Source of the DNA: Pseudanabaena sp. PCC 7367
GTDB taxonomy: Bacteria > Cyanobacteriota > Cyanobacteriia > Pseudanabaenales > Pseudanabaenaceae
Length of the DNA stretch: 64,000 nucleotides
Assembly (NCBI RefSeq): GCF_000317065.1
Contig: NC_019701.1
Location: 3,978,001-4,042,000 of the forward strand
Direction: 5' to 3'
In this document: piece after piece, positions 1 to 64,000 of the stretch
Numbering within the stretch: position 1 is the first letter of the stretch
How the letters are laid out: every line of letters begins with the position of its first letter
Notes under the pieces: generated by a model
What the model saw: the letters and a program-made list of their open reading frames with translations, nothing else
Databases searched by the model: none
What the model was told of the DNA's origin: nothing
Position numbers and translations under genes: made by a program

Positions 1-2687
1 CTACTTTGTCAGGGCCGCTCAGCTACAATCAGGCTGCTGGCTTAAACATGGACTTGCAGGGCAGTCAGGATCGGATCGCCCTGAATCTGGACTCCAACTT
101 CCAACCAACTAGTTTTAATGTTCAGCTTGACCAGGCCACCGCAACCGGTGAGCGGATTGCCGAAAATCGCCTGGCGATCGATATCAACAATTTGCCAGTG
201 CCATTGGTTACCGCGATCGCTGGCCAGTCCGGTAATTACGATGGCAGTATTTCCGGCCAATTAGTGGCTGATTTTGGTGGCACGGATGGTGCATCGGCGG
301 TGAGCGTAACTGGGGATGTGGCGATCGATCGGCCTCGGTTTGGTCGGGTGCAGGCTGAGCAGGCCACCGCGAAATTGGCCTACACCAATGGCAATTTGCG
401 TATTACCGATGGCGTAATTGATCTTTCACCCTACATCGATGAACAAAGCCAATATCGGTTTGATTTGGCCTATTTACCAGGAGCAGACACACCGCTTCAG
501 GCTAACTTTGCGATCGATCGCGGTCGAGTGCAAGATGTCTTTGCCACCCTGCAATGGTTCCAACTCACTGATATTGCCTCTGGCATTGATATCCCTGAAT
601 ATGGCAACGCCGCCGACCTGGCCAGCCTTCCTGATGTTGGGGTTGAGAATCAAAATTTCTATTCACAACTGGAATATTTCTCGCAGATCAATGCCCGCAT
701 CGATCAACGGGAGACAATCATTGCCGCTGAAAACCGCAATTTGCCACCATTAGAGCAATTCACTGGCCAGATTGACGGTCAAGTTAGTGTCACCAGTGCC
801 GACACGATCGGGATTAAGTTTGATGTGACTGGTTCCGATTGGGAATATGGCAAGTTTGCGATCGATGATGTGATTGCTAAGGGTAGTTTCATTGGTGATG
901 AAGTCACAATCGAAACTCTGCGGATGGAATCGATCGACGATCAAGGACGGGTCGCCTATGGCCAGATTACTGATGCAACGCTTGGCCTCCAACAACAGAC
1001 TGGCCGGATTGAATTGGCCAACTTCCCGATCGAATCCTTGCGGCCGTTGGGTGTATTTGACACAATCCCAGTCGAGGTTTCCGGCGATGCCAATGGTGTA
1101 GCCACGATCGGCGGCAATATATTTAATCCCAGCTTGAGCGGAGACCTAACCCTGGCCGATGCCACGATTAATCGTCAACCCCTAGAATCAGTCAGTGGCA
1201 ACTTTGATTTTGCCAGCGGCAGATTTAGATTTGATAGCACTTTCTTGGTCTCTGGACCTGAACCCGTTCTTATCTCTGGTGATATTCCTTTCCGCCCACC
1301 TGGGGCACTGGTAAGTGGTGGTCGAGATATCGATCTTACAATTGAAGTCAAAAATGAAGGCTTAGCCGTAGTCAATATTTTCAGTGAAGCGGTGCGCTGG
1401 GAAGACGGCATGGGACGAGCTAGCTTAGTTGTTTCCGGTACTAAAAGACGACCGATGGTACAGGGTGAAGTAGTGCTGGATGATGCCACGATTACCCTGG
1501 CAGCTTTGCCGGAGCCGATTACCGATTTATCTGGGGATGTGGCCTTCAGCCGCGATCGCCTGGCTGCTAATTTAACTGGCCTGTTCAGTGATGGCGAAGT
1601 TACTGCTAATGGGGTGCTAGCGGTTTCCGATCCCAACCTGATTAGCCCTGCTGACCCTGATTTCGATCGCCCCCTCACTGTGTCGGCCAATAGTTTACAG
1701 CTAGAACTCAAAGATCTATATTCTGGTGGCGTAAATGGCTTCTTTGAAGTGCGCGGCGCGGCTCTAGACCCATTAATTGGCGGTACGGTGGCGCTATCGC
1801 GGGGTCGCATTTTGATCACTAATCGTCAGGCACGTCAGGGTACGGATAATAATAATGCTGTCAATATAGGCTTCAATCAATTGATGGTGCGATTGACCAA
1901 TGATGTGCAGGTGACGGTGCCACCGGTTTTGAATTTGCTGGCGGAAGGGGAAATTGTGGTAAATGGCGCGTTCAACGATATTCGGCCGGAAGGCAGGGTG
2001 AATATTCTGCGCGGTCAACTAAATGCGATCTCGGCTCGCTTCCGTCTCGATCGCTCCCATGAAAACTATGCTGAATTTTTGCCTAATAATGGTTTAAATC
2101 CAAATTTGGATGTGAGAATGCGGGGGGCAGTGCCAGAAGTGACCCGTGCGCCAGTACCTACTTCGCCCCTCGATCCGTTTGAGCCAGATAAAATTCCGGT
2201 CAGCAATTTGGGATCGCAACGTACCATTGACGTGGTGGCCTCTGTGACTGGCTCAGCCCAAAACCCCAACATTGAATTACGCAGTACCCCACCCCGCACC
2301 GAAGCCGAGATTCTGGCGCTGATTGGTGGTGGCATTTTGGAAGGCGGGAATGCCAACCCTACCGCAGCACTGGTGAATTTAGCTGGTGGCACGATTATAG
2401 GCTTCTTGCAGGATGCGATCGGCGATGCCTTGAACCTGTCTGAGTTTAATTTGCGACCAGCCACCTCTGATACAGAGGGTTCCGAAAGTACCTTAGGCTT
2501 GGCGGCAGAGGCAGCGATCGATATTAGCAATGACTTCTCGGTGTCGGTGAGTACGATCTTAAATGATCCTTCGCAAGCCACTAACTACACCCTGCGTTAT
2601 CGACTCAATCCCAATACCCTGATTCGGGGTAACATCGATAATGAAGGTCGTGAGGGATTTGCGATCGAATATGAAAACCGTTTCTAG
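1..2687 (+). CDS. tamB: TamB-like translocation/assembly protein, C-terminal part (5' end outside window)
   Basis: The frame is open from the first bases of the window, so the true start lies upstream and only about the last 893 residues are seen. The protein is built of repeating short beta strands rich in Gly, Asn, Asp and Val, as in AsmA/TamB bridge proteins. It ends in a typical TamB C-terminal (DUF490) domain, with segments like ALIGGGILEGG and a final strand run closing in Phe (YENRF). TamB-family proteins span the periplasm and carry phospholipids or assist outer-membrane protein assembly; in cyanobacteria they are large. A TTG near base 6 is the first possible start inside the window and is unlikely to be used. 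The stop is followed by about 300 bases without a gene. Confidence 0.85.
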   Translation, partial: TLSGPLSYNQAAGLNMDLQGSQDRIALNLDSNFQPTSFNVQLDQATATGERIAENRLAIDINNLPVPLVTAIAGQSGNYDGSISGQLVADFGGTDGASAVSVTGDVAIDRPRFGRVQAEQATAKLAYTNGNLRITDGVIDLSPYIDEQSQYRFDLAYLPGADTPLQANFAIDRGRVQDVFATLQWFQLTDIASGIDIPEYGNAADLASLPDVGVENQNFYSQLEYFSQINARIDQRETIIAAENRNLPPLEQFTGQIDGQVSVTSADTIGIKFDVTGSDWEYGKFAIDDVIAKGSFIGDEVTIETLRMESIDDQGRVAYGQITDATLGLQQQTGRIELANFPIESLRPLGVFDTIPVEVSGDANGVATIGGNIFNPSLSGDLTLADATINRQPLESVSGNFDFASGRFRFDSTFLVSGPEPVLISGDIPFRPPGALVSGGRDIDLTIEVKNEGLAVVNIFSEAVRWEDGMGRASLVVSGTKRRPMVQGEVVLDDATITLAALPEPITDLSGDVAFSRDRLAANLTGLFSDGEVTANGVLAVSDPNLISPADPDFDRPLTVSANSLQLELKDLYSGGVNGFFEVRGAALDPLIGGTVALSRGRILITNRQARQGTDNNNAVNIGFNQLMVRLTNDVQVTVPPVLNLLAEGEIVVNGAFNDIRPEGRVNILRGQLNAISARFRLDRSHENYAEFLPNNGLNPNLDVRMRGAVPEVTRAPVPTSPLDPFEPDKIPVSNLGSQRTIDVVASVTGSAQNPNIELRSTPPRTEAEILALIGGGILEGGNANPTAALVNLAGGTIIGFLQDAIGDALNLSEFNLRPATSDTEGSESTLGLAAEAAIDISNDFSVSVSTILNDPSQATNYTLRYRLNPNTLIRGNIDNEGREGFAIEYENRF

Positions 2688-2993
2688 ACTGCCTTTAATT
2701 GGTATTAATCAATTTAATCAATAAAGATCAAGATCATAGCTAGATAAGAGCTAGTTGGTTGGAGCTAAAGTTAAGGTATTAGCCAAACTAGTTAATCGCT
2801 TTAGCTTTAATCCTATGTAAATTGTTGTAAATTGTGCGACTTGGTGGGTTAGCATTAATGGTTTTGATCGATCGTGCCAGACAGAATATCCTATATCCTA
2901 CCCACTACAATCCATCCTGGGGACTTAGCGCTCCTATTGCCACCTTGTTAAAATTGAGTCCGGCTAAATGTAGCTAATATAAACGAATCTAAA
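2688..2993. other. intergenic, no gene seen
   Basis: This AT-rich 306-bp spacer separates the TamB gene from the Anbu-like peptidase gene. I see no open frame, tRNA or convincing terminator in it. It presumably holds the promoter of the downstream peptidase. Confidence 0.5.
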
Positions 2994-3773
2994 ATGACCT
3001 ATTGTCTTGGCATTATTACCGAGTCCGGGCTAGTGATGGCGGCGGACTCGCGCACCAACGCGGGGGTAGATTATGTGTCTACCTATCGCAAACTATTTGA
3101 CTTTTCGATCGCAGGCGATCGCGTTATTTTGTTGGCTACGTCTGGCAATCTGTCGGTGACCCAGGAAGCCCTGAGTATGCTGGAAAAGGACATCAAAACT
3201 GGCTCTGATCCAAATTTGCATAATCTGACCAGCATGTATGAGATCGCTGCCTATGTGGGTAAAAAGGTGCGCCAGATTCAGGAACAACATCGGCAATGGT
3301 TGGAAAAAGACCAGATTGATTATCAATGTAGTTTGCTGCTGGGTGGTCAACTGCAAGACGAAGCGCCGGAGCTTTATTTAATTTATAGTCAGGGAAATTT
3401 CATTCAAGCCACTCAAGAAACACCGTTTTTACAAATTGGCGAGACTAAGTATGGTAAGCCCCTGCTCGATCGCACGATTACCTATCAAACCCCCTGGCGA
3501 GCGGCGGCTAAATGTGCGTTGCTGTCGATCGATTCGACGATGAAATCTAATATTTCAGTGGGGCCACCAATTAATTTGATTGGCTACGAACATAATTCTT
3601 TCCAGATTAACCATCAACTAACCCTGAAGTTGGGTGCGCCCTATTTAGTTAAGATTCGCAAGTCCTGGGAATCAGTGGTGAAGGAAGCCTTTGATCGAAT
3701 GCCGGACATTGATTGGGATCATCATCAAGAAGCGGCGATTGATGAAGCAACAGAGAATATGTTTGTGGATTAG
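2994..3773 (+). CDS. proteasome-type peptidase, Anbu family
   Basis: The 259-residue protein starts MTYCLGII. A Thr directly after Met is the N-terminal nucleophile arrangement of proteasome beta-type Ntn hydrolases. AADSRTNAG near residues 16-24 supplies the conserved Asp/Arg region, and the following YVSTYRKLF matches the Anbu ('ancestral beta subunit') subfamily. Length fits Anbu proteins (about 240-260 residues). The family forms ring or lock-washer assemblies in the cytoplasm and is thought to be a peptidase, with unclear substrates. In many bacteria it is linked to transglutaminase-like, alpha-E and ATP-grasp genes; none is adjacent here. No ribosome-binding site is obvious, but the start fixes the nucleophile Thr, so I trust it. 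Confidence 0.85.
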   Translation: MTYCLGIITESGLVMAADSRTNAGVDYVSTYRKLFDFSIAGDRVILLATSGNLSVTQEALSMLEKDIKTGSDPNLHNLTSMYEIAAYVGKKVRQIQEQHRQWLEKDQIDYQCSLLLGGQLQDEAPELYLIYSQGNFIQATQETPFLQIGETKYGKPLLDRTITYQTPWRAAAKCALLSIDSTMKSNISVGPPINLIGYEHNSFQINHQLTLKLGAPYLVKIRKSWESVVKEAFDRMPDIDWDHHQEAAIDEATENMFVD

Positions 3774-3932
3774 TTTGATGATTGATCATGGTGATCGCTA
3801 CCTCAAAAAACGTAAAAAGAAATTAGCTTAGTTATCACGGTTTTTAAGTTCTAGCTCCCTTTCTGCTTTGCTTCTAGCTTAGTGCAAGATATAAGCTAAG
3901 ATCCAACTCCGACAGCTTCATTAACTTTATCA

Positions 3933-4730
3933 ATGAAAATTCAAAACCTCTGGCTCAAATGGCGGATTCTAGTGATCACGTTACCCTTTACCGCAATCTT
4001 TGCCCTGGCCAAATGGGGCGTGCATGAACTGGGTTGGCAGGTGTGGTCATTTGATGCGCTGACCAGTTCAATGTTTGGTGCAGCGACCTTACTTTTAGCG
4101 TTTGTATTGGGTGGTACGCTCAGTGATTACCGCGATAGCGAAACCCTGCCGATCGAAATTGGTTGCGCGATCGAAGCGAGTTTTGAAAATGCCTTACTGT
4201 TGACTGGCCTACATAAAGACTACGCCCCCCAGCAATATTTAGGAGATTTAATTCATGCTCTTGATGCAATCCTGGATTGGCTCAAATCGGGCAGTGCTAC
4301 GGAGCCATTGCTAGAACAAATCGCCAAACTAGCCAAGCACCAGGCTGCGATCGGGCAGTATGGCAATCAAGCCGTGGTTAACTTTGCCCAGGTTGAGCAG
4401 GATAAATTGCGCAGTGCAATTCTTAAGATCCAGATCGTGCGCGATACTAATTTTGTGGCTCCGGCCTACGCGATCCTGGAGCTGTTCATTGCGGCGGCGA
4501 TCGTTTCGCTGTTACTAATTGGCGGCGATATAGCGAGCCTAACCAAAAGCCTGGTGTTATCTAGCTTTTTGTTCACCGCTTTTATTTATCTATTGATTTT
4601 GATCCGTGACCTCGATAATCCGTTTCAATACAAGGGCAGCTCCAGCGCTGATATTAGCTTGATTACCCTAGAAGCAACCCATCGGCGACTATGCGATCGC
4701 CTTGAGCATTTATCTTCAACCTCAAACTAG
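3933..4730 (+). CDS. membrane protein, possibly DUF4239/bestrophin-like
   Basis: The 265-residue protein has two hydrophobic segments near the N terminus (about 12-28 and 45-62), a soluble middle of about 120 residues, and two more membrane segments (about 180-198 and 208-224). A segment like DLDNPFQY follows the last helix. The four-helix layout with a late D-x-NPF resembles bacterial bestrophin-like (DUF4239) proteins, a possible channel family; this is inference from layout only. It stands alone, 159 bp after the Anbu gene and convergent with the next small gene. Confidence 0.65.
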   Translation: MKIQNLWLKWRILVITLPFTAIFALAKWGVHELGWQVWSFDALTSSMFGAATLLLAFVLGGTLSDYRDSETLPIEIGCAIEASFENALLLTGLHKDYAPQQYLGDLIHALDAILDWLKSGSATEPLLEQIAKLAKHQAAIGQYGNQAVVNFAQVEQDKLRSAILKIQIVRDTNFVAPAYAILELFIAAAIVSLLLIGGDIASLTKSLVLSSFLFTAFIYLLILIRDLDNPFQYKGSSSADISLITLEATHRRLCDRLEHLSSTSN

Positions 4731-4804
4731 CCTAAAGTCTTAACTGCCTTAAGGTCTAAGGTCAGTTGACAAAAAAACGATCGGGTTAAGGAAATTTGCC
4801 ATCA

Positions 4805-5221
4805 TTAATTCTCCTCTTGTTTTTCCAAAAGCTTATCCTTCGTCTTGCGCCTAAGTCTTTTGAGCCAATTAAGCAAAATTTGCAACATTTCCAACTCATG
4901 CTTCCAGAACCGATAATCATTAGATTTACTAATAAAGCGAACAAACGCCCATCGCCCGAACTCGATCAACAAGTAGAGAGTAGAAGCAATAACAATATAT
5001 TGCCAGAAGGTTAATCCAAGTGTTACGCCGAAAAGAAATCGTATTAGAAACGATGATTCTAGAATCATAAATGGGATTTCAATCAGTATTTCTGTCAGCA
5101 CAACTTTCCATCCCACGCTAAAGAGCTTTTCCAGAACAGGAAAATTTTTCGACAGTTTCTGAAATAAGAGGTGAAAACGAGTCATGATCGAAAAGAAAAT
5201 GAAAGCCCAAAAGCTCTTCAT
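4805..5221 (-). CDS. small hypothetical membrane protein
   Basis: The 138-residue protein has two or three hydrophobic stretches (about 5-20, 45-65 and 68-90) and a very basic, Glu-rich C-terminal tail ending KLLEKQEEN. I do not recognise a family. A frame on the other strand overlaps it, but the minus frame is longer and reads like a coherent membrane protein with a charged tail, so I prefer it. It is convergent with the preceding gene. Codon use looks AT-rich compared with its neighbours. Support is limited to frame length and composition. Confidence 0.45.
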   Translation of the reverse strand: MKSFWAFIFFSIMTRFHLLFQKLSKNFPVLEKLFSVGWKVVLTEILIEIPFMILESSFLIRFLFGVTLGLTFWQYIVIASTLYLLIEFGRWAFVRFISKSNDYRFWKHELEMLQILLNWLKRLRRKTKDKLLEKQEEN

Positions 5222-5511
5222 AATCCTATCATAATCTCAGGCGTTTAACTTTTGCGGTTAAAGTAAGACTCTGTTGGCGAAACATTGCCTAACCTTCTGA
5301 AGCCTTGATGCTGCGTTATCAGCTACAAAGACATCTTGTGATTTTGTAACGCAACCAACAATAGAATAGATGTTCTGGACATTCAGAAATAATTTGCCAA
5401 CAGGATCACGATCGTTTAATAGTCAAAACATCCCAACCATGTCTAATATGCTTAGAGCAAACAGTTTGGTTAATGAGCTTTGAGGCTGATTTACTCTTTT
5501 ACGATGCAGCA

Positions 5512-6495
5512 CTACTCCGCAGGAGCTTCTTCTGTTTGATTATTTTCCGCATCCTCATCCAAGGTTGCAGCCTCGGTCTCTTCTGCTTGATCCTGACTAT
5601 TATTGTCAGTAGTAGCGGGAGGAGTCAAAACCGCGATCGTAGTAGCCTGGGGCAGATTGCCAGAAGTGATCGATATATTGGAGCTACCCACCTGCCGCAC
5701 CGGGGTATTAGGTAGCTGTGCCAGGAAATCATCGATCGAACCAAGTTCGCAATTAGCATTTGCGCCCCTAGTGCGATAGTAAGTAGGAATAACTAATTTG
5801 GGATTGAGGCTATTTACTACAGCAGCAGCTTCTTGGGCGTTATAAGATTTTGGACCACCGCCGATCGGAATGATTAAAACATCGGGCCGACCAATCAAAA
5901 TACGCTGATCCGGAGCCAGGGGAGCCGCTGCCCCACCTAGATGTAAAACGCTAACTCCAGATTGTTCCCACCGCCAGGCCACATTCATACCAAAGCGCTT
6001 ACCACCGATGCGATCGTGATCCATACGGATGCCTTGAAAATTGGTGTTAATCAGCGAATAGGCACCGGGTTGATAAAGAAGCTTAGTTTGTTTTTCCAGA
6101 TTGGTCACATAGCCTTCATCGAGGAGGCGCGAACTAATCAAGACCAGATCGCTTTGTTTCTTAGGTTCCGGGAAGAAGGCCGTACATCCGGCTGGCTTAA
6201 AGGGATGGGTCAGAATAGTATTACCATTGCCATTGATCAAAAATGACATATGCCCTAGCCATTGCAAGTTCAGGGCAGCACTATCCTGGGCATGAGCCGC
6301 CGTAGTTGCTAAAGACATACTTGGTAAAGAAATACGATCGCCACTTAGATCGCCACTTACCAGTCGATCGGGTGACTTAGGTGATAAAGGCGCGATCGCT
6401 AACATCGCCGTCAATGCACCAAACGTACTCAATGCTCCCAGGGTAAGTTTCCGCTTTACCCGGCCAAACTGCTGCTTAGTTGTTGTATTCGCCAT
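5512..6495 (-). CDS. secreted/anchored metallo-beta-lactamase-fold protein with degenerate metal site
   Basis: About 327 residues. After a basic start comes one hydrophobic segment (roughly residues 20-40), a signal peptide or anchor. The MBL-like fold follows: WLGHMSFLI, ILTHPFKPAGCTAFFPEP, LVLISSRLLDEGYV, HLGGAAAPL and IPIGGGPKSY. In active UlaG-like hydrolases the third segment would read HxHxDH, but here it is SSRLLDEG. The usual late His (IPTHYR) is Tyr (IPTYYR). So the metal site looks lost, although the fold is kept. The tail after residue 290 is acidic and Glu/Thr/Asn-rich. I chose the second ATG, five codons into the longest frame, because it begins the basic signal region. The trpG gene lies 38 bp upstream on the same strand. 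Confidence 0.7.
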   Translation of the reverse strand: MANTTTKQQFGRVKRKLTLGALSTFGALTAMLAIAPLSPKSPDRLVSGDLSGDRISLPSMSLATTAAHAQDSAALNLQWLGHMSFLINGNGNTILTHPFKPAGCTAFFPEPKKQSDLVLISSRLLDEGYVTNLEKQTKLLYQPGAYSLINTNFQGIRMDHDRIGGKRFGMNVAWRWEQSGVSVLHLGGAAAPLAPDQRILIGRPDVLIIPIGGGPKSYNAQEAAAVVNSLNPKLVIPTYYRTRGANANCELGSIDDFLAQLPNTPVRQVGSSNISITSGNLPQATTIAVLTPPATTDNNSQDQAEETEAATLDEDAENNQTEEAPAE

Positions 6496-6532
6496 AATTT
6501 CCCACACACCAGAAATGCTCTAATTTGATTGC

Positions 6533-7126
6533 CTAGACTGGCAAACTAGCTAGAAAGTTCCGCAATAAATCTTTGCCAGCACTTGTAAGTATACTCTCTG
6601 GATGGAATTGCACACCCTGAATATGGGGATATTGGCGATGGCGCACTGCCATAATGATGTCATCCTCAGTCCAGGCCGTAACTTCTAGCTGATCAGGGCA
6701 GCTATCACGATCGATTACTAAACTGTGGTAGCGGGTGGCGGTAAATGGCTCTCGTAGTCCTGCCATTACGCCAGTCCCCGCATGGTGAATTTCTGAGGTT
6801 TTGCCATGCATCAAATAAGGCGCAGCACCAACCTTGCCGCCATAGACCAATCCCAGACATTGATGCCCCAAACAAACGCCTAGGATCGGCGTAGTTGACC
6901 CCATTTCCTTAATAATATCTAGCGATACGCCAGCATCTTCAGGGCGACCGGGACCAGGCGAAATCACTACACCAGCCGGAGCCATTTCTTGAACTGCGGC
7001 GATCGAGATTTCATCATTGCGCTTGACTAATATTTCACCAAGGTGGGGAAATTCTGGCAGCAACTCGCCTAGATATTGCACCAGATTATAGGTAAAGCTG
7101 TCGTAATTATCGATTACCAGAATCAA
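6533..7126 (-). CDS. trpG: anthranilate/aminodeoxychorismate synthase glutaminase subunit
   Basis: The 197-residue protein is a full-length class I glutamine amidotransferase. It starts MILVIDNYDSFTYNLVQYLG, has the oxyanion region SPGPGRPEDAG, the nucleophile Cys in GVCLGHQCLG, and the catalytic His-Glu pair in GVQFHPESILT. It releases ammonia from glutamine for the chorismate-using TrpE/PabB partner, in tryptophan and perhaps folate synthesis. No trpE lies nearby, which is usual for cyanobacteria. The next gene downstream on this strand is the MBL-fold protein. This is the last host gene before the island. Confidence 0.93.
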   Translation of the reverse strand: MILVIDNYDSFTYNLVQYLGELLPEFPHLGEILVKRNDEISIAAVQEMAPAGVVISPGPGRPEDAGVSLDIIKEMGSTTPILGVCLGHQCLGLVYGGKVGAAPYLMHGKTSEIHHAGTGVMAGLREPFTATRYHSLVIDRDSCPDQLEVTAWTEDDIIMAVRHRQYPHIQGVQFHPESILTSAGKDLLRNFLASLPV

Positions 7127-7399
7127 TTTCTTAATTTGTCCTTACTTAATCATTAGGAATAGGAATCATTAGGGAATAGTAAACCAGTTGGGCAATCATG
7201 CCCTAGCCTTTATTTAATTTATAGCAACTTATCGCAGCATGAGTTTAGTACCCTCATCCCAGATAACCATACTAAGTAAGTAATTTATAAGTAATTTAAT
7301 AGGAGGAGTAGTTATTAAGTTAAGCAACAAAGGCATCTAAAAGACTAGGCTGAATCCCCCAATGCGCTTATTTAAACTAACTTTTCAAACTTAATCAAA
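7127..7399. other. intergenic between trpG and the island's left end
   Basis: No gene is visible in these 273 bases. The stretch holds the trpG promoter region (reading leftwards) and ends at the left copy of the island's 49-bp repeat. Before the element inserted, this would have been the sequence just downstream of tRNA-Pro. Confidence 0.5.
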
Positions 7400-7448
7400 A
7401 ATCGGAGCGGCGGGATTCGAACCCACGACCCCCACTACCCCAAAGTGG
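7400..7448. other. left attachment site: truncated copy of the 3' part of tRNA-Pro
   Basis: These 49 bases are identical to 39374-39422. On the minus strand they contain tRNA-Pro nucleotides 28-74 (anticodon stem-loop, variable loop, T arm, 3' acceptor strand), plus two bases beyond the end. The match stops at base 7449, and no 5' half of a tRNA follows, so this is a remnant and not a working tRNA. It is the expected scar of site-specific integration. Confidence 0.9.
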
Positions 7449-7535
7449 GGATTGCCGCTGATGCACTCTGAAACCCAGACTCAGCAATAGTTCTGGATTT
7501 GACCTATCTTGCATTCTTCGCCAAAAACACCTAAT

Positions 7536-7556
7536 TGGCAAGAAAACTGGCAAGAT
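7536..7556 (+). promoter_or_regulatory. putative integrase arm-binding site, left end
   Basis: The 21-bp sequence here is repeated exactly and in the same orientation at 39283-39303. It consists of two copies of TGGCAAGA spaced 12 bp apart. It begins 88 bp inside the left attachment repeat and runs into the first two bases of the integrase start codon. Arm-type sites for tyrosine integrases are short repeats flanking the core in this way. Overlap with the integrase start would also let the integrase repress its own gene. Confidence 0.65.
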
Positions 7557-8712
7557 GAAAAATAAACGAGGAACTGTTTCAATCCTTAATCAAGACGATC
7601 GGATCAGACTAAGGTGGAGTTACCAGGGCAAAAGATACAACCTTGGATTGGGTCTAGCCCACAATAAACAGAATATGCTTCTGGCAAAGCAAACCGCGAT
7701 CGCCATTGAGCAGGATATGCTGACTGATAATTTTGACTACATACTCGATCGCTACAAACTGAGTCCACCAAATGACCCTAAAAGTGGGAGTAACCAGCTA
7801 GAAGCCCAGGATCAATTGAACATACTTGAAATATGGGATAGGTGGGTTGATTCACTTTCGCTGCCTGAGAGAACTAGAGCAAACCATTATCAACTGGTTA
7901 GAAAAATGCTGGAGCGACATGTTCCAACCATCAAAAATGCAAGTAAATGGTATGAACAACATAATCATCTAGCTGATTTGACCTACAACCAACGCTTAAC
8001 TTACCTGAACTCATGCTTCGAGTGGGCAGTTTTTGAGGGTCTTACCACTACTAATCCATTCAGGCGGGTGAAGCGTCGTAAGGTAGCTAAATCCGTTCTC
8101 AGGCCATTTTCAACTGCAGAGGTAGCACTGATTATTGAAGCCTTTAAAAGCAACAAGTATTGCCCACCTAATTCTAGATATTTGCATAGCCACTATGCAG
8201 ACTATGTTGAGTTTTTGCTTTTAACCGGATGCAGACCATCAGAGGCTATTGGATTACAGCGCAAGCATATCAACCTGGATCGTAATGAAATAGTCGTTTG
8301 TTCAGTTTTAGCCAGGGGCGATCATGGTGGCAGTAGTTCAGCGAGGCGGGTAAGGAAGGAAACTAAGACTGGCTCGATTAGATATCTGACTATGACAAAT
8401 AGGCTTAGACAGATCATTGAAGCTAGATGCCACGGTTTAAGTGCCGAAGAGTTAGTATTTACTTCACCAACTGGTTTAGCGATCGACGATCGTAATTTTC
8501 TGCGCAGGCAGTGGAAGACAGTGCTTAACGGATTAGGTATTGAATATCGCAAGCCCTATACAACCAGGCACACAATGGCATCAATGGCGATCGAGCAGGG
8601 TATCCCATTGACAGGAGTTGCTTATTTGCTTGGGCATTCAGACACCAAAATGGTGATCGAAACCTACGGCCACATGATCAACCGTCCTAGCCTGCCTGAG
8701 ATAGATATTTAA
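7555..8712 (+). CDS. int: tyrosine recombinase / integrase of the island
   Basis: The 385-residue protein has an N-terminal arm-type DNA-binding region (about 1-60), a core-binding domain (about 90-180) and a catalytic domain (about 185-380). Catalytic residues can be read: Arg in LLTGCRPSEAIGLQ, Lys in KETKTGSIRYL, the box II segment YTTRHTMASMAIEQG with its Arg, His in YLLGHSD, and the nucleophile Tyr in VIETYGHM. The first His of box II is Tyr, a known variation. It probably recombines the tRNA-Pro attachment sites. The start codon overlaps the left arm-like repeat. The frame is intact, so the enzyme may be active. Confidence 0.93.
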   Translation: MKNKRGTVSILNQDDRIRLRWSYQGKRYNLGLGLAHNKQNMLLAKQTAIAIEQDMLTDNFDYILDRYKLSPPNDPKSGSNQLEAQDQLNILEIWDRWVDSLSLPERTRANHYQLVRKMLERHVPTIKNASKWYEQHNHLADLTYNQRLTYLNSCFEWAVFEGLTTTNPFRRVKRRKVAKSVLRPFSTAEVALIIEAFKSNKYCPPNSRYLHSHYADYVEFLLLTGCRPSEAIGLQRKHINLDRNEIVVCSVLARGDHGGSSSARRVRKETKTGSIRYLTMTNRLRQIIEARCHGLSAEELVFTSPTGLAIDDRNFLRRQWKTVLNGLGIEYRKPYTTRHTMASMAIEQGIPLTGVAYLLGHSDTKMVIETYGHMINRPSLPEIDI

Positions 8713-8824
8713 GGCTTCAAGATATATTTTGCATAATGCAAATATTCACAGAAATTATTTAGAACTGGTAAACTAGTCGCCTGTACAAAGTGACTTTAGA
8801 TAGGTATTTACCAGTTTTCTGAAA

Positions 8825-9616
8825 ATGACCAGAATTGCAATGCCTATACAGGAGCAGGAAGCTATTGTTGATAGTTTATTTAACATTCCACCTTCAGAGT
8901 GGTTGAAAGAGCTAACGCACCCAGATCAGTTAGAGCACTTTGAATATATCAGGGGTTTGAACTATGCCCTTTACTGGGAATTCAAAACCTACTTTTCTGG
9001 CTTACCCAGCCCAAATCATACCCTTGATGAACATGGCATAAAGAGTGTAAAGCTGATGACGAAAAGATACCTGTCACTTTACTGCATGCTGAGAGAATCA
9101 TGGACACTTTTCATATCAGCGGGGAAACAAATCAGACCAGACTTTAGTAATATATTCCCTAATCCTGGAGCAGTGTTAATCACAATGCTTACTAATAAAG
9201 CTAGGGCAATGCTGGAAGAGTGTCTTGTCGGCTATTTAGAGGTAAGCCCAAGCAAACGAGGTGAATTTAATCGTGACCACAAAAAGCTGCAAGATCATGA
9301 AATACCAAAGCTAAAGAAGAGTACTAGTCTTAGAGGTAAAAGTCTGGAAGAAGTTCAAGAACATTACGATAAAGAAATATTGAATAGAGATAAACATGCA
9401 ACAGGCTTTGCTGGCTTGGAGATTCTCTGCATTCAAGTTTGCAGAAAAAATGCATTGACTAATTCAGAAGTGAAGGAAGAACTTAGGCGGTTCAATGAGT
9501 TAGATGACAAACTCCACAAACACATTCAAAGTGCCACCCGAAAAACCAAAGCTTATGCATGGAAGGATGGCCAAAAGGGATACAGCGCGCCAGGCGGCAA
9601 ATATGAATTCAATTAA
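8825..9616 (+). CDS. island hypothetical protein
   Basis: The 263-residue protein is soluble and largely helical, rich in Lys and Glu, with no signal peptide or membrane segment. I recognise no motif. It follows the integrase by 112 bp on the same strand. The middle (about 145-200) is strongly charged and could be a coiled coil. Its position between integrase and polymerase suggests an element-specific role, for example excision, replication or defence, but nothing in the sequence shows which. Confidence 0.6.
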   Translation: MTRIAMPIQEQEAIVDSLFNIPPSEWLKELTHPDQLEHFEYIRGLNYALYWEFKTYFSGLPSPNHTLDEHGIKSVKLMTKRYLSLYCMLRESWTLFISAGKQIRPDFSNIFPNPGAVLITMLTNKARAMLEECLVGYLEVSPSKRGEFNRDHKKLQDHEIPKLKKSTSLRGKSLEEVQEHYDKEILNRDKHATGFAGLEILCIQVCRKNALTNSEVKEELRRFNELDDKLHKHIQSATRKTKAYAWKDGQKGYSAPGGKYEFN

Positions 9617-9753
9617 GTAAGTTTAACTTCTGTTAAGCGAGCTTAACATCTACCCCAAAAATGCCATTTCATTAGAGGTGAATCAATAATCAAATAGCTG
9701 CAAGGCGTCCCAACTTGATTGCCCTACAGCTATTAAAAAGTAAACAATAAAAA

Positions 9754-10116
9754 ATGAAAAATAAATTTCATGCACAGAGTTACACCTCTGGTGCGCTGGA
9801 TTCTTGTACACAAAATTATAACACTAAATCCAGCAAACGCAAAGATATTTACTGCGATTTGATCGGAGAAAAGTCGTATGGCCAGCCCTGGATTGATAGT
9901 GGCAATGCGGTAGATGTAGATCCAGAGCAACATGCTGGTTTGATCGAATCGGTAGTAAACAACTGGACTAAGAACAGAGAATTAACTCTACAGTTAGAAG
10001 TTGACGCTGAGTGGTATGGGGAGAGAATCCAGCCCATTAGCCTGCAAGTGGCTGAATTCAGCCCTTACAGCCAAAGATGGCAGCGATTCTATGAGCACCC
10101 AAGGTGGTCTGCATGA
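9754..10116 (+). CDS. small hypothetical protein
   Basis: A 120-residue acidic protein beginning MKNKFHAQSY and ending YEHPRWSA. No domain is recognised. Its stop overlaps the start of the next small frame as ATGA, which is typical of translational coupling and supports both frames being real. An inverted repeat with 8-bp arms (AATAGCTG/CAGCTATT) lies just upstream. Confidence 0.5.
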   Translation: MKNKFHAQSYTSGALDSCTQNYNTKSSKRKDIYCDLIGEKSYGQPWIDSGNAVDVDPEQHAGLIESVVNNWTKNRELTLQLEVDAEWYGERIQPISLQVAEFSPYSQRWQRFYEHPRWSA

Positions 10117-10295
10117 AGCAACAATATCCAAGCTGGCAAGGCGAGACCATGCTGGAAGAAATACTTGGTGCTGAAGGATTTGGAACCAAACTGTTAGGCG
10201 ACAATTACCTTGGCGTCTGGATGACGATTACTTGGCATAAAAAGATGATCGCCAGCAAGGATATGAGATCGCAAGTGGAGGTAGGCGTCAACTAG
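10113..10295 (+). CDS. small hypothetical protein, possibly cut by the IS21 insertion
   Basis: A 60-residue frame beginning MKQQYPSWQGE, with its ATG overlapping the stop of the preceding gene (ATGA). I chose this start over one three codons earlier because of the coupling. The last few codons run into the likely left end of the IS21-family element (around 10286), so the natural C terminus may have been replaced. No family is recognised. Confidence 0.45.
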   Translation: MKQQYPSWQGETMLEEILGAEGFGTKLLGDNYLGVWMTITWHKKMIASKDMRSQVEVGVN

Positions 10296-10366
10296 AAAAA
10301 AAGAGATCAAAACGGGAAAAAAGAAAGACACTAAAGACGTTCAAACAGGAAAGTGGAACGTCAGCA

Positions 10367-12055
10367 GTGTCAGGTCAATATATAAAACAATATCAAGTGC
10401 AAGTGTACAAGAAAGCACGAGAGGTCGGCTGCAATCAAAATGAGTCAGCCGAGATTGCCGGCATATCAGTCCGTAGCGGCAGCCGTATTGAGCAAGGCAA
10501 ACACCAGCCCAAGAGTAAAGGTGAGCGAGATTGGCGCACCCGCCGAGATCCGCTATCAGGAGTGTGGGAGGAAGAGCTAGAGCCAATGCTTCGACGTGAG
10601 CCTCGTCTAGAGGCGATGACATTGTATGAATATCTAGCCGAGCATTATCCAGGCCAATATGAGCAACAATTGCGTACCTTACAAAGGCGAGTGCAGGTAT
10701 GGAAAAGTATCCATGGCAAACCGCAGGAGGTAATGTTTGAGATCCGCCATCAGCCCGGCGAAATGGGTCTATCAGATTTTACCGAGCTCAAACAGGTGGA
10801 AGTTACCATCAAAGGGAAACAATATGAGCACCTGCTGTACCACTACCGTCTGGCCTACAGTGGCTGGCAATATGTGCAGGTAATCGAGGGTGGCGAGAGC
10901 TTTATCGGCTTGTCTGAAGGATTACAGAATGCGCTGCATGCCTGTGGTGGTGTACCAAAGCAGCATCGCACCGATAATTTGAGTGCTGCCTATCGGAATA
11001 TGGCGGGCAAACGGCATAAACCACTAACCCAATTCTATGCCGAGCTATGTGAACACTATGGCATGAGTCCAAGTCGCAATAACCCAGGCGTGGCTCATGA
11101 AAATGGCTCCATCGAATCTCCCCATGGACATTTCAAGCGCCGGTTGCGCCAAGCTCTGTATTTGCGTGGCAGCTTTGAGTTTGAGTCAGTGAGTGCATAT
11201 CAAGAATTTATCGAGCAGGTGGTTGCCAAGCTCAATTGTAAATGCAGCGCCAAGTTTGCCGAGGAAAAAGTAACCCTACAACCACTACCGAGATATCGCT
11301 GTGCCGATTACGAAGAATTGACGGTGCGGGTGACCTGCCACAGCACCATTTCGGTGCGCTGCATTCTTTACACGGTGCCATCAAGACTGATTGGCAGGCA
11401 GCTGAATATTCATATCTATCACAACCGCCTGGTCGGTTATTTGGGGCAGCAACAAGTGGTGGAACTACCCCGTTTGCGAGTACATGGGTCAGCCAAAATC
11501 CGCCGTGCTCGCTGTATTAACTACCGCCATGTAATTGATAGCCTCAGGCGTAAACCCCGTGCCTTTATTTACTGCACCTGGCAGCAAGACCTATTGCCTA
11601 ATCAACAATGGCGGCAGCTGTGGCAGAGGTTACAGGCTGATTTTGAAATCGATAATGCAGCGCGCATCATGGTTGAAGCCCTCTATATTGCTGCCAAGCA
11701 CGATAGAGAAACTACAGTGGCCGACTATCTTGAAACCCAACTGCAGCAGGGCACTCTCAGCCTGAAGGCTCTACAGCAACAGTTCCTACTACCCCAGCAG
11801 CAATTGAGCGTACCTCAACTAAACGTACAACAACATTCGCTTTCAGCCTATGACCAACTCCTCGAAACCAAACCCGAACAATACTCTGAGCCTGATACTC
11901 AAACAGCTACGACTCTCGCACATGCTCCAACATTGGCAGACTATCGAGCAGAAGGCCACCCAACAGCATTGGGCTTACGACCGGTTCTTGCTCGCTCTGT
12001 GCGAATTGGAACTGGATTATCGCCAACAGAATCGGATCAAACGAGCTCTCGCTGA
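10367..12055 (+). CDS. istA: IS21-family transposase IstA
   Basis: The 562-residue frame starts with GTG. It has an N-terminal helix-turn-helix (about 10-45, ESAEIAGISVRSGSRIEQG) and a DDE integrase core: Asp in GLSDFTELK, Asp in KQHRTDNLSAAYR, and Glu in NPGVAHENGSIESPHGHFKRR. It is the catalytic DDE transposase. Its last ~68 residues overlap the istB frame by 206 bp and read as low-quality sequence. The original stop was probably near 11860, and the C terminus looks extended by loss of that stop. Confidence 0.93.
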   Translation: MSGQYIKQYQVQVYKKAREVGCNQNESAEIAGISVRSGSRIEQGKHQPKSKGERDWRTRRDPLSGVWEEELEPMLRREPRLEAMTLYEYLAEHYPGQYEQQLRTLQRRVQVWKSIHGKPQEVMFEIRHQPGEMGLSDFTELKQVEVTIKGKQYEHLLYHYRLAYSGWQYVQVIEGGESFIGLSEGLQNALHACGGVPKQHRTDNLSAAYRNMAGKRHKPLTQFYAELCEHYGMSPSRNNPGVAHENGSIESPHGHFKRRLRQALYLRGSFEFESVSAYQEFIEQVVAKLNCKCSAKFAEEKVTLQPLPRYRCADYEELTVRVTCHSTISVRCILYTVPSRLIGRQLNIHIYHNRLVGYLGQQQVVELPRLRVHGSAKIRRARCINYRHVIDSLRRKPRAFIYCTWQQDLLPNQQWRQLWQRLQADFEIDNAARIMVEALYIAAKHDRETTVADYLETQLQQGTLSLKALQQQFLLPQQQLSVPQLNVQQHSLSAYDQLLETKPEQYSEPDTQTATTLAHAPTLADYRAEGHPTALGLRPVLARSVRIGTGLSPTESDQTSSR

Positions 12056-12620
12056 GGCTAAATTACCTACTGGTAAAAGCTTTACCTCTTTCGATTTTGA
12101 ACATTGCCCTAGTTTCAAATCAGCGCCACTGATCCAACTGGCACAAGATACGGCCTGGTTGGATAGGGCCGAAAACTGCTTGCTATTTGGACCTTCCGGG
12201 GTCGGTAAAACTCATCTTGCTGCTGCGCTCGGGCGCTCGATGATTGAAATGGGCAAACGGGTTAAGTTCTTCTCGGCCTATGCTTTGCTACAACATCTAC
12301 AGCAAGCCAAACTACAACTTCAGCTTGCCTCTATCCTTGCCAAACTTGACCGCTTTGATTTACTCATTATTGATGATCTTGGCTATGTCAAAAAATCTGA
12401 GGCTGAAACTTCCGTCCTGTTTGAGCTGATTGCTCATCGTTATGAACGCAAAAGCCTCATCATTACTGCTAATCAGCCTTTCTCGCAATGGGATCACATC
12501 TTTGCCGATGACATGATGACTGTTGCTGCCGTTGACCGCCTCATTCATCATGCTCTCATTGTTGAAATTCATGCTGATAGTTTCCGTAAACGCAACGCTG
12601 TTGAGCGCTCGCAAAAATAA
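11850..12620 (+). CDS. istB: IS21-family helper ATPase IstB
   Basis: The 256-residue AAA+ protein has Walker A GPSGVGKT (about residues 113-120), Walker B LLIIDDLGYV (about 170-179), and the sensor region SLIITANQPFSQW. Length and layout match complete IstB. It forms an ATP-dependent complex that helps IstA choose and bend target DNA. It starts inside the istA frame, in the +1 frame relative to it. Both genes look intact, so the element may still be mobile. Confidence 0.93.
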   Translation: MTNSSKPNPNNTLSLILKQLRLSHMLQHWQTIEQKATQQHWAYDRFLLALCELELDYRQQNRIKRALAEAKLPTGKSFTSFDFEHCPSFKSAPLIQLAQDTAWLDRAENCLLFGPSGVGKTHLAAALGRSMIEMGKRVKFFSAYALLQHLQQAKLQLQLASILAKLDRFDLLIIDDLGYVKKSEAETSVLFELIAHRYERKSLIITANQPFSQWDHIFADDMMTVAAVDRLIHHALIVEIHADSFRKRNAVERSQK

Positions 12621-12769
12621 TAATCGCTATCAATCCGAATCTTACTGCTCCTTGAGGTTCAACATATGCAGTTCCTTTCAGCTTAGTTTTAGTTGTCATT
12701 TGCACACGTCATTTACATCCGCTATTTGCCAAGTAATTGACGCCGTCGAAATTGGTAATTGACATTTAA

Positions 12770-13330
12770 CACAAACCGCCAAACTGTAAATTAGGTAAGC
12801 CAATCATAATCAATTTGCATATATTCTTCTCAGAAGGCGATATACGCTGCTTCCTGGGCGATCGACTCGCAAAGCAAGCTTTTGAGTATTTGAGAAGGCA
12901 TAGTTACTTACACTCAAAACGAAGAATCAAGCTGGATTACTGGCTGCTTCGGGATGGGGTAGCCCGCCAGGTATTTCTCAAAGTTATAGATCATGCGGGA
13001 CATGGCAAGAAGTCGCTGCTTCAGACCGCAAACGAATTGAATGTAGCGATGCCTGCTAAAACAATCATGGATGAGTACAAGTCCAGAATGAATGAGGCAT
13101 ATGAACAAATGCCAGAAGAGTTTGTTAGCTATGCAATGGGCGATCTGGTTCTTTACGATTTATTTCAGGCAAGACTTAGGCAACAAAATCATTGTCGAGA
13201 AGTACTAGGAATCAATGAAAGAGATAAGCCTGCTATGTCATCTGGCAGATTCGTTAGTGACTTATTTTCAGAGTTTTTAGCTGGGCAGTGCCCCATATCA
13301 GATGAACTAATTGAACATCTATCAATTTGA
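12770..13330 (+). pseudogene. family-B DNA polymerase, truncated exonuclease-domain fragment
   Basis: The frame is open from 12770, directly after the IS21 end, and its first usable start is a TTG at 12815 (171 residues). It resembles the second half of the 3'-5' exonuclease domain of cyanobacterial plasmid/element PolB proteins. FVSYAMGDLVLYDLF fits exonuclease motif III (YxxxD), and FLKVIDHAGHGKKSL precedes it as in those proteins. The motif I region (DxE) that should lie upstream is absent; the IS21 element sits there instead. The fragment ends in TGA 11 bp before the polymerase-domain frame begins. Family assignment is from memory of the motif pattern. Confidence 0.6.
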
Positions 13331-13341
13331 GATACTGAATC

Positions 13342-15237
13342 TTGGCAAAAGATAATCTTGGGAAATTATTATGTCAATCTGGCATCAATCAATTACTGTG
13401 TAACGATGCGGAGATGACAACAAGGCACCTGGCACTTGTTCAAGGGGGCAGGGCTAGGAATGAAAGTGGAGGTAAAGTCTTGCACAGAGGATTGGCAATA
13501 AGTGCTGATATATCCGGCGCCTATGCCACAGCAATGAAACAGATCATATACCCAATAGGCCTGCCAACCACTATTTCATTTCCTCTAAATTGTCCTGATA
13601 AATGGCTAACAATCAAAAGGATGCTCAAAAAATATGGAAGTGAGTTTGTTGATGGCCTATGGTTCGCAGTGATCGACTCAGTTGAACAACTTAGCTTTGA
13701 TCAGGATCTAATCTTTAGTAAGTGTAACCCCAAGCTAACAGGGCTTGGTGATAGTAAAGATGATGATGACGGTGCTATTAAAGCTGACTTCGGTTTACAT
13801 ACAAGAGAGATTGAAAATGGGGTACTGACCAGTTCAACACTTGAAATAATAAACAAGGTAGCAACTAAGCAAGAACGAGCTGAGCTAATGAAGAAGCTCA
13901 GAGTCAAAGCACTGATTTATTATCCCAACTCAAAAAGGTGTGATAATCCTGAAGAATTGAATCAGGAAATTATGGCTGGTGAGAGGTTGAGTACTAGTAA
14001 TAGCAGATCACACAGCGGCAACTATAAATTAGATGAAAGAAGCAGAGCTTGGTTAGGAGTAGAACTCTCATCTTTCTTAGATCTACTGATCGAAGAACGC
14101 AAAAGATTAAAACAGCAGCGTAATCAATACTCTGTAGACAGTGATAAGTATAGAGAATTAGATGCTCAGCAGAGTGGTTTGAAACTAGTAATTAACACTA
14201 CCTACGGCACTATTGCCAGTCCTTATTTTGATATCGGTAATGTAGTAGTGGCAAATAATATTACAGCATTGGTCAGGAACGTTTGCTGGTGCATGGTTAA
14301 GGCTTCGAATGGTAAGACAGCTATTACAGACGGCAGCGAAGCAATGTTGAACCAGTTTGCTTTTCTCAATTTTCCAAATAATCGAAAGTTAGGATTAAAT
14401 GTGCTTAGCCAAGTCAAAGACTACGATAGCCTGGATCGCCATCATAAATCATACATAAAGCTAAAACCGATTGGAGGCGGTGACCAATGGAGTATATCGG
14501 GCAATAGACCAAAGGTAAACGGCGATCGTGAATATTGTCTGACTAATGGTGAGATCGAGATATGGGGCAGCAAGGACAATTGGGGCGAGCTTAACCAACT
14601 ATATAAGCAACACATGGATCATTTTGCTGATGCTTATGGTCTGACTTTCTTAAGCGAATTTGATTATGAAATTAAGGACGTATATCAAGATATAGCCCTT
14701 CTTAATGTAGCTAACTATGGGATGCGGCAGCTTGATGGCAAACTCTATGTAAAGGTAAGAGGCTCAAAACTACATGAAAATATTGAGGGGTTTAACATTC
14801 ATCCCAGGGTGCAAGTTTACGGAGATATTTTGACCTGCAAGCCCGTTCACCCCGTACCTCTATATCGCTCAAGGCAATTAGTCAAAGTCGATGGATGGAG
14901 GCATAACGGCAATCTGCGGAGTAATTTCCTCCCAGGTGATAGCTTCTATCAAATGAAATTTCCAACTCTGATCAGTGCTAGCCAGTTTGAGTTTAAAACC
15001 TATGCCGATCGCCAATGGTGGACTAAACGCCAGGAAAAACTCAGGGATTTAACCGGTTATGGCCTTGAATATTACCTGCTTAACGAAGATGGCAGTATTG
15101 ACCTTGACAATATTAAGCGAATCCAGAGAATGATTGACCAAGTTGAAAGACCCTACCTGCCCCAAAACCCAATAATTAGGATAGGTTATGACAAGTGGAA
15201 ATATGGCTCGAAATATTGTGACTCGCAGTCTGGATAA
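13342..15237 (+). CDS. family-B DNA polymerase, polymerase domain
   Basis: A 631-residue frame with a TTG start. Three polymerase motifs are readable: motif A as SADISGAYATAM (about residue 54), motif B as GLKLVINTTYGTIASPYF (about 275-292, KxxxNxxYG), and motif C as TAITDGSEAM (about 331), where DG replaces DTD, as I recall for element-borne PolBs of this group. LALVQGGRARNE before motif A also fits. The domain probably replicates the mobile element. It is in a different frame from the exonuclease fragment upstream. Both frames carry stops in the joint (13328 and 13336), so one frameshift cannot rejoin them. Either the gene has decayed or it is truly split. Confidence 0.65.
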   Translation: MAKDNLGKLLCQSGINQLLCNDAEMTTRHLALVQGGRARNESGGKVLHRGLAISADISGAYATAMKQIIYPIGLPTTISFPLNCPDKWLTIKRMLKKYGSEFVDGLWFAVIDSVEQLSFDQDLIFSKCNPKLTGLGDSKDDDDGAIKADFGLHTREIENGVLTSSTLEIINKVATKQERAELMKKLRVKALIYYPNSKRCDNPEELNQEIMAGERLSTSNSRSHSGNYKLDERSRAWLGVELSSFLDLLIEERKRLKQQRNQYSVDSDKYRELDAQQSGLKLVINTTYGTIASPYFDIGNVVVANNITALVRNVCWCMVKASNGKTAITDGSEAMLNQFAFLNFPNNRKLGLNVLSQVKDYDSLDRHHKSYIKLKPIGGGDQWSISGNRPKVNGDREYCLTNGEIEIWGSKDNWGELNQLYKQHMDHFADAYGLTFLSEFDYEIKDVYQDIALLNVANYGMRQLDGKLYVKVRGSKLHENIEGFNIHPRVQVYGDILTCKPVHPVPLYRSRQLVKVDGWRHNGNLRSNFLPGDSFYQMKFPTLISASQFEFKTYADRQWWTKRQEKLRDLTGYGLEYYLLNEDGSIDLDNIKRIQRMIDQVERPYLPQNPIIRIGYDKWKYGSKYCDSQSG

Positions 15238-15346
15238 CGCTATCACTTATGCCGCAGAAGTGGCCAAAAGGCACAAAAAAGGGGCGATCGGCGGCAATCG
15301 GAATCCAGTGATAGATAGGGTTTTGCTTAAATGTTGTACATTATAG
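15203..15346 (+). CDS. 47-residue small protein within the cargo-flanking repeat
   Basis: The frame starts at ATG 15203, overlapping the last 35 bases of the polymerase gene, and ends in TAG at 15344. The segment KKGAIGGNRNPVIDRVLLKC is matched at the other end of the cargo (frame around 35822-35919) by QKGAIGGNLNPYIEALLLKC, followed by a stop. Several DNA differences between the two copies are silent or conservative, which suggests a real peptide, although DNA similarity continues past both stops. The function is unknown. The right-hand copy has no good start and is probably a fragment. Confidence 0.45.
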   Translation: MARNIVTRSLDNAITYAAEVAKRHKKGAIGGNRNPVIDRVLLKCCTL

Positions 15347-15361
15347 GGGAGTCCCCAGAAT
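15249..15361 (+). repeat. cargo-flanking imperfect direct repeat, left copy
   Basis: Similar to 35832-35944 in the same orientation. Block 1 (15271-15297) matches 35855-35880 apart from one A in an A-run. It is followed by a diverged spacer of 23 bases in both copies. Block 2 (15321-15361) matches 35904-35944 at 35 of 41 positions with no gap. Block 2 ends in the palindrome GGGGAGTCCCC, which in the right copy reads GGGGATACCCC. The repeats bracket the siderophore cassette. It includes the 3' part of the 47-codon frame. Confidence 0.75.
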
Positions 15362-15577
15362 TTGCATGGGATTCGATCGCTGCTTCAAGCTTCATTTACC
15401 TAGCTGCACGATCGCCTCAAGGAATATTGTAGTCAGTATCTACTGATTTATTAAATGAACGCACTATTTCGACGTCATTATCCGCTTCGATATCTGTTCT
15501 AAATACTCAATCTAGTAGATAAAGAGTGATGAACATGCTAAGAGCGAAAGCGATCATTTAAGGAGATTGAGCAAGGT

Positions 15578-16639
15578 TTACTGAGTTGTTAACAAGTGTT
15601 GTTCTAGTTCATCTAGGTAAAGCTCAGCGCCTATCACTCCAGGTAACCCTACGCAGATGTACACAGGAATAAAATAAACCTGGCCTGTTTTACTAGCGTC
15701 AAGGGATTGGGCAATCGGATTTTCTAACCATGCCTGTTTTAGTTTTGCCAATTGGTGTGCTTCAAAGTTTTCAAGTCCATCTAGTTGCTCAAGTTCAGTG
15801 AAGTTGTTGCCCAGAAGCAACACCAAATCTGCATCATTAAGCTGCGGCAGGGTTTCAATTGAGACTGGAATTGAATGAGAATCAGATTGAGGTTCTTCTA
15901 ATCCTGCTGGGGTTAAAAGCTCAAACCCTAACTCCTCCAACAAAGAACCGCACATACCATAATAATTAGCTAGAAAAATCTCTTGTAATTCTGATGAGCC
16001 TAGCAATAACATCTGGGGGCGGGTGGCAACTAACGGTGCGAAGTTTTCTTTGGCGTTGGCAATTCTTTGCTCTGTCACTTGTAATATCTGCTTAGCTTGC
16101 TCTGGGCGATCGACCGCCTGGCCAATAATCTCTAGGCTTGCCTTTGGTTCTGACCAACTGACTAAGATTGTCGGAGCAATTTCTGATAGGTTAGTATACT
16201 GAGCCTCACTGCCTTCCGCACCCACAATCAAGTCAGGCTTGAGCTGCAAAATTGATTCCAGGGATGGATTATAGGCAAGGCCAACATTAGCGATCGGCTG
16301 AGTCACAAATTTGCCTAAATAAGGGATCTGTTGACTGGGTTGATCATAATCGCCCTGATGCAAGCTGATGTGATCAGCAAAGGCGATCGGTTGTATTTCC
16401 AAAGCTAATAGGGGTTCTAGGGCATAGGGACCTAGTGCCACCACCCGCTGTGGTTGACCACATATTTCGGTCTCTCCAGCATCATGTTCTACCAAGCGAC
16501 AATCTGGCGTAGCAGGTGAATTAGATTCATTCGCAGTTTCATCAGTAGCAGGGCGATCGCTCTGGGCTGGTTGGCAAGCAGCGATCGCCCCTACAAGCAT
16601 GACTGAAACCAACAATCTGATAGATACTGAAAACTTCAT
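15578..16639 (-). CDS. iron-siderophore ABC transporter substrate-binding lipoprotein (first copy)
   Basis: The 353-residue protein has an N-terminal signal with lipobox GAIAAC, so Cys22 is probably lipidated. The rest is a FecB/FhuD-type (PF01497) binding protein: CGQPQRVVALGPYALEPLLALEIQPI at the start of the fold, LKPDLIVGAEGSEAQY in the middle, and VYFIPVYICVGLPGVIGAELYLDEL near the end. It would carry ferric siderophore in the periplasm to the FecCD-type permease encoded about 6 kb away. It lies 43 bp downstream of the first TonB receptor on the same strand, so the two are probably one Fur-controlled operon. A second copy lies at 30277. Confidence 0.88.
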   Translation of the reverse strand: MKFSVSIRLLVSVMLVGAIAACQPAQSDRPATDETANESNSPATPDCRLVEHDAGETEICGQPQRVVALGPYALEPLLALEIQPIAFADHISLHQGDYDQPSQQIPYLGKFVTQPIANVGLAYNPSLESILQLKPDLIVGAEGSEAQYTNLSEIAPTILVSWSEPKASLEIIGQAVDRPEQAKQILQVTEQRIANAKENFAPLVATRPQMLLLGSSELQEIFLANYYGMCGSLLEELGFELLTPAGLEEPQSDSHSIPVSIETLPQLNDADLVLLLGNNFTELEQLDGLENFEAHQLAKLKQAWLENPIAQSLDASKTGQVYFIPVYICVGLPGVIGAELYLDELEQHLLTTQ

Positions 16640-16682
16640 GATTTGTTTATCCAGAATGTTTAAAACCAGAAATCAGCTCACC

Positions 16683-19235
16683 TCAAAAATCCACCGATAT
16701 AGAAGCGCGAATTGTAAACGGTTCACCAGGGTAAATGCCCCTGGTGCGGCCATTATTAGCAGCCTCAATATAATCATTGTCAAAAAGGTTATTAATGTTC
16801 ACTCGTAGCTTCCAATTATCACGGCCATAGAAGATGGCAGCATTGGTCAGGAAATAGTCACCAACGCTGAAACTATTGGCTAGATCACCCTGGCGATCGC
16901 CCACATAGTTAAAACCAATCCCAAATCCCAACCCTTGAAGGTTACCCGATTGGATTTCATAGGTAGTCCACAGACTGGCACTGTGTTCAGGCACTCCGGA
17001 AAGCCGATTGCCCAGAATATCGGTATTATCGGCGGTGACCTCGGCATCGATATAGGCATAGGAAGCAATTACATTCCAACCGGGCAGAATTTCGCCAACT
17101 ATGTCTAAATCAATGCCACGACTGCGCTGCTCACCGGTAGCAACGGTAGCAAAGGGAATATCAGGGTCGGCAGTGGCGACATTGCTCTTGGTGATATCAA
17201 AATAGGCCAATGTGGCGGAGAGCCGATCTTTGATGATGTCAGCTTTGACACCAAATTCAAATCCTTCACCTTCTTCCGGTTCTAAGGTTTCACCCTGGGC
17301 ATCGATCGCTGTACTGGGAATAAACGATTGCGAATAGTTAGCATAAAGGGCAATCCGATCGCTGGGTTGATAAACAATCCCAATCCGCGGTGTGACTGCA
17401 CTATCATTTTGGCTGGTTCTGGTTCCTTCAAGCCGATTAGTTGACTCGAGATCAACAATGTCATAACGCAGCCCCGCTAGCACAATTAAATTATCCGAAA
17501 GATAAATCTGATCCTGCAGATAAATGCCCACTTGCTTGGTTATAGAAGTGCCATTAAAAAATAGCGGTACATCCTCTAGGGGCGGCTTAGGCGTAGCCCC
17601 ATAGTCTGGATTAAATATATCGATCAAACTGAAGAAAGTCGGCTCAGGGGAAAACCTACCCGTAATCGTGTTTTCCAGGCGGGTTAAATCAACACCAACT
17701 AGCAGGTTATGCTCGATCGCGCCAGTATTGAATGTACCTTGCACATTGGTATAGAGGGCATAAACATCATTCTGGGCAGCCTGGTCAGCAAATACTCGTG
17801 TTAAGACGCCTGTTTCGTCATCCAGAGAAAAGGGCAAGGCCAGCAAACCAAATTTAAATTCATCAGAAATGAAACGAAAAGCATTACGCAATTTCCAATT
17901 TTCACTGAATCGATGTTCTAGGTCATAGCCAATATTCAGATAATCTTTCTCCAGGGTATCTTCTGGATTATTGGTGATGCGTTCAGAGGGGATATTGGCA
18001 ACGCCAGCCCCAAGAGCCACAGTGCCAAAATCAGCAGGGTCTTGATCATTAATATATTCCAGGCCGATCGTTATATCGGTGTCTTCATTAATGGCCCAGG
18101 AAAGCTTGGGGGCAACAAAAAGGCGATTGAAACTATTGTCTAAATCCCGAAAACTATCTTCACGGCGATAGAGGGCATTAAACCGATATAGCACCCGGCC
18201 ATCTTCAGTGAGCGGGCCCGATAGATCGATGCTAGGGCTAATTAAGCCACGATTGCCAGCCTGAAAGGTAAGATTGTAGTAGGGCTCTGGCAACGGTTTC
18301 TTAGAGACCAGATTGATTAAACCGCCCGGCTCAGACTGACCAAAGAGAACTGAGGCAGGCCCTTTGAGCACTTCGATCCGTTCTAGTCCAGCTACTTCCG
18401 CTTCAACTGAATCTCCATCAAACAGGCGGAAGCCATCGAGTAGTACTGGTACATTGTCAAAGCCGCGAATCGCAAAATTAAGTCCCCGTCCATCGTTATT
18501 ACCCAAAAAGGTAACACCACCAACATTTTCAACCGCCTCTTCTACCCTGAGTAATTGCTGGTCTTCAATAATCTGGCGGGGGATTACTTGAATTGACTGG
18601 GGCACATCCCGCAACGGGCTATCAGTACGGGTGGCACTGGTGGCATGAGTAACATAGTAATCGCTACCAATTTGATCGCCAGTTACGACAAGTTCAATGT
18701 CTGTATCTTCTTCGGAATCAGCATCTGCCACGGCATCGCCGGTCACCAGGCTCAAAGCTAATCCTGTTGGGGTTTGATTAATTTCTGCCTCTGGTGCTGC
18801 ATCTATACCGGCAACAACGATCTGCACTCGATCGCCCTCTAGCTCAATTATTTCTACGAAGTCAATCCCAGCGATCGGTGCATCGGCCACAAACTCTTCA
18901 CCATCGGCCAGATTCAATCTAGCATTAGGAATTTGCGCTACTAATTCATTTGCATCGGTAAATACATCCGCTACTGCCAGTTCTCCATTGGTCTCCAGCA
19001 GTAGTTCAATTCCCTGTTCGGTTTGTTGAATCTGGATATTGGTAATTTCAATAATTTCTGCCTGGGCGATCTGCACCGACCATTCCTGCACTGTGGTGGC
19101 AGCAGGCTCCACATCCTGTATTTGCCCAACTGTGGCTAGTTCGGTTACTTCTGTAGCGATCGCTAGCTGAGGATTCACCAGGGCGATTGATCCAGCAAAA
19201 CCAGCTAAATATAAAGATCTAAAAGAATTTTTCAT
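16683..19235 (-). CDS. TonB-dependent siderophore receptor with AMIN domain (first copy)
   Basis: The 850-residue outer-membrane receptor has a signal peptide (about 1-27), an AMIN-like domain (about 50-155, with ITNIQIQQTEQGIELLLET), a TonB-box-like ELVVTGDQ (near 182), a plug (about 200-310: DVPQSIQVIPRQIIEDQQ, RGFDNVPVLLDGFR, RIEVLKGPASVLFGQSEPGG), and a 22-strand-type barrel ending ASISVDF with terminal Phe. The N-terminal AMIN domain is characteristic of cyanobacterial siderophore receptors. It imports ferric siderophore using TonB energy. The frame is intact, unlike its paralogue at 27677. Two Fur-like sites lie upstream. Confidence 0.95.
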   Translation of the reverse strand: MKNSFRSLYLAGFAGSIALVNPQLAIATEVTELATVGQIQDVEPAATTVQEWSVQIAQAEIIEITNIQIQQTEQGIELLLETNGELAVADVFTDANELVAQIPNARLNLADGEEFVADAPIAGIDFVEIIELEGDRVQIVVAGIDAAPEAEINQTPTGLALSLVTGDAVADADSEEDTDIELVVTGDQIGSDYYVTHATSATRTDSPLRDVPQSIQVIPRQIIEDQQLLRVEEAVENVGGVTFLGNNDGRGLNFAIRGFDNVPVLLDGFRLFDGDSVEAEVAGLERIEVLKGPASVLFGQSEPGGLINLVSKKPLPEPYYNLTFQAGNRGLISPSIDLSGPLTEDGRVLYRFNALYRREDSFRDLDNSFNRLFVAPKLSWAINEDTDITIGLEYINDQDPADFGTVALGAGVANIPSERITNNPEDTLEKDYLNIGYDLEHRFSENWKLRNAFRFISDEFKFGLLALPFSLDDETGVLTRVFADQAAQNDVYALYTNVQGTFNTGAIEHNLLVGVDLTRLENTITGRFSPEPTFFSLIDIFNPDYGATPKPPLEDVPLFFNGTSITKQVGIYLQDQIYLSDNLIVLAGLRYDIVDLESTNRLEGTRTSQNDSAVTPRIGIVYQPSDRIALYANYSQSFIPSTAIDAQGETLEPEEGEGFEFGVKADIIKDRLSATLAYFDITKSNVATADPDIPFATVATGEQRSRGIDLDIVGEILPGWNVIASYAYIDAEVTADNTDILGNRLSGVPEHSASLWTTYEIQSGNLQGLGFGIGFNYVGDRQGDLANSFSVGDYFLTNAAIFYGRDNWKLRVNINNLFDNDYIEAANNGRTRGIYPGEPFTIRASISVDF

Positions 19236-19298
19236 TACTTACTCTCAACACACCTCTATCAACCTAGGGCAAACTATATTTTATTGCAAGTGATTCTT

Positions 19299-19317
19299 AA
19301 TAATGATTAGCATTAAA
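19299..19317. promoter_or_regulatory. Fur-like box upstream of the first TonB receptor
   Basis: AATAATGATTAGCATTAAA matches 14 of 19 positions of the classical Fur box (GATAATGATAATCATTATC). It lies 64 bp upstream of the receptor start, in the right region for iron repression of the receptor-lipoprotein pair. Confidence 0.6.
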
Positions 19318-19460
19318 GCGAGCGACAAATTCTTTATTTTTAAAGGTAAAAAACTTTAAATTAAGTCATTAAAGGCTTTTAGAATTTAAAACTAGCCACA
19401 CTAAAGCACTGCAGAATGCAATAAGACTCCGCAGCATTGGTTTTAAGCTAATCTCATATT

Positions 19461-19479
19461 GAGAATGATTAGTATTAAA
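19461..19479. promoter_or_regulatory. second Fur-like box upstream of the first TonB receptor
   Basis: GAGAATGATTAGTATTAAA matches 13 of 19 Fur-box positions and includes the TGAGAATGA half-site that recurs through the cassette. It lies between the tonB stop and the receptor start, about 160 bp farther upstream than the first box. Confidence 0.5.
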
Positions 19480-19542
19480 TAGGATTATGCTTAACTACAT
19501 GCCGACATTGCTCAATCCTTAAACGGCTAACGACTACTTACT

Positions 19543-20670
19543 TCATTCTGAAGAGGATTCACTCGCTTCAACCGGTGGGGGCGGTGGTGGAGCAATCGGT
19601 GCTGGTGCAGACTCTACAGGCGCAGGTGTACCAGTGTCCTCGATCGCTGGTGTTTCTGGTTGTTCTGGCACAACGGGAGCTGGTGCTGCTGGTTCCGAAG
19701 CCGGACCTTCCAGGAGATTTTCGGGGGGAGCCTCTGGCGTGGCGATCGGTGCTTCAGGCACTGAATTACTCACATCAGGTGCTGGGTTAGCTGGTGCCGC
19801 TACGGGTTCTGGTGGCCTGGTGCGTTCTTCCCTTCTACGTCTGCGGCGATCGCGTTCCCTGCGTCTTCTTTGCCGTTGCGATCCCTCTAGCTCAAAATTA
19901 ATCGTCGCTGATACATCTTCCGCATTACTAGAACTATTGGGGTCGAGCTGCCATTCCTGCACCGCTTCGACTGCAGCTTGGTCTAGTTCTGAATTGCCAC
20001 TGGAATTCTTGATTCTAATATTAGTGGGTTTACCATTCTCATCTACATCAAAGGTAACTTTGGGCTGGCCTTCAACTCCATCTCTGCGGGCACTACGCGG
20101 ATAGTTGGGCTTAGGGCAATTCTGACAGACTACGCCACCACGATCGCTCCCTCTTCTGGCTGGGGGTGCAGGAGGAGCAGGTGGTACAGGTGGCGCTTTG
20201 GGGGCGATTACTCGAATCAATTTAGTAGGGTCAAAGGTATTACCTGGTAATGCTGGCGCTACCGGTACAGACACTGAAGAAGATTCCGCACTATCTGTGG
20301 GTACCAAGTCCTGCAAGAGATTATCGAAATTAGGCTCCAATGGCTGGGGCGTAGATTCTTGGATAATAGGTTGCTCTGGTACGAATGGTACTGCCGCGAT
20401 CTCTGGCTGGACTAGTAGTGGTGGTGGTTCTGGGGTAATTTCGGGCGGTTCAATCACCTCTGGAATGTCTTCTGCAGGTGGTTCAACGACCACGATCTCA
20501 ATATAGTTTTCATCATCCAAACTCTGGCTCGATCGCCAATCGGGTAAGCGGCCAAACGCGATCACCACCATATGAAATAGGGTTGAGGACAATATACTGC
20601 CCAGACCTACGATCAATAACAGTCGCATTTCTTCATTACGTTTACGATCGCAGTAACTTGAGCGATGCAT
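19543..20670 (-). CDS. tonB: TonB-type energy transducer with internal TonB domain and long Pro-rich tail
   Basis: The 375-residue protein has one N-terminal membrane anchor (about residues 16-40), a Pro/Glu-rich periplasmic spacer (about 58-165), and a TonB C-terminal-type domain (about 188-272: CPKPNYPRSARRDGVEGQP, VTFDVDENGKPTNIRIKNSS, VEAVQEWQLDP). The domain is followed by an Arg-rich stretch (RRRERDRRRRRREERTRPP) and about 85 residues rich in Pro, Ala and Glu. In most TonB proteins the folded domain is the C terminus, so the tail is unusual. It should link the ExbB-ExbD motor to the receptors. It is divergent from exbB across 330 bp. Confidence 0.88.
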   Translation of the reverse strand: MHRSSYCDRKRNEEMRLLLIVGLGSILSSTLFHMVVIAFGRLPDWRSSQSLDDENYIEIVVVEPPAEDIPEVIEPPEITPEPPPLLVQPEIAAVPFVPEQPIIQESTPQPLEPNFDNLLQDLVPTDSAESSSVSVPVAPALPGNTFDPTKLIRVIAPKAPPVPPAPPAPPARRGSDRGGVVCQNCPKPNYPRSARRDGVEGQPKVTFDVDENGKPTNIRIKNSSGNSELDQAAVEAVQEWQLDPNSSSNAEDVSATINFELEGSQRQRRRRERDRRRRRREERTRPPEPVAAPANPAPDVSNSVPEAPIATPEAPPENLLEGPASEPAAPAPVVPEQPETPAIEDTGTPAPVESAPAPIAPPPPPPVEASESSSE

Positions 20671-21000
20671 AAGTTTAAGCCTCCCATTACCGGCAAGAAT
20701 TGCTATTGATTATCAATAAGATCAGCAATTCAAGATCTCTATAAAGAGTGAATTGTATTTAAATGATCACTTATTCAGAATATTGCTCAACTTATATTTT
20801 GAATAGCTGGATCTACGCTAACCTGTATATTCCTTATAAGTATTACGTTTCAATAAATCTACATTGTTTTAGTTTTCCCCGCAAGCCTATTAAGATTTAT
20901 AATTTACAACTATCCAATACAATATAATATTGCAAATCACTTTCATTAAGTATTAAAGTATTCGTCAAAGCCTGGGGAGTTATAGCTATGAGGTTTAAAC
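20671..21000. other. divergent tonB-exbB promoter region
   Basis: A 330-bp AT-rich region between two divergent genes of one system, so it should hold both promoters. It contains the 7-1-7 palindrome listed separately. No gene is seen in it. Confidence 0.6.
20704..20718. promoter_or_regulatory. 7-1-7 palindrome, Fur-like operator
   Basis: TATTGATTATCAATA is a perfect 7-1-7 inverted repeat 34 bp upstream of the tonB start. Fur-family operators have this geometry, though the bases differ from the TGATAATNATTATCA consensus. An AraC-type or other regulator is the alternative. Confidence 0.45.
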
Positions 21001-21654
21001 ATGCAATTTAGTAACTTTTTCGCAACCGGTGGAATTGTTGCCTATCCATTACTAATTTTTTCGTTGATTGCTTTGGGTCTGACGATCGAACGGCTGATTT
21101 TTTGGACGCGGGTAGTTCGTCGCCAAAAGCAAATCATGCGTGGGGTTTTATCTTTATATGCTTCTGAGCCAAACGGCGCGATCGCCAAGTTGAAAAATAC
21201 AGCGTACCTGCCCATGTCTAGGATATTCCTAGAAGCAATCATGCTCGATCGCCCCAAGCCCGATGAATTTCGTCTGGCATTGGAAAGTGCTGCGCAGGCT
21301 GAAATTCCCATCCTGAAGCGATTCAATACCATGTTTGAGACAATCATTAATGTGGCACCATTGCTAGGGTTATTGGGCACAATTATTGGCTTGATTAAAA
21401 CCTTTGCTGCTCTGGACTTAGGTGCTGAAGGCGGCATTGATATTCCTCTGGTTACTTCAGGCATCAGTGAAGCGCTGGTTTCGACGGTAATGGGGTTGGT
21501 AGTGGCGATCTTTACCCTGCTTTTTGCCAGCCTATTCCGCAGCTTTTACCGTCGTCAAATGGCTCTGATTCAAGAATATAGCGGCCAACTGGAACTAACC
21601 TACCGTCGGCAATATTACCAGCAGCAACCCCAGGAGGAATATGCGACTGTTTGA
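21001..21654 (+). CDS. exbB: ExbB proton-channel subunit
   Basis: The 217-residue MotA/TolQ/ExbB family protein has three membrane segments (about 10-30, 118-140 and 150-178). The conserved channel region reads INVAPLLGLLGTIIGLIKTFAALD, then GISEALVSTVMGLVVAIFTLLFASLF. With ExbD it makes the inner-membrane proton motor that powers TonB. Its last 14 bases overlap exbD, so they are probably translationally coupled. It heads the exbB-exbD-permease-permease-ATPase operon. Confidence 0.95.
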   Translation: MQFSNFFATGGIVAYPLLIFSLIALGLTIERLIFWTRVVRRQKQIMRGVLSLYASEPNGAIAKLKNTAYLPMSRIFLEAIMLDRPKPDEFRLALESAAQAEIPILKRFNTMFETIINVAPLLGLLGTIIGLIKTFAALDLGAEGGIDIPLVTSGISEALVSTVMGLVVAIFTLLFASLFRSFYRRQMALIQEYSGQLELTYRRQYYQQQPQEEYATV

Positions 21655-22045
21655 GGAAGAGGATTCGCCCCTAGAGCTAAATATTCTGCCGATGATCGAT
21701 GTGATTTTTTCGATCCTGGCGATGTTCATTATTACTTCTATTTTTCTAACTAGAATTGATAGCCTGCCCGTAAATTTACCCAAAGCGAATTCCGCCACAC
21801 CACAAAAAAGCACGCCTGTAACGCTAACTATTAATCCAGTGGGAGCGATCGCTTTTAATCGCCAACCAGTTGAATTAGAGAATCTTGAACCACTTATTCT
21901 CCAGCAGCAGCAACTCAATCCCGAACTGGTGGTAGTTGTTAATGCTGATGAACAGGTGAATCATGGCCGTGTGGTGGAAGTGATGGATTTATTGCGGCAG
22001 GTGGAAGGAGTGAAGCTGGCGATCGCCACTCAAAAGAAGCAGTAA
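21641..22045 (+). CDS. exbD: ExbD motor subunit
   Basis: The 134-residue protein has one membrane helix (about 14-38) preceded by the conserved LELNILPMIDVIFSILAMF, in which Asp24 is the proton-carrying residue of ExbD/TolR proteins. A small periplasmic domain follows, ending in VMDLLRQVEGVKLAIATQ. It overlaps exbB by 14 bp and is 59 bp from the first permease gene. Confidence 0.95.
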   Translation: MRLFEEEDSPLELNILPMIDVIFSILAMFIITSIFLTRIDSLPVNLPKANSATPQKSTPVTLTINPVGAIAFNRQPVELENLEPLILQQQQLNPELVVVVNADEQVNHGRVVEVMDLLRQVEGVKLAIATQKKQ

Positions 22046-22104
22046 CTAGCCTTAACTAAAGAATTCTAGATTCAATTCAACAGCCAGGACAGCCAAGTAT
22101 AGAT

Positions 22105-23118
22105 ATGAATGCAAGCTTGACAGGTAAATCTCAATCGTGGCGCGGGATCGGCATTCTGGTAGGAATGGTGTTGCTGGGGTTTTGCTTTATCAGTAGCTTA
22201 ACTCTAGGAGTTGCTGATATTAACCTGAGCCAGGTATATCAGGCGATCATGGCCAGCAGTGAATCAACCGATCACCTGATTATCCGTACTGTACGATTGC
22301 CGCGCTCAGTTACGGCAACGATCGTGGGCGCAGCTGTGGCAGTGGCTGGGGCGATTATGCAGGGGTTAACTCGGAACCCCTTAGCCGATCCAGGCATTCT
22401 GGGAATCAATGCTGGTGCTGCTCTGGCGGTAGTAATGGCAGTCTTTCTATTTGATCTGTCTTCCCTCAGTGCGGGTGCGGCTTTTGCTCTGATTGGTGCT
22501 GGCATCACGGCAATCGTGGTTTATTTCCTGGGTGCTGCCAGTCGTGGTGGTTTAACACCATTAAACCTGGCGATCGCTGGCGCAGCAATTACCGCCCTTG
22601 TCTCTTCAATTACCACCGGGATTTTGATTCTAAGTCAATCTACCCTGGATCAAATTCGCTTCTGGCTGGCTGGTTCTGTGGCTGGACGAGATCTGGAACT
22701 GGTGGGTCAGGTATTCCCATTCATAGCGATCGGCCTGGTGTTGGCTTTTTTACTCGGTAAGCAACTAACTGCGCTAAGTTTAGGCGAAGATATTGCGGCG
22801 GGGCTGGGTCAGAACACGGCCTGGATTAAAGCCAGCGCTGGCTTAAGTGTGGTGCTGCTGGCAGGCGGCTCAGTGGCGATCGCGGGACCGATTGGCTTTG
22901 TTGGCCTAGTAGTTCCGCATCTGGTGCGATTTTTAGTTGGCCTTGATTACCGCTGGATCTTGCCCTATGCGGCGATCGCTGGGTCAATTATGTTGCTGAT
23001 CGCTGACATTCTGGCACGATTGGTGCTTCAACCGCGTGAATTGCCTGTGGGTCTTGTGCTGCCTTTATTTGGCGCTCCCTTCTTCCTCTATTTAATTCGC
23101 ACCAGGATCAGGCGGTAA
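22105..23118 (+). CDS. fecC: ferric-siderophore ABC permease, FecCD family (first)
   Basis: The 337-residue inner-membrane protein has about 10 helices. FecCD-family signatures are RLPRSVTATIVGAAVAVAG, LTRNPLADPGILGINAGA, the coupling-helix region GPIGFVGLVVPHLVRFLVG, and the C-terminal ELPVGLVLPLFGAPFFLYL. With the second permease it forms the heterodimeric channel for the siderophore complex. It is 4 bp from the next gene, in one operon with exbBD. The symbol denotes the family and not a known substrate. Confidence 0.92.
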   Translation: MNASLTGKSQSWRGIGILVGMVLLGFCFISSLTLGVADINLSQVYQAIMASSESTDHLIIRTVRLPRSVTATIVGAAVAVAGAIMQGLTRNPLADPGILGINAGAALAVVMAVFLFDLSSLSAGAAFALIGAGITAIVVYFLGAASRGGLTPLNLAIAGAAITALVSSITTGILILSQSTLDQIRFWLAGSVAGRDLELVGQVFPFIAIGLVLAFLLGKQLTALSLGEDIAAGLGQNTAWIKASAGLSVVLLAGGSVAIAGPIGFVGLVVPHLVRFLVGLDYRWILPYAAIAGSIMLLIADILARLVLQPRELPVGLVLPLFGAPFFLYLIRTRIRR

Positions 23119-23122
23119 GACA

Positions 23123-24187
23123 ATGAATCAGAATTCCCCCTCTAGTAATTCCAGTAATTGGTATATTCTGCGACTCCATCGTTTACCCATTTCCTTCTGG
23201 GTCGATCGCCGTGTGCCCGTGGTGATCCTTGGCCTCGGCCTGTGTATTATCGCTACCGTTCTGATCAGTATCAGTCAGGGAGAATATGCGATTCCCATTC
23301 TTGATACGGCAAAAGTAATTTTAGGATTAGAGACCAGCAATCCTGATTATGTTTTTGTGGTTAATACCCTGCGCTTACCCAGAACAATTACCGCCTGCCT
23401 GGTGGGGATGGCTCTGGCGATCGCTGGTACGATTACCCAGAGTATTACTCGTAATCCCCTGGCTGCCCCTGGCATCATTGGCGTTAATGCTGGTGCTTCC
23501 CTTGCTGCTGTCAGCGTGATTATTCTGTTCCCCAGTTTACCCGTGGCGGTACTACCGATCGCAGCATTTGGCGGCGCAGCGATCGTGGCGGTGGCAATTT
23601 ACCTACTAGCCTGGGATGGGGGCACTTCACCAGTGCGATTGGTGCTGGTGGGGATTGGCTTTAGCTTCGTTGCTGGCGCTCTCACTAATTTAATGACCAC
23701 CTTTGGCAATATCAATAGCGTTTCTCAAGCACTGGTATGGCTGGCTGGTAGTGTCTATGGACGCAGTTGGGCGCAGGTATATGCGATGCTACCCTGGTTG
23801 GTGGTATTTGGCTTGATTGCCCTGCTCATGACCAGAGAACTGAATAATTTACACCTGGGTGATGATATGGCGATCGGGCTGGGTAGTCGTCTGGAGGTGC
23901 ATCGCGGCCTGTTGCTACTGAGTGGTCTGGCACTGGCCGGTTCAGCGGTAGCCACAGCAGGAAACATTGGTTTTGTCGGTCTGATGGCTCCCCATTTGGC
24001 ACGGCGGCTGGTTGGTGCCTCCCATCAAAGCCTATTGCCGATCGCAGCTTTACTGGGATGTTTACTGGTGGCAGTGGCCGACCTGCTGGCGAGGCTAGCC
24101 TTTGCACCGATCGAGTTGCCCTGTGGCATCATTACCGCTGCTGTAGGCGCACCCTATTTTGTCTATCTGTTGATCTGGAGTCGTTAA
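23123..24187 (+). CDS. fecD: ferric-siderophore ABC permease, FecCD family (second)
   Basis: The 354-residue paralogue of the preceding permease has about 10 helices: [57 protein letters not shown], and a C-terminal [20 protein letters not shown]. An N-terminal polar extension of about 25 residues precedes the first helix. The stop overlaps the start of the ATPase gene (TAATG), a sign of coupled translation of the transporter. Confidence 0.92.
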
Positions 24188-25044
24188 TGGATCTTCATTC
24201 TGCTAATTCTAGTTATTCCGAATATGTACCGCGTTTAGAAGCCAGGAAACTATCTCTGGCATACGATTGCACTATAATTCTAGAGCGACTGAACCTGGCA
24301 ATTCATGCCGATCGGATCACAGTACTGGTGGGGCCCAATGGTTGTGGTAAGTCAACCCTGTTGCGTGGTCTGGCCAGATTAATGAAGCCCAATCATGGCC
24401 AGGTTTATCTAGACGGTAGGGCAATCGCTAAATTACCCACCAAGGCAGTGGCGAAGCGATTGGGTATTTTGCCGCAAAGCCCAGTAGCACCAGAGGGCTT
24501 AACCGTAAAAGATCTGGTAGCCCAGGGGCGTTATCCCCACCAGAACTGGTTTCAGCAATGGTCGATCGAAGATGAACAACAGGTAGAACGCGCCTTAGCC
24601 TTAACCGAAATGCGGGAATTTACCCACCGGCCGATCGATAGCCTGTCCGGTGGTCAGCGCCAACGCGCCTGGATTGCTATGACCCTGGCACAGAACACCA
24701 ATACGCTCTTGCTAGATGAACCAACCACATTCCTGGATCTAGCTCATCAGATCGAGATTCTTGACCTCTTGCAAGAGCTAAATTACCAGGAAGGTCGCAC
24801 GATCGTAATGGTATTACATGATTTGAATCAAGCCTGTCGCTATGCCGATGACCTGGTGGCGATCAAACAGGGGCATATTTATAACCAGGGCTCCCCCGAA
24901 GCAATTATGACTGAGGCACTCCTTGCTGATGTATTTGGGATTAATTGCAAGATTATGGCCGATCCAGTGGCGGGTACACCGATGTGTATCCCGATCGGTA
25001 AAACCACCAAAATCAAATCCGAAGCGGCTCAGGATGTGGGCTAG
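24187..25044 (+). CDS. fecE: ferric-siderophore ABC transporter ATPase
   Basis: 285 residues from the ATG that overlaps the permease stop. A longer frame exists upstream, but it would lie inside the permease gene. Motifs: Walker [10 protein letters not shown]-loop in LGILPQS, signature LSGGQRQR, Walker B TLLLDEPT, and H-loop [10 protein letters not shown]. The layout is that of FecE/FhuC-type ATPases (about 255-285 residues). It powers the FecCD-type permeases. The gene is convergent with the sucrase/ferredoxin-like gene, 38 bp away. Confidence 0.94.
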
Positions 25045-25082
25045 TTTTTCAACTTTTCATTTGTCAGGCAATTTTTCTGGTG

Positions 25083-26081
25083 CTAGGCGACTCGCTCCAG
25101 GGAACTGACCACATATTGATTCACCGAAACAACATCTGCACCGGAATTAATTACCGTATCCACAGTGTGGCTCAGCTCCACTTTTGCAATATAAGCTCCT
25201 TTATCATTCCCATCGGGCGATTCATACTCTAGTTTCACCTCGGCCCATTCCACATTTTTGCTATCCTGCTCTGGCTCTTGTTTAATTACCTGACCAATCT
25301 TTTTATAGTCCAACCATTGCCAGCCATGCTGCATCCACACTTCGCGCTCTACGAACTGTGCAAGCCTGGGTAAACCCGACCAACCGCGATAGAAACGGCG
25401 CAATCCGCTTACAGAACGATCACGATTGACCAGATTCCCTAATATCTCTGGTTCCAAATGTCCCCAGAATTGCCCAGTGGGTAAGTCTACTAAAGTTGGC
25501 GCAAACTGATGGCCACCAAAATGGGAACAACGCCAGACCCGTAGTTTCCCATCTGAATTAGCTGCATATTCCTTTCGCAATTGTTGATAAATCGGTTGGC
25601 CAAACCGGGCACAGGCCACATCCACATTCCCGTGGGTGCAAACCATAATATCGCGGATATCGTTACTTTCCTGGCGATAGGAATCAAATTGGCTGAGTTG
25701 CTCTCGATCGAGGAATAGAGAAATTGCTAAGTCCTTAATTTGTTCCGGCTGAATCAAAAATTCCTGCTTTTCAAAATGGGCAAACATGGCATCGGGCTTT
25801 TGATAAAACATCACTCTGGTAGCATCAGGTGATGAATATTCCCGATCGGGCGTAATCAACATCGGTACAACATGAATATGAAGATCATGCAGTTGATGAA
25901 AAAAATCATGCATCGGCGCAAGGACTGGGTCAGTCTGGAACCGTTCCATTGTCCAGGGCTGGGGCAATTCCATAACTAACCAGTAGTCAGTGAATCTAGC
26001 ACTACCGATCGGGTCTTCACCATTGTTTTTCGAGATGGTGGAGCAAAACTTGCAATCGGTCAGTGGGTTTGCAGTGGTCAT
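25083..26081 (-). CDS. sucrase/ferredoxin-like protein, possible ferric-siderophore reductase
   Basis: The 332-residue protein fits the Suc_Fer-like family (PF06999), a thioredoxin-like ferredoxin fold. Visible features are an N-terminal CKFC pair (about 11-14), CTHGNVDVACARFG (about 152-165) and WRCSHFGGHQFAPTLVDLP (about 183-201), where conserved Cys and His residues could bind a 2Fe-2S cluster. Such proteins often sit in cyanobacterial siderophore-uptake clusters, and a role in reducing ferric siderophore in the cytoplasm is plausible. That role is inference from context. The gene is divergent from the AraC-type regulator. Confidence 0.8.
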   Translation of the reverse strand: MTTANPLTDCKFCSTISKNNGEDPIGSARFTDYWLVMELPQPWTMERFQTDPVLAPMHDFFHQLHDLHIHVVPMLITPDREYSSPDATRVMFYQKPDAMFAHFEKQEFLIQPEQIKDLAISLFLDREQLSQFDSYRQESNDIRDIMVCTHGNVDVACARFGQPIYQQLRKEYAANSDGKLRVWRCSHFGGHQFAPTLVDLPTGQFWGHLEPEILGNLVNRDRSVSGLRRFYRGWSGLPRLAQFVEREVWMQHGWQWLDYKKIGQVIKQEPEQDSKNVEWAEVKLEYESPDGNDKGAYIAKVELSHTVDTVINSGADVVSVNQYVVSSLERVA

Positions 26082-26213
26082 AGTCGGTAATGGCTAGAAC
26101 TGGTGGGACAATTGCTCGAGTTACGCTCTGGTGTGTGGCAATGGGCATGGTGTGCGCTGGCAAACCCTATGATCGGGCATATTTAGACAATTAGATTTCA
26201 ACTATACCTTATA

Positions 26214-26236
26214 CTATTGAGAAAGACTATCAATAG
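26214..26236. promoter_or_regulatory. inverted repeat upstream of the AraC-type regulator
   Basis: CTATTGA and TCAATAG arms of 7 bp flank 9 bp. It includes TTGAGAAAGA, a variant of the TTGAGAATGA half-site seen elsewhere in the cassette. It lies in the divergent region between the sucrase/ferredoxin-like gene and the regulator gene, so it could control both. Fur, or the regulator itself, is the likely binder. Confidence 0.45.
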
Positions 26237-26345
26237 ATTATAAAGTTATATATTCAGATGTTCTTGAAGTGTTGCAATGCTCGAAAACCGAACAGCAGTA
26301 ATTTGTCAATCTGCGATCGCTAAACTGTTTAGCAGAATTTAGACT

Positions 26346-27476
26346 ATGGCGATCACCCATGTAATTAAGGATGCTAAGGATCTGGCCGCCCTATTTGATA
26401 TTTACCAGGCCAGGGACGGCTGGGCAGATTTGCAGTTATTCCATTGCCATGAAGATGATTTTATTATCCGCATTCCGCCATACCTGGGACGCGGCTATCG
26501 TCAGTATGTCCAGATTCGTGAAGGGTTAATCCTGGCGATCAACAACTTCGAGTTTTATGATGACTTCACGATCGAATTTGATTATGTGGAGGCCTTTAAA
26601 CCAGTAATTCCCGCTGGCCCCAATTTAGTGATTGATTTTTTCATCAGCCAAGCTCACAAAAACAATCATAAATACGCTTCTGTCTCAGCAACTCTGTCTA
26701 GCTTCACTGACCGAGAAGCAAATGTAGAACGCTTGGTGCAATATTCAAAAGGGAATAAAACCTTTGAGATCGAACTAACGGTTTCAGGCGCTTTACTGGA
26801 AGAGATTCTGACTGAGTTGGGTATGGAACTATTATGGCCAGAGGGCTTTGACCAGAAAGAATTTTCTTTAAAAAGTTTGCAACTAAGTCAGCAGCGATCG
26901 CCACTAATAAATCAACCAAGCAACTTACTTCAATGGCGATTGCACTCCACCTTGGGAATGCAGCAGGTGATTCAGCAGATTTTAGATTGTCCCCACCAGG
27001 GCACGTCACGCCGGTTTTATCTAGAATCGAAAGCGCTAGAGCTGATTACTCAATGGCTAGAGCAGACAATTTATTTGTTTAAACAGCAGAACGAATCAAC
27101 GGAGGCCAACCCTGCGATTAATTTGGATGCGATCGAGCAAATTTATGCGGCGCGGCAAATTCTGGTCAGTCAATTTGTGAATCCTCCTTCTTTAAACGAG
27201 TTAGCACGTCAGGTAGGATTGAACCGCCGCAAGCTGAGCGAGGGATTTCAGCAACTGTTTAAGGCCACACCATTTGTCTATTTACAACATTATCGACTTG
27301 AACAGGCTCAACAGTTATTACACCAGCCAGACATTAAAATCGCAGCAGTAGCTAAACAACTGGGCTATCGCAATCCCAGTAAATTTACGATCGCTTTCAA
27401 GAAGCAATTCGGGGTAAACCCCAAGACCTATCAGCAGCAATACCTAGCTAAAAACTATGTCAGTGAGCGCCAGTAA
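26346..27476 (+). CDS. AraC/PchR-type transcriptional regulator
   Basis: 376 residues. The N-terminal sensing region (about 1-260) has a segment like YVQIREGLILAINNFEFYDDF, similar in style to PchR-type siderophore sensors. The C terminus (about 275-372) holds the two helix-turn-helices of AraC proteins: LNELARQVGLNRRKLSEGFQ and IAAVAKQLGYRNPSKFTIAF, then FKKQFGVNPKTYQQQ. PchR-type regulators turn on receptor genes when ferric siderophore reaches the cytoplasm. The second receptor gene starts 200 bp downstream on the same strand and is a likely target. Confidence 0.88.
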   Translation: MAITHVIKDAKDLAALFDIYQARDGWADLQLFHCHEDDFIIRIPPYLGRGYRQYVQIREGLILAINNFEFYDDFTIEFDYVEAFKPVIPAGPNLVIDFFISQAHKNNHKYASVSATLSSFTDREANVERLVQYSKGNKTFEIELTVSGALLEEILTELGMELLWPEGFDQKEFSLKSLQLSQQRSPLINQPSNLLQWRLHSTLGMQQVIQQILDCPHQGTSRRFYLESKALELITQWLEQTIYLFKQQNESTEANPAINLDAIEQIYAARQILVSQFVNPPSLNELARQVGLNRRKLSEGFQQLFKATPFVYLQHYRLEQAQQLLHQPDIKIAAVAKQLGYRNPSKFTIAFKKQFGVNPKTYQQQYLAKNYVSERQ

Positions 27477-27572
27477 GTAATCTGAACCATAAAAGTGCAT
27501 TCAGGGCTAAAAATAACTGCCATCTGGGGCTAAAAATGGCTGGTACTTAAAATGGGGTGATCGTAATCTAGG

Positions 27573-27590
27573 TTATTGAGAATGACTTTA
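27573..27590. promoter_or_regulatory. Fur-like half-site upstream of the second TonB receptor
   Basis: TTATTGAGAATGACTTTA carries the same TATTGAGAATGA core as the box at 19461, but its second half is weaker. It lies 86 bp upstream of the receptor start. Confidence 0.4.
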
Positions 27591-27676
27591 ATTTAATGGC
27601 TTAACTTCCTGCAACTAAATCATATTTTTGATCAGCGCTTGAAATGGGGCAGGGAAAAGTCAGAAGGTGAGGAGAT

Positions 27677-30239
27677 ATGAAGCTTAATAACTATTCACTG
27701 AGTAATTTGTTGCTGGCTAAAACATTGGCCCCGATCGCGGTGGTAATAACTATCAGCACTACATTTCCTGGGTCGGTAACCGCAAACGAGATTGAGGCAA
27801 ACCAGGCTGAATCGATCGCCGCCCTGGAAGAATCAGCAATCAGCGTAGATGAATGGGTAAATGCGATTGCCCAGGCGATGGTACAGATAACTGGTGTAGA
27901 GTTAACTGAGACGGAAGCAGGGTTTAGAAGTATTGCTGGAAACTGGTACTGAAGCGATCGTCCAGCCAACTACGCAGATTGTCGATAATGCCCTGGTTGC
28001 CGATATTCCCAATGCGATCCTGGTACTTGAGGATGGTCAGGAATTTGAGGCGATCGAACCAGCGGCAGGCATTGATGCGGTACTGGTCTATAACCTTCCC
28101 GATGGCCAGGTCAGGATTGAAATTATTGGCCTTGATGCAGCGCCAGATGTGGAAATCGCTATTGCTGAGCAAGGTCTATTGCTAAGTGTGTTGCCAGGGG
28201 AAGCGATCGACTCAGATATTGAACTGGTGGTCACTGCTGAGCCAGAATCGCGCTACGCCAAGACTGATGTATCAACTGCCACCCGTACTGATACGCCACT
28301 GCGGGATATCCCCCAATCGATTCAGGTGATTCCTAAGGAGGTCCTAGAAGATCAGCAAATTATTCAGCTCAGAGATGCTCTCCGCAATGTCAGTGGCGTA
28401 CAACAGTCAATCAATGATCCCAGGGGAACCCGATTTCAGATCAGGGGTTTTGACAGTGCTTCCATCCTGCGTGATGGCTTCCGGTCAACTAATGGGGGCA
28501 ATGGTAATACAATTCAAGAACTAGCAAATATTGAACGGATTGAAGTTCTAAAAGGACCGGCATCAGTTCTATCTGGAGCACTGGAGCCCGGTGGTGTAAT
28601 TAACCTAGTTACCGAAAAGCCTACCGTAGCTCCTTTTTATGAAATTGAGGCACTAATTGGCAATCGTAGCTTTATCAGCCCTAGCCTGGATATTTCAGGC
28701 CCATTAACCGAAAGTGGCAATATTAAGTATCGATTGAATACGCTATATCGCAACGAAGATAGCTTCCGTGATTTTAATGAGTCGATCGAGCGTTATTTCT
28801 TTGCTCCTACGATTAGCTGGCAGATGGGCGATCGCACCGACTTTAACTTTAGTTTTGAATATTTAAATGATGAAGCCCCGGCCGACTTTGGTCAACCGCT
28901 TATCAATGGTCAAATCCCCGATGCTCCACGGGAGCGGATTGCTGGTGAGCCTGACGATGTTATTAATGCCGAATATCGTCGCCTGGGGTATAACTTCGAA
29001 CATCGTTTCAGTGACAACTGGAAAATCCGTAACGCCTTTGCCTATACTCGTTATGATACTGCGTTTATCTCTGCCTTTCCGTTTCGCTCCGATCCAGAGA
29101 CAGGGGCACTTTTACGTTCCTTTATCTCACTGGATCAACCCAGTAGTACCTATGAAGTACAAACGAACGTAGTAGGAGAATTCTGGACAGGCTCGATCGC
29201 TCATAAGCTCTTGTTTGGGGTTGATTATTACCGCCGCGAGGATCTCAATGGCCTGGGGCGAGGTGATATAACTGCACTCACCCCTTTTGATTTTCTCAAT
29301 CCGGTGTATGGTCTGCCCCGCCCAGATTTCAATAATCAGCCGATCTTCTTTAATGGCGATTCAATTACTAAAGGTACTGGCATCTATTTGCAGGATCAAA
29401 TTGAAGTGCTGGATAATCTCAAGCTACTGCTGGGTTTCCGCTATGAAAATGTAGATCAAACTAACATCAGTAGACCTTCATTATTTAGCCCCGAAGCATC
29501 AGAAACTTCTCAAAGTGACGATGCTTTCAGCCCCCGTCTGGGAATTGTCTATCAACCGATCGAGCCCCTTTCCCTCTATGCCAGCTTTGGTCGATCGTTC
29601 TTTCCGAACACAGCCACGACGGTTGATGGCAGTATTTTAGAACCAGAGCGAGGTAGGCAATATGAAGTCGGTGCTAGAGCCGAGCTATACGATGGTAGGC
29701 TGATTGCAAACATCGCCTATTTCAATATTACAAAAAGTAATGTGGCTACACCTGACCCCGATTTCCCCATGTTTTCGATCGCCACCGGTGAGCAGCAGAG
29801 CAAGGGGATTGAGTTAGATGTGATCGGTGAACTATTACCAGGCTGGGATTTAATTGTTAACTACGCCTATACCGATGCCAAAATTACATCTGATAATACC
29901 GGTTTAGAGGGCAATCGCGTTTTTAATGTCCCTGAACACAGCTTCAACATCTGGACTACCTATGAAATTCAGCAGGGTACTCTGGGAGGGCTCAGTTTTG
30001 GGATTGGCTTTAATGCTGTGAGCGATCGAGAGGCGAATCAGGCTAATACTGGCACTGCACCGGGTTATTTCCTAACCAATGCCGCGATCGCCTACAAACG
30101 CAATAACTGGCGTGCGGCGATTAATTTCCGTAATCTGTTTGATGTTGACTATATCGAATCTACCGAAGGCCGTGCCCAGGCAGAAGTTAATCGAGGTGCT
30201 GGGTTTACCGTAATTGGTTCCGTTTCCTATGAGTTCTGA
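27677..30239 (+). pseudogene. TonB-dependent siderophore receptor (second copy), single-base frameshift
   Basis: Two overlapping frames (27677-27952 and 27933-30239) together encode one AMIN-plug-barrel receptor. The first gives the signal peptide and the start of the AMIN domain, ending in frame at ELTETEAGF. The second continues EVLLETGTEAIVQ through the plug (DIPQSIQVIPKEVLEDQQ, RIEVLKGPASVLSGALEPGG) to a terminal Phe in SVSYEF. Dropping the single A at 27926 joins them exactly into a product of about 853 residues. Everything else is intact, so this is either a recent mutation or a sequencing error. It is clearly homologous to the first receptor, pointing to duplication within the cassette. 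Genes for the lipoprotein and two MFS proteins follow on the same strand. Confidence 0.88.
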
Positions 30240-30276
30240 TTAATTCTAAGCAGATGCTTTATCTAGCCATAGTGTG

Positions 30277-31374
30277 ATGTTGAAACTTAAACGCATAGTC
30301 AGATATATATTATGCTCTAGCATGGTAATGCTCCTGGTAGTGAGTTGTCATCAGGCGACAGTGGAACAGGCAAACGATCCTGCGGTTGAACAAACAGCTT
30401 TAGATGGAGCGGTAGCCTGTCGGATGATTCAACATGATGTGGGAGAAACAGAGGTATGCGGCAAACCCCAGAAAATTGCGGTGCTGGGAAGTCATATTTT
30501 AGATTTACTGCTATCTCTGGGGCATCAACCGGCTGGCTATGCTGCACCAGTTGATCTCCTGGGTCTGGATCGTTATGACCAACCGGCTATGCAAATTCCC
30601 TATCTGGGCGATCGGATTACTACTCAACCAGTGAATATTGCTGCTGGTAGTTACCGCGAACCCAACCTGGAGCGATTGACTGTACTCAAGCCAGATTTAA
30701 TCATCGGCGAAGCTGGCGGAGGCGGAGAACAAGCCTATAATTTACTCAGCCAGATCGCCCCGACCTTGTTATGGGAAGGCAGGACTGCTCAGGGAAAGTG
30801 GCAGCAAACTATTAGAACTTTGGCGCTGGCTTTGGGAGATAAAGAAAGTGCCGATAAAGCGATCGCTACCTATGAAAAGCTCTTAACTGATGCCAAGCAA
30901 GAGTTTGCCGACGTAGCAGCGGAGCATCCTCAGATCCTGTTATTAGTGACCAATAATTTACAGGACACAATTGCTTTGATTGCGCAAAATACTTATCTAA
31001 GTAAACTTCTAACTGAAATTGGCTTTGAGTTGGTCACACTTCCCAGTGATTTACCTGTGAATGCACCAATATCTGTAGAAGCACTGCCCGATTTTGATCA
31101 GGCCGATACAATTATTATTCTTACTTACAACCTGGATATTGAAGACTTGTCAGCGGCAACCGATGAAAAAGCTACGGAAATAGTAGAAATGCACCAAGCT
31201 AAAGCGGCGAGGCAGAGTTGGGCAGATAACGCGATCGCTCAATCCCTTACTGCAAGCAAGGCGGGACGAGTGCATTTTGCTACCTATTACCTGTGGAATG
31301 GTTTAAATGGCCCAATTGGCACGGAACTGATCCTCGAACAAATGGGCGATTTCCTTTTGTCTGATTCAAGCTAG
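30277..31374 (+). CDS. iron-siderophore ABC transporter substrate-binding lipoprotein (second copy)
   Basis: 365 residues from the ATG (a GTG lies directly before it). The signal has lipobox LVVSC. The FecB-type fold includes CGKPQKIAVLGSHILDLLLSLGHQPAGY, LKPDLIIGEAGGGGEQAYNLL and VHFATYYLWNGLNGPIGTELILEQM. It parallels the binding protein at 15578, so each receptor has its own lipoprotein while a single permease/ATPase set is present. It starts 37 bp after the receptor stop and is probably in the same operon. Confidence 0.88.
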   Translation: MLKLKRIVRYILCSSMVMLLVVSCHQATVEQANDPAVEQTALDGAVACRMIQHDVGETEVCGKPQKIAVLGSHILDLLLSLGHQPAGYAAPVDLLGLDRYDQPAMQIPYLGDRITTQPVNIAAGSYREPNLERLTVLKPDLIIGEAGGGGEQAYNLLSQIAPTLLWEGRTAQGKWQQTIRTLALALGDKESADKAIATYEKLLTDAKQEFADVAAEHPQILLLVTNNLQDTIALIAQNTYLSKLLTEIGFELVTLPSDLPVNAPISVEALPDFDQADTIIILTYNLDIEDLSAATDEKATEIVEMHQAKAARQSWADNAIAQSLTASKAGRVHFATYYLWNGLNGPIGTELILEQMGDFLLSDSS

Positions 31375-31410
31375 CTGATTCACTTTTATTTATCCCTGAC
31401 AGCTAATTTA

Positions 31411-32703
31411 ATGCGAACTTTTTTAATCATCTGGGTGGGGCAATTTGTATCCTTGATTGGCTCGGAAATGACCAATTTTGGCATCACAATCTGGGCCTGG
31501 CAGGTAACTGGCCAAGCTACACCGTTGGCATTCATTCTGGTGGTGACCCAGTTACCCCGCTTGATTGTGTCGTTGTTTGCGGGGGTGTGGGTCGATCGCT
31601 TCGATCGTAAACAACTGATGATTCTGGGTGATCTGGTGGCAGGCATCTCCACCATTTTGATTCTGGGTTTATTTCTGACTGATAACCTACGCATCTGGCA
31701 TTTATACCTGAGTGGTGCGGTTAATGGTGTATTTGGCTATATCCAGGGATTGGCGCTCACAGCCTCCACTTCCTCGATTTTGCCCAAGCAATATTATGCC
31801 AGGGCTGCTGCCTTCAATTCAATTCAGATGTCAGGCACTTACATTATCGCGCCCACGATTGCTGGGGTTGCCTATGCCGCAATTGGGTTATCTGGCATCC
31901 TGAGCATTGATGTTATTACCTTCCTGGTGGCGATCGGCACCCTTAGCGCCGTATATATTCCCAGGCAGGTTCAGCCGGAAGCCAATGACCAGCCGGAGCA
32001 TATTCAATGGCAGGCGATCACCTTTGGTTTTAGCTACATCGCAGCGCGTTCAGGTTTGCTGGCGCTATTATGTTTCTGGCTAGTCAGCAATTTCTTTTCC
32101 AGTGCTAGCTTTGCGCTGCTGCCAGCGGTGATCCTGGCTCGGAATAACAACAACTCGGCGATCTGGGGCACTTTGTTTGCCACCTTTGGTCTTGGCGGTG
32201 TTTTGGGTGGTATCACCCTCAGCTTTTGGAAAGGCCCCCGCCGCATGGTTATTGGCATTCTCACCACGCTAGCGATCTGGAAAATCGGATTGGTCACCCT
32301 GGCGCTGGCCAAACATATCAGTGTGGAAATGTTGATCGCTTTTGTCTGTGGTTTCTGTTCGCCCTTTCCGCAAAGCTACAGCCAAGCGATCTGGATGGCG
32401 AAGGTAGAACCAGCGGTACAAGGACGGGTTTTTTCAACTCGTTTTTTATTAACTCAATTGGCCACGCCCTTAGGAGCGGCGATCGCTGGCCCTCTGGCGG
32501 ATTTTGTCTTTGAGCCCATGATTCATAGTGACCATCAATTGACTGGATTTTTGCAATTGCTCTTTGGTAATTTCAAGGGAGCCGGAATGGCCTTAGGCTT
32601 AGCTTTGTTCTCTGCCTGTGGCGTATTGTTTACCCTGTCAAGCTTTGGCATCCCCGCACTACGCAACTTAGAAACCAACCTACCTGACTACGATGCAACA
32701 TGA
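31411..32703 (+). CDS. MFS transporter, EntS/DHA3-like (first)
   Basis: The 430-residue protein has about 12 membrane helices. Family features are the N-terminal IWVGQFVSLIGSEMTNFGITIW and the loop 2-3 signature GVWVDRFDRKQLMILGD. DHA3-type MFS proteins next to siderophore systems often export siderophores or act on drugs. It lies 36 bp after the lipoprotein gene and 37 bp before a second MFS gene, so all are probably co-transcribed. A substrate cannot be read from sequence. Confidence 0.85.
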   Translation: MRTFLIIWVGQFVSLIGSEMTNFGITIWAWQVTGQATPLAFILVVTQLPRLIVSLFAGVWVDRFDRKQLMILGDLVAGISTILILGLFLTDNLRIWHLYLSGAVNGVFGYIQGLALTASTSSILPKQYYARAAAFNSIQMSGTYIIAPTIAGVAYAAIGLSGILSIDVITFLVAIGTLSAVYIPRQVQPEANDQPEHIQWQAITFGFSYIAARSGLLALLCFWLVSNFFSSASFALLPAVILARNNNNSAIWGTLFATFGLGGVLGGITLSFWKGPRRMVIGILTTLAIWKIGLVTLALAKHISVEMLIAFVCGFCSPFPQSYSQAIWMAKVEPAVQGRVFSTRFLLTQLATPLGAAIAGPLADFVFEPMIHSDHQLTGFLQLLFGNFKGAGMALGLALFSACGVLFTLSSFGIPALRNLETNLPDYDAT

Positions 32704-32740
32704 ACAAAAGTGAAGTGCCAATCCATTCATATACGCCATT

Positions 32741-34078
32741 ATGAAAAAACTTCCCAGATGGTTAGAAGGGCTAAATAATCCCATTTTTGCCCGCCTGTAT
32801 ACTGCCCAGACAATTAACTTGATTGGTGACTCACTTACCTGGCTGGGCTTAGCATTGCTGGCATTCCAGCTGGCTGGTGACCAATCCAGTGTAGTGCTAG
32901 CGACCGCCCTGACCATTCGCGTGGCCACATTCGTGATTCTCTCACCGATCGCTGGAGCCCTGGCCGATCGCATCGATCGTAAAAAACTAATGGCTACCTG
33001 TCATCTAATCCGCATGGGCATTGTTTGCCTGTATCCACTGGTAACTCAGGTCTGGCAAATCTATGGCATTGTGTTAGCACTGAATATTTGCTACGCCTGT
33101 TTTACGCCCACCTTCAAGGCGACAGTTTCGCTGGTTACCACGGTCGCCGAACGTCCCAGGGCGATCGCCCTCACCAGTGCCACCAGTCAATTACTGGGTG
33201 TATTGGGGCCTGGTCTGGCTGGTAGCATTGCGGCCTTGGTGGGGACGCGGCAAATCTTTTTCCTTGATAGTATTACGTTCTTGATCGCAGCAATTTTAAT
33301 CATGACGCTGCCGGGTCGGGTGATGGTTAATCAATCTGAGACAGCTACCCGCAGCCTGCGGCAAACCTGGAGCGATATGCGATCGGGTTCGGTGTGTTTA
33401 TGCCTCGACCCGTTGATTCGCTATGCCCTGGCATTGCAACTGGTAGCGGCGATCGCTGGAGCGCAGGTGTTAGTCAATACGGTTAGTCATGTGCAGAGCA
33501 GCTTGCAACTGGGCAAGGTGGAATATGGCTGGGTAATGGCTGCCTTTGGTATTGGCGCCACGATCGCAGCGGTGGGTCTTGGGAATGTGCATCGTAAAGT
33601 TAGTCCGATTTTGTTCACCAGCATCGGCGCAATTTTAATTACGTTGGCGCTACTACCCGCCCATCTGGTAGATATGCCAGGACTATTGCTGTTATGGGCG
33701 ATCGGTGGCACTGGCCAAACTCTGGTGAATGTGCCAACCCAGAACCTGATTGCAGAGCGGGTGGCAATCGAACTACAAGGCCGCGTATATGGAGCGCACT
33801 TCGCCTGGAGCCATCTCTGGTGGGCGATCGCCTATCCACTGGCAGGTTGGCTGGGCAGCAATTTCCCTGCCAACTACTTTTTCTACAGCAGCATTCTGGG
33901 TATTGCTCTGCTGTTATCTATCTATCTGGCTTTCCGGCCGCAACAGTTAACCAATATAGAAAATGGACAATGGCACGAACACGAGCATAGCCACGATGCC
34001 CACCATCAACATGAACAGGCCTTCAGCACCACCGCTCCTAATATCCACTCCCACTTACATTTTCACTATGCCCAGTAA
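32741..34078 (+). CDS. MFS transporter, EntS/DHA3-like (second), with His-rich C-terminal tail
   Basis: The 445-residue protein has about 12 helices, with LYTAQTINLIGDSLTWLGLAL at the first helix and AGALADRIDRKKLMATC in the loop 2-3 signature. The last ~36 residues are a cytoplasmic tail very rich in His (HEHEHSHDAHHQHEQ and HSHLHFHYAQ). Such tails bind divalent metals in ZIP and cation-diffusion proteins but are unusual in DHA3 MFS proteins. A metal-sensing or metal-buffering role is inference. The gene lies between the first MFS gene and the next membrane protein with short gaps. Confidence 0.85.
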   Translation: MKKLPRWLEGLNNPIFARLYTAQTINLIGDSLTWLGLALLAFQLAGDQSSVVLATALTIRVATFVILSPIAGALADRIDRKKLMATCHLIRMGIVCLYPLVTQVWQIYGIVLALNICYACFTPTFKATVSLVTTVAERPRAIALTSATSQLLGVLGPGLAGSIAALVGTRQIFFLDSITFLIAAILIMTLPGRVMVNQSETATRSLRQTWSDMRSGSVCLCLDPLIRYALALQLVAAIAGAQVLVNTVSHVQSSLQLGKVEYGWVMAAFGIGATIAAVGLGNVHRKVSPILFTSIGAILITLALLPAHLVDMPGLLLLWAIGGTGQTLVNVPTQNLIAERVAIELQGRVYGAHFAWSHLWWAIAYPLAGWLGSNFPANYFFYSSILGIALLLSIYLAFRPQQLTNIENGQWHEHEHSHDAHHQHEQAFSTTAPNIHSHLHFHYAQ

Positions 34079-34110
34079 AACTTAGTTAACGTAAGAGAAC
34101 AATCAGCTTT

Positions 34111-34845
34111 ATGAACTGGAGTATTTTTGTTGCTGCCTTAAGTAGCTCAGCGATCGAGTTTTTAGAGGTTGTTGCCATCGCCTATGCCATTGCCCACTCT
34201 GGGTATATACGTGAAGCGATCGCTGGCAGTTTGGCTGGACTGATCGGCATCGGCATTCTATCGGCCATATCCGGTAGTAGCCTGCAATTGGTGCCTTTAC
34301 AATGGCTGCAATTGTCGATCGGCGTGATTTTAGTCTGGTTTGGCTTTGGCTGGGTCAAGAAATCGATTACCAGACAGGTTAATCAAAAACGCGCTGGCTG
34401 GATTGGCGATGATGTATTGATTGCGGAAGGGATCGAAATAGCTGAGAATAGCTCAGGATTTAGATTTAGCTGGTTTAATTTTGTAATTATGACCAAAAGT
34501 GCAGCTCTCGAAGCGCTGGAGGTAGCGATCATTGTGGTAACACTGGGCCTTGCCTCCAGTGCCTGGACAGAAGCATTAACAGGTACGGCTCTGGCGCTGC
34601 TGCTTTCGTTATTGTTGGCAACTATCTTGCATCCCTATCTGGTTAAATTACCGGATGTATTAATTAAATTAGGTGCAGGGATTGTGATTTCCTCACTGGG
34701 CACGTTCTGGCTTGGTGAAGGGATGCAATTAACTTTACCACTGGGGGATTTTACGATCCTGGCGCTGATTGCGACCTATGCGATCGCTTCTATGCTCATA
34801 ATTTATATTGCGAGCAGCAGGAAGACTGAATCTGTAGCCAACTAG
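34111..34845 (+). CDS. membrane protein with duplicated Glu-containing helices (COG4280-like)
   Basis: The 244-residue integral membrane protein has about 6-7 helices and an internal repeat. SSSAIEFLEVVAIAYAIA in the first helix resembles KSAALEALEVAIIVVTLG in the middle, each with two intramembrane-adjacent Glu residues. The pattern recalls COG4280 membrane proteins and, more loosely, the duplicated REGLE motifs of Ftr1/EfeU iron permeases. Being the last gene of the receptor-lipoprotein-MFS run fits an iron-transport role. That role is inference; the family match is from layout. Confidence 0.65.
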   Translation: MNWSIFVAALSSSAIEFLEVVAIAYAIAHSGYIREAIAGSLAGLIGIGILSAISGSSLQLVPLQWLQLSIGVILVWFGFGWVKKSITRQVNQKRAGWIGDDVLIAEGIEIAENSSGFRFSWFNFVIMTKSAALEALEVAIIVVTLGLASSAWTEALTGTALALLLSLLLATILHPYLVKLPDVLIKLGAGIVISSLGTFWLGEGMQLTLPLGDFTILALIATYAIASMLIIYIASSRKTESVAN

Positions 34846-34944
34846 CAAGCCAATAGTCAAAGTGATTTAGTCTGTTTGTTTCAGGAAATAGACTTAAACC
34901 AATTTAATGTATAGGATATTTCTATGATTATCACTTAATATCTG

Positions 34945-34971
34945 TTCTCAATAAGCAATTGTAGTTGAGAA
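34945..34971. promoter_or_regulatory. Fur-half-site inverted repeat upstream of the dps gene
   Basis: TTCTCAA and TTGAGAA, exact inverted 7-bp arms, are 13 bp apart, about 190 bp upstream of the Dps-like frame. The half-sites match the TTGAGAA core found upstream of both receptors and, as TTGAGAAAGA, near the regulator. Confidence 0.45.
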
Positions 34972-35163
34972 TGCCCTTGTCAGTTAACAGTTTCAGCTAT
35001 TAATCAATCACCGATCGCAATCTTCTGCAGGGCTGCTCCTTTGGCAACCGATTTCTCTTTTTGTTGCATAAGTTTCCTGCTAATGGGCATTTGGAACATT
35101 CTCATGGCCAGTGCTAGACTCTGATTCAGAGGCACACAGCATTATTTTTGGGAGAAAAGTTTC

Positions 35164-35712
35164 ATGTCTACAGCAACCACGCTGCGACAAGCGTTTAGGA
35201 CAGTTGCAGAAAACCCAGTTTTGTTAGAAACGTCGATCACTGAACCTGTCTGTGAAGGCATGAATATAGCAATGGCAAGTTTACAGGCTCTATATTTACA
35301 GTATGAGAAGCATCATTTTGTGGTGGAAGGTGCTGAATTCTATCAACTCCATGACTTCTTTGAGGATTGCTATAAGGAAGTAAAAGAGCATGTGCATGAT
35401 CTGGGCGAGCGCTTGAATGGTTTGGGTGGCATCCCAGCAGCCAGCTTTACCAAGTTAGCGGAGCTATGATGCTTTACCCCTGAAGAAGATGGTGCTTATT
35501 CCTGTCGTGCGATGCTGGAGCATGATCTAGTCGCTGAACAGGCAATGATTTCTTTATTGCGTAGATTGGCAGGACAGGCTGAAAGCTTAGGCGATCGTGC
35601 TACTCGTTACATGTACGAAAAGATGTTAATGGAAACAGAAGAGCGCACCTAGCATATTGCTCATTTCCTATCATCGGATACATTGGTGACACTGGGGTTC
35701 AGTAATAACTAG
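35164..35712 (+). pseudogene. dps: Dps/ferritin-like protein gene with two in-frame stops
   Basis: One frame runs from ATG 35164 to TAG 35710 and encodes a Dps-like protein of about 182 residues, interrupted by TGA at 35467 and TAG at 35650. Before the first stop: [40 protein letters not shown] and [20 protein letters not shown]. After it: [20 protein letters not shown], then [20 protein letters not shown]. After the second: HIAHFLSSDTLVTLG. No frameshift is needed. Dps proteins store iron and protect DNA from peroxide. The reading frame is preserved across both stops, so the gene was lost recently or the stops are sequence errors or recoded. It follows the iron cassette and has a Fur-like repeat upstream. 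Confidence 0.85.
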
Positions 35713-35768
35713 ATAAGAGTGTAAACTAATTTCATTTTCACTCCAATTGTTTTCATCAAAACAGCAAG

Positions 35769-35800
35769 GGTAGCAAATTGAACCTAATTTGCTACCTTTT
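35769..35800 (+). terminator. rho-independent terminator after dps
   Basis: A perfect 11-bp stem (GGTAGCAAATT / AATTTGCTACC) with a 6-base loop is followed directly by TTTT. It lies 57 bp after the dps frame and closes the siderophore cassette. Confidence 0.85.
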
Positions 35801-35831
35801 AACTTGTCATAATTCTTTGTTTCCGGCGATC

Positions 35832-35944
35832 ATGCCGCGGAATCACCACAGAACGCACAAAAAGGGGCGATCGGCGGCAACCTAAACCCTTACATAGAAG
35901 CACTTTTGCTCAAATGTTGAATACTATAGGGGATACCCCAGAAT
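35832..35944 (+). repeat. cargo-flanking imperfect direct repeat, right copy
   Basis: This is the partner of 15249-15361. Block 1 (35855-35880), a 23-base spacer and block 2 (35904-35944) keep the same spacing. The copy encodes QKGAIGGNLNPYIEALLLKC and then a stop, in a frame open from 35813 but without a good start. DNA similarity goes on past the stop through GGGGATACCCC. It sits just outside the cassette's terminator. Confidence 0.75.
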
Positions 35945-36546
35945 TGCCACAACATCCAATTTCGAGACTTAAACTAATCCCACCCGATCGCCGCAACAAA
36001 ACCTAAATCATTTCCGAGTATAGATATAAACCACTCATGGAGGCTTTAACCATAGCATTTTAACTATACATAAGCTTGAATATATGCAATTCAATCCATA
36101 GCATAGAGTTAAATCTATAATTATATATTTTATAGAAGCTGTAGTCTATTTTTATTGTGGCAACTAATGGCTGAAAAGAGCACTGGTCAAGCTTTGTAGG
36201 GATTATTTTTGCTGCGTTAATTTCCTCAAAGACGTTTTTTCTGTATATTTTGGCCAATCTCTAAAATTTCATGTTGTGGGCGATCTCAACTCTATTTTCT
36301 GGATTCTTCCCTCTAGGGTGACTTCCCCCACTAAAGTCCCAATTTCGAAAAACAAAAAAGCCCCCCTGGCCTAAGTTCTAAGCTTACTGCTTTAGAGCGA
36401 TGGTAACTACTGACGATCGATCGCCCCTTGCTGTCCAGACCACTCTGATTCAAATATGCCTTCGGCTTGATGAAAAGTAAGTGCAACGAGTAAGACTTAG
36501 ATGACTACTCACTGCACTCAAACATATATTCATCAAGGAGTGTAGC
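35945..36546. other. non-coding stretch with a leader hairpin
   Basis: About 600 bases without a supported gene. A 65-codon minus-strand frame (36060-36257) is AT-rich and shows nothing protein-like. A hairpin at 36480-36518 lies in the leader of the next gene. A C-rich run near 36361 follows an A-tract and may be the remains of a terminator. Confidence 0.5.
36480..36518 (+). promoter_or_regulatory. hairpin in the 5' leader of the next gene
   Basis: Two nested inverted repeats: AGTGCA/TGCACT outside and GAGTA/TACTC inside, separated by a symmetric AC/AC internal loop, with a 13-base terminal loop. It ends 29 bp before the ATG at 36547 and 17 bp before the AAGGAG ribosome-binding site. It could be a protein-binding or RNA-stability element. 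Confidence 0.45.
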
Positions 36547-37248
36547 ATGTACATCAAATCAATACCATCAGGCTCGGAGGTCAAAATCCTCAAGACAGTC
36601 GAGCACCACATCAGCTTTAACCTCACTACCACAGGCAGGGTGGCGATCATGTATCAAACTCGCACCAGCAAGGATCGCCGTAAGGGAAAGATCAAACACA
36701 TCAATGTGACACCACGTGCTGGCTACTTCGGTTTCCGCACCCACACTGATGCCGATCAATTCTGTCGGGCAGTCAGTTCTAAATATGGTGCAATCTGCCA
36801 GGTTAGATCGCCAAAACGTTTGTCTGGCTATGAATATGAAGCCAAGGTGCAGAATTTTACATCTGGTGATACCACTTTGGAAGTCCTGGCACAGACTATG
36901 GCCGAACGCCAGGATGCCCGTGAGTTGAATCCACCTGAACCAGAACCCACATCATCAGATTGTGGCTATACCAATGTGGTAATCCGCATCCAGACTATTG
37001 AGCCTTATTTTGAAGAAATGCTGGATGAGTTTGTGCACGAGATTCAAGACGTGACAGTCAGAGTCCCTTTGAATGAGCGGGGCCAGCTTTCAAAGGATGC
37101 AGTCAATGCGGCGATCGCTGAGCATTATCCAGGTTGGCAGCGCTATGTCATGTCTGAAGCTGAACGCGAGGCAATCGAGGCAGAAGCTTATTCTGACTAT
37201 CTGGATAGCCGTGAAGAGATTCGGCAGAGTCTTGCACCAGGTCTGTAA
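36547..37248 (+). CDS. island hypothetical protein
   Basis: The 233-residue protein starts with a strong AAGGAG site. The N-terminal half (about 1-100) is basic and beta-rich (SKDRRKGKIKHINVTPRAGY). The C-terminal half is acidic, with YPGWQRYVMSEAEREAIEAE near the end. A Pro/Glu linker (LNPPEPEPTSSD) joins them. I do not recognise the family. It heads a row of four genes on the right arm of the island, all with good Shine-Dalgarno sites and spaced by hairpins, and it probably belongs to the backbone. Confidence 0.65.
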   Translation: MYIKSIPSGSEVKILKTVEHHISFNLTTTGRVAIMYQTRTSKDRRKGKIKHINVTPRAGYFGFRTHTDADQFCRAVSSKYGAICQVRSPKRLSGYEYEAKVQNFTSGDTTLEVLAQTMAERQDARELNPPEPEPTSSDCGYTNVVIRIQTIEPYFEEMLDEFVHEIQDVTVRVPLNERGQLSKDAVNAAIAEHYPGWQRYVMSEAEREAIEAEAYSDYLDSREEIRQSLAPGL

Positions 37249-37309
37249 GCACCGATCGCCGATCGCTGGTTAATCAACGATCTAGTAATCAATCCACAAC
37301 TGTACATCA

Positions 37310-37336
37310 CCCCTGGGTTAAGACCTGGGGGTTTTT
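37310..37336 (+). terminator. rho-independent terminator
   Basis: A 9-bp stem (CCCCTGGGT / ACCTGGGGG, with G-T pairs) and a TAAG loop are followed by TTTTT. It lies 61 bp after the preceding gene. Confidence 0.8.
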
Positions 37337-37383
37337 CTTTTGCATTTCATCGACACATTAACTGAATTCAAGGAGAAATTAAT

Positions 37384-38253
37384 ATGGCACGTACTAAGTT
37401 TGTACACAACCCAGAGATCGCCAAACAGAAGCAAGCTGATGCATTGACCAAGCTTGAGCTGGGTATCCAGGAGTTACTCAAGTCAGGTGATTGGCAGAAA
37501 TACCTGCGCACCCAGTCCAGGTTCCATAATTACTCGTTCAATAATTGCATGCTGATTATGGCTCAGTGCCCACATGCAACCAGGGTGGCTGGGTTTAGCA
37601 AATGGAAGCAACTAAGTCGCAGGGTCAAAAAGGGTGAGAAGGGTATCCGCATCCTGGCTCCGATCGTCCGTAAGCTTGATGATGACCTGGGCGATCCTGA
37701 TGCCAACACCAGGACATTAGTCGGATTCAGGACTGTTTCGGTATTCGATATATCACAGACTGAGGGCGAAGATTTACCCCAGGTTGATACATCTCTATCA
37801 GGCGGCGATCTGGGGCTGTGGGAGGCATTGGAGTCGTTCAGTATCAATAATGGTGTGCCGGTTCACCTTGAGGCCAGTTTAAGTGGTGCCAGGGGATATT
37901 GCCAGTATGACGACACTGGTAAGCCAATCAAGATCGCGGTTGATCCAATGCTCTCACCACTGCACAAAGCTAAGACCTTGGCTCACGAGATTGGTCATAG
38001 TTTGCTCCACAGTTGCACTGAATATTTGGGGCATTCGACCAGGTCTGAAAAGGAGTTAGAGGCTGAGTCGGTTGCTTTTGTTGTGCTTGACCATTTTGGA
38101 TTGGATACCAGTAATTACAGCTTTAGCTACATTTGCTCCTGGCAGCAGGGTGAAGATGCGATCGCTAACCTGAAGGCTTCGGGTCAGCGCATTCAGCAGG
38201 CAGCTAGCCAGATCATTGATTGGATTGAAGGCAGTTTTGCAACAGGGGCGTAG
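37384..38253 (+). CDS. ardC: ArdC-like antirestriction protein (ssDNA-binding domain plus zincin)
   Basis: 289 residues. The N-terminal domain (about 1-125) matches the ArdC N-terminal ssDNA-binding type (DUF1738 group): SRFHNYSFNNCMLIMAQCPH, VAGFSKWKQLSRRVKKGEKG and IRILAPI. The C-terminal domain is a zincin-like peptidase with AKTLAHEIGHSLLHS (HExxH) and a downstream Glu-rich ESVAFVVLDHFGLD. ArdC proteins, carried by plasmids and integrative elements, protect incoming DNA from restriction. AAGGAG precedes the ATG. The stop codon lies inside a hairpin that resembles tRNA-Pro. Confidence 0.85.
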   Translation: MARTKFVHNPEIAKQKQADALTKLELGIQELLKSGDWQKYLRTQSRFHNYSFNNCMLIMAQCPHATRVAGFSKWKQLSRRVKKGEKGIRILAPIVRKLDDDLGDPDANTRTLVGFRTVSVFDISQTEGEDLPQVDTSLSGGDLGLWEALESFSINNGVPVHLEASLSGARGYCQYDDTGKPIKIAVDPMLSPLHKAKTLAHEIGHSLLHSCTEYLGHSTRSEKELEAESVAFVVLDHFGLDTSNYSFSYICSWQQGEDAIANLKASGQRIQQAASQIIDWIEGSFATGA

Positions 38254-38285
38254 CGCAGCTTGGTAGCTACGCCCGCATGGGCGTA
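38245..38285 (+). repeat. tRNA-Pro-like hairpin repeat at the end of ardC
   Basis: Bases 38245-38267 are 23 nt identical to the 5' half of tRNA-Pro(GGG) (nucleotides 2-24), in the opposite orientation to the tRNA gene at 39376. The same bases form a perfect 9-bp stem (GGGCGTAGC / GCTACGCCC). The second arm can also pair with GGGCGTA downstream (7-bp stem, GCAT loop). It overlaps the stop of ardC. No T-run follows, so it is not a standard terminator. Confidence 0.6.
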
Positions 38286-38378
38286 TGGGCAAAGGGGAAT
38301 GAATCTTGCTTTTGAATTTAATTCCTTAGATTACTTTATCGACTGAAGGATATAGCTACCCGAATTAGCCAGCTTAAG

Positions 38379-38410
38379 CCTCCTTGGCATTGGTCAAGGG
38401 GGGCATTTAT
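38379..38410 (+). terminator. possible terminator after ardC
   Basis: The stem CCTCCTTG / CAAGGGGG (8 bp, one G-T pair) is followed by CATTTATTTT, a weak T-run. It lies about 125 bp after ardC and before the next ribosome-binding site. Confidence 0.5.
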
Positions 38411-38457
38411 TTTCTCTGTTCAACTTGTTTGTCTATTTAATTTATCGGAGGCTCAAC

Positions 38458-38712
38458 ATGGCTGAAATCAAGCATTATAGAGAGTTCCTGCTCAATCAAG
38501 AGCGTGAAGTATTCCTAGCTGGTATGCGTGGGCAGATCCCGCTGGAGCAGGCAATGCATCAACTTGCTGAGACCAAATCTGCTCTGGCATCACTACGCGA
38601 TCGCCTGGTGATGCTCAATATCAGGCAACTCAAGCAGCTTGCTGTGGGTAGTGGCATCCGCTATTACTCAAGGCTGCGTAAGGCTGAGCTGATCGAGGCT
38701 TTGGCGGGCTAA
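38458..38712 (+). CDS. small protein with SAP/Rho-N-like C-terminal domain
   Basis: 84 residues from the ATG placed after GGAGG (an upstream in-frame start lacks a ribosome-binding site). The N-terminal half is helical (about 1-50). The C-terminal half reads LNIRQLKQLAVGSGIRYYSR then LRKAELIEAL, the pattern of SAP or Rho N-terminal-like domains, which bind nucleic acid. It probably supports DNA handling by the element. A hairpin terminator follows. Confidence 0.7.
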   Translation: MAEIKHYREFLLNQEREVFLAGMRGQIPLEQAMHQLAETKSALASLRDRLVMLNIRQLKQLAVGSGIRYYSRLRKAELIEALAG

Positions 38713-38742
38713 TTATGACTTTAAATTACATGTACATATATC

Positions 38743-38774
38743 AAGCTCCTGCACCCATTGTGGGAGCTTTGTTT
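38743..38774 (+). terminator. hairpin terminator
   Basis: AAGCTCC / GGAGCTT arms (7 bp) enclose 13 bases and are followed by TGTTT. It lies 31 bp after the SAP-like gene. The next gene's ribosome-binding site lies close behind, so it may instead attenuate transcription into that gene. Confidence 0.55.
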
Positions 38775-38790
38775 GATTCAGGAGGAAACA

Positions 38791-39252
38791 ATGTCCAAAT
38801 CTGCTCAGATTGTTCAAGCTACCTGTAAATATCCAACAGGTCAGCCCAGGCAGGGTAAGTATGGTGAGTATATTTCTGCTCTATTTAATGCCCCAGAATT
38901 CGGCGATGTCAGAATATTTGGCAACCCTGATGATGATCTGCTTAAGTCAATCAAGAAGGGGCAGAAGGTCTGGTTGGTTGATAATAACCGAGGTGGCTAT
39001 AAATTGGCTGCAGCTCCGGCTATGGATTCAAGCAATGGAAATGGCGATCGTTCAGCTCAACCACAATCCCCTGAACAGTCAGAGAATCGCAAGGGGCAGA
39101 TCCTAGCCTATATTCAATCCCACACCCGGTTATTCAAAACCTGCTACCTCAGGGCTAGTGAGGAGATGGCTGAGTTTGTCATGGATGAAGATAACTTACG
39201 CTGTATTGCTACGACGATCTATATCCAGACTCAGCGTAAATTTGATTTGTAA
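38791..39252 (+). CDS. island hypothetical protein, possibly nucleic-acid binding
   Basis: 153 residues from the ATG after AGGAGG (the longer frame starts 11 codons earlier with no site). The first half is beta-rich with basic and aromatic residues (ATCKYPTGQPRQGKYGEYIS, KKGQKVWLVDNNRGGYKLAA), somewhat like an OB-fold single-strand-binding domain. A Ser/Gln/Asn linker follows, then a helical tail. The family is not recognised. It is the last gene before the right attachment site. Confidence 0.6.
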   Translation: MSKSAQIVQATCKYPTGQPRQGKYGEYISALFNAPEFGDVRIFGNPDDDLLKSIKKGQKVWLVDNNRGGYKLAAAPAMDSSNGNGDRSAQPQSPEQSENRKGQILAYIQSHTRLFKTCYLRASEEMAEFVMDEDNLRCIATTIYIQTQRKFDL

Positions 39253-39282
39253 AACCCGATCAATCAAGGATAAAATCCTAAC

Positions 39283-39303
39283 TGGCAAGAAAACTGGCAA
39301 GAT
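39283..39303 (+). promoter_or_regulatory. putative integrase arm-binding site, right end
   Basis: An exact copy of 7536-7556 in the same orientation, containing TGGCAAGA twice with a 12-bp period. It lies 70 bp inside the right attachment repeat. In the excised circle this site and its left partner would flank the core on opposite sides. Confidence 0.65.
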
Positions 39304-39373
39304 TGGTCAAAGTACAACTGATTGTTATTGCACATAGAAACAGCAAAAATGTTTCTGGCAAAGGGTTTCATAG

Positions 39374-39422
39374 AATCGGAGCGGCGGGATTCGAACCCAC
39401 GACCCCCACTACCCCAAAGTGG
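39374..39422. other. right attachment site within tRNA-Pro
   Basis: The right copy of the 49-bp repeat. It overlaps tRNA-Pro nucleotides 28-74. Identity with the left copy ends at 39423, inside the anticodon stem region, so crossover lies in the anticodon-loop to T-arm part of the gene. This is a common target for tyrosine integrases. Confidence 0.9.
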
Positions 39423-39449
39423 TGCGCTACCAAGCTGCGCTACGCCCCG
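39376..39449 (-). tRNA. tRNA-Pro (anticodon GGG)
   Basis: A 74-nt cloverleaf. Acceptor stem CGGGGCG / CGCTCCG (7 bp with one G-T pair) and discriminator A; D arm GCGC with loop AGCTTGGTA; anticodon stem CCACT / AGTGG with loop TTGGGGT, giving anticodon GGG; 5-base variable loop; T arm GTGGG-TTCGAAT-CCCGC. CCA is not encoded. The gene is intact although an island is inserted at its 3' side, because the element carries the matching sequence. Confidence 0.95.
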
Positions 39450-39512
39450 ATCGCAAAACTGCGAGTCTCATTCTAGCACCAACCTGCATCAGTAGGGTAC
39501 TATGACTAAAAA

Positions 39513-40088
39513 TTAACGTCCCATTTTTCGCTTCAACCGTTCTAAATCTTCTTCGGTTTCCCATTCCCGGAATTTTTTATCCAGGTCATCAAAGGTATTA
39601 CTAGATGGTGGTGGGTAGAGATTTTCCCAGTTAAAACCAGCCGCAGATGGCTCTGGCGGTTGGGATTGAGTGCTTGCTACCTCTTTGAGCTTAACTGCTA
39701 CTTCTTGCTGGCGCAGATGAATTTGCTTTTGCAACTCCTGGGTTTGAGCACGCCTTTTTTTGACTAGCTCCATCTCTGCCCATACCTTATTACCTTCCTT
39801 AAGCAGGGCAGCTTCCCGTTGCTTTGCACCAGCCGCCAAATCCTGTTTGCCAGCGTCCCCTGCCTTTTGGCCACGGGCATGCCAAAGCTGGATCTCTTCG
39901 GCGATCGCCAGGATCTTATCTTGCAATTGTTTCTCTCGCGTTTGAAAGCCAGAGATTAGCTTGGTTATTTCAGTATCTTGCTGGCGCAGTTTCTCATCCA
40001 GCATCTGTAGTTCAAATTGAGGATTATTGCCAATGAACTCCTCTAGCCTTTTTTCTAGGAAATTAGAAATATCCTCAATTAAACCCAT
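39513..40088 (-). CDS. cyanobacterial coiled-coil protein, TIGR04376-like
   Basis: The 191-residue protein starts MGLIEDISNFLEKRLEEFIG. A long Gln/Lys/Glu-rich helical region (about 25-140) looks like a coiled coil, and a low-complexity linker and short acidic-basic tail follow (EEDLERLKRKMGR). The start and heptad-like middle match what I remember of the TIGR04376 family, restricted to cyanobacteria and of unknown role. The start codon shares one base with the stop of the preceding gene on this strand, so the two are coupled. Confidence 0.75.
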   Translation of the reverse strand: MGLIEDISNFLEKRLEEFIGNNPQFELQMLDEKLRQQDTEITKLISGFQTREKQLQDKILAIAEEIQLWHARGQKAGDAGKQDLAAGAKQREAALLKEGNKVWAEMELVKKRRAQTQELQKQIHLRQQEVAVKLKEVASTQSQPPEPSAAGFNWENLYPPPSSNTFDDLDKKFREWETEEDLERLKRKMGR

Positions 40089-41293
40089 TAGAATTTCTGC
40101 CCTACCGCGATGGTTTTATATTGGTTGCCCTGTTTGAGGCGAATCTCTTGCTGGCTAATCCGACTGACCAGCCAACGGCTGCCGCTGATCGATTCACCAA
40201 CTCGAACTCGCTCTACTGTGACTCCATTATCGATCATAGCAGTTGAGCGATCGCCAAGTTCCAATACACCCACTAATGTAAACTGGGCTTGGATTTGAGG
40301 TTGCTGCATGGCGGCCATAGTTTGCGGATCTGCGTTAGCAGCAGGAGGCAAAATACTAGTAGGCGTGCCAGGGGCGATCGCACCGGGCATTGCGGGATTA
40401 GCAACCGGTACACCGGGGGGTTGATAGACCGGAATATAAACAGGTTGAATACCAGCAACCGGAACTTGCCCATTAGTAGCAAGCGCTGGGTTCATCCGTA
40501 CAGCCGCAGTTGGGATCGCTCCAGGGGCAGCAGTAGGTGTGGTTTGCGCTGGATTAGTGGCGAGCGTCTTTTGGGTATCAATCGCTGAGAATGACTCTTT
40601 AATCTCTTCTACAAATTCTGATTTTTCCGGGCTATCAAGGGCGGCCACGTTGCCATGATTCGCATTACTAAAGCTAGGGTTGTGCCCAAACACACCGCGA
40701 TCGACTGCCCACAGTAAACCAGCCAGCATCACTGAAGCGCAGGCTGCCCCCATCAAAAAGCGATCGATAAAATACTGGTAAGCAGGTCTTTCTGGATTGA
40801 TTACACCAGCTTCAGCACCAAAATCATAGGGTGATTGTTCCGGCTCAACGGTTCCGAGTGGGGAACCCATCCAAAAAATATCCTGTTGCGAGATCGGCGG
40901 CAAAGGCAAGGATGGCAAATCTATCTTAGAAATATGTACCGTGTTGCCACCGGGTAGGTCTAGTTTTCGCGGTTGATGGACTAAACCACCGGCTGGGACA
41001 ATTGCCCCACCAGAAGCATTGGCTCCAGTTTGGGCAGGATTAGCTATTTGTGCCGCCGGATTGGCATGGCGCATGGTTACTGGTGTTAGTTGCCCTGTTG
41101 CCGATCGGGTTGAATGCCGAACCGATTTTCCGCCGCCCGATCGCACCTGCGCCCTTAGTTGTGAACCATTAACGCTGAGAATATGCTCAACATCCTCAAA
41201 CAATTGATCCATTAAATCCTCAGCACAGCCTTCAAAGGCTTCAACATCCTGAGTTACATATAATTGCTCTGTATTACTTTTTTCTGGAAGCAT
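40088..41293 (-). CDS. membrane-anchored protein with PilP/GspC-like C-terminal domain
   Basis: 401 residues. A cytoplasmic N-terminal region (about 1-175, with a Ser/Arg/Gly-rich segment near 65) is followed by one membrane helix (about 180-196, FLMGAACASVMLAGLLWAVD), a long Pro/Ala/Gly-rich periplasmic linker (about 240-330), and a small beta domain (about 337-401: FTLVGVLELGDRSTAMIDNG, RVRVGESISGSRWLVSRIS). The last domain resembles the PilP/GspC fold of pilus and secretion systems. No other secretion genes are adjacent, so the role is uncertain. Coupled to the TIGR04376-like gene. Confidence 0.65.
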   Translation of the reverse strand: MLPEKSNTEQLYVTQDVEAFEGCAEDLMDQLFEDVEHILSVNGSQLRAQVRSGGGKSVRHSTRSATGQLTPVTMRHANPAAQIANPAQTGANASGGAIVPAGGLVHQPRKLDLPGGNTVHISKIDLPSLPLPPISQQDIFWMGSPLGTVEPEQSPYDFGAEAGVINPERPAYQYFIDRFLMGAACASVMLAGLLWAVDRGVFGHNPSFSNANHGNVAALDSPEKSEFVEEIKESFSAIDTQKTLATNPAQTTPTAAPGAIPTAAVRMNPALATNGQVPVAGIQPVYIPVYQPPGVPVANPAMPGAIAPGTPTSILPPAANADPQTMAAMQQPQIQAQFTLVGVLELGDRSTAMIDNGVTVERVRVGESISGSRWLVSRISQQEIRLKQGNQYKTIAVGQKF

Positions 41294-42094
41294 GATGAAC
41301 CCCTATCTAATCTCTTCACTAAACTAGCCTCGGTAATTTCATCTCAGCCCTACTCAACTAATAGCTACAGCCGTGATGAAATATCCTGTGCCGAGCTTGT
41401 TGTTCCAGAGCGCTTAGCAGGCAATAATCCAGACCAAATTGGCTTGCTTGCAAAAATGTGCCATTGCTAACCAAAGTTTTAGCTCTGGGGCAGTGCGATC
41501 ATTTGCGACAAATCCAACCAACCAACAGCACCACTACTGCGGTTTTGCCTTGATGCCAAATCCTAAGTTTAATTTTTTTGCTCACTCCTCAAGCTCGCGG
41601 GTTACTAAGCTAAAAGGTCAATTAAGTTAGCTGAGCCGATCGCCAATCATGTCAACTCCACCGCAGGTAAAGTTTAAGCACAATCACCATAATCGATCGC
41701 TAATTTTTGCCTTAGCCGTAACTCACTCAAAAACCACACCACCCTGGGAACTCGTCAAAATTATTTAAACTAATTCAAATAAATTTGCTTGCCCCTGCAT
41801 TTGGCTAAAAAAATAGCCTGTCTTGCTGCGAAAGGTTATCATATTTTTTTGATTTAGGCTAGTCAGTTTTACATAACCTTTGCTTATGTTTGCCTTGGGG
41901 AATAGCTGCAACAAGTATGAAGAGCCGTAATCATTGCGAGGTATGGGTTTGCACCGCAGCAATCGATCGGAATCTGGTGGCGGTTATACTGACCCTGGCA
42001 AATTTAAACCTGCGAGAACAATCCTCTGAATAACTTAAGTTAGCCAAATTTTCACAACCTCTAGATTGTCGCTGCCAGGAGTAGATTGAAAATT

Positions 42095-42154
42095 CGATTA
42101 CTTGGTTTTCGATTGCTTGGTTTTCGATTGCTTGGTTTTCGATTGCTTGGTTAA
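42095..42154 (+). repeat. 15-bp tandem repeat, four units
   Basis: The unit CGATTGCTTGGTTTT occurs four times head to tail. The first unit has A for G at position 6 and the last ends TTAA instead of TTTT. There are no spacers, so it is not a CRISPR array. It lies in a non-coding region. Confidence 0.85.
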
Positions 42155-42577
42155 AGATTAGCGATCGTTTCGGATCAAACGCAACTAATTACAAATTCTT
42201 ACAAACAAACAAGTGAGTTAATTTTTGATTAAATTTCTTGCAAATCATAAATTGAAGCATACTTGCTCTGCTAACAATTTACTTTTACTTATCTACTCCA
42301 TAAATTCAGGAATAGCGCCGCTAAATTAGCGCGATCGCGGTCAAATTAGGGCAGCTTCACATAACTTAACTTGCACTTTTGTGACGAAAAGGCCATTATC
42401 TGCGCCAAGCTGATTAGTGATTTTGACTAAAGTTGCCTAACTAGGCCACCAAAAACATTAATCTTACTTGGCGATCGGCTGGCAAAAAGGCAAATATGGG
42501 AACGCTTGACAGATGTTATACACTTTATCACTACGGTGTGCTAACCTCGCTCAGGCACAGGGGTTATGACAAGGTAC

Positions 42578-42613
42578 AAAAAAACCCCCCATAGGAGTTC
42601 AGATCTGAGGGGT
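42578..42613 (-). terminator. rho-independent terminator of the ECF T-component gene
   Basis: Read on the minus strand, ACCCCTCA and TGGGGGGT pair over 8 bp (one G-T pair) around a 14-base loop and are followed by seven T. It lies about 130 bp downstream of the ECF gene stop. Confidence 0.75.
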
Positions 42614-42742
42614 CATATTGTGGTTTAGATCTCGAATCTAATTCAGAGCTAACATTGCTTCTGTGCCTTTTTGAACAGCAGTTTTTTGAAAATTTGGTAT
42701 AATGCGGCTCAATAAAAGGGCATTTAAGTTGCTAATTTGGGA

Positions 42743-43714
42743 TTAAAACTCATTACCGATCCAGAACCTGAGCCCCCAAAAAACAGCTAGTAAACCAATC
42801 AGCCAATAGTCTCTAGCCTTGAGTTTGAGGAAGTTCCAGCGCACTCGATGGGTGTTTGGGGTAGTAAAACCGCGTACCTTCATGCTGCTGGCGGTCTGAT
42901 CGGCTCGAATAAATAAATTATTGATCAATCGCTCCACTAAAATTAGCCATACGTCGATCGATCGGCGGATGCCCAGCTTTTTCCAATTGATCGCACGGGT
43001 ATGGATCGCCCGATAGAGATTTTGCATTTCTTCTAGCACCAGCGGGAAAAATCGCAACGCTAGGGTCAGGGTTAAAGTAATTTCTACTACTGGAATACGC
43101 AATCGCTTCAGCGGCATGGCAATGCTGGTCAAGCCAGCGGTAATCTCTTCCGGCGCAGTTACCAGCAAGAAAATTACCGGTGAATAAATATAAGTGAAAA
43201 TCAGAGTGCTAATTCTAACGCCAAGATCGAACGATCGCCTGGTTATATTAATTGAGCCAGCCTTAAACAGAATATATTTATAGTTAGTTGGTTGCGCCAA
43301 TTCGATCGCAGTTGGTTCTGGAGATTCTGCTTGATTATCTGCATTGTCAGGGTTATCTGGATTAGCAATGCGATCTTTGTTAGCAAATTCAATTATTTGC
43401 GCAGTGGTGGGGCGACGGGGCTGGATCGCCACATTTAAGCCATCCGGCGAAAGGGTAGCGATCGTCAGGGTCATAAAGCTAAGCAACAGCAAAAAACCCA
43501 TTTGTTGCCGCCAGGCTCGGGCTGGAATCCGCGCCAATATGGTAATAAAAAACAACATTGCGGCCGTGCCCACCCGCCAGTAGGAATTAGCTAGGATCGG
43601 CGTAAGCAAAAAACTGCCCAGCCAAAATAATTTAACTCGCGGATCGAGTCGATGTAGCCAGGTAACTGGTTGTTCAAGGTATAGTCCCAGAGGCAGGGAT
43701 CTTAATAAGTCCAC
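42743..43714 (-). CDS. ECF transporter T component (CbiQ/EcfT family)
   Basis: The 323-residue membrane protein opens with a typical EcfT N terminus (PVTWLHRLDPRVKLFWLGSF). About five to six helices follow, then the coupling region with ALRFFPLVLEEMQNLYRAIHTRAI and a late RADQTASSMKVRGF, the Ala-x-Arg-type motif by which T components contact their ATPases. A polar insert (about 120-155, Asp/Asn-rich) between helices is unusual. No A or S component is adjacent, so it may serve a shared ECF module with genes elsewhere. The substrate is unknown. Confidence 0.85.
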   Translation of the reverse strand: MDLLRSLPLGLYLEQPVTWLHRLDPRVKLFWLGSFLLTPILANSYWRVGTAAMLFFITILARIPARAWRQQMGFLLLLSFMTLTIATLSPDGLNVAIQPRRPTTAQIIEFANKDRIANPDNPDNADNQAESPEPTAIELAQPTNYKYILFKAGSINITRRSFDLGVRISTLIFTYIYSPVIFLLVTAPEEITAGLTSIAMPLKRLRIPVVEITLTLTLALRFFPLVLEEMQNLYRAIHTRAINWKKLGIRRSIDVWLILVERLINNLFIRADQTASSMKVRGFTTPNTHRVRWNFLKLKARDYWLIGLLAVFWGLRFWIGNEF

Positions 43715-43791
43715 GCTGTTTGTCTCAGATTAAAGGTTCGAGTTAGATTAATCACAATGCTAATATCACTTGCAGTAGATTATATGAGGCA

Positions 43792-45111
43792 ATGACCGCA
43801 ACTAGTTATTCGTTGACACAATTGCCAGAAAAAACGATCGAGTTGGCGATCGCCCACGGTGCGACGGCAGCAGAAGTTTATGTGAGCAATTCCCAATCCC
43901 ATCCGGTCTATTTTGAAGCCAATCGGCTCAAGCAATTAGAAAGCACAGACTCCCAGGGGTTGGCCTTGCGACTGTGGAAGGACGGCAAGCCAGGGTTGGC
44001 AACTGCATTTGGTGCATTTGAACCCCTAGCCCTTGTAGAGCAAGCGATCGCCATCAGTCAGCTCAATGATCCGCGCGAGGTGGAATTATGTTCACAAAAT
44101 CCCCTTGCCAGTGATTCACCTAGTTATGGCAATGATGTACCAGTAGAGCAATTATTAGCATGGGGCAAGGATACGATCGCCCAGGTGCGAGCAGCCTATC
44201 CAGAGGCAATCTGCGCTGGTGAGTGGGATTGCAGTAGTGAATATACCCGCATTGTTAATTCATTGGGGCTGGATTGTAGCTATACCGATAGGACTCTGGA
44301 TAGCTATGTTTCGGCGGAATTAATACGTGGTGATGATTTTTTGAATGTCTGGTATGCCCAATCGCAACGCGATCGCCTGGAGCCTGAAGCGATTATCCAG
44401 CCAGTGCTGCAAAGATTGCAATGGGCGCAAGAGAACGTTGCTGCGCCAAGTGGTAAAGTGCCGGTATTATTCACCAGTAAAGCTGCCGATACACTCCTGG
44501 GCACTATTTCCGCTGCTATGAATGGTAAACAGGTGGAGCAAAAATCTACCCCCTGGATCGATCGCCTGGGTGAACAGGTGATCGCAGCGGAGTTGACCCT
44601 GGCACAACAGCCGGATTTTGGGGTTTATAGTGCGCCCTTTGATGACGAAGGTACAGCCACAGAGTCTTTTACCTGGATCGATCGCGGTGTGTTAAAGGGT
44701 TTTTATGCCGATCGGCAAACTGCGAGGGAGATTGGCACCACCAGCAGAGGTAATGGGTTCCGATCGGGTTTGGGTAGCTATCCTAGTCCTGGTTTGTTGA
44801 ATTTGGTGGCAAGTCCTGGCCAGGGCAGCTTGGCGGATTTGATCGCGCAAATTGATGACGGCATTATGATCGATCAGATTCTGGGCTATCCGCCAGGACT
44901 ATCGGGCGATTTTTCGGTCAACATTGAACTGGGGTATCGGATCAAAAATGGCGTGGTGGTAGGTCGGCTCAAGGATACAATGGTGGCTGGCAATGCCTAT
45001 AATGCCCTCAATCATCTGATTGCCCTGGGTGCAGACAATGCCTGGCAAGGCTCACTCTATATGCCTTCTCTGGTGGTGGATAGTTTGGCGGTAACCAGCA
45101 AAAGTGATTAA
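43792..45111 (+). CDS. pmbA: TldD/PmbA family protein, PmbA (TldE)-type
   Basis: The 439-residue protein matches the TldD/PmbA family through ANRLKQLESTDSQGLALRLW near the N terminus, the middle PVLFTSKAADTLLGTISAAM, and FDDEGTATESFTWIDRGVLK. I see no HExxxH zinc motif, so it is the non-catalytic TldE/PmbA-type partner of TldD. The pair forms a cytoplasmic protease for peptide maturation and degradation. No tldD lies beside it. It is divergent from the ECF gene and followed 42 bp later by argS. Confidence 0.88.
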   Translation: MTATSYSLTQLPEKTIELAIAHGATAAEVYVSNSQSHPVYFEANRLKQLESTDSQGLALRLWKDGKPGLATAFGAFEPLALVEQAIAISQLNDPREVELCSQNPLASDSPSYGNDVPVEQLLAWGKDTIAQVRAAYPEAICAGEWDCSSEYTRIVNSLGLDCSYTDRTLDSYVSAELIRGDDFLNVWYAQSQRDRLEPEAIIQPVLQRLQWAQENVAAPSGKVPVLFTSKAADTLLGTISAAMNGKQVEQKSTPWIDRLGEQVIAAELTLAQQPDFGVYSAPFDDEGTATESFTWIDRGVLKGFYADRQTAREIGTTSRGNGFRSGLGSYPSPGLLNLVASPGQGSLADLIAQIDDGIMIDQILGYPPGLSGDFSVNIELGYRIKNGVVVGRLKDTMVAGNAYNALNHLIALGADNAWQGSLYMPSLVVDSLAVTSKSD

Positions 45112-45153
45112 TTATTTAGTTAAGAATATTAGTCTTTAATACTTGAATACTTG

Positions 45154-46920
45154 ATGTCCAATTCTCTTCTGTCGGAATTCAAAACTAGATTCAAAGCTGC
45201 TCTGGTAAGGGCATTTGGCGAAGAATTTGCCGAGTATGATCCGGCGGTGATGGCGGCGAAGGATTTGCGCTTTGGTGATTATCAATGTAATGCGGCTTTG
45301 GGCTTGGCCAAGCAGCTAAAGCGAAAGCCCCGCGATATTGCCACTGAGATTGTGGCACATTTGCAGATCGATGATATTGGCGAACCGGCTTCGATCGATG
45401 GGCCGGGGTTTATTAACGTGCGCTTAAAAACCAGTTATCTGGAAACGCAGTTAACAACTATTCAACCTGACGATCGGCTGGGCATCACCAAGCTCGATCG
45501 GCCGGAGCGGATAATTGTGGATTTTTCCAGTCCCAACATTGCCAAGGAGATGCATGTGGGACATTTGCGATCGACGATCATTGGCGATTGCATTGCGCGA
45601 ATTCTGGAATTTCAAGGCCATGATGTACTACGGCTCAACCATGTGGGCGATTGGGGTACTCAGTTTGGCATGTTGATCACCTATCTTAAAACTGCCTATC
45701 CAGATGCATTAAACCAGGCTGATGTATTGGCGCTGGGTGACCTGGTGGAATTTTATAAGGCGGCAAAAAAGAAGTTTGACGAAGACCCGGAATTTAAAGA
45801 AACCGCTCGCCAAGCAGTAGTAGGCTTGCAATCGGGAGATGAAGAAGCCCGTCTGGCTTGGAAGCTGCTGTGTGAGCAATCGCGGCGCGAATTCCAGAAA
45901 ATCTATGACGCTCTGGATATTAAATTGCAAGAACGGGGCGAGTCTTTTTATAATTCCCTTTTGCCTGATGTGGTACAGGATTTAACGCAGGCTGGCCTGG
46001 TAGAAGAAAACGATGGTGCGCTATGTGTATTTCTGGAAGGGTTTACCAATAAAGCTGGCGATCCGCTACCTCTAATTGTGCAAAAGTCCAACGGTGGTTA
46101 TAACTATGCCACTACCGACCTGGCTGCTTTGCGGTATCGGATTAACCAGGATCAGGTCGATCGGATTATTTATGTTACTGATGCTGGCCAGTCAGATCAC
46201 TTTGCTCAGGTGTTCCAGGTGGCAAATCGAGCGGGCTGGTTACCGGAATCAGTCAAAATCACCCATGTGCCCTTTGGGTTGGTGTTGGGCGAAGATGGCA
46301 AAAAGCTGAAAACCCGATCGGGCGAGACGGTGAAGCTAAAGGAGCTTTTGCAAGAGGCGATCGCCAGAGCTAATGCTGATCTTGATGCCCGTGATCCTGA
46401 TTATGATGCTGATTACCAGAAAGAAGTGGCAACCACGATCGGCCTGGATGCGGTGAAGTACGCCGATCTCGCGCAAAATCGCACCAGCAACTATGCCTTT
46501 AGTTATGACAAAATGCTGGCCTTGCAGGGCAATACAGCGCCCTATTTGCTCTATGCCTATGTGCGGGTTCGGGGCATTAGCCGCAAAGGGGATATTGATT
46601 TTGAGCAGTTTAATCATGCCAGTGAGCAGACTGAACCGCGATCGATTCAACTCACTGAAGCAACCGAAATTAACCTGGCCAAGCATTTAGTCCAACTGGC
46701 CGAGACGATCGAAGCGGTGGCCGATGAATTGATGCCCAACCGCTTATGTCAATATTTGTTTGAACTAAGTCAGAAATTTAATCAGTTTTATGACCAATGC
46801 CCCGTATTGCAGGGCTCCGAGCAGGAACGCTTCTCGCGGTTGAGTTTGTGTAATATCACCGCTAAAACCCTGAAGCTAGGGCTAAATTTGTTGGGACTAA
46901 AAGTTTTGGAACGGATGTAA
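45154..46920 (+). CDS. argS: arginyl-tRNA synthetase
   Basis: 588 residues from the ATG (a TTG lies directly before it). The N-terminal ArgRS domain is about 1-90. The class I active site has the HIGH-type motif in [18 protein letters not shown], and the later [11 protein letters not shown] is a KMSK-like loop. The C-terminal all-helical anticodon-binding domain ends [12 protein letters not shown], as in most ArgRS. Full length and intact. It charges tRNA-Arg in the cytoplasm. Confidence 0.96.
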
Positions 46921-47267
46921 GTTCTGTCGCTGAGTAAGTGGAGCGAATCCATTGGGGATCTATCCTGAGATTCTTAGCTTACAAAAGTTGTAGAGAATCT
47001 GGACGGTCTGTCTTGAGCCTTGCTAAATAAAGGCGATCGAAAAAATCTCAAATAGGCTCTATGGCAACCTAGGCTGACTTAAATAGTAGCTTTAGCAGAT
47101 TTGATCAGCTTCTTTCGTATTTTTTTATAAAGGATCGAGCCGATCGCCCTGCGCACCCTTAGCATAATCGTGAATAGGATCTTAACGTGATTCGCTAATT
47201 AGCAAGTGAAAAATTTGGATATTTGGCGCATTGACTTTAACAACCTAAGTTTATAGAGTTGCTGCGT
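46921..47267. other. intergenic, no gene seen
   Basis: 347 bases between argS and the WD40 protein. No open frame, RNA gene or clear terminator is visible. It probably holds the promoter of the WD40 gene. Confidence 0.5.
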
Positions 47268-48128
47268 ATGAAAAAGCAGCAGTCCAGACCTAGAGACTTT
47301 GATTCCATTCTTGGCGGTTCCCAGCGCCAGCTATTAAGTGCTGCGGTTTTAGGTGGTATGGCTGGTGTTTGGCATAAATTAGCTACCAACGATCGCCAGC
47401 AGCGAATTATTGGCCTCCAAGATGCATCTAAATATGGCTCCAATGGCTTGAAGCTGGTAATTGAAGCGCTGCAAGATGTTGAGCTAGAGCCCACTGCCTA
47501 CAGGCTATTACGCGATCGCCCAGAACCCCTGGTTAAAGCTGCCCTGGCCAACTATCAGCCCTATCGATTGTTTGGCTGTATGCATGAGCTGCAAACCGAT
47601 GGTGCCAAAATTTGTGGGCTAGAAATATGTGGCAATGACCGAGTTATTTGCATCTGCCACAACTATCAATACAGTCATAAGTTTGCGGATCATCAAATCA
47701 GGGGCAAACATATTGAAGTCTGGGATGCCGCCACCGGTAGCCTATTGGAGCGAGAGAGTAGTTTTCCTAAATATCTAGATTACAAAATGCGATCGCCCTT
47801 TCGCCATGTCAGCGCCGATCAAAAGATCACGGCGATCGCCAGTGGTGAGGCTCGTACTATTCTGGTGCTGGGTTCTAGTGACACCCATCAGCTCTGTGGT
47901 CATGATGCGGGCGTATATGCCGTGGCAGTGAGTGAGGATGGCCAGACCCTGGTTAGTGGCTGTGATGATGGCACGATTAAAATCTGGGATTTGACCACCA
48001 TGACCGAGATTGCCAGCCTGCATGGTCATGATGCTAAGGTGCGGGCTGTGGCAGTTAGTAGCGATCGCCAGCTTATTGCTAGTGGTAGTAATGATGGAGT
48101 GATCAAAGTTTGGGGCATTTGTGCTTGA
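47268..48128 (+). CDS. WD40-repeat protein with helical N-terminal region
   Basis: 286 residues from the ATG (a TTG three codons earlier is less likely). The N-terminal part (about 20-120: GGMAGVWHKLATNDRQQRII, YRLLRDRPEPLVKAAL) is helical and resembles the front part of cyanobacterial WD40 proteins that monitor groups of leaves or genes. Two clear WD40 repeats close the protein: GHDAGVYAVAVSEDGQTLVS with DDGTIKIWDL, and GHDAKVRAVAVSSDRQLIAS with NDGVIKVWGI. Two repeats cannot close a propeller alone, so it may pair with others or be C-terminally short. Confidence 0.75.
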   Translation: MKKQQSRPRDFDSILGGSQRQLLSAAVLGGMAGVWHKLATNDRQQRIIGLQDASKYGSNGLKLVIEALQDVELEPTAYRLLRDRPEPLVKAALANYQPYRLFGCMHELQTDGAKICGLEICGNDRVICICHNYQYSHKFADHQIRGKHIEVWDAATGSLLERESSFPKYLDYKMRSPFRHVSADQKITAIASGEARTILVLGSSDTHQLCGHDAGVYAVAVSEDGQTLVSGCDDGTIKIWDLTTMTEIASLHGHDAKVRAVAVSSDRQLIASGSNDGVIKVWGICA

Positions 48129-48206
48129 TGGATCTTCTAAAAACACACTAAACTCCATACATATTGAGTCAGTAGAGCTTGATACCTTCAACATATTTTT
48201 AAGCAC

Positions 48207-48491
48207 ATGTTGATTTGGCTTATAATTGCAGCGATCGTAATATTTGTATTTGTCTCCAAACGCGGTGGCTTTAGGCGTGTGTTTTCGAATAGCAGCCTGG
48301 GCAACATTCCTGGTCTGGGTAACCTGAGTAAGAATGCCAAGAATAATAGCCTCAAACGAGAACTAATGACCCTGGTGCATGGGCAGAGTGATGTGGCAAA
48401 TCGCCTGCTACGCCATGCCCGCGATCGCCATCCTGGTAAAACAGAGCAATGGTATCTAGAAAAGGTGATTTATGACCTGCGTCGTCGTTAA
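48207..48491 (+). CDS. small membrane-anchored hypothetical protein
   Basis: A 94-residue protein with one N-terminal helix (about 2-17, LIWLIIAAIVIFVFV) and a basic cytoplasmic part containing LVHGQSDVANRLLRHARDRH and WYLEKVIYDLRRR. The C-terminal segment is familiar from small cyanobacterial proteins, but I cannot name the family. It follows the WD40 gene by 78 bp. Confidence 0.65.
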   Translation: MLIWLIIAAIVIFVFVSKRGGFRRVFSNSSLGNIPGLGNLSKNAKNNSLKRELMTLVHGQSDVANRLLRHARDRHPGKTEQWYLEKVIYDLRRR

Positions 48492-49032
48492 TCTGCTGTA
48501 TGCATGCATCAATCAAAAATATTGTCATAACGCTTGCTAGTAGATAGGGGCATAATACATAGCTGGGTAGATCTCGCCCAAAATCACAAAGTCATAGAAG
48601 AATTTGCATTGACTCATACAATGCGCCGTTTACCCGGATGATTGAGCGATCGCCAGGTATGTTATTAGCTAAGTCGATCGCTGGTGTAATCTTGCTAGGA
48701 CTAAGGGCTAGGGGCTAAGTCTGATTAGCGCTAACTGGTTGTATAGTTTTACGATCGGCCTAACTAGACTTTTATATTTAGTATATTTAGGATCTTAAAG
48801 CTCTAGATTTAGACTATTTATGTCCTGGGTTGGTATGAATTGGGTTGAATTTCTAGTAGAAGGAACATAAGCTTAAATTCTGGATAAATTAACTGGTTAG
48901 CGATCCAAATTGTGATCGTTGCTGCACTAATCAAGGAAATTCTTTAATCCTGCCCTTATTTTCTTATTTGCCGCCTGCGATCGACAATCTGTGCCCAACT
49001 TGCAACCAGAGTTAGAAGAGGTGATGTAATCA
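48492..49032. other. intergenic, no gene seen
   Basis: 541 bases with no supported gene or RNA. Presumably the promoter region of the DUF362 gene. Several short direct CTAG-containing sequences are present but show no clear structure. Confidence 0.45.
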
Positions 49033-50091
49033 ATGTCCGCCAACACCGATCGACCAATTGCCCCATCAGTCACATCTGCCAAGCATTCCCCCCCAAGCCC
49101 CCCCAAGCCAAGCCAAGTAAGCCTCCAGGCTGCCCACAGTTATGAACGTGATGCCTTGACCGCTGCGTTGGTAAAGCTATTAGCCCCATTGGGTGGGATC
49201 GAAGCAATTGTCAAACCTGGCGATCGAGTGTTACTCAAACCCAACTTGCTCACCGGCGCTCGCCCCACCAAAGAATGCACCACCAGGCCAGAATTGGTCT
49301 ATTGTGTGGCTAAGTTAGTACAAAAAGCTGGCGGTAAACCTTTTTTGGGCGATAGTCCGGCGTTTGGCAGTGCCGCTGGGGTGGCCAAGGCCAATGGATT
49401 GGATCAACTGGCTGCCGAATTAAACTTGCCGATCGTTGAATTTCATGGTCAGCGCTTTGCGATCGGGGCGGAGCAAGCCCAACAGCGTGAACACGATTTG
49501 CAGCATTTACGCCTGAGTAAAGAAGCTTTGGGAGCAGATGTGATCATTAATCTGCCCAAGGTGAAATCCCATGCCCAAATGACCTTAACTGTGGGTGTAA
49601 AAAACCTGTTTGGTTGTGTGCCAGGTAAAATGAAAGCCTGGTGGCACATGGAATTGGGCAAAGACATTAACAAATTTGCGCGGATGTTGATTGAAACTGC
49701 GATCGCCATTTCGCCCCAACTCACGATCGTAGATGGCATTATTGGGCATGAGGGGAATGGCCCTAGCGGTGGTGAACCTAGAAATTTGGGTGTATTGGCC
49801 GCTTCTACAGATGTTTTCGCAGTCGATCGCGTAGTCACCGAAATTCTGAGCATCGACTCGCAGCAAGTACCGATTATGGCTGAATCAATTCGTTTGGGTT
49901 TATGCGCCGATTTGAGCGATATTGAAATAGTGGGCAGCGAGCTTGAGCAATTACGCCTGAGCGATTGGCAGCTCCCAGAGAAACTAATCCCGGTTGACTT
50001 TGGGATGCCCAGAATTGTCAAATCCACTTTCAAGCATTTTTATATCAAATTCATCAAAGAACCAATCAGTGCCTATGCTCGAACCTCCTAG
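49033..50091 (+). CDS. DUF362 family protein
   Basis: The 352-residue protein has a Pro/Ser/Lys-rich start (about 1-30), then the DUF362 fold: KPGDRVLLKPNLLTGARPTK, FLGDSPAFGSAAGVAKANG, INLPKVKSHAQMTLTVGVKN, and DGIIGHEGNGPSGGEPRNLG near 245. Members are cytoplasmic proteins of uncertain function, some with iron-sulfur clusters; none of the ferredoxin-type Cys motifs are seen here. Its last 17 bases overlap the start of the response regulator gene, so they may be co-expressed. Confidence 0.85.
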   Translation: MSANTDRPIAPSVTSAKHSPPSPPKPSQVSLQAAHSYERDALTAALVKLLAPLGGIEAIVKPGDRVLLKPNLLTGARPTKECTTRPELVYCVAKLVQKAGGKPFLGDSPAFGSAAGVAKANGLDQLAAELNLPIVEFHGQRFAIGAEQAQQREHDLQHLRLSKEALGADVIINLPKVKSHAQMTLTVGVKNLFGCVPGKMKAWWHMELGKDINKFARMLIETAIAISPQLTIVDGIIGHEGNGPSGGEPRNLGVLAASTDVFAVDRVVTEILSIDSQQVPIMAESIRLGLCADLSDIEIVGSELEQLRLSDWQLPEKLIPVDFGMPRIVKSTFKHFYIKFIKEPISAYARTS

Positions 50092-50542
50092 TACCAGTTC
50101 TGAATCATTTGAATTATCTGAATCTAGCAATGCTGAGCACCCACCCTCGACATCAATGGCTAACCAATCACTCCTAATTCTAGTGGTGGAAGACTCCCAT
50201 GATAATCAAGCCCTGATGCGATTAATTTTAGAAGAGATGGGTCATGCCTTTGTAATTGTCGAAGATGGAGCCGAGGCGGTGGCATGGCTGGCAAAACATA
50301 TACCTAGCTTGATTTTGCTGGATTTATCATTACCCAAGATCGATGGTTGGCAGATTGCCCGCAACCTGAAGGCCGATCCCGCTACAGCGCAAATCCCAAT
50401 TTTGGCCACTACTGCCCACGCGATGCAGGGCGATCGAGAACGGGCGATCGAAGCTGGCTGTGATGATTACTTACCGAAGCCCTTAGATCTAGAAAAGTTA
50501 GAGGAGCGGATCAGGTATTGGTTGAAGCAAATCAATCCATAG
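50075..50542 (+). CDS. single-domain response regulator
   Basis: 155 residues from the ATG at 50075, or 128 from the one at 50156; the first would add a Ser/Glu/Pro-rich extension. The receiver domain is complete: LLILVVEDSHDNQALMRLIL with the acidic pair, the phosphorylated Asp in SLILLDLSLPKIDGWQ, ATTAHAMQGD with the conserved Thr, and Lys in DYLPKPLD. There is no output domain, so it acts by protein contact. Overlaps the DUF362 gene by 17 bp. Confidence 0.9.
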   Translation: MLEPPSTSSESFELSESSNAEHPPSTSMANQSLLILVVEDSHDNQALMRLILEEMGHAFVIVEDGAEAVAWLAKHIPSLILLDLSLPKIDGWQIARNLKADPATAQIPILATTAHAMQGDRERAIEAGCDDYLPKPLDLEKLEERIRYWLKQINP

Positions 50543-51365
50543 AACTAGGCAGTAGGCGATCGATTCATGCGCTGATCATCAAAACCAACAAATCGATTGC
50601 TGTTAGTTAAATATGCTGGCAGCGATTTAGTTTGTTAATTGAAAGGACTGGTTAACCACAAAGACTATGAACAATATGCGGGAGGCTAAACCAATCAAGC
50701 TAACAACTTAAGATCTAAGTTCTGCGCCTGGATTGCGATCGCTTGTTTGCGCAACGGTTAGGAATAGAGCGATCGAGTTATCAATTAAGAAGGATTCGCA
50801 ATAAGGTGATAATAGGTGTTAAGTTGTGGAATGGAGACATAGTAATTTAAATGTTTCTAAAGCAACAATTTGTTAAGTCATTATTTAGTTATATTAAGTT
50901 ATTAACTGATAGAATCTAAGGAAACAATTAAGCAATTAAATTAATAGACTTAAGGGGTAGGCTAAGGAGTTTATATTTAATCCCGGTTTTCAGAACTCAA
51001 AAAGTTATTTATTAAACCTAATTCTAGATTCGAAACACATTTTTACTAAGTAAATATTACTAGTGATTGCGAGATCATTGATCAAGCTTAGAACAACTTA
51101 ATTGAGTTTAATTAGGCAGAATTAAACTGGCTAAGTCTTTAAAATCAAGAGTATTAAAAGCAAACAGTAAAACTGAATCATGTTTCACGGTCAGGCTTGG
51201 TTAGAGTCATCAAAGATTGATTTAACTAAACCAGCCAGAGCATTGTAATTAGATTCTAATTATTTTAATTAACACCTTAAATTCAACAATTCAGCTCCAA
51301 AATATTTTCACACCAAACTTGAAATAAAAAGTTAAACCACAAAAACTTAGGAATTCTTGGTCATT
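50543..51365. other. intergenic, no gene seen
   Basis: About 820 bases, strongly AT-rich, between the response regulator and ferrochelatase. No open frame or RNA gene is apparent. It should contain the hemH promoter and a long leader. Confidence 0.5.
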
Positions 51366-52379
51366 ATGAAAGATCGCGTTGGCGTTTTATTGTTAAATTT
51401 GGGAGGCCCAGAACGGCAGGAAGATGTTTACATGTTCTTGTACAACCTCTTTTCTGATCCCGATTTGATTCGCCTGCCCTTCCCATTCTTGCAAAAGCCA
51501 GTAGCATCATTGATTGCGGCCACGCGATCGCCAATTACAAAAGAAAACTACAAGCTAATTGGTGGTGGTTCACCCCTGCGCCAGATTACGGAAGAACAGG
51601 GTGATGCGATCGTTGCTGCTCTGGAGCGTCGCGGCATTGATGCCAAAGCCTATATTGGTATGCGCTATTGGTATCCCTACACTGAAGATGCCCTGGCACA
51701 AATCAAGGCAGATGGTATTACCAGGTTGATCGTATTACCGCTCTATCCTCAATTTTCGATCAGCACCAGCGGTTCCAGCCTTAAGCAAGTTGATCAGCTC
51801 TGGCAGAATGACCCGGAACTACAAAAAATTGATCGCCTCACGATCGAATCCTGGTATAAGCGTCCTGGCTATATTAGAGCAATGGCCGAATCGATCGCCA
51901 CCAGGTTGCAAAGTCATGCCGCCCCTGAAGAGGTCTATCTTTTCTTTAGTGCCCACGGTGTACCAGTTAAGTACGTCACTGAGTATGGCGATCCCTATCA
52001 AGTCGAGATGGAAAACTGTGTTGATTTGATCATGCAGGATTTACGCTGCGAATTTAATTGCTATAACTCCCATTTGCTCGCCTATCAAAGTCGGGTTGGC
52101 CCAGTTGAATGGTTGCGCCCCTATACCGAAGATGCGATCGCCCAATTGGGCAAGCGTGGCATTAATGACATGATGGTGGTGCCAATTAGTTTTGTTTCAG
52201 AACACATTGAGACCTTGCAAGAAATTGATATGGAATATCGGGAAGCGGCCGAAGAAGCCGGAATCGAGAATTTCGATCGCGTCCCTGCGCTCAATTGCCA
52301 TTCCACTTTTATTGATGATTTAGCAGATTTGGTATTAGAAGAACTGGGCGAAGAAAAGGCCGTAGCTGTGCCTGTCTAG
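51366..52379 (+). CDS. hemH: ferrochelatase, without the C-terminal CAB domain
   Basis: 337 residues from the ATG (the longer frame starts three codons earlier with TTG). Signatures: [55 protein letters not shown], the catalytic His in [13 protein letters not shown], and the Glu-containing [20 protein letters not shown]. It inserts iron into protoporphyrin IX to make heme. Many cyanobacterial ferrochelatases continue with a linker and a chlorophyll a/b-binding-like helix to about 390 residues; this one ends after [12 protein letters not shown], directly after the catalytic domain. Confidence 0.95.
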
Positions 52380-52447
52380 TTTGGGGAAAGATTTTGAATT
52401 GCAAATTTTTGCTGCAATCGTGATCGAGCGATCGCAATTGCCGATAG

Positions 52448-52482
52448 CCTGGTATATGGTGCTTTTGCCTGCCAGGTTTTTT
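52448..52482 (+). terminator. terminator after hemH
   Basis: CCTGGTA / TGCCAGG arms (7 bp with one G-T pair) around a 15-base loop, followed by six T. It lies 68 bp after the hemH stop. Confidence 0.65.
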
Positions 52483-52701
52483 AGTGGGGTGATATCAGGA
52501 TATGAAATCTAAATTGGAACTAACTAAGGCTTAATCAGTCCAAGCTTAAGTATGGTAATTGAACCAAAAATCAAAACCAACCAGCATGGGAAGCTTTGAA
52601 CTGGTTTGTTTTAAGGATCAAATCTATATTAAATCATTACTAAATTATTACTAAATCACTCAAAAATAAAATATTGGGAACCAGAGGACGCAGTTTTTAA
52701 G

Positions 52702-53511
52702 ATGCAAAAGATACAATTTTTTCCACAACAACCAAATCAAACCGGTGGTCTAACTACCAAAACTAGACGCTTTAGCCTGGGTCAGATTGTGATCGCCACG
52801 ATCGCCCCTTTGGCTGCATTTAGCGCCGTTGGTTTTACGGGTAATTTGATCCGGCCTGTTTCGGCTCAAGTCCAACAGGAACAAAATATGCGGACGCTAA
52901 CTGTAACCGGAATCGGCGATCGCCCAGTGCAGACCACCAAAGCCCAGATCAGCTTAGGCATCGAGATCACTGCCCCCACCGCCGGACAGGTACAAACCGA
53001 GATTGCACGGCGATCGAATGCCCTGGTTGATAAACTGCGGGAATTGAATGTAGAAAAGCTGCAAACCCAGAATATTAATCTCAATGCTAATTATGTATTT
53101 GAGAATAATCGCCGCCGCCAAGAAGGTTTTACGGGCAGCAGTACGGTGAGTTTTATGGTGCCAGTCGATCGGGCGGGGGAAGCCCTGGATGAGTCTGTAA
53201 GCGCGGGAGCAAATCGGATCGAGAGGATTACGTTTGCGGCTACGCCCACGGCGATCGCTGCGGCCAGAGATTTAGCCTTGCAAGATGCCGTAGAAGATGC
53301 ACAATCCCAGGCGGATGTGGTGTTGGATCGATTAGGTTTTACGGCCAAAACAATTCGCACCGTGGCGATCGGTAATCCCAATGTACCCCGACCAATTCCG
53401 TTGAATAATGCCAGGTTGGCGGTTTCGGAAAGCTTGCAGGCCGATCCTACGCCCGTGATTGGCGGTGAGCAGCGAGTAAGAGCAACGGTTACGCTGGAGA
53501 TTGTTTACTAA
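52702..53511 (+). CDS. SIMPL (DUF541) domain protein, secreted
   Basis: The 269-residue protein has a basic start, a hydrophobic segment (about 28-48), and a probable signal cleavage after VSAQ (near 54). The SIMPL domain follows: TLTVTGIGDRPVQTTKAQIS, IEITAPTAGQVQTEIARRSN, LRELNVEKLQTQNINLNANY, and DAVEDAQSQADVVLDRLGFT, ending in RATVTLEIVY. These periplasmic or surface proteins have no firm function (some relate to oxidative stress or signalling). The next gene follows after 8 bp. Confidence 0.88.
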   Translation: MQKIQFFPQQPNQTGGLTTKTRRFSLGQIVIATIAPLAAFSAVGFTGNLIRPVSAQVQQEQNMRTLTVTGIGDRPVQTTKAQISLGIEITAPTAGQVQTEIARRSNALVDKLRELNVEKLQTQNINLNANYVFENNRRRQEGFTGSSTVSFMVPVDRAGEALDESVSAGANRIERITFAATPTAIAAARDLALQDAVEDAQSQADVVLDRLGFTAKTIRTVAIGNPNVPRPIPLNNARLAVSESLQADPTPVIGGEQRVRATVTLEIVY

Positions 53512-53519
53512 AAGCCAAT

Positions 53520-53921
53520 ATGCGATCAAGTACAACGCAGGAAGATCCCAATGCCAATATCGTGCCGCTGGATTTAGGTATCCTGGCGATCGCCCTGGGC
53601 GTTGCGATCTTTGTATTTGGTGCTGGGATTGGATTGCTGCTGCTCGATCATGATCCTGGTTCAGTCGATCGGTTTGTGCTGGAACCAGGGATCGATTATT
53701 TTGGCTCTGATTATTACCTGCTAGAAGTTGATAGCGTCAATCAATGTGTGGCGGAATGCTCAAAGCGGCGACGCTGTAAGGTATTTACCTATGTGAGTAC
53801 GGGGATGCAACCGCCTGATCATAACAATGATAAGCCGTTGTGCTGGCTGAAAGATCGAGTGCCGGAACCGTTTGAAGAGGCGGGGATGGTTTCGGGGGTG
53901 AAGCGATCTCAGCGAAGTTGA
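53520..53921 (+). CDS. membrane-anchored PAN/Apple-domain protein
   Basis: 133 residues: one membrane segment (about 17-40) and then a PAN/Apple-type domain (about 50-130) beginning EPGIDYFGSDYYLL, with NQCVAECSKRRRCKVFTYV and PLCWLKDRVP, whose Cys residues form the expected disulfides. PAN domains bind proteins or carbohydrates outside the cell. It begins 8 bp after the SIMPL gene and is probably in one operon with it. Confidence 0.75.
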   Translation: MRSSTTQEDPNANIVPLDLGILAIALGVAIFVFGAGIGLLLLDHDPGSVDRFVLEPGIDYFGSDYYLLEVDSVNQCVAECSKRRRCKVFTYVSTGMQPPDHNNDKPLCWLKDRVPEPFEEAGMVSGVKRSQRS

Positions 53922-54016
53922 TCCCAATGAACTAGCTAATTTTTTTGATCCAGCTTAATATAATTATTATATGTTTTAACGGGTAAATGTTTTAGATTTT
54001 TGCGTCTTAAACTAAT

Positions 54017-54616
54017 ATGGATTCTAATAATGTCAATTGTTTGGACATAGCACGTTATTTCATTGTTAGAGCCTATGAGGATGGGCTTGAGATAGAAATG
54101 ACAAATATGAAAGTGCTGAAACTTTTGTATTATGCTCAATGTCTTCATTTGGCGCTCTATGAGGAGCCTTTATTCCCTGAAGAGATCCAAGCTTGGCGAT
54201 ACGGCCCAGTCTGCCCACCTGCCTACAGGTTTTACAGTGAATTTGAAGCAAAGCAGTTACCTGTCCCTGTCAAGGACTTCCTCTCTAGGTTATCTTCAGA
54301 GCAACAAGATCTACTAGATGAAGTTTGGGCATATTTTGGCAAACATCATGCTTATCAACTCAGCGGCATGACGCACTTAGAGTTTCCCTGGAAAAATGCC
54401 CGCCAAGGATTGCCATCTGAGGCAAGTTCCACAGAGATGATTCTATTGGAAGATATGAAAAAGCTGGGGCAAAAGAAGCTTCAAGAAATTGAAACTGAAC
54501 ATCCTGCTTATATGCCTGTAATTACCAATATTTTAGAATCTGCCTTTAGCGATCGCGCCAAGGTGGAAGTAAAGCAAGGAGAGGTGCGTGGCTGGCTCGA
54601 ATCACTTCTCGATTAA
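54017..54616 (+). CDS. Panacea (DUF4065/SocA-like) domain protein
   Basis: The 199-residue protein has the Panacea pattern: VNCLDIARYFIVRAYEDGLE, MKVLKLLYYAQCLHLALYEE, and EEIQAWRYGPVCPPAYRFYS. These domains occur in the SocA antitoxin and as chaperone-like antitoxins for many toxins, and in phage-associated proteins. I see no toxin-like gene beside it: upstream is the PAN protein, downstream FHA-PrsW. A role as an orphan antitoxin is therefore only a guess. Confidence 0.82.
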   Translation: MDSNNVNCLDIARYFIVRAYEDGLEIEMTNMKVLKLLYYAQCLHLALYEEPLFPEEIQAWRYGPVCPPAYRFYSEFEAKQLPVPVKDFLSRLSSEQQDLLDEVWAYFGKHHAYQLSGMTHLEFPWKNARQGLPSEASSTEMILLEDMKKLGQKKLQEIETEHPAYMPVITNILESAFSDRAKVEVKQGEVRGWLESLLD

Positions 54617-54699
54617 TGCTACTGGTAAGTTTGAACGAAAGAAATAATCGGGCATAATAAACACATAACCACAGCCAAGCCATAACGCAACAAGCCAAA

Positions 54700-56022
54700 T
54701 TGCCCAAAGCCCTGTTAAGACAGTTGAACCTGAACGTGGCGCAGTCCACCTTCACCCTCCCCACCGCCCAAAGCCTGGTAATGGGGCGTGATCCACGCTG
54801 CCAGATTGTGATCGATCCCAACCTGTTTGGTGGCGTATCCCGTCGTCATGCCGAAATCAGAACCCAGGCCACCACCGAGGTAGACGGCAATCCCACCTGG
54901 CAAATTTGCGATCTGGGTAGCGCTAACGGTACCTTTGTGAATGGGGTGAGGATTCAGAATTGTAGAGACCTGCAACCGGGCGATCGCCTGATTCTTGGCA
55001 TCAACGGCCCCGAATTTGTGTTTGAGCATGAAGCCGCGATCGGCACTGTCGCCGCCGTCAACGATGTCCCTGCCAATCCCGCCACCTCCACTACGCTACT
55101 GACCTTTTCGCAACTAATCCCGATCGTTTCCACGGGCAAAGATCTGGTCGGCAAAGCCTATTTATTACCAGCGATCGCTACGGTCATTTTTGTGGTGATG
55201 ATGTTTGCCAGCCTTGGTCAACCGCGCATGTTTAATGGTGTGCTGTCCAGCTACCTGGCGATCGGCGCTTATTATTTTATCTATAAGCTCTGTGGCAAAA
55301 CCAAACCCTGGTGGATGATCCTGGGGTCAGCATTGATTACCGCTGGGATTCTGGTGAGTCCGCTTTTGGGGGTGTTTTTGTGGTTCTTCCGCGAAGTGCT
55401 GCCAGGGGAATTGCCCGATCCCAACCGCAGCGTTAGCCTGGTCACCGTGTTCATTGCCATGTTCTTTGGCGCTGGCCTGATGGAAGAACTACTCAAGGCG
55501 ATCCCAATTTTTGTGGCCATGTTCGCCGGATTGCAATTTAAGATGCCCTGGCGGGAGCGGATCGGCGTGTGGGAGCCATTGGATGGTATTTTACTGGGCA
55601 GTGCTTCGGCGATGGGATTTACGTTGCTGGAAACATTGGGGCAATATGTACCCAGTATTGTGCAGGGGGCAGCGGTGCAGTCTGGGAACCTGGCGCTAGG
55701 CGAATTAACTGGATTGCAGCTTTTGATCCCGCGTGTATTGGGATCGCTGGCGGGGCACATGGCCTATAGCGGTTATTTTGGCTATTTCATTGGCCTGAGC
55801 GTACTCAAACCCTCTAAGCGCTGGCAAATCCTGGCGGTGGGTTTTTTGAGTTCATCGTTGCTCCATGCCCTTTGGAATACCGGTGCAGCGGTGAGCTTCT
55901 GGTTATTAGTATTAGTGGGTGGGGTTTCCTATGCTTTCTTGGCAGCAGCGATCCTGAAGGCGCATGGATTCTCGGCTAAGGCCAGACTGAGGGCGATCGC
56001 CAGCCAGCATAAATCTAACTAA
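54700..56022 (+). CDS. FHA domain fused to PrsW-family intramembrane protease
   Basis: 440 residues with a TTG start; no ATG fits. The N-terminal FHA domain (about 15-110) has LVMGRDPRCQIVIDPN, GGVSRRHAEIRT and DLGSANGTFVNGVRIQ, which bind phosphothreonine. About eight membrane helices follow (160-430). They carry the PrsW motifs GLMEELLKAIPIF (EExxxK) near 255 and SSLLHALWNTG near 385, whose His is probably the catalytic metal ligand. PrsW proteases cut membrane anti-sigma factors or sensors. The fusion suggests a phospho-signal controls proteolysis. Confidence 0.88.
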   Translation: MPKALLRQLNLNVAQSTFTLPTAQSLVMGRDPRCQIVIDPNLFGGVSRRHAEIRTQATTEVDGNPTWQICDLGSANGTFVNGVRIQNCRDLQPGDRLILGINGPEFVFEHEAAIGTVAAVNDVPANPATSTTLLTFSQLIPIVSTGKDLVGKAYLLPAIATVIFVVMMFASLGQPRMFNGVLSSYLAIGAYYFIYKLCGKTKPWWMILGSALITAGILVSPLLGVFLWFFREVLPGELPDPNRSVSLVTVFIAMFFGAGLMEELLKAIPIFVAMFAGLQFKMPWRERIGVWEPLDGILLGSASAMGFTLLETLGQYVPSIVQGAAVQSGNLALGELTGLQLLIPRVLGSLAGHMAYSGYFGYFIGLSVLKPSKRWQILAVGFLSSSLLHALWNTGAAVSFWLLVLVGGVSYAFLAAAILKAHGFSAKARLRAIASQHKSN

Positions 56023-56046
56023 AGCAATCTAAATATTCTGAATATT

Positions 56047-56904
56047 CTAAATATATAAACCAGCCTTCCCCGCCGAGCCAAACAATCGCAGCTTGGTACA
56101 AATCACCGCTTGCATAGCCACCACAGCCGTAGACATGGTCTCAAGTAGATCAACGCTCCTTTCACCAGTAAAGATGGTTTTAACACTTTCCATATAGGTT
56201 GCCCGTACCTCGGTATTAACATTGAATTTGCAAATACCCAGATCGATCGATCGATGAATCATGTCTGCTGGCAATCCCGATGCACCATGCAGCACCAGGG
56301 GAATGTCGATTAGTTTACGCACCTTGGCGAGGCGATCGAAATCCAGCTTGGGTTTGCTGTAGTATTTACCATGCACATTGCCGATCGTGACCGCCAGAGC
56401 ATCCACCTTGGTCGCGGCGACAAATTCAACTGCCTGCTGGGGATCGGTCATTTTTGCTTCTTTTTCGGTTACGGTCAGGCTATCTTCGCTACCACTAATT
56501 CTGCCAATTTCTGCTTCCACTGCTGCACCTTTGGCATGGGCCAACTCGGTCATTTTGCGAGTGAATTCCAAATTCTCCTGGAATGGCATGGACGAACCAT
56601 CCGCCATAATCGATGACATGCCAGCTTCGAGGGCAAAGGCGATCGCTGATTCTGACTCACTGTGATCGAGTTGCACTGACATGGGCACCTGAGCTGACTT
56701 TGCCGCCTCCGTACACATGGCTACCAATCCTGAACCGCCATACCGCAAAGATGCCGGATGCATTTGCAACATCGCTGGGCTTTCGCTCATCTCAGCCGCC
56801 TGCACCACTGCTTTTACACCTTCGAGATTGTAAATATTGAAAGCACCCACAGCAAAGGATTTAGCGGTAGCGATTTCTAGCAGGGTTTTGGTTGAGATCA
56901 GCAT
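56047..56904 (-). CDS. class II aldolase (ketose-bisphosphate aldolase, GatY/KbaY/Fba-like)
   Basis: The 285-residue protein is a class II aldolase: MLISTKTLLEIATAKSFAVG, AFNIYNLEGVKAVVQAAEMS, zinc ligands in VQLDHSES, the second His in TIGNVHGKYY, the third in LVLHGASGLPADMI, and ICKFNVNTEVRATYM at the phosphate site. Length and features suit KbaY/GatY-type aldolases better than the longer cyanobacterial FbaA (about 360 residues). It cleaves a ketose bisphosphate to two triose units; the natural substrate is not certain. It is convergent with the FHA-PrsW gene, 24 bp away. Confidence 0.85.
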   Translation of the reverse strand: MLISTKTLLEIATAKSFAVGAFNIYNLEGVKAVVQAAEMSESPAMLQMHPASLRYGGSGLVAMCTEAAKSAQVPMSVQLDHSESESAIAFALEAGMSSIMADGSSMPFQENLEFTRKMTELAHAKGAAVEAEIGRISGSEDSLTVTEKEAKMTDPQQAVEFVAATKVDALAVTIGNVHGKYYSKPKLDFDRLAKVRKLIDIPLVLHGASGLPADMIHRSIDLGICKFNVNTEVRATYMESVKTIFTGERSVDLLETMSTAVVAMQAVICTKLRLFGSAGKAGLYI

Positions 56905-58091
56905 ATGAGTTTTTCTGGTTTGGCAGCGGTTAGCTTAATTAGAATCCAAATTTAGCAGCGATCGCAAGTATTTATAGCGGTTACCTAGTAAGGCAAGTAA
57001 TCCAAGTGCAAACGAATACCACAGTAGAGTTTAGAATAAAAACGATCGCAAATGGCCTTAACAAAGATAAAGATAAAGAATAGAGACTATAAGCCTAAGT
57101 TCGACATAGCTTGATATCCCTTCACTTAATCTTGATACGGGTCTTGATACGGGATAGCCTGAGATTGCTTGCCTAGAAGCGATCTTCTTGCCTCGAGCTG
57201 ATATTAACCCGATTAGATTCGGCTGCCTGGTTCTTATGGGTAATCTTGTGGACTTTTGCTCTAGGGCTCCATTGGACATTACCAGACATTAAGGGTAGAC
57301 ATGGGATAATAGGGCATGATGAATGGTTGATATAAAAATGGGATATTAAGCTGATCAGCTTACACTTGAGATTTTAGATTAAGGCTACCCCATTATTTTC
57401 AATTTATTCCTTGCTTTACAACCCTGATTGTATTTGCCCTAACAACTGTAAATATCTCTATGGGTATATATTTGAGCATATAGTCTATCTTAACCACCTT
57501 AACCACCAAGTCAGATCGCCAGAAGTATAATCCGGTAACATCTAACAACGGTATGGTTCGGTATGGTTAAATAGGCAGCTTTGGGAAATGATGCTGGAGT
57601 GAGTCCCACTATTTATACCTGTAGATCCTTAACTATGCAGAAATGTCGAAACAGGTTGGATAATCAAAAGTTATTGCAAAGCACCCTAATCGTCTTTCTC
57701 AGACTAGTATTGCGCTAAGTTCATTATTATGATGAATAGCCATATTTTGAAATACTTGTATGCCAAGAGCGTTTTGTAAAAGTTACTTACTAATCCTAAT
57801 TTGCTAATCCTGATGTGAAAGAGTAATAGCTATATTGAACCAGCGAATCCCAATAGACCATTAGAGTATTTAGAGTAAATAGGTATGCGGCCTGATTAAG
57901 CTTAACGATATCGCAAATTGCGGAACAAATCGCTGAACAAATTGCTAAGTGAGACTACATGAATCAGAGCGATCGCCGCCACCCTAATTATTTAGCTTAA
58001 GTAGTTTTAAGTAGCGCCATTCCGTTAGTCCCATGAGAATCGAACCTAATCACCACCGATCACATCAGATGGAGCACATCTGGAGGTAACA
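56905..58091. other. long intergenic region
   Basis: About 1.2 kb between divergent genes with no supported gene. Two small direct repeats are visible: AAAGATA three times near 57063, and a CTTGATACGGG pair near 57131. The right part is probably the long promoter/leader of the GDP-mannose pyrophosphorylase gene, whose ATG follows GGAGGTAAC. Confidence 0.5.
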
Positions 58092-60653
58092 ATGAGAGCA
58101 GTTTTAATGGCAGGTGGTTCGGGTACTAGGTTACGCCCTCTTACCTGCGATCTGCCTAAACCGATGGTCTCGATTTTAAATCGACCGATCACTGAGCATA
58201 TCCTGAATCTACTCACCCGCCACCACATCCACGAGGTGATCGCTACACTCCATTATCTGCCGGACTCGATTAGAGACTATTTTGGTGATGGCTCTGATTT
58301 TAATGTGACGATGCGCTATGTGGTGGAAGAGGATGCGCCATTGGGAACAGCGGGCTGTGTCAAAAATGTGGAGCATTTACTGGATAGCACCTTTATTGTG
58401 ATCAGTGGCGATAGCATTACGGACATCGACCTGAGCAAGGCGATCGCCTTTCATCAGCGCAAAGGATCGAAGGCAACTTTGGTCTTGAAGCGAGTCAATG
58501 ATCCGATGGCTTTTGGGGTCGTAATCACCGACGACCAATATCGAATCAGGCGTTTTTTAGAGAAACCTTCCAGCAGCGAAGTATTTTCCGATACGGTCAA
58601 TACGGGTATTTATATTCTGGAACCAGAGGTATTGCAATATCTCTCTGCTGATGAACCCAGTGATTTTTCCCAGGATCTCTTTCCCCTTTTACTGGAAAAT
58701 AAAGTGCCCATGTATGGCTATATTGCCGATGGCTACTGGTGTGATGTCGGTTCCCTTGATGCCTATCGTCAGGCTCAATACGATGCGATCCGCAATCGGG
58801 TTAGTTTGGAGTTGGAATATTTGCAACTGCGCACCGGAATCTGGGTCGGCCAGAACACCATGATCGATCCCACCGCTTTTATTGAAGCGCCGGTTTTGAT
58901 TGGTGATAATTGCTCGATCGGGCCAAGGGTGCATATTTCCGCCGGCACGATCATTGGCGATCATGTCACGATCCGCGCCGATGCCGATCTGCAACACCCA
59001 ATTATTTGTAATAGCGTTGTGGTAGGAGAAGAGAGCCATCTATGGGCCTGCACGGTGGCTCGCAATTCCCGTATCAGTCGCCGCAGCCATCTGATGGAAG
59101 GGGCAGTGGTGGGCGCTAATGCGGTGGTGGGTGAAGAAGCACGGATTTGCGCCAATGTGCGGATCTGGCCAGAGAAAAAAGTTGAAGATGGCGCTACCCT
59201 CAATCACAATTTGATTTGGGGCTCGATGGCGGTGCGGAATTTATTTGGCCATCGGGGTGTTTCTGGTTTAGCCAACATTGACATTACACCTGAATTTGCA
59301 GTTAAGCTGGGCGCAGCCTATGGCGCTACCCTCAAGCCTGGTGCGCAGGTAATGGTGTCGCGGGATCAACGTACCGTATGTCGGATGGTGACCCGATCGC
59401 TCATTTCCGGATTAATGTCGGTGGGAATTACCATTCGCAACCTGGAAGCAACCGCAATTCCGATCGCTCGCTACATTGCCCCTAGCTTGACTGTGGAAGG
59501 GGGCATTCATGTGCGGTTACATCCCGACAAAAGCGATCATATTTTGATCGAGTTTTTGGATAACAATGGCATTAACATCGATAAGAAAAAAGAGAAAAAG
59601 ATCGAAGGCACTTATTTTAAAGAAGACTTTCGCCGTGCCCGAATCGAAGAGATCGGCCAGATTAACTATCCTTCCAGAATTTTTGAATATTACAGTAGTG
59701 GCTTTGCCAGGAACCTGAACACAGAAGCGCTGCGGGGTAGTGGTCACAAAAAAATTGTGATCGATTATGCCTATGCTGTTTCCGGTGCAGTGCTGCCGCG
59801 TATTCTGGGTAAATATGGCTCTGATGTGGTGGTAATGAATGCCAGTTTGCATGATCGCGCTCCCACCAGGGGCGATCGAGAAAAGATGCTCGATCAGCTC
59901 AGTGATGTAGTAACTGCCTTAAAAGCAAACTTTGGTGTGCAAGTGTTTGCGAATGGCGAAAAGCTGGTGATTATCGATGAACGAGGTAAGGCAATTAGGG
60001 GCGAAATCCTGACCGGAATCATGGCAGAAATGGCTTTTACGGCCAATCCCCGTGGCACCATCGTTATTCCCATGTCAGTCTCTGGCATTGTTGAACAACT
60101 GGCCAAAAAGCACCAGGGCAGAGTATTGCGTACTAAAGATAATCCCACTGCGGTGATGATGGCCTGTGCCAGTAATAGTGAGGTGATTTTAGGTGGTTCC
60201 TCGGAAATGGGTTTCATCTTCCCGCAGCTCCACACTGGATTTGATGCCATGTTCTCGATCGCCAAAATCATTGAATGGCTGACAATTCAAGAACGTTCGA
60301 CTTCGCACTTGCGTCAGAGCCTGCCCCAGGTAAACTATTGTGCCCAGAAAATCCGCTGCTCTTGGGGGATTAAGGGTTCTTTGATGCGACATCTGGTTGA
60401 ATCCCATCAACACCATCGCCTAGAATTGATCGATGGGATCAAAATTTGCTATGACGATGATGATTGGGTCTTGGTGCTGCCGGATGCTGGTGAGCCAATG
60501 GTACATGTCTATGCCAGTAGTGCAAATAAAGGCGAAGTGGGCTTACCCTGGGTCGAGCTGCAGGTCAAAGAGATGTGTGATTACATCGAAACTTTTTGTC
60601 GCCTCCAAAGCTCACTCAACAAAGAAGCGGCAGGATCAGGGCTAGGGCTATAG
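58092..60653 (+). CDS. mannose-1-phosphate guanylyltransferase fused to a degenerate phosphomannomutase-like domain
   Basis: 853 residues with a GGAGG site before the ATG. The nucleotidyltransferase domain (about 1-235) has MRAVLMAGGSGTRLRPLTCD and VISGDSITDIDLSKA. A left-handed beta helix follows (about 250-375, hexapeptides such as IGDHVTIRADADL). The C-terminal phosphohexomutase-like domain (about 390-840) opens AAYGATLKPGAQVMVSRDQR. The active-site phosphoserine loop is GGIHVRLHPDKSD, with no Ser in the usual place. The metal-binding DGDGDR region reads FANGEKLVIIDERG. So the mutase half looks catalytically dead, while the transferase half looks active. It makes GDP-mannose for cell-envelope glycans. 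Confidence 0.9.
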   Translation: MRAVLMAGGSGTRLRPLTCDLPKPMVSILNRPITEHILNLLTRHHIHEVIATLHYLPDSIRDYFGDGSDFNVTMRYVVEEDAPLGTAGCVKNVEHLLDSTFIVISGDSITDIDLSKAIAFHQRKGSKATLVLKRVNDPMAFGVVITDDQYRIRRFLEKPSSSEVFSDTVNTGIYILEPEVLQYLSADEPSDFSQDLFPLLLENKVPMYGYIADGYWCDVGSLDAYRQAQYDAIRNRVSLELEYLQLRTGIWVGQNTMIDPTAFIEAPVLIGDNCSIGPRVHISAGTIIGDHVTIRADADLQHPIICNSVVVGEESHLWACTVARNSRISRRSHLMEGAVVGANAVVGEEARICANVRIWPEKKVEDGATLNHNLIWGSMAVRNLFGHRGVSGLANIDITPEFAVKLGAAYGATLKPGAQVMVSRDQRTVCRMVTRSLISGLMSVGITIRNLEATAIPIARYIAPSLTVEGGIHVRLHPDKSDHILIEFLDNNGINIDKKKEKKIEGTYFKEDFRRARIEEIGQINYPSRIFEYYSSGFARNLNTEALRGSGHKKIVIDYAYAVSGAVLPRILGKYGSDVVVMNASLHDRAPTRGDREKMLDQLSDVVTALKANFGVQVFANGEKLVIIDERGKAIRGEILTGIMAEMAFTANPRGTIVIPMSVSGIVEQLAKKHQGRVLRTKDNPTAVMMACASNSEVILGGSSEMGFIFPQLHTGFDAMFSIAKIIEWLTIQERSTSHLRQSLPQVNYCAQKIRCSWGIKGSLMRHLVESHQHHRLELIDGIKICYDDDDWVLVLPDAGEPMVHVYASSANKGEVGLPWVELQVKEMCDYIETFCRLQSSLNKEAAGSGLGL

Positions 60654-60792
60654 CCAAGCTCCAAAAAATCATGCAGATATTGCAAGTTCCAATTAGGTAT
60701 TGAAATTAGGTCTTGAAATAGAGCAATATAGCTTCTTAGCGGAAAGGCGGATAATATTATTGTTTAGCAGGATTCGAGCAAAAATTTAAGCA

Positions 60793-62802
60793 ATGCAGGC
60801 ACCATTTCCCGATCGCCAGGATATGATTAGTTGGCAGACTAAGGCTCTAGAGATTCTCTCTTGCTTAAACTATCGTGGTGGCAAATTAAGCGAATACCTC
60901 GATACGATCGCTAAAAATATGAGTGTTCTGGTTGGCTTGGATTGGTCAGTTGTGACCCTGTGCGACGAACAAAAAGGCTCCGATCGAATCCTGGCTAGTT
61001 CCATTGACATTGGTGCGGCAGCAGAAAAAGTCTATGAGTTGCACGGTACTCTCACCAATACTGTAGTTAATACTGGTGAACCTTTAGTGGTTGAAGATAC
61101 GAATAGTTGTACTCAATATGGTCAAGCGCCAGAGGGATATCAAGCTTATTTGGGAGTGCCAATGCGAACCGCTGATGGTAATTTAATTGGTACTATTTGT
61201 TCGTTTCATCGATCGCCCCGACAATTTAGTGCGGATGAAGTGCAACTGGCTACCATTTTTGCGGAACGGGCTGCCAATGCGATCGACAACTATCAGCTCT
61301 ATCAAATGCAGCAAGAGTTAAATCAAAAACTGGCCACTGAGATTGAGGAACGGAAAGAAGCCGAAATTGCCCTTAAGGCGAGTGAGAAGAGATTTCGGAA
61401 TATTTTTGAATTTTCCAACGATGCGATTTTTATTCTCGATCCAGGCAACGATAAAATTATTCTTGCCAATCCTAAAGCCTCTCAACTACTCGGATATAGC
61501 ACCGGGGAACTCAAAACTTTGAGCATTTCCCAAGTTCATCCCGAAGAAATGGCCAAGCTGAAGGAATTTGGGGATTTAGTCTATGCCCAGGGCTATGGCT
61601 GGACTGATGAATTATTCTGCCTGGGCAGCAATGGTGAAAAAATTGATTGTGAAATATCTGCTTCACCGATCGAAATTGGCGATCGCACCTGTATTTTGGC
61701 TCTGGTCAGGGATATTCGTGCCCGTAAACATGCCGAGAAAGCACTGCGTGATAGTGAAATGCGGTTTCGGACTCTGGTGGAAAATGCCGCCGATTCTTTC
61801 TTGCTGATCAACTCAGCGGGGCAGCTTTTGGATGTAAACCAGAGCGCCTGTGATACCTATGGTTACAGCCGAGAAGAGATGTGTCAGCTCTCGATCGCAG
61901 ATATTGAAACAAAGTATAGCCTGGCGCAGATTGAAGAAATTCGCCGTCAGTTTTCCTGTGATCAACCCCATGCCCTTGAAGGGATTCATCGCCGCCGCGA
62001 TGGTTCGGTTTTCCCCGCCGAAGCCCGGATCAGCCTGTTTGAATCCGTTGGCGAAACCCTTGAGCTAGCCTTGGTACGAGATATTAGCGATCGCCTTACG
62101 GCTGAACGTGCCCTCCGGCATCTAGCTGAAATTGGCGAACTGGCAACCATGATTGTACATGAAGTTCGCAATCCCCTCACTACGGTTTTGATGGGTTTGA
62201 ATTTCTTTAAAAGGTTAGAGCTGGAGCAAGCTGCCCTTAAACGACTGAATCTTGCATCTAGTGAAGGCGATCGCCTAAAGCGATTACTCAACGAGATTTT
62301 GCTCTATGCGAAGGAACCTTCCCTGGAAAAGGAATATATTGAAATTGGTGCTTATGTAGAAAAGATTCTCGAAACTTTGCAGGACAATCCCACGGTAATG
62401 TCCCATCAGATCCAATTCACAACCGTAACCACACCATTATTCGTAAAAGCGGATGCCGACAAGATCAAGCAAGTAATTATTAACTTAGTTACCAATGCCT
62501 GTGAAGCTAGCCCGATCGGTAGCAAGATTAGCGTTACAATTGAACCCGATCGTGCTGCAGTTCCGCCCTGCTGTGTTTATATAAATGTTCAGAATGGTGG
62601 CGAGCCGATTCCACCCGCAGTTTTACCCAAGCTAACTAAACCTTTCTTTACCACCAAGTCAGCGGGGAATGGCCTGGGATTAGCGATCGTATCGCGGATT
62701 ATTGAGGCGCATAACGGCGAACTGGTAATCACTTCGACTGAGGCAAAAGGAACTGTGGTACGGGTGCAATTACCGATCTCAACCAATGCAAACCAGAATT
62801 AG
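60793..62802 (+). CDS. sensor histidine kinase, GAF-PAS-PAS-HisKA-HATPase
   Basis: The 669-residue soluble sensor kinase has a GAF domain (about 20-175, with GEPLVVEDTNSCTQYG and LGVPMRTADGNLIGTICSF), a helical linker (about 180-200), PAS1 (about 200-310: FRNIFEFSNDAIFILDPGND), PAS2 (about 320-440: FRTLVENAADSFLLINSAGQ), the dimerisation helix with phospho-acceptor His in TMIVHEVRNPLTTVLMG, N-box LVTNACEASPIG, and G-boxes TTKSAGNGLGLAIVSRIIEA. No membrane segment is seen. The ligand is unknown. No response regulator is adjacent. Confidence 0.93.
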   Translation: MQAPFPDRQDMISWQTKALEILSCLNYRGGKLSEYLDTIAKNMSVLVGLDWSVVTLCDEQKGSDRILASSIDIGAAAEKVYELHGTLTNTVVNTGEPLVVEDTNSCTQYGQAPEGYQAYLGVPMRTADGNLIGTICSFHRSPRQFSADEVQLATIFAERAANAIDNYQLYQMQQELNQKLATEIEERKEAEIALKASEKRFRNIFEFSNDAIFILDPGNDKIILANPKASQLLGYSTGELKTLSISQVHPEEMAKLKEFGDLVYAQGYGWTDELFCLGSNGEKIDCEISASPIEIGDRTCILALVRDIRARKHAEKALRDSEMRFRTLVENAADSFLLINSAGQLLDVNQSACDTYGYSREEMCQLSIADIETKYSLAQIEEIRRQFSCDQPHALEGIHRRRDGSVFPAEARISLFESVGETLELALVRDISDRLTAERALRHLAEIGELATMIVHEVRNPLTTVLMGLNFFKRLELEQAALKRLNLASSEGDRLKRLLNEILLYAKEPSLEKEYIEIGAYVEKILETLQDNPTVMSHQIQFTTVTTPLFVKADADKIKQVIINLVTNACEASPIGSKISVTIEPDRAAVPPCCVYINVQNGGEPIPPAVLPKLTKPFFTTKSAGNGLGLAIVSRIIEAHNGELVITSTEAKGTVVRVQLPISTNANQN

Positions 62803-62867
62803 GCCCCATGAGTTTGTATGTTTAATGTTTTTCGATCGTGCTGATTGCAATGCTGAACATGCAAAAA

Positions 62868-63269
62868 TTAGGACTGCTGTTTTTTACCCCGCTTAATTAC
62901 TTCTTGAATTGTCAACAGAAATATACCCAATGCTACTACGCCAAAGATCATGGTTGCACCAGTGCCCAGGGCTAATAGAAAAGTTCTGACGGTTGTGCTC
63001 ACTCGCATCGCCAGGGTATTACTACTGGTGATAGGATTTTGGGCTAATTTCACCGCAACGCTGTTGGTAAAGAAATATAACCCCACGGCGATCGCCCCTG
63101 CCATTAATACGCCACTGAGATTTTGAATCACCATACTCATCGTGCTAGGTGGTGCTTTTGGTTTCTCCTGGGCGGTCTTAGTCTTATTTATCACATTTTC
63201 TGCTGATGTTGCTTCCTGCTCTAGATCTGATTCAGGGGCAGGAATGGCGGGACTATTTTCTTGACTCAT
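62868..63269 (-). CDS. DUF3082 family membrane protein
   Basis: The 133-residue protein has a low-complexity N terminus (about 1-45, Glu/Pro/Thr-rich), then two membrane helices (about 50-72 and 98-122) with NLSGVLMAGAIAVGLYFFTN between and FGVVALGIFLLTIQEVIKR near the end. The pattern fits the DUF3082 family of cyanobacteria and plastids, of unknown function. It is convergent with the histidine kinase gene, 65 bp away. Confidence 0.82.
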   Translation of the reverse strand: MSQENSPAIPAPESDLEQEATSAENVINKTKTAQEKPKAPPSTMSMVIQNLSGVLMAGAIAVGLYFFTNSVAVKLAQNPITSSNTLAMRVSTTVRTFLLALGTGATMIFGVVALGIFLLTIQEVIKRGKKQQS

Positions 63270-63576
63270 GGGAATTAATCTGGCTCAAAGTTGTAAACTG
63301 CGATGTTGATAATCAGATCAATCTACTAGGGCTGTAATTGATTGATCCGGATCTAATCATATTCTAATTTCTAATTCAGTTGCAGTTTGCCCAGATTCTC
63401 CGGGTTAGCTATTAGTGTATAATGTTGGATTTCCCAGGATTAGCATGGTGTTGAGGCTTCTTTAGCAATTGAGCCATCGGTAGGAATTAAATTGATGAAT
63501 TTTGCCATCCACTTGCTATGCACCTGATCTAATTTAAGATATTTGGGTATGCAAATTAGCGGCTAAGGAGATTTAG
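63270..63576. other. intergenic, no gene seen
   Basis: 307 bases between divergent genes. It ends in an AAGGAG ribosome-binding site 6 bases before the methyltransferase ATG. No other feature is visible. Confidence 0.5.
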
Positions 63577-64000
63577 ATGGGACTGAAATTAAAAGATATT
63601 GTACCCTGGGGACGATCGCTAGCCGAATATATGCGCATGTTCGACCTCAAGCCAGTTGAGTTGGAGCTGCATATTCTCGATTGTGCCAGTGGGCCAGCTA
63701 GTTTTACGGCAGAGATGACCAAAATGGAGCATGATGCGATCGCCTGTGATCCAATCTATAGTTTTTCGGCCTCGGAAATTGCCGATCGGATTGATGAAAC
63801 CTATGAGGTGATTATTACGGGCGTAAAGGCAAATTTAGATAGTTATGTGTGGGGTGAAATTCAATCTCCCAATGAGCTGGGTCAGGTGCGGATTACTTCG
63901 ATGCGGAAGTTTTTAGAGGATTATGCAATCGGGCTCAAGGCGGGGCGTTATGTGACTGCTGAGCTGCCAAACCTGCCATTTAGCGATCGGCAATTTGATC
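63577..64000 (+). CDS. SAM-dependent methyltransferase-like protein, N-terminal part (3' end outside window)
   Basis: The frame starts at ATG 63577, preceded by AAGGAG, and runs open to the end of the window, so only the first 141 residues are visible. ELHILDCASGPASFTAEMTK near residues 28-47 resembles a glycine-rich SAM-binding motif I, and IACDPIYSF follows as the acidic end of the second strand, as in class I methyltransferases. Continuing residues are helical and acidic. The full length and substrate cannot be judged. The right window edge cuts the gene. Confidence 0.7.
   Translation, partial: MGLKLKDIVPWGRSLAEYMRMFDLKPVELELHILDCASGPASFTAEMTKMEHDAIACDPIYSFSASEIADRIDETYEVIITGVKANLDSYVWGEIQSPNELGQVRITSMRKFLEDYAIGLKAGRYVTAELPNLPFSDRQFD

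Follow-up and report, generated by a model that had tools for sequence, protein, structure and literature searches.

Integrative islands targeted to tRNA genes carry a tyrosine integrase next to a partial repeat of a tRNA gene, and cargo genes, and the intact tRNA gene is present at their other end. Tycheposons of Prochlorococcus are described as one cyanobacterial group of such tRNA-targeted islands with a tyrosine integrase (PMC10872708). A different kind of event, template switching or quasipalindrome mutation, is described as making perfect hairpins (PMC8794818).

Features of both systems meet in the window analyzed here, i.e., the whole stretch of 64,000 nucleotides from Pseudanabaena sp. 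PCC 7367. Its island is like the tRNA-targeted ones: a partial tRNA repeat with an adjacent tyrosine integrase lies at one end, the intact tRNA gene lies at the other, and cargo genes are present. The likeness concerns the host island only; an inverted 5′ piece of the tRNA gene at the end of the gene ardC lies outside the attachment scheme of such islands. This piece resembles the template-switch mutations described, in which sequence close by is copied as its reverse complement and a perfect stem arises in a single event (PMC8794818); the 3′ arm of the ardC hairpin is complementary to tRNA nucleotides 3-11 without any mismatch. Unlike in those mutations, the copied sequence here would be a tRNA gene approximately 1.2 kb away with its leader included, the 3′ end of a gene seems to have been remade, and the module concerned is now found in two islands.

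In all likelihood, part of a tRNA gene was captured here by the end of a mobile gene. It represents a compact case in which the start of a tRNA gene was apparently copied in inverted orientation into a neighboring mobile gene, altering the end of the gene and making a hairpin, and in which the captured piece would then have spread together with its module, reaching an island located at another tRNA. A literature search among open-licence papers gave no title that deals with a gene end carrying a tRNA leader together with the 5′ half. Pieces of tRNA genes inside islands need not be attachment sites, a point to consider when partial tRNA matches serve to define the borders of islands.

Extent and specificity of the tRNA-Pro match

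The 23-mer GGGGCGTAGCGCAGCTTGGTAGC at 38245-38267 (+) equals nucleotides 2-24 of tRNA-Pro(GGG) in inverted orientation with 0 mismatches and is found, again with 0 mismatches, in the tRNA gene itself at 39426-39448 (-). No further site with up to three mismatches was identified in the window, and 100 shuffles yielded zero matches. The inverted arms are 1158 nt apart. An exact 23-nt match to these nucleotides, in opposite orientation and 1.2 kb from the tRNA, had been reported in a preliminary description of this DNA, and both statements were confirmed. The numbering of nucleotides 2-24 assumes the Rfam bounds of the tRNA gene (Table 1); the bounds given by ARAGORN are 39375-39450.

The start at 38245 given in that description is real as the start of the exact match, and the true start of the feature is 38231, as the 13-nt 5′ leader of the tRNA is matched as well. 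The leader part of the copy (38231-38243) is identical to the leader GCAGTTTTGCGAT in 11 of 13 positions, and the mismatched position 38244 corresponds to tRNA nucleotide 1. Taken together, 38231-38267 and 39426-39462, the latter read on the minus strand, agree in 34 of 37 positions.

Table 1. Features of the tRNA-Pro island and of the inverted copy in the window.
Feature	Position	Strand	Basis or remark
Left attachment repeat	7400..7448	.	Exact 49-nt repeat
Arm-like direct repeats	7530-7556 and 39277-39303	.	96% over 27 nt; second near right end
Island tyrosine integrase	7555..8712	+	Pfam PF00589 E 4.7e-18, PF12167 E 8.2e-8
Module gene 1, 233 aa	36547..37248	+	Without Pfam match (E up to 0.1); also in sister
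ardC-like gene, 289 aa, ArdcN domain and M78-like zincin	37384..38253	+	Pfam
Inverted tRNA-Pro(GGG) copy	38231..38267	+	13-nt 5′ leader, nucleotide 1, nucleotides 2-24
9-bp stem	38246-38254 / 38266-38274	+	-18.7 kcal/mol scored alone
Alternative 7-bp stem	38268-38274 / 38279-38285	+	-12.1 kcal/mol scored alone
Palindrome TACGCCC-GCAT-GGGCGTA	38268..38285	+	2 good genome copies
Module gene 3, 84 aa from ATG, Rho_N/SAP-like C-terminus	38458..38712	+	Pfam PF07498 E 2e-7
Module gene 4, 153 aa from ATG	38791..39252	+	No Pfam match up to E 0.1
Right attachment repeat, tRNA nucleotides 28-74 plus 2	39374..39422	.	49 nt identical to left
tRNA-Pro(GGG), host gene, inferred source	39376..39449	-	Rfam
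tRNA-Pro 13-nt 5′ leader, second source part	39450..39462	-	Alignment with copy
Extended -10-like TGCTAGAAT	39470..39478	-	By eye

Within the window, the first ten bases of the leader, GCAGTTTTGC, have just two occurrences, one at the tRNA and one at the ardC copy. Both the leader and the copy are among the nine of 127,974 positions (both strands of the window) which match the 13-nt leader in at least 11 bases. The second half of the leader is GCGATCG, a very common word in this genome. The 16-mer CGCAGTTTTGCGATCG, searched with up to three mismatches, matched the genome 175 times in forward and 174 times in reverse orientation, versus 9 and 10 times for the reversed control. Since both ardC copies lack the GCGATCG word, the match rests on the other part of the leader. 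A chance origin is excluded for the tRNA part by the shuffles and is unlikely for the leader part in view of the position counts.

A second copy in a sister island

A sister island of 18.5 kb was identified in the same genome (G000:C2:1116608-1135134), which is bounded by a 65-nt repeat of tRNA-Gly(GCC). Both islands have a four-gene module in common, with 87-96% nucleotide identity by gene and 91% identity between the two ArdC proteins, and the homology of the islands stops right after the last module gene. Their integrases are 59% identical, so that the module would have moved between the islands after the divergence of the integrases. These comparisons indicate an exchange of the module between the islands with the tRNA-like stretch aboard.

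The second copy of the stretch (C2:1133957-1134011) lies directly behind the ardC gene of the sister island. The copy is therefore part of the shared module and older than the split of the module. Of the remnant of an earlier integration that had been considered, integration history in a loose sense remains; a scar of the present insertion does not, as the sister carries the copy too.

Within the 37 nt, the window and sister copies differ at three sites. At each of these the host has the base of one of the two copies, namely that of the sister at 38241 and that of the window copy at 38254 and 38259. Because of this, the two copies seem to be decaying from a host-like source. The sister copy agrees with the host leader in 12 of 13 positions (hand count).

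The 3′ end of ardC and its hairpins

The ardC product shows an ArdcN domain (E 2.5e-10) and a Peptidase_M78 domain (E 1.5e-5) in Pfam. Its last codons, GGC AGT TTT GCA ACA GGG GCG TAG, encode G-S-F-A-T-G-A-stop. The leader part of the copy lies inside the gene and codes for most of SFATGA, and the TAG stop corresponds to tRNA nucleotides 8-10 of the copy. The tRNA-like stretch thus apparently supplies the last residues of ArdC and its stop signal.

The nine bases GCTACGCCC comprise the last two bases of the copy and the next seven and are the exact reverse complement of GGGCGTAGC, i.e., of tRNA nucleotides 3-11. They close the 9-bp stem, one arm of which thus repeats, exactly and in reverse complement, sequence that was already present close by, as expected of template-switch hairpins. 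The left arm of the palindrome pairs back onto tRNA nucleotides 3-9 of the copy. A 9-bp stem and a second alternative stem had been described before and were found at 38246-38274 and 38268-38285. The wording "strong hairpin" holds for the existence of the 9-bp hairpin and not for its stability, which is unremarkable compared to shuffles. The 61-nt RNA fold has -20.9 kcal/mol versus -18 ± 2.3 kcal/mol for the shuffles (z = -1.25), with 18 of 200 shuffles equally stable. The stability of the fold is ordinary for its composition.

Between window and sister, eight pairs of the 9-bp stem are identical and one C-G pair is replaced by U-G, the 7-bp stem is also kept, and the remaining changes fall in loops or in the leader. 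The maintenance of both stems in both copies would suit a functional RNA element, i.e., a hairpin of tRNA-like or two-state type which spans the ardC stop, was selected after capture and controls decay, termination or translation of the ardC operon. However, the copied stretch is 91.9% identical between the islands, much like its surroundings (87.6% for ardC and 88.9% for the next intergenic part), so that this comparison, for which two copies are available, showed no conservation of the hairpin beyond that of its neighbors which would point to a function. A Rfam search up to E 5 gave no known RNA family at the hairpin, and the fold with its z of -1.25 speaks against such an element as well. 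An intrinsic terminator was rejected by inspection, as the G+C-rich stem is followed by TGGGCAAAGGGG and not by a T-run. A functional role of this kind is unlikely, and the captured stretch is probably a neutral scar; neutrality agrees with the data, and a lack of function is probable.

Proposed origin of the copied stretch

It is probable that 37 nt from the start of tRNA-Pro(GGG) were copied in inverted orientation and joined, a single time, to the 3′ end of ardC in an ancestor of the module, and that they then moved with it. The module would have been located at the tRNA-Pro(GGG) end of an island when the copying happened, by template switch or a similar inverted copying, with the source tRNA approximately 1.2 kb away. 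The fused leader and nucleotides 1-24 would have become the last codons SFATGA of ardC, with nucleotides 8-10 becoming the stop. Snap-back synthesis could then have added TACGCCC, which together with the preceding GC forms GCTACGCCC, and the addition of GCAT-GGGCGTA would have led to the two alternative hairpins. Later, the module with its hairpin would have moved between the tRNA-Pro island and the tRNA-Gly sister. The direction of copying, the template-switch mechanism and the order of these events are what we infer from the sequences. Observations which count against this proposal are the tail of a plasmid ArdC discussed below, which would suit a native ardC tail, the low match of the host tRNA-Pro(UGG) leader (see below), the commonness of the GCGATCG word of the leader, and positions 38243-38244, which differ from the host sequence in both ardC copies.

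Relatives of ardC were matched in 5 of 387 other genomes of the class, the best being 53% identical and the others short or weak. Among the matches listed, the closest named ArdC relatives are located on cyanobacterial plasmids, with 60.6% identity for the best one among the first 25 of 2273 matching records. The best relatives on viral contigs reach 44-46% (best 80 of 181), and one distant relative on a genome contig (L047) reaches 36%. The tRNA-like stretch is absent from five cyanobacterial plasmid relatives, taken from these 25 records, and from L047 by inspection, and the D-arm motif is absent from the five plasmid relatives and from 56 of the best 80 viral-contig relatives, the other 24 being the lowest-ranking, short, cut-off or weak matches. 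Tails were readable in 47 of these 56; for the other nine, the motif search took the end of the match, and not the stop codon, as its anchor. The absence in viral relatives says little, as most of them are distant. The hairpin is also absent from distant ardC relatives (by inspection).

The Gloeothece plasmid ArdC, the closest plasmid one among the matches listed, ends with SSYAVA, somewhat like SFATGA. Since a pattern of this type occurs in none of the 47 viral-contig tails, the likeness could be real homology. This would agree with the reverse direction, in which the ardC tail is native and acquired a tRNA 5′ half downstream, after which gene conversion between the inverted copies, which are just 1.2 kb apart, replaced the host leader by the sequence of the element. 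However, the host leader is closer to the distant sister copy (12/13) than to the neighboring one (11/13), and two events are required, which makes this direction quite unlikely.

The leaders of other tRNA-Pro genes were compared as well. In 27 other cyanobacterial tRNA-Pro genes (the 27 of 29 loci that passed the filter; 57 other genomes searched), the 5′ half is nearly identical, and the best leader match is 8/13. The leader of the host tRNA-Pro(UGG) also matches the GGG leader in 8 of 13 positions, a level reached by approximately 0.8% of the window positions. As one of the 27 other leaders reaches 8/13 too, the UGG leader hardly shows that the GGG leader is native to its tRNA.

The proposed inverted copying takes the gene as its source. 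The copied stretch begins 8 nt downstream of the extended -10-like TGCTAGAAT, and from promoter spacing rules the start of the tRNA transcript is expected about there. Because the copy starts near this position and continues through the leader as far as the D arm, the pre-tRNA transcript is conceivable as the source, with reverse transcription of a 5′ fragment, which would have become the end of a mobile gene, and the hairpin made by self-primed synthesis on the fold. The coincidence of the start positions is weak support for such a route, which would be distinctly improbable.

Attachment repeats of the islands

A direct repeat of the 3′ part of the tRNA gene was found at both ends of a 32-kb stretch of the window, with a tyrosine integrase next to the left repeat. 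This stretch can therefore be regarded as an integrated island targeted to a tRNA gene. In the sister island, arm-like repeats are located at the start of the integrase and near the tRNA, and the attachment repeat reaches back to nucleotide 14 of tRNA-Gly (nucleotides 14-72).

The inverted copy is a tRNA piece near the end of an integrase-bearing island, and the sister repeat extends further in 5′ direction than the tRNA-Pro repeat; both points would fit a remnant or decoy attachment site of an element using the tRNA-Pro 5′ half. However, both islands target the 3′ side of their tRNA, and the copy, with nucleotides 2-24, has zero overlap with nucleotides 28-74, which form the tRNA-Pro attachment repeat, so that a decoy site is unlikely. 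The copy is also present in the tRNA-Gly island, which has a different target. An attachment-site origin is thus very improbable, and the decoy site that was suggested earlier is disfavored by the lack of overlap and the copy in the tRNA-Gly island.

Second copies of the tRNA-Pro 3′ half were observed in several other genomes (e.g., G028:C10:84449-84500, G031:C33:34374-34422 and G037:C486:1512-1559), some of them approximately 10-13 kb from the gene. From these sequences, tRNA-Pro may be a recurrent target of islands.

Copies in the genome and in related genomes

In the 4.89-Mb genome, which consists of two contigs, the tRNA-like stretch and the palindrome are found together at two sites. The two good copies of the palindrome (0 and 1 mismatch) are both behind ardC, and its sole other separate site has three mismatches, the reversed control likewise yielding one. 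Besides the sister copy, the 23-mer has two more matches beyond the window, both of them genuine tRNA-Pro genes. A 30-base core of the stretch is present twice in its own genome. With up to three mismatches it was found in none of 387 other genomes of the class (the own genome being the one of 388), and in a set of 58 genomes of relatives it was found in the own genome only. A form of the core with two degenerate positions had no exact match in viral contigs. The stretch is neither a repeat family nor, in the genomes searched, a widespread feature of ardC.

The preliminary description had left room for a repeat family and proposed a genome count, in which dozens of palindrome copies in unrelated places would have made the tRNA match a coincidence; the two good copies behind ardC, with none in the 387 other genomes, do not bear this out. 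A dispersed palindromic repeat with a coincidental tRNA likeness, to which the palindromic form and the position adjoining a stop codon might point, can practically be dismissed given two good copies in 4.89 Mb, none in the 387 other class genomes and no exact match of the form with two degenerate positions in viral contigs.

Further gene content of the islands

In the tRNA-Pro island, the cargo at 15578-34845 resembles, going by ORF translations only, a set of genes for siderophores or the uptake of iron. It comprises binding proteins, TonB-dependent receptors, ExbB/ExbD-like proteins, two permeases, an ATPase and MFS exporters. A ferritin/Dps-like ORF at 35164-35469 (PF00210, E 8.1e-14) covers profile positions 4-69 of 142 and seems to be truncated. 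The ORF at 13342-15237 has a weak match to DNA polymerase B (E 1.7e-4, below the Pfam cut-off) and is perhaps a degraded mobile-element polymerase.

Furthermore, the regions 35825-36363 and 15250-15335, in which no module gene is listed, show approximately 73% identity to the sequence upstream of the module in the sister island. The second of them is located elsewhere in the tRNA-Pro island.

Finally, subunits resembling those of type I restriction-modification systems were observed in the sister island (L011:922-3596 and L061:6170-9139, from ORF translations only). These restriction-modification-like genes share the island with the anti-restriction-like ArdC.
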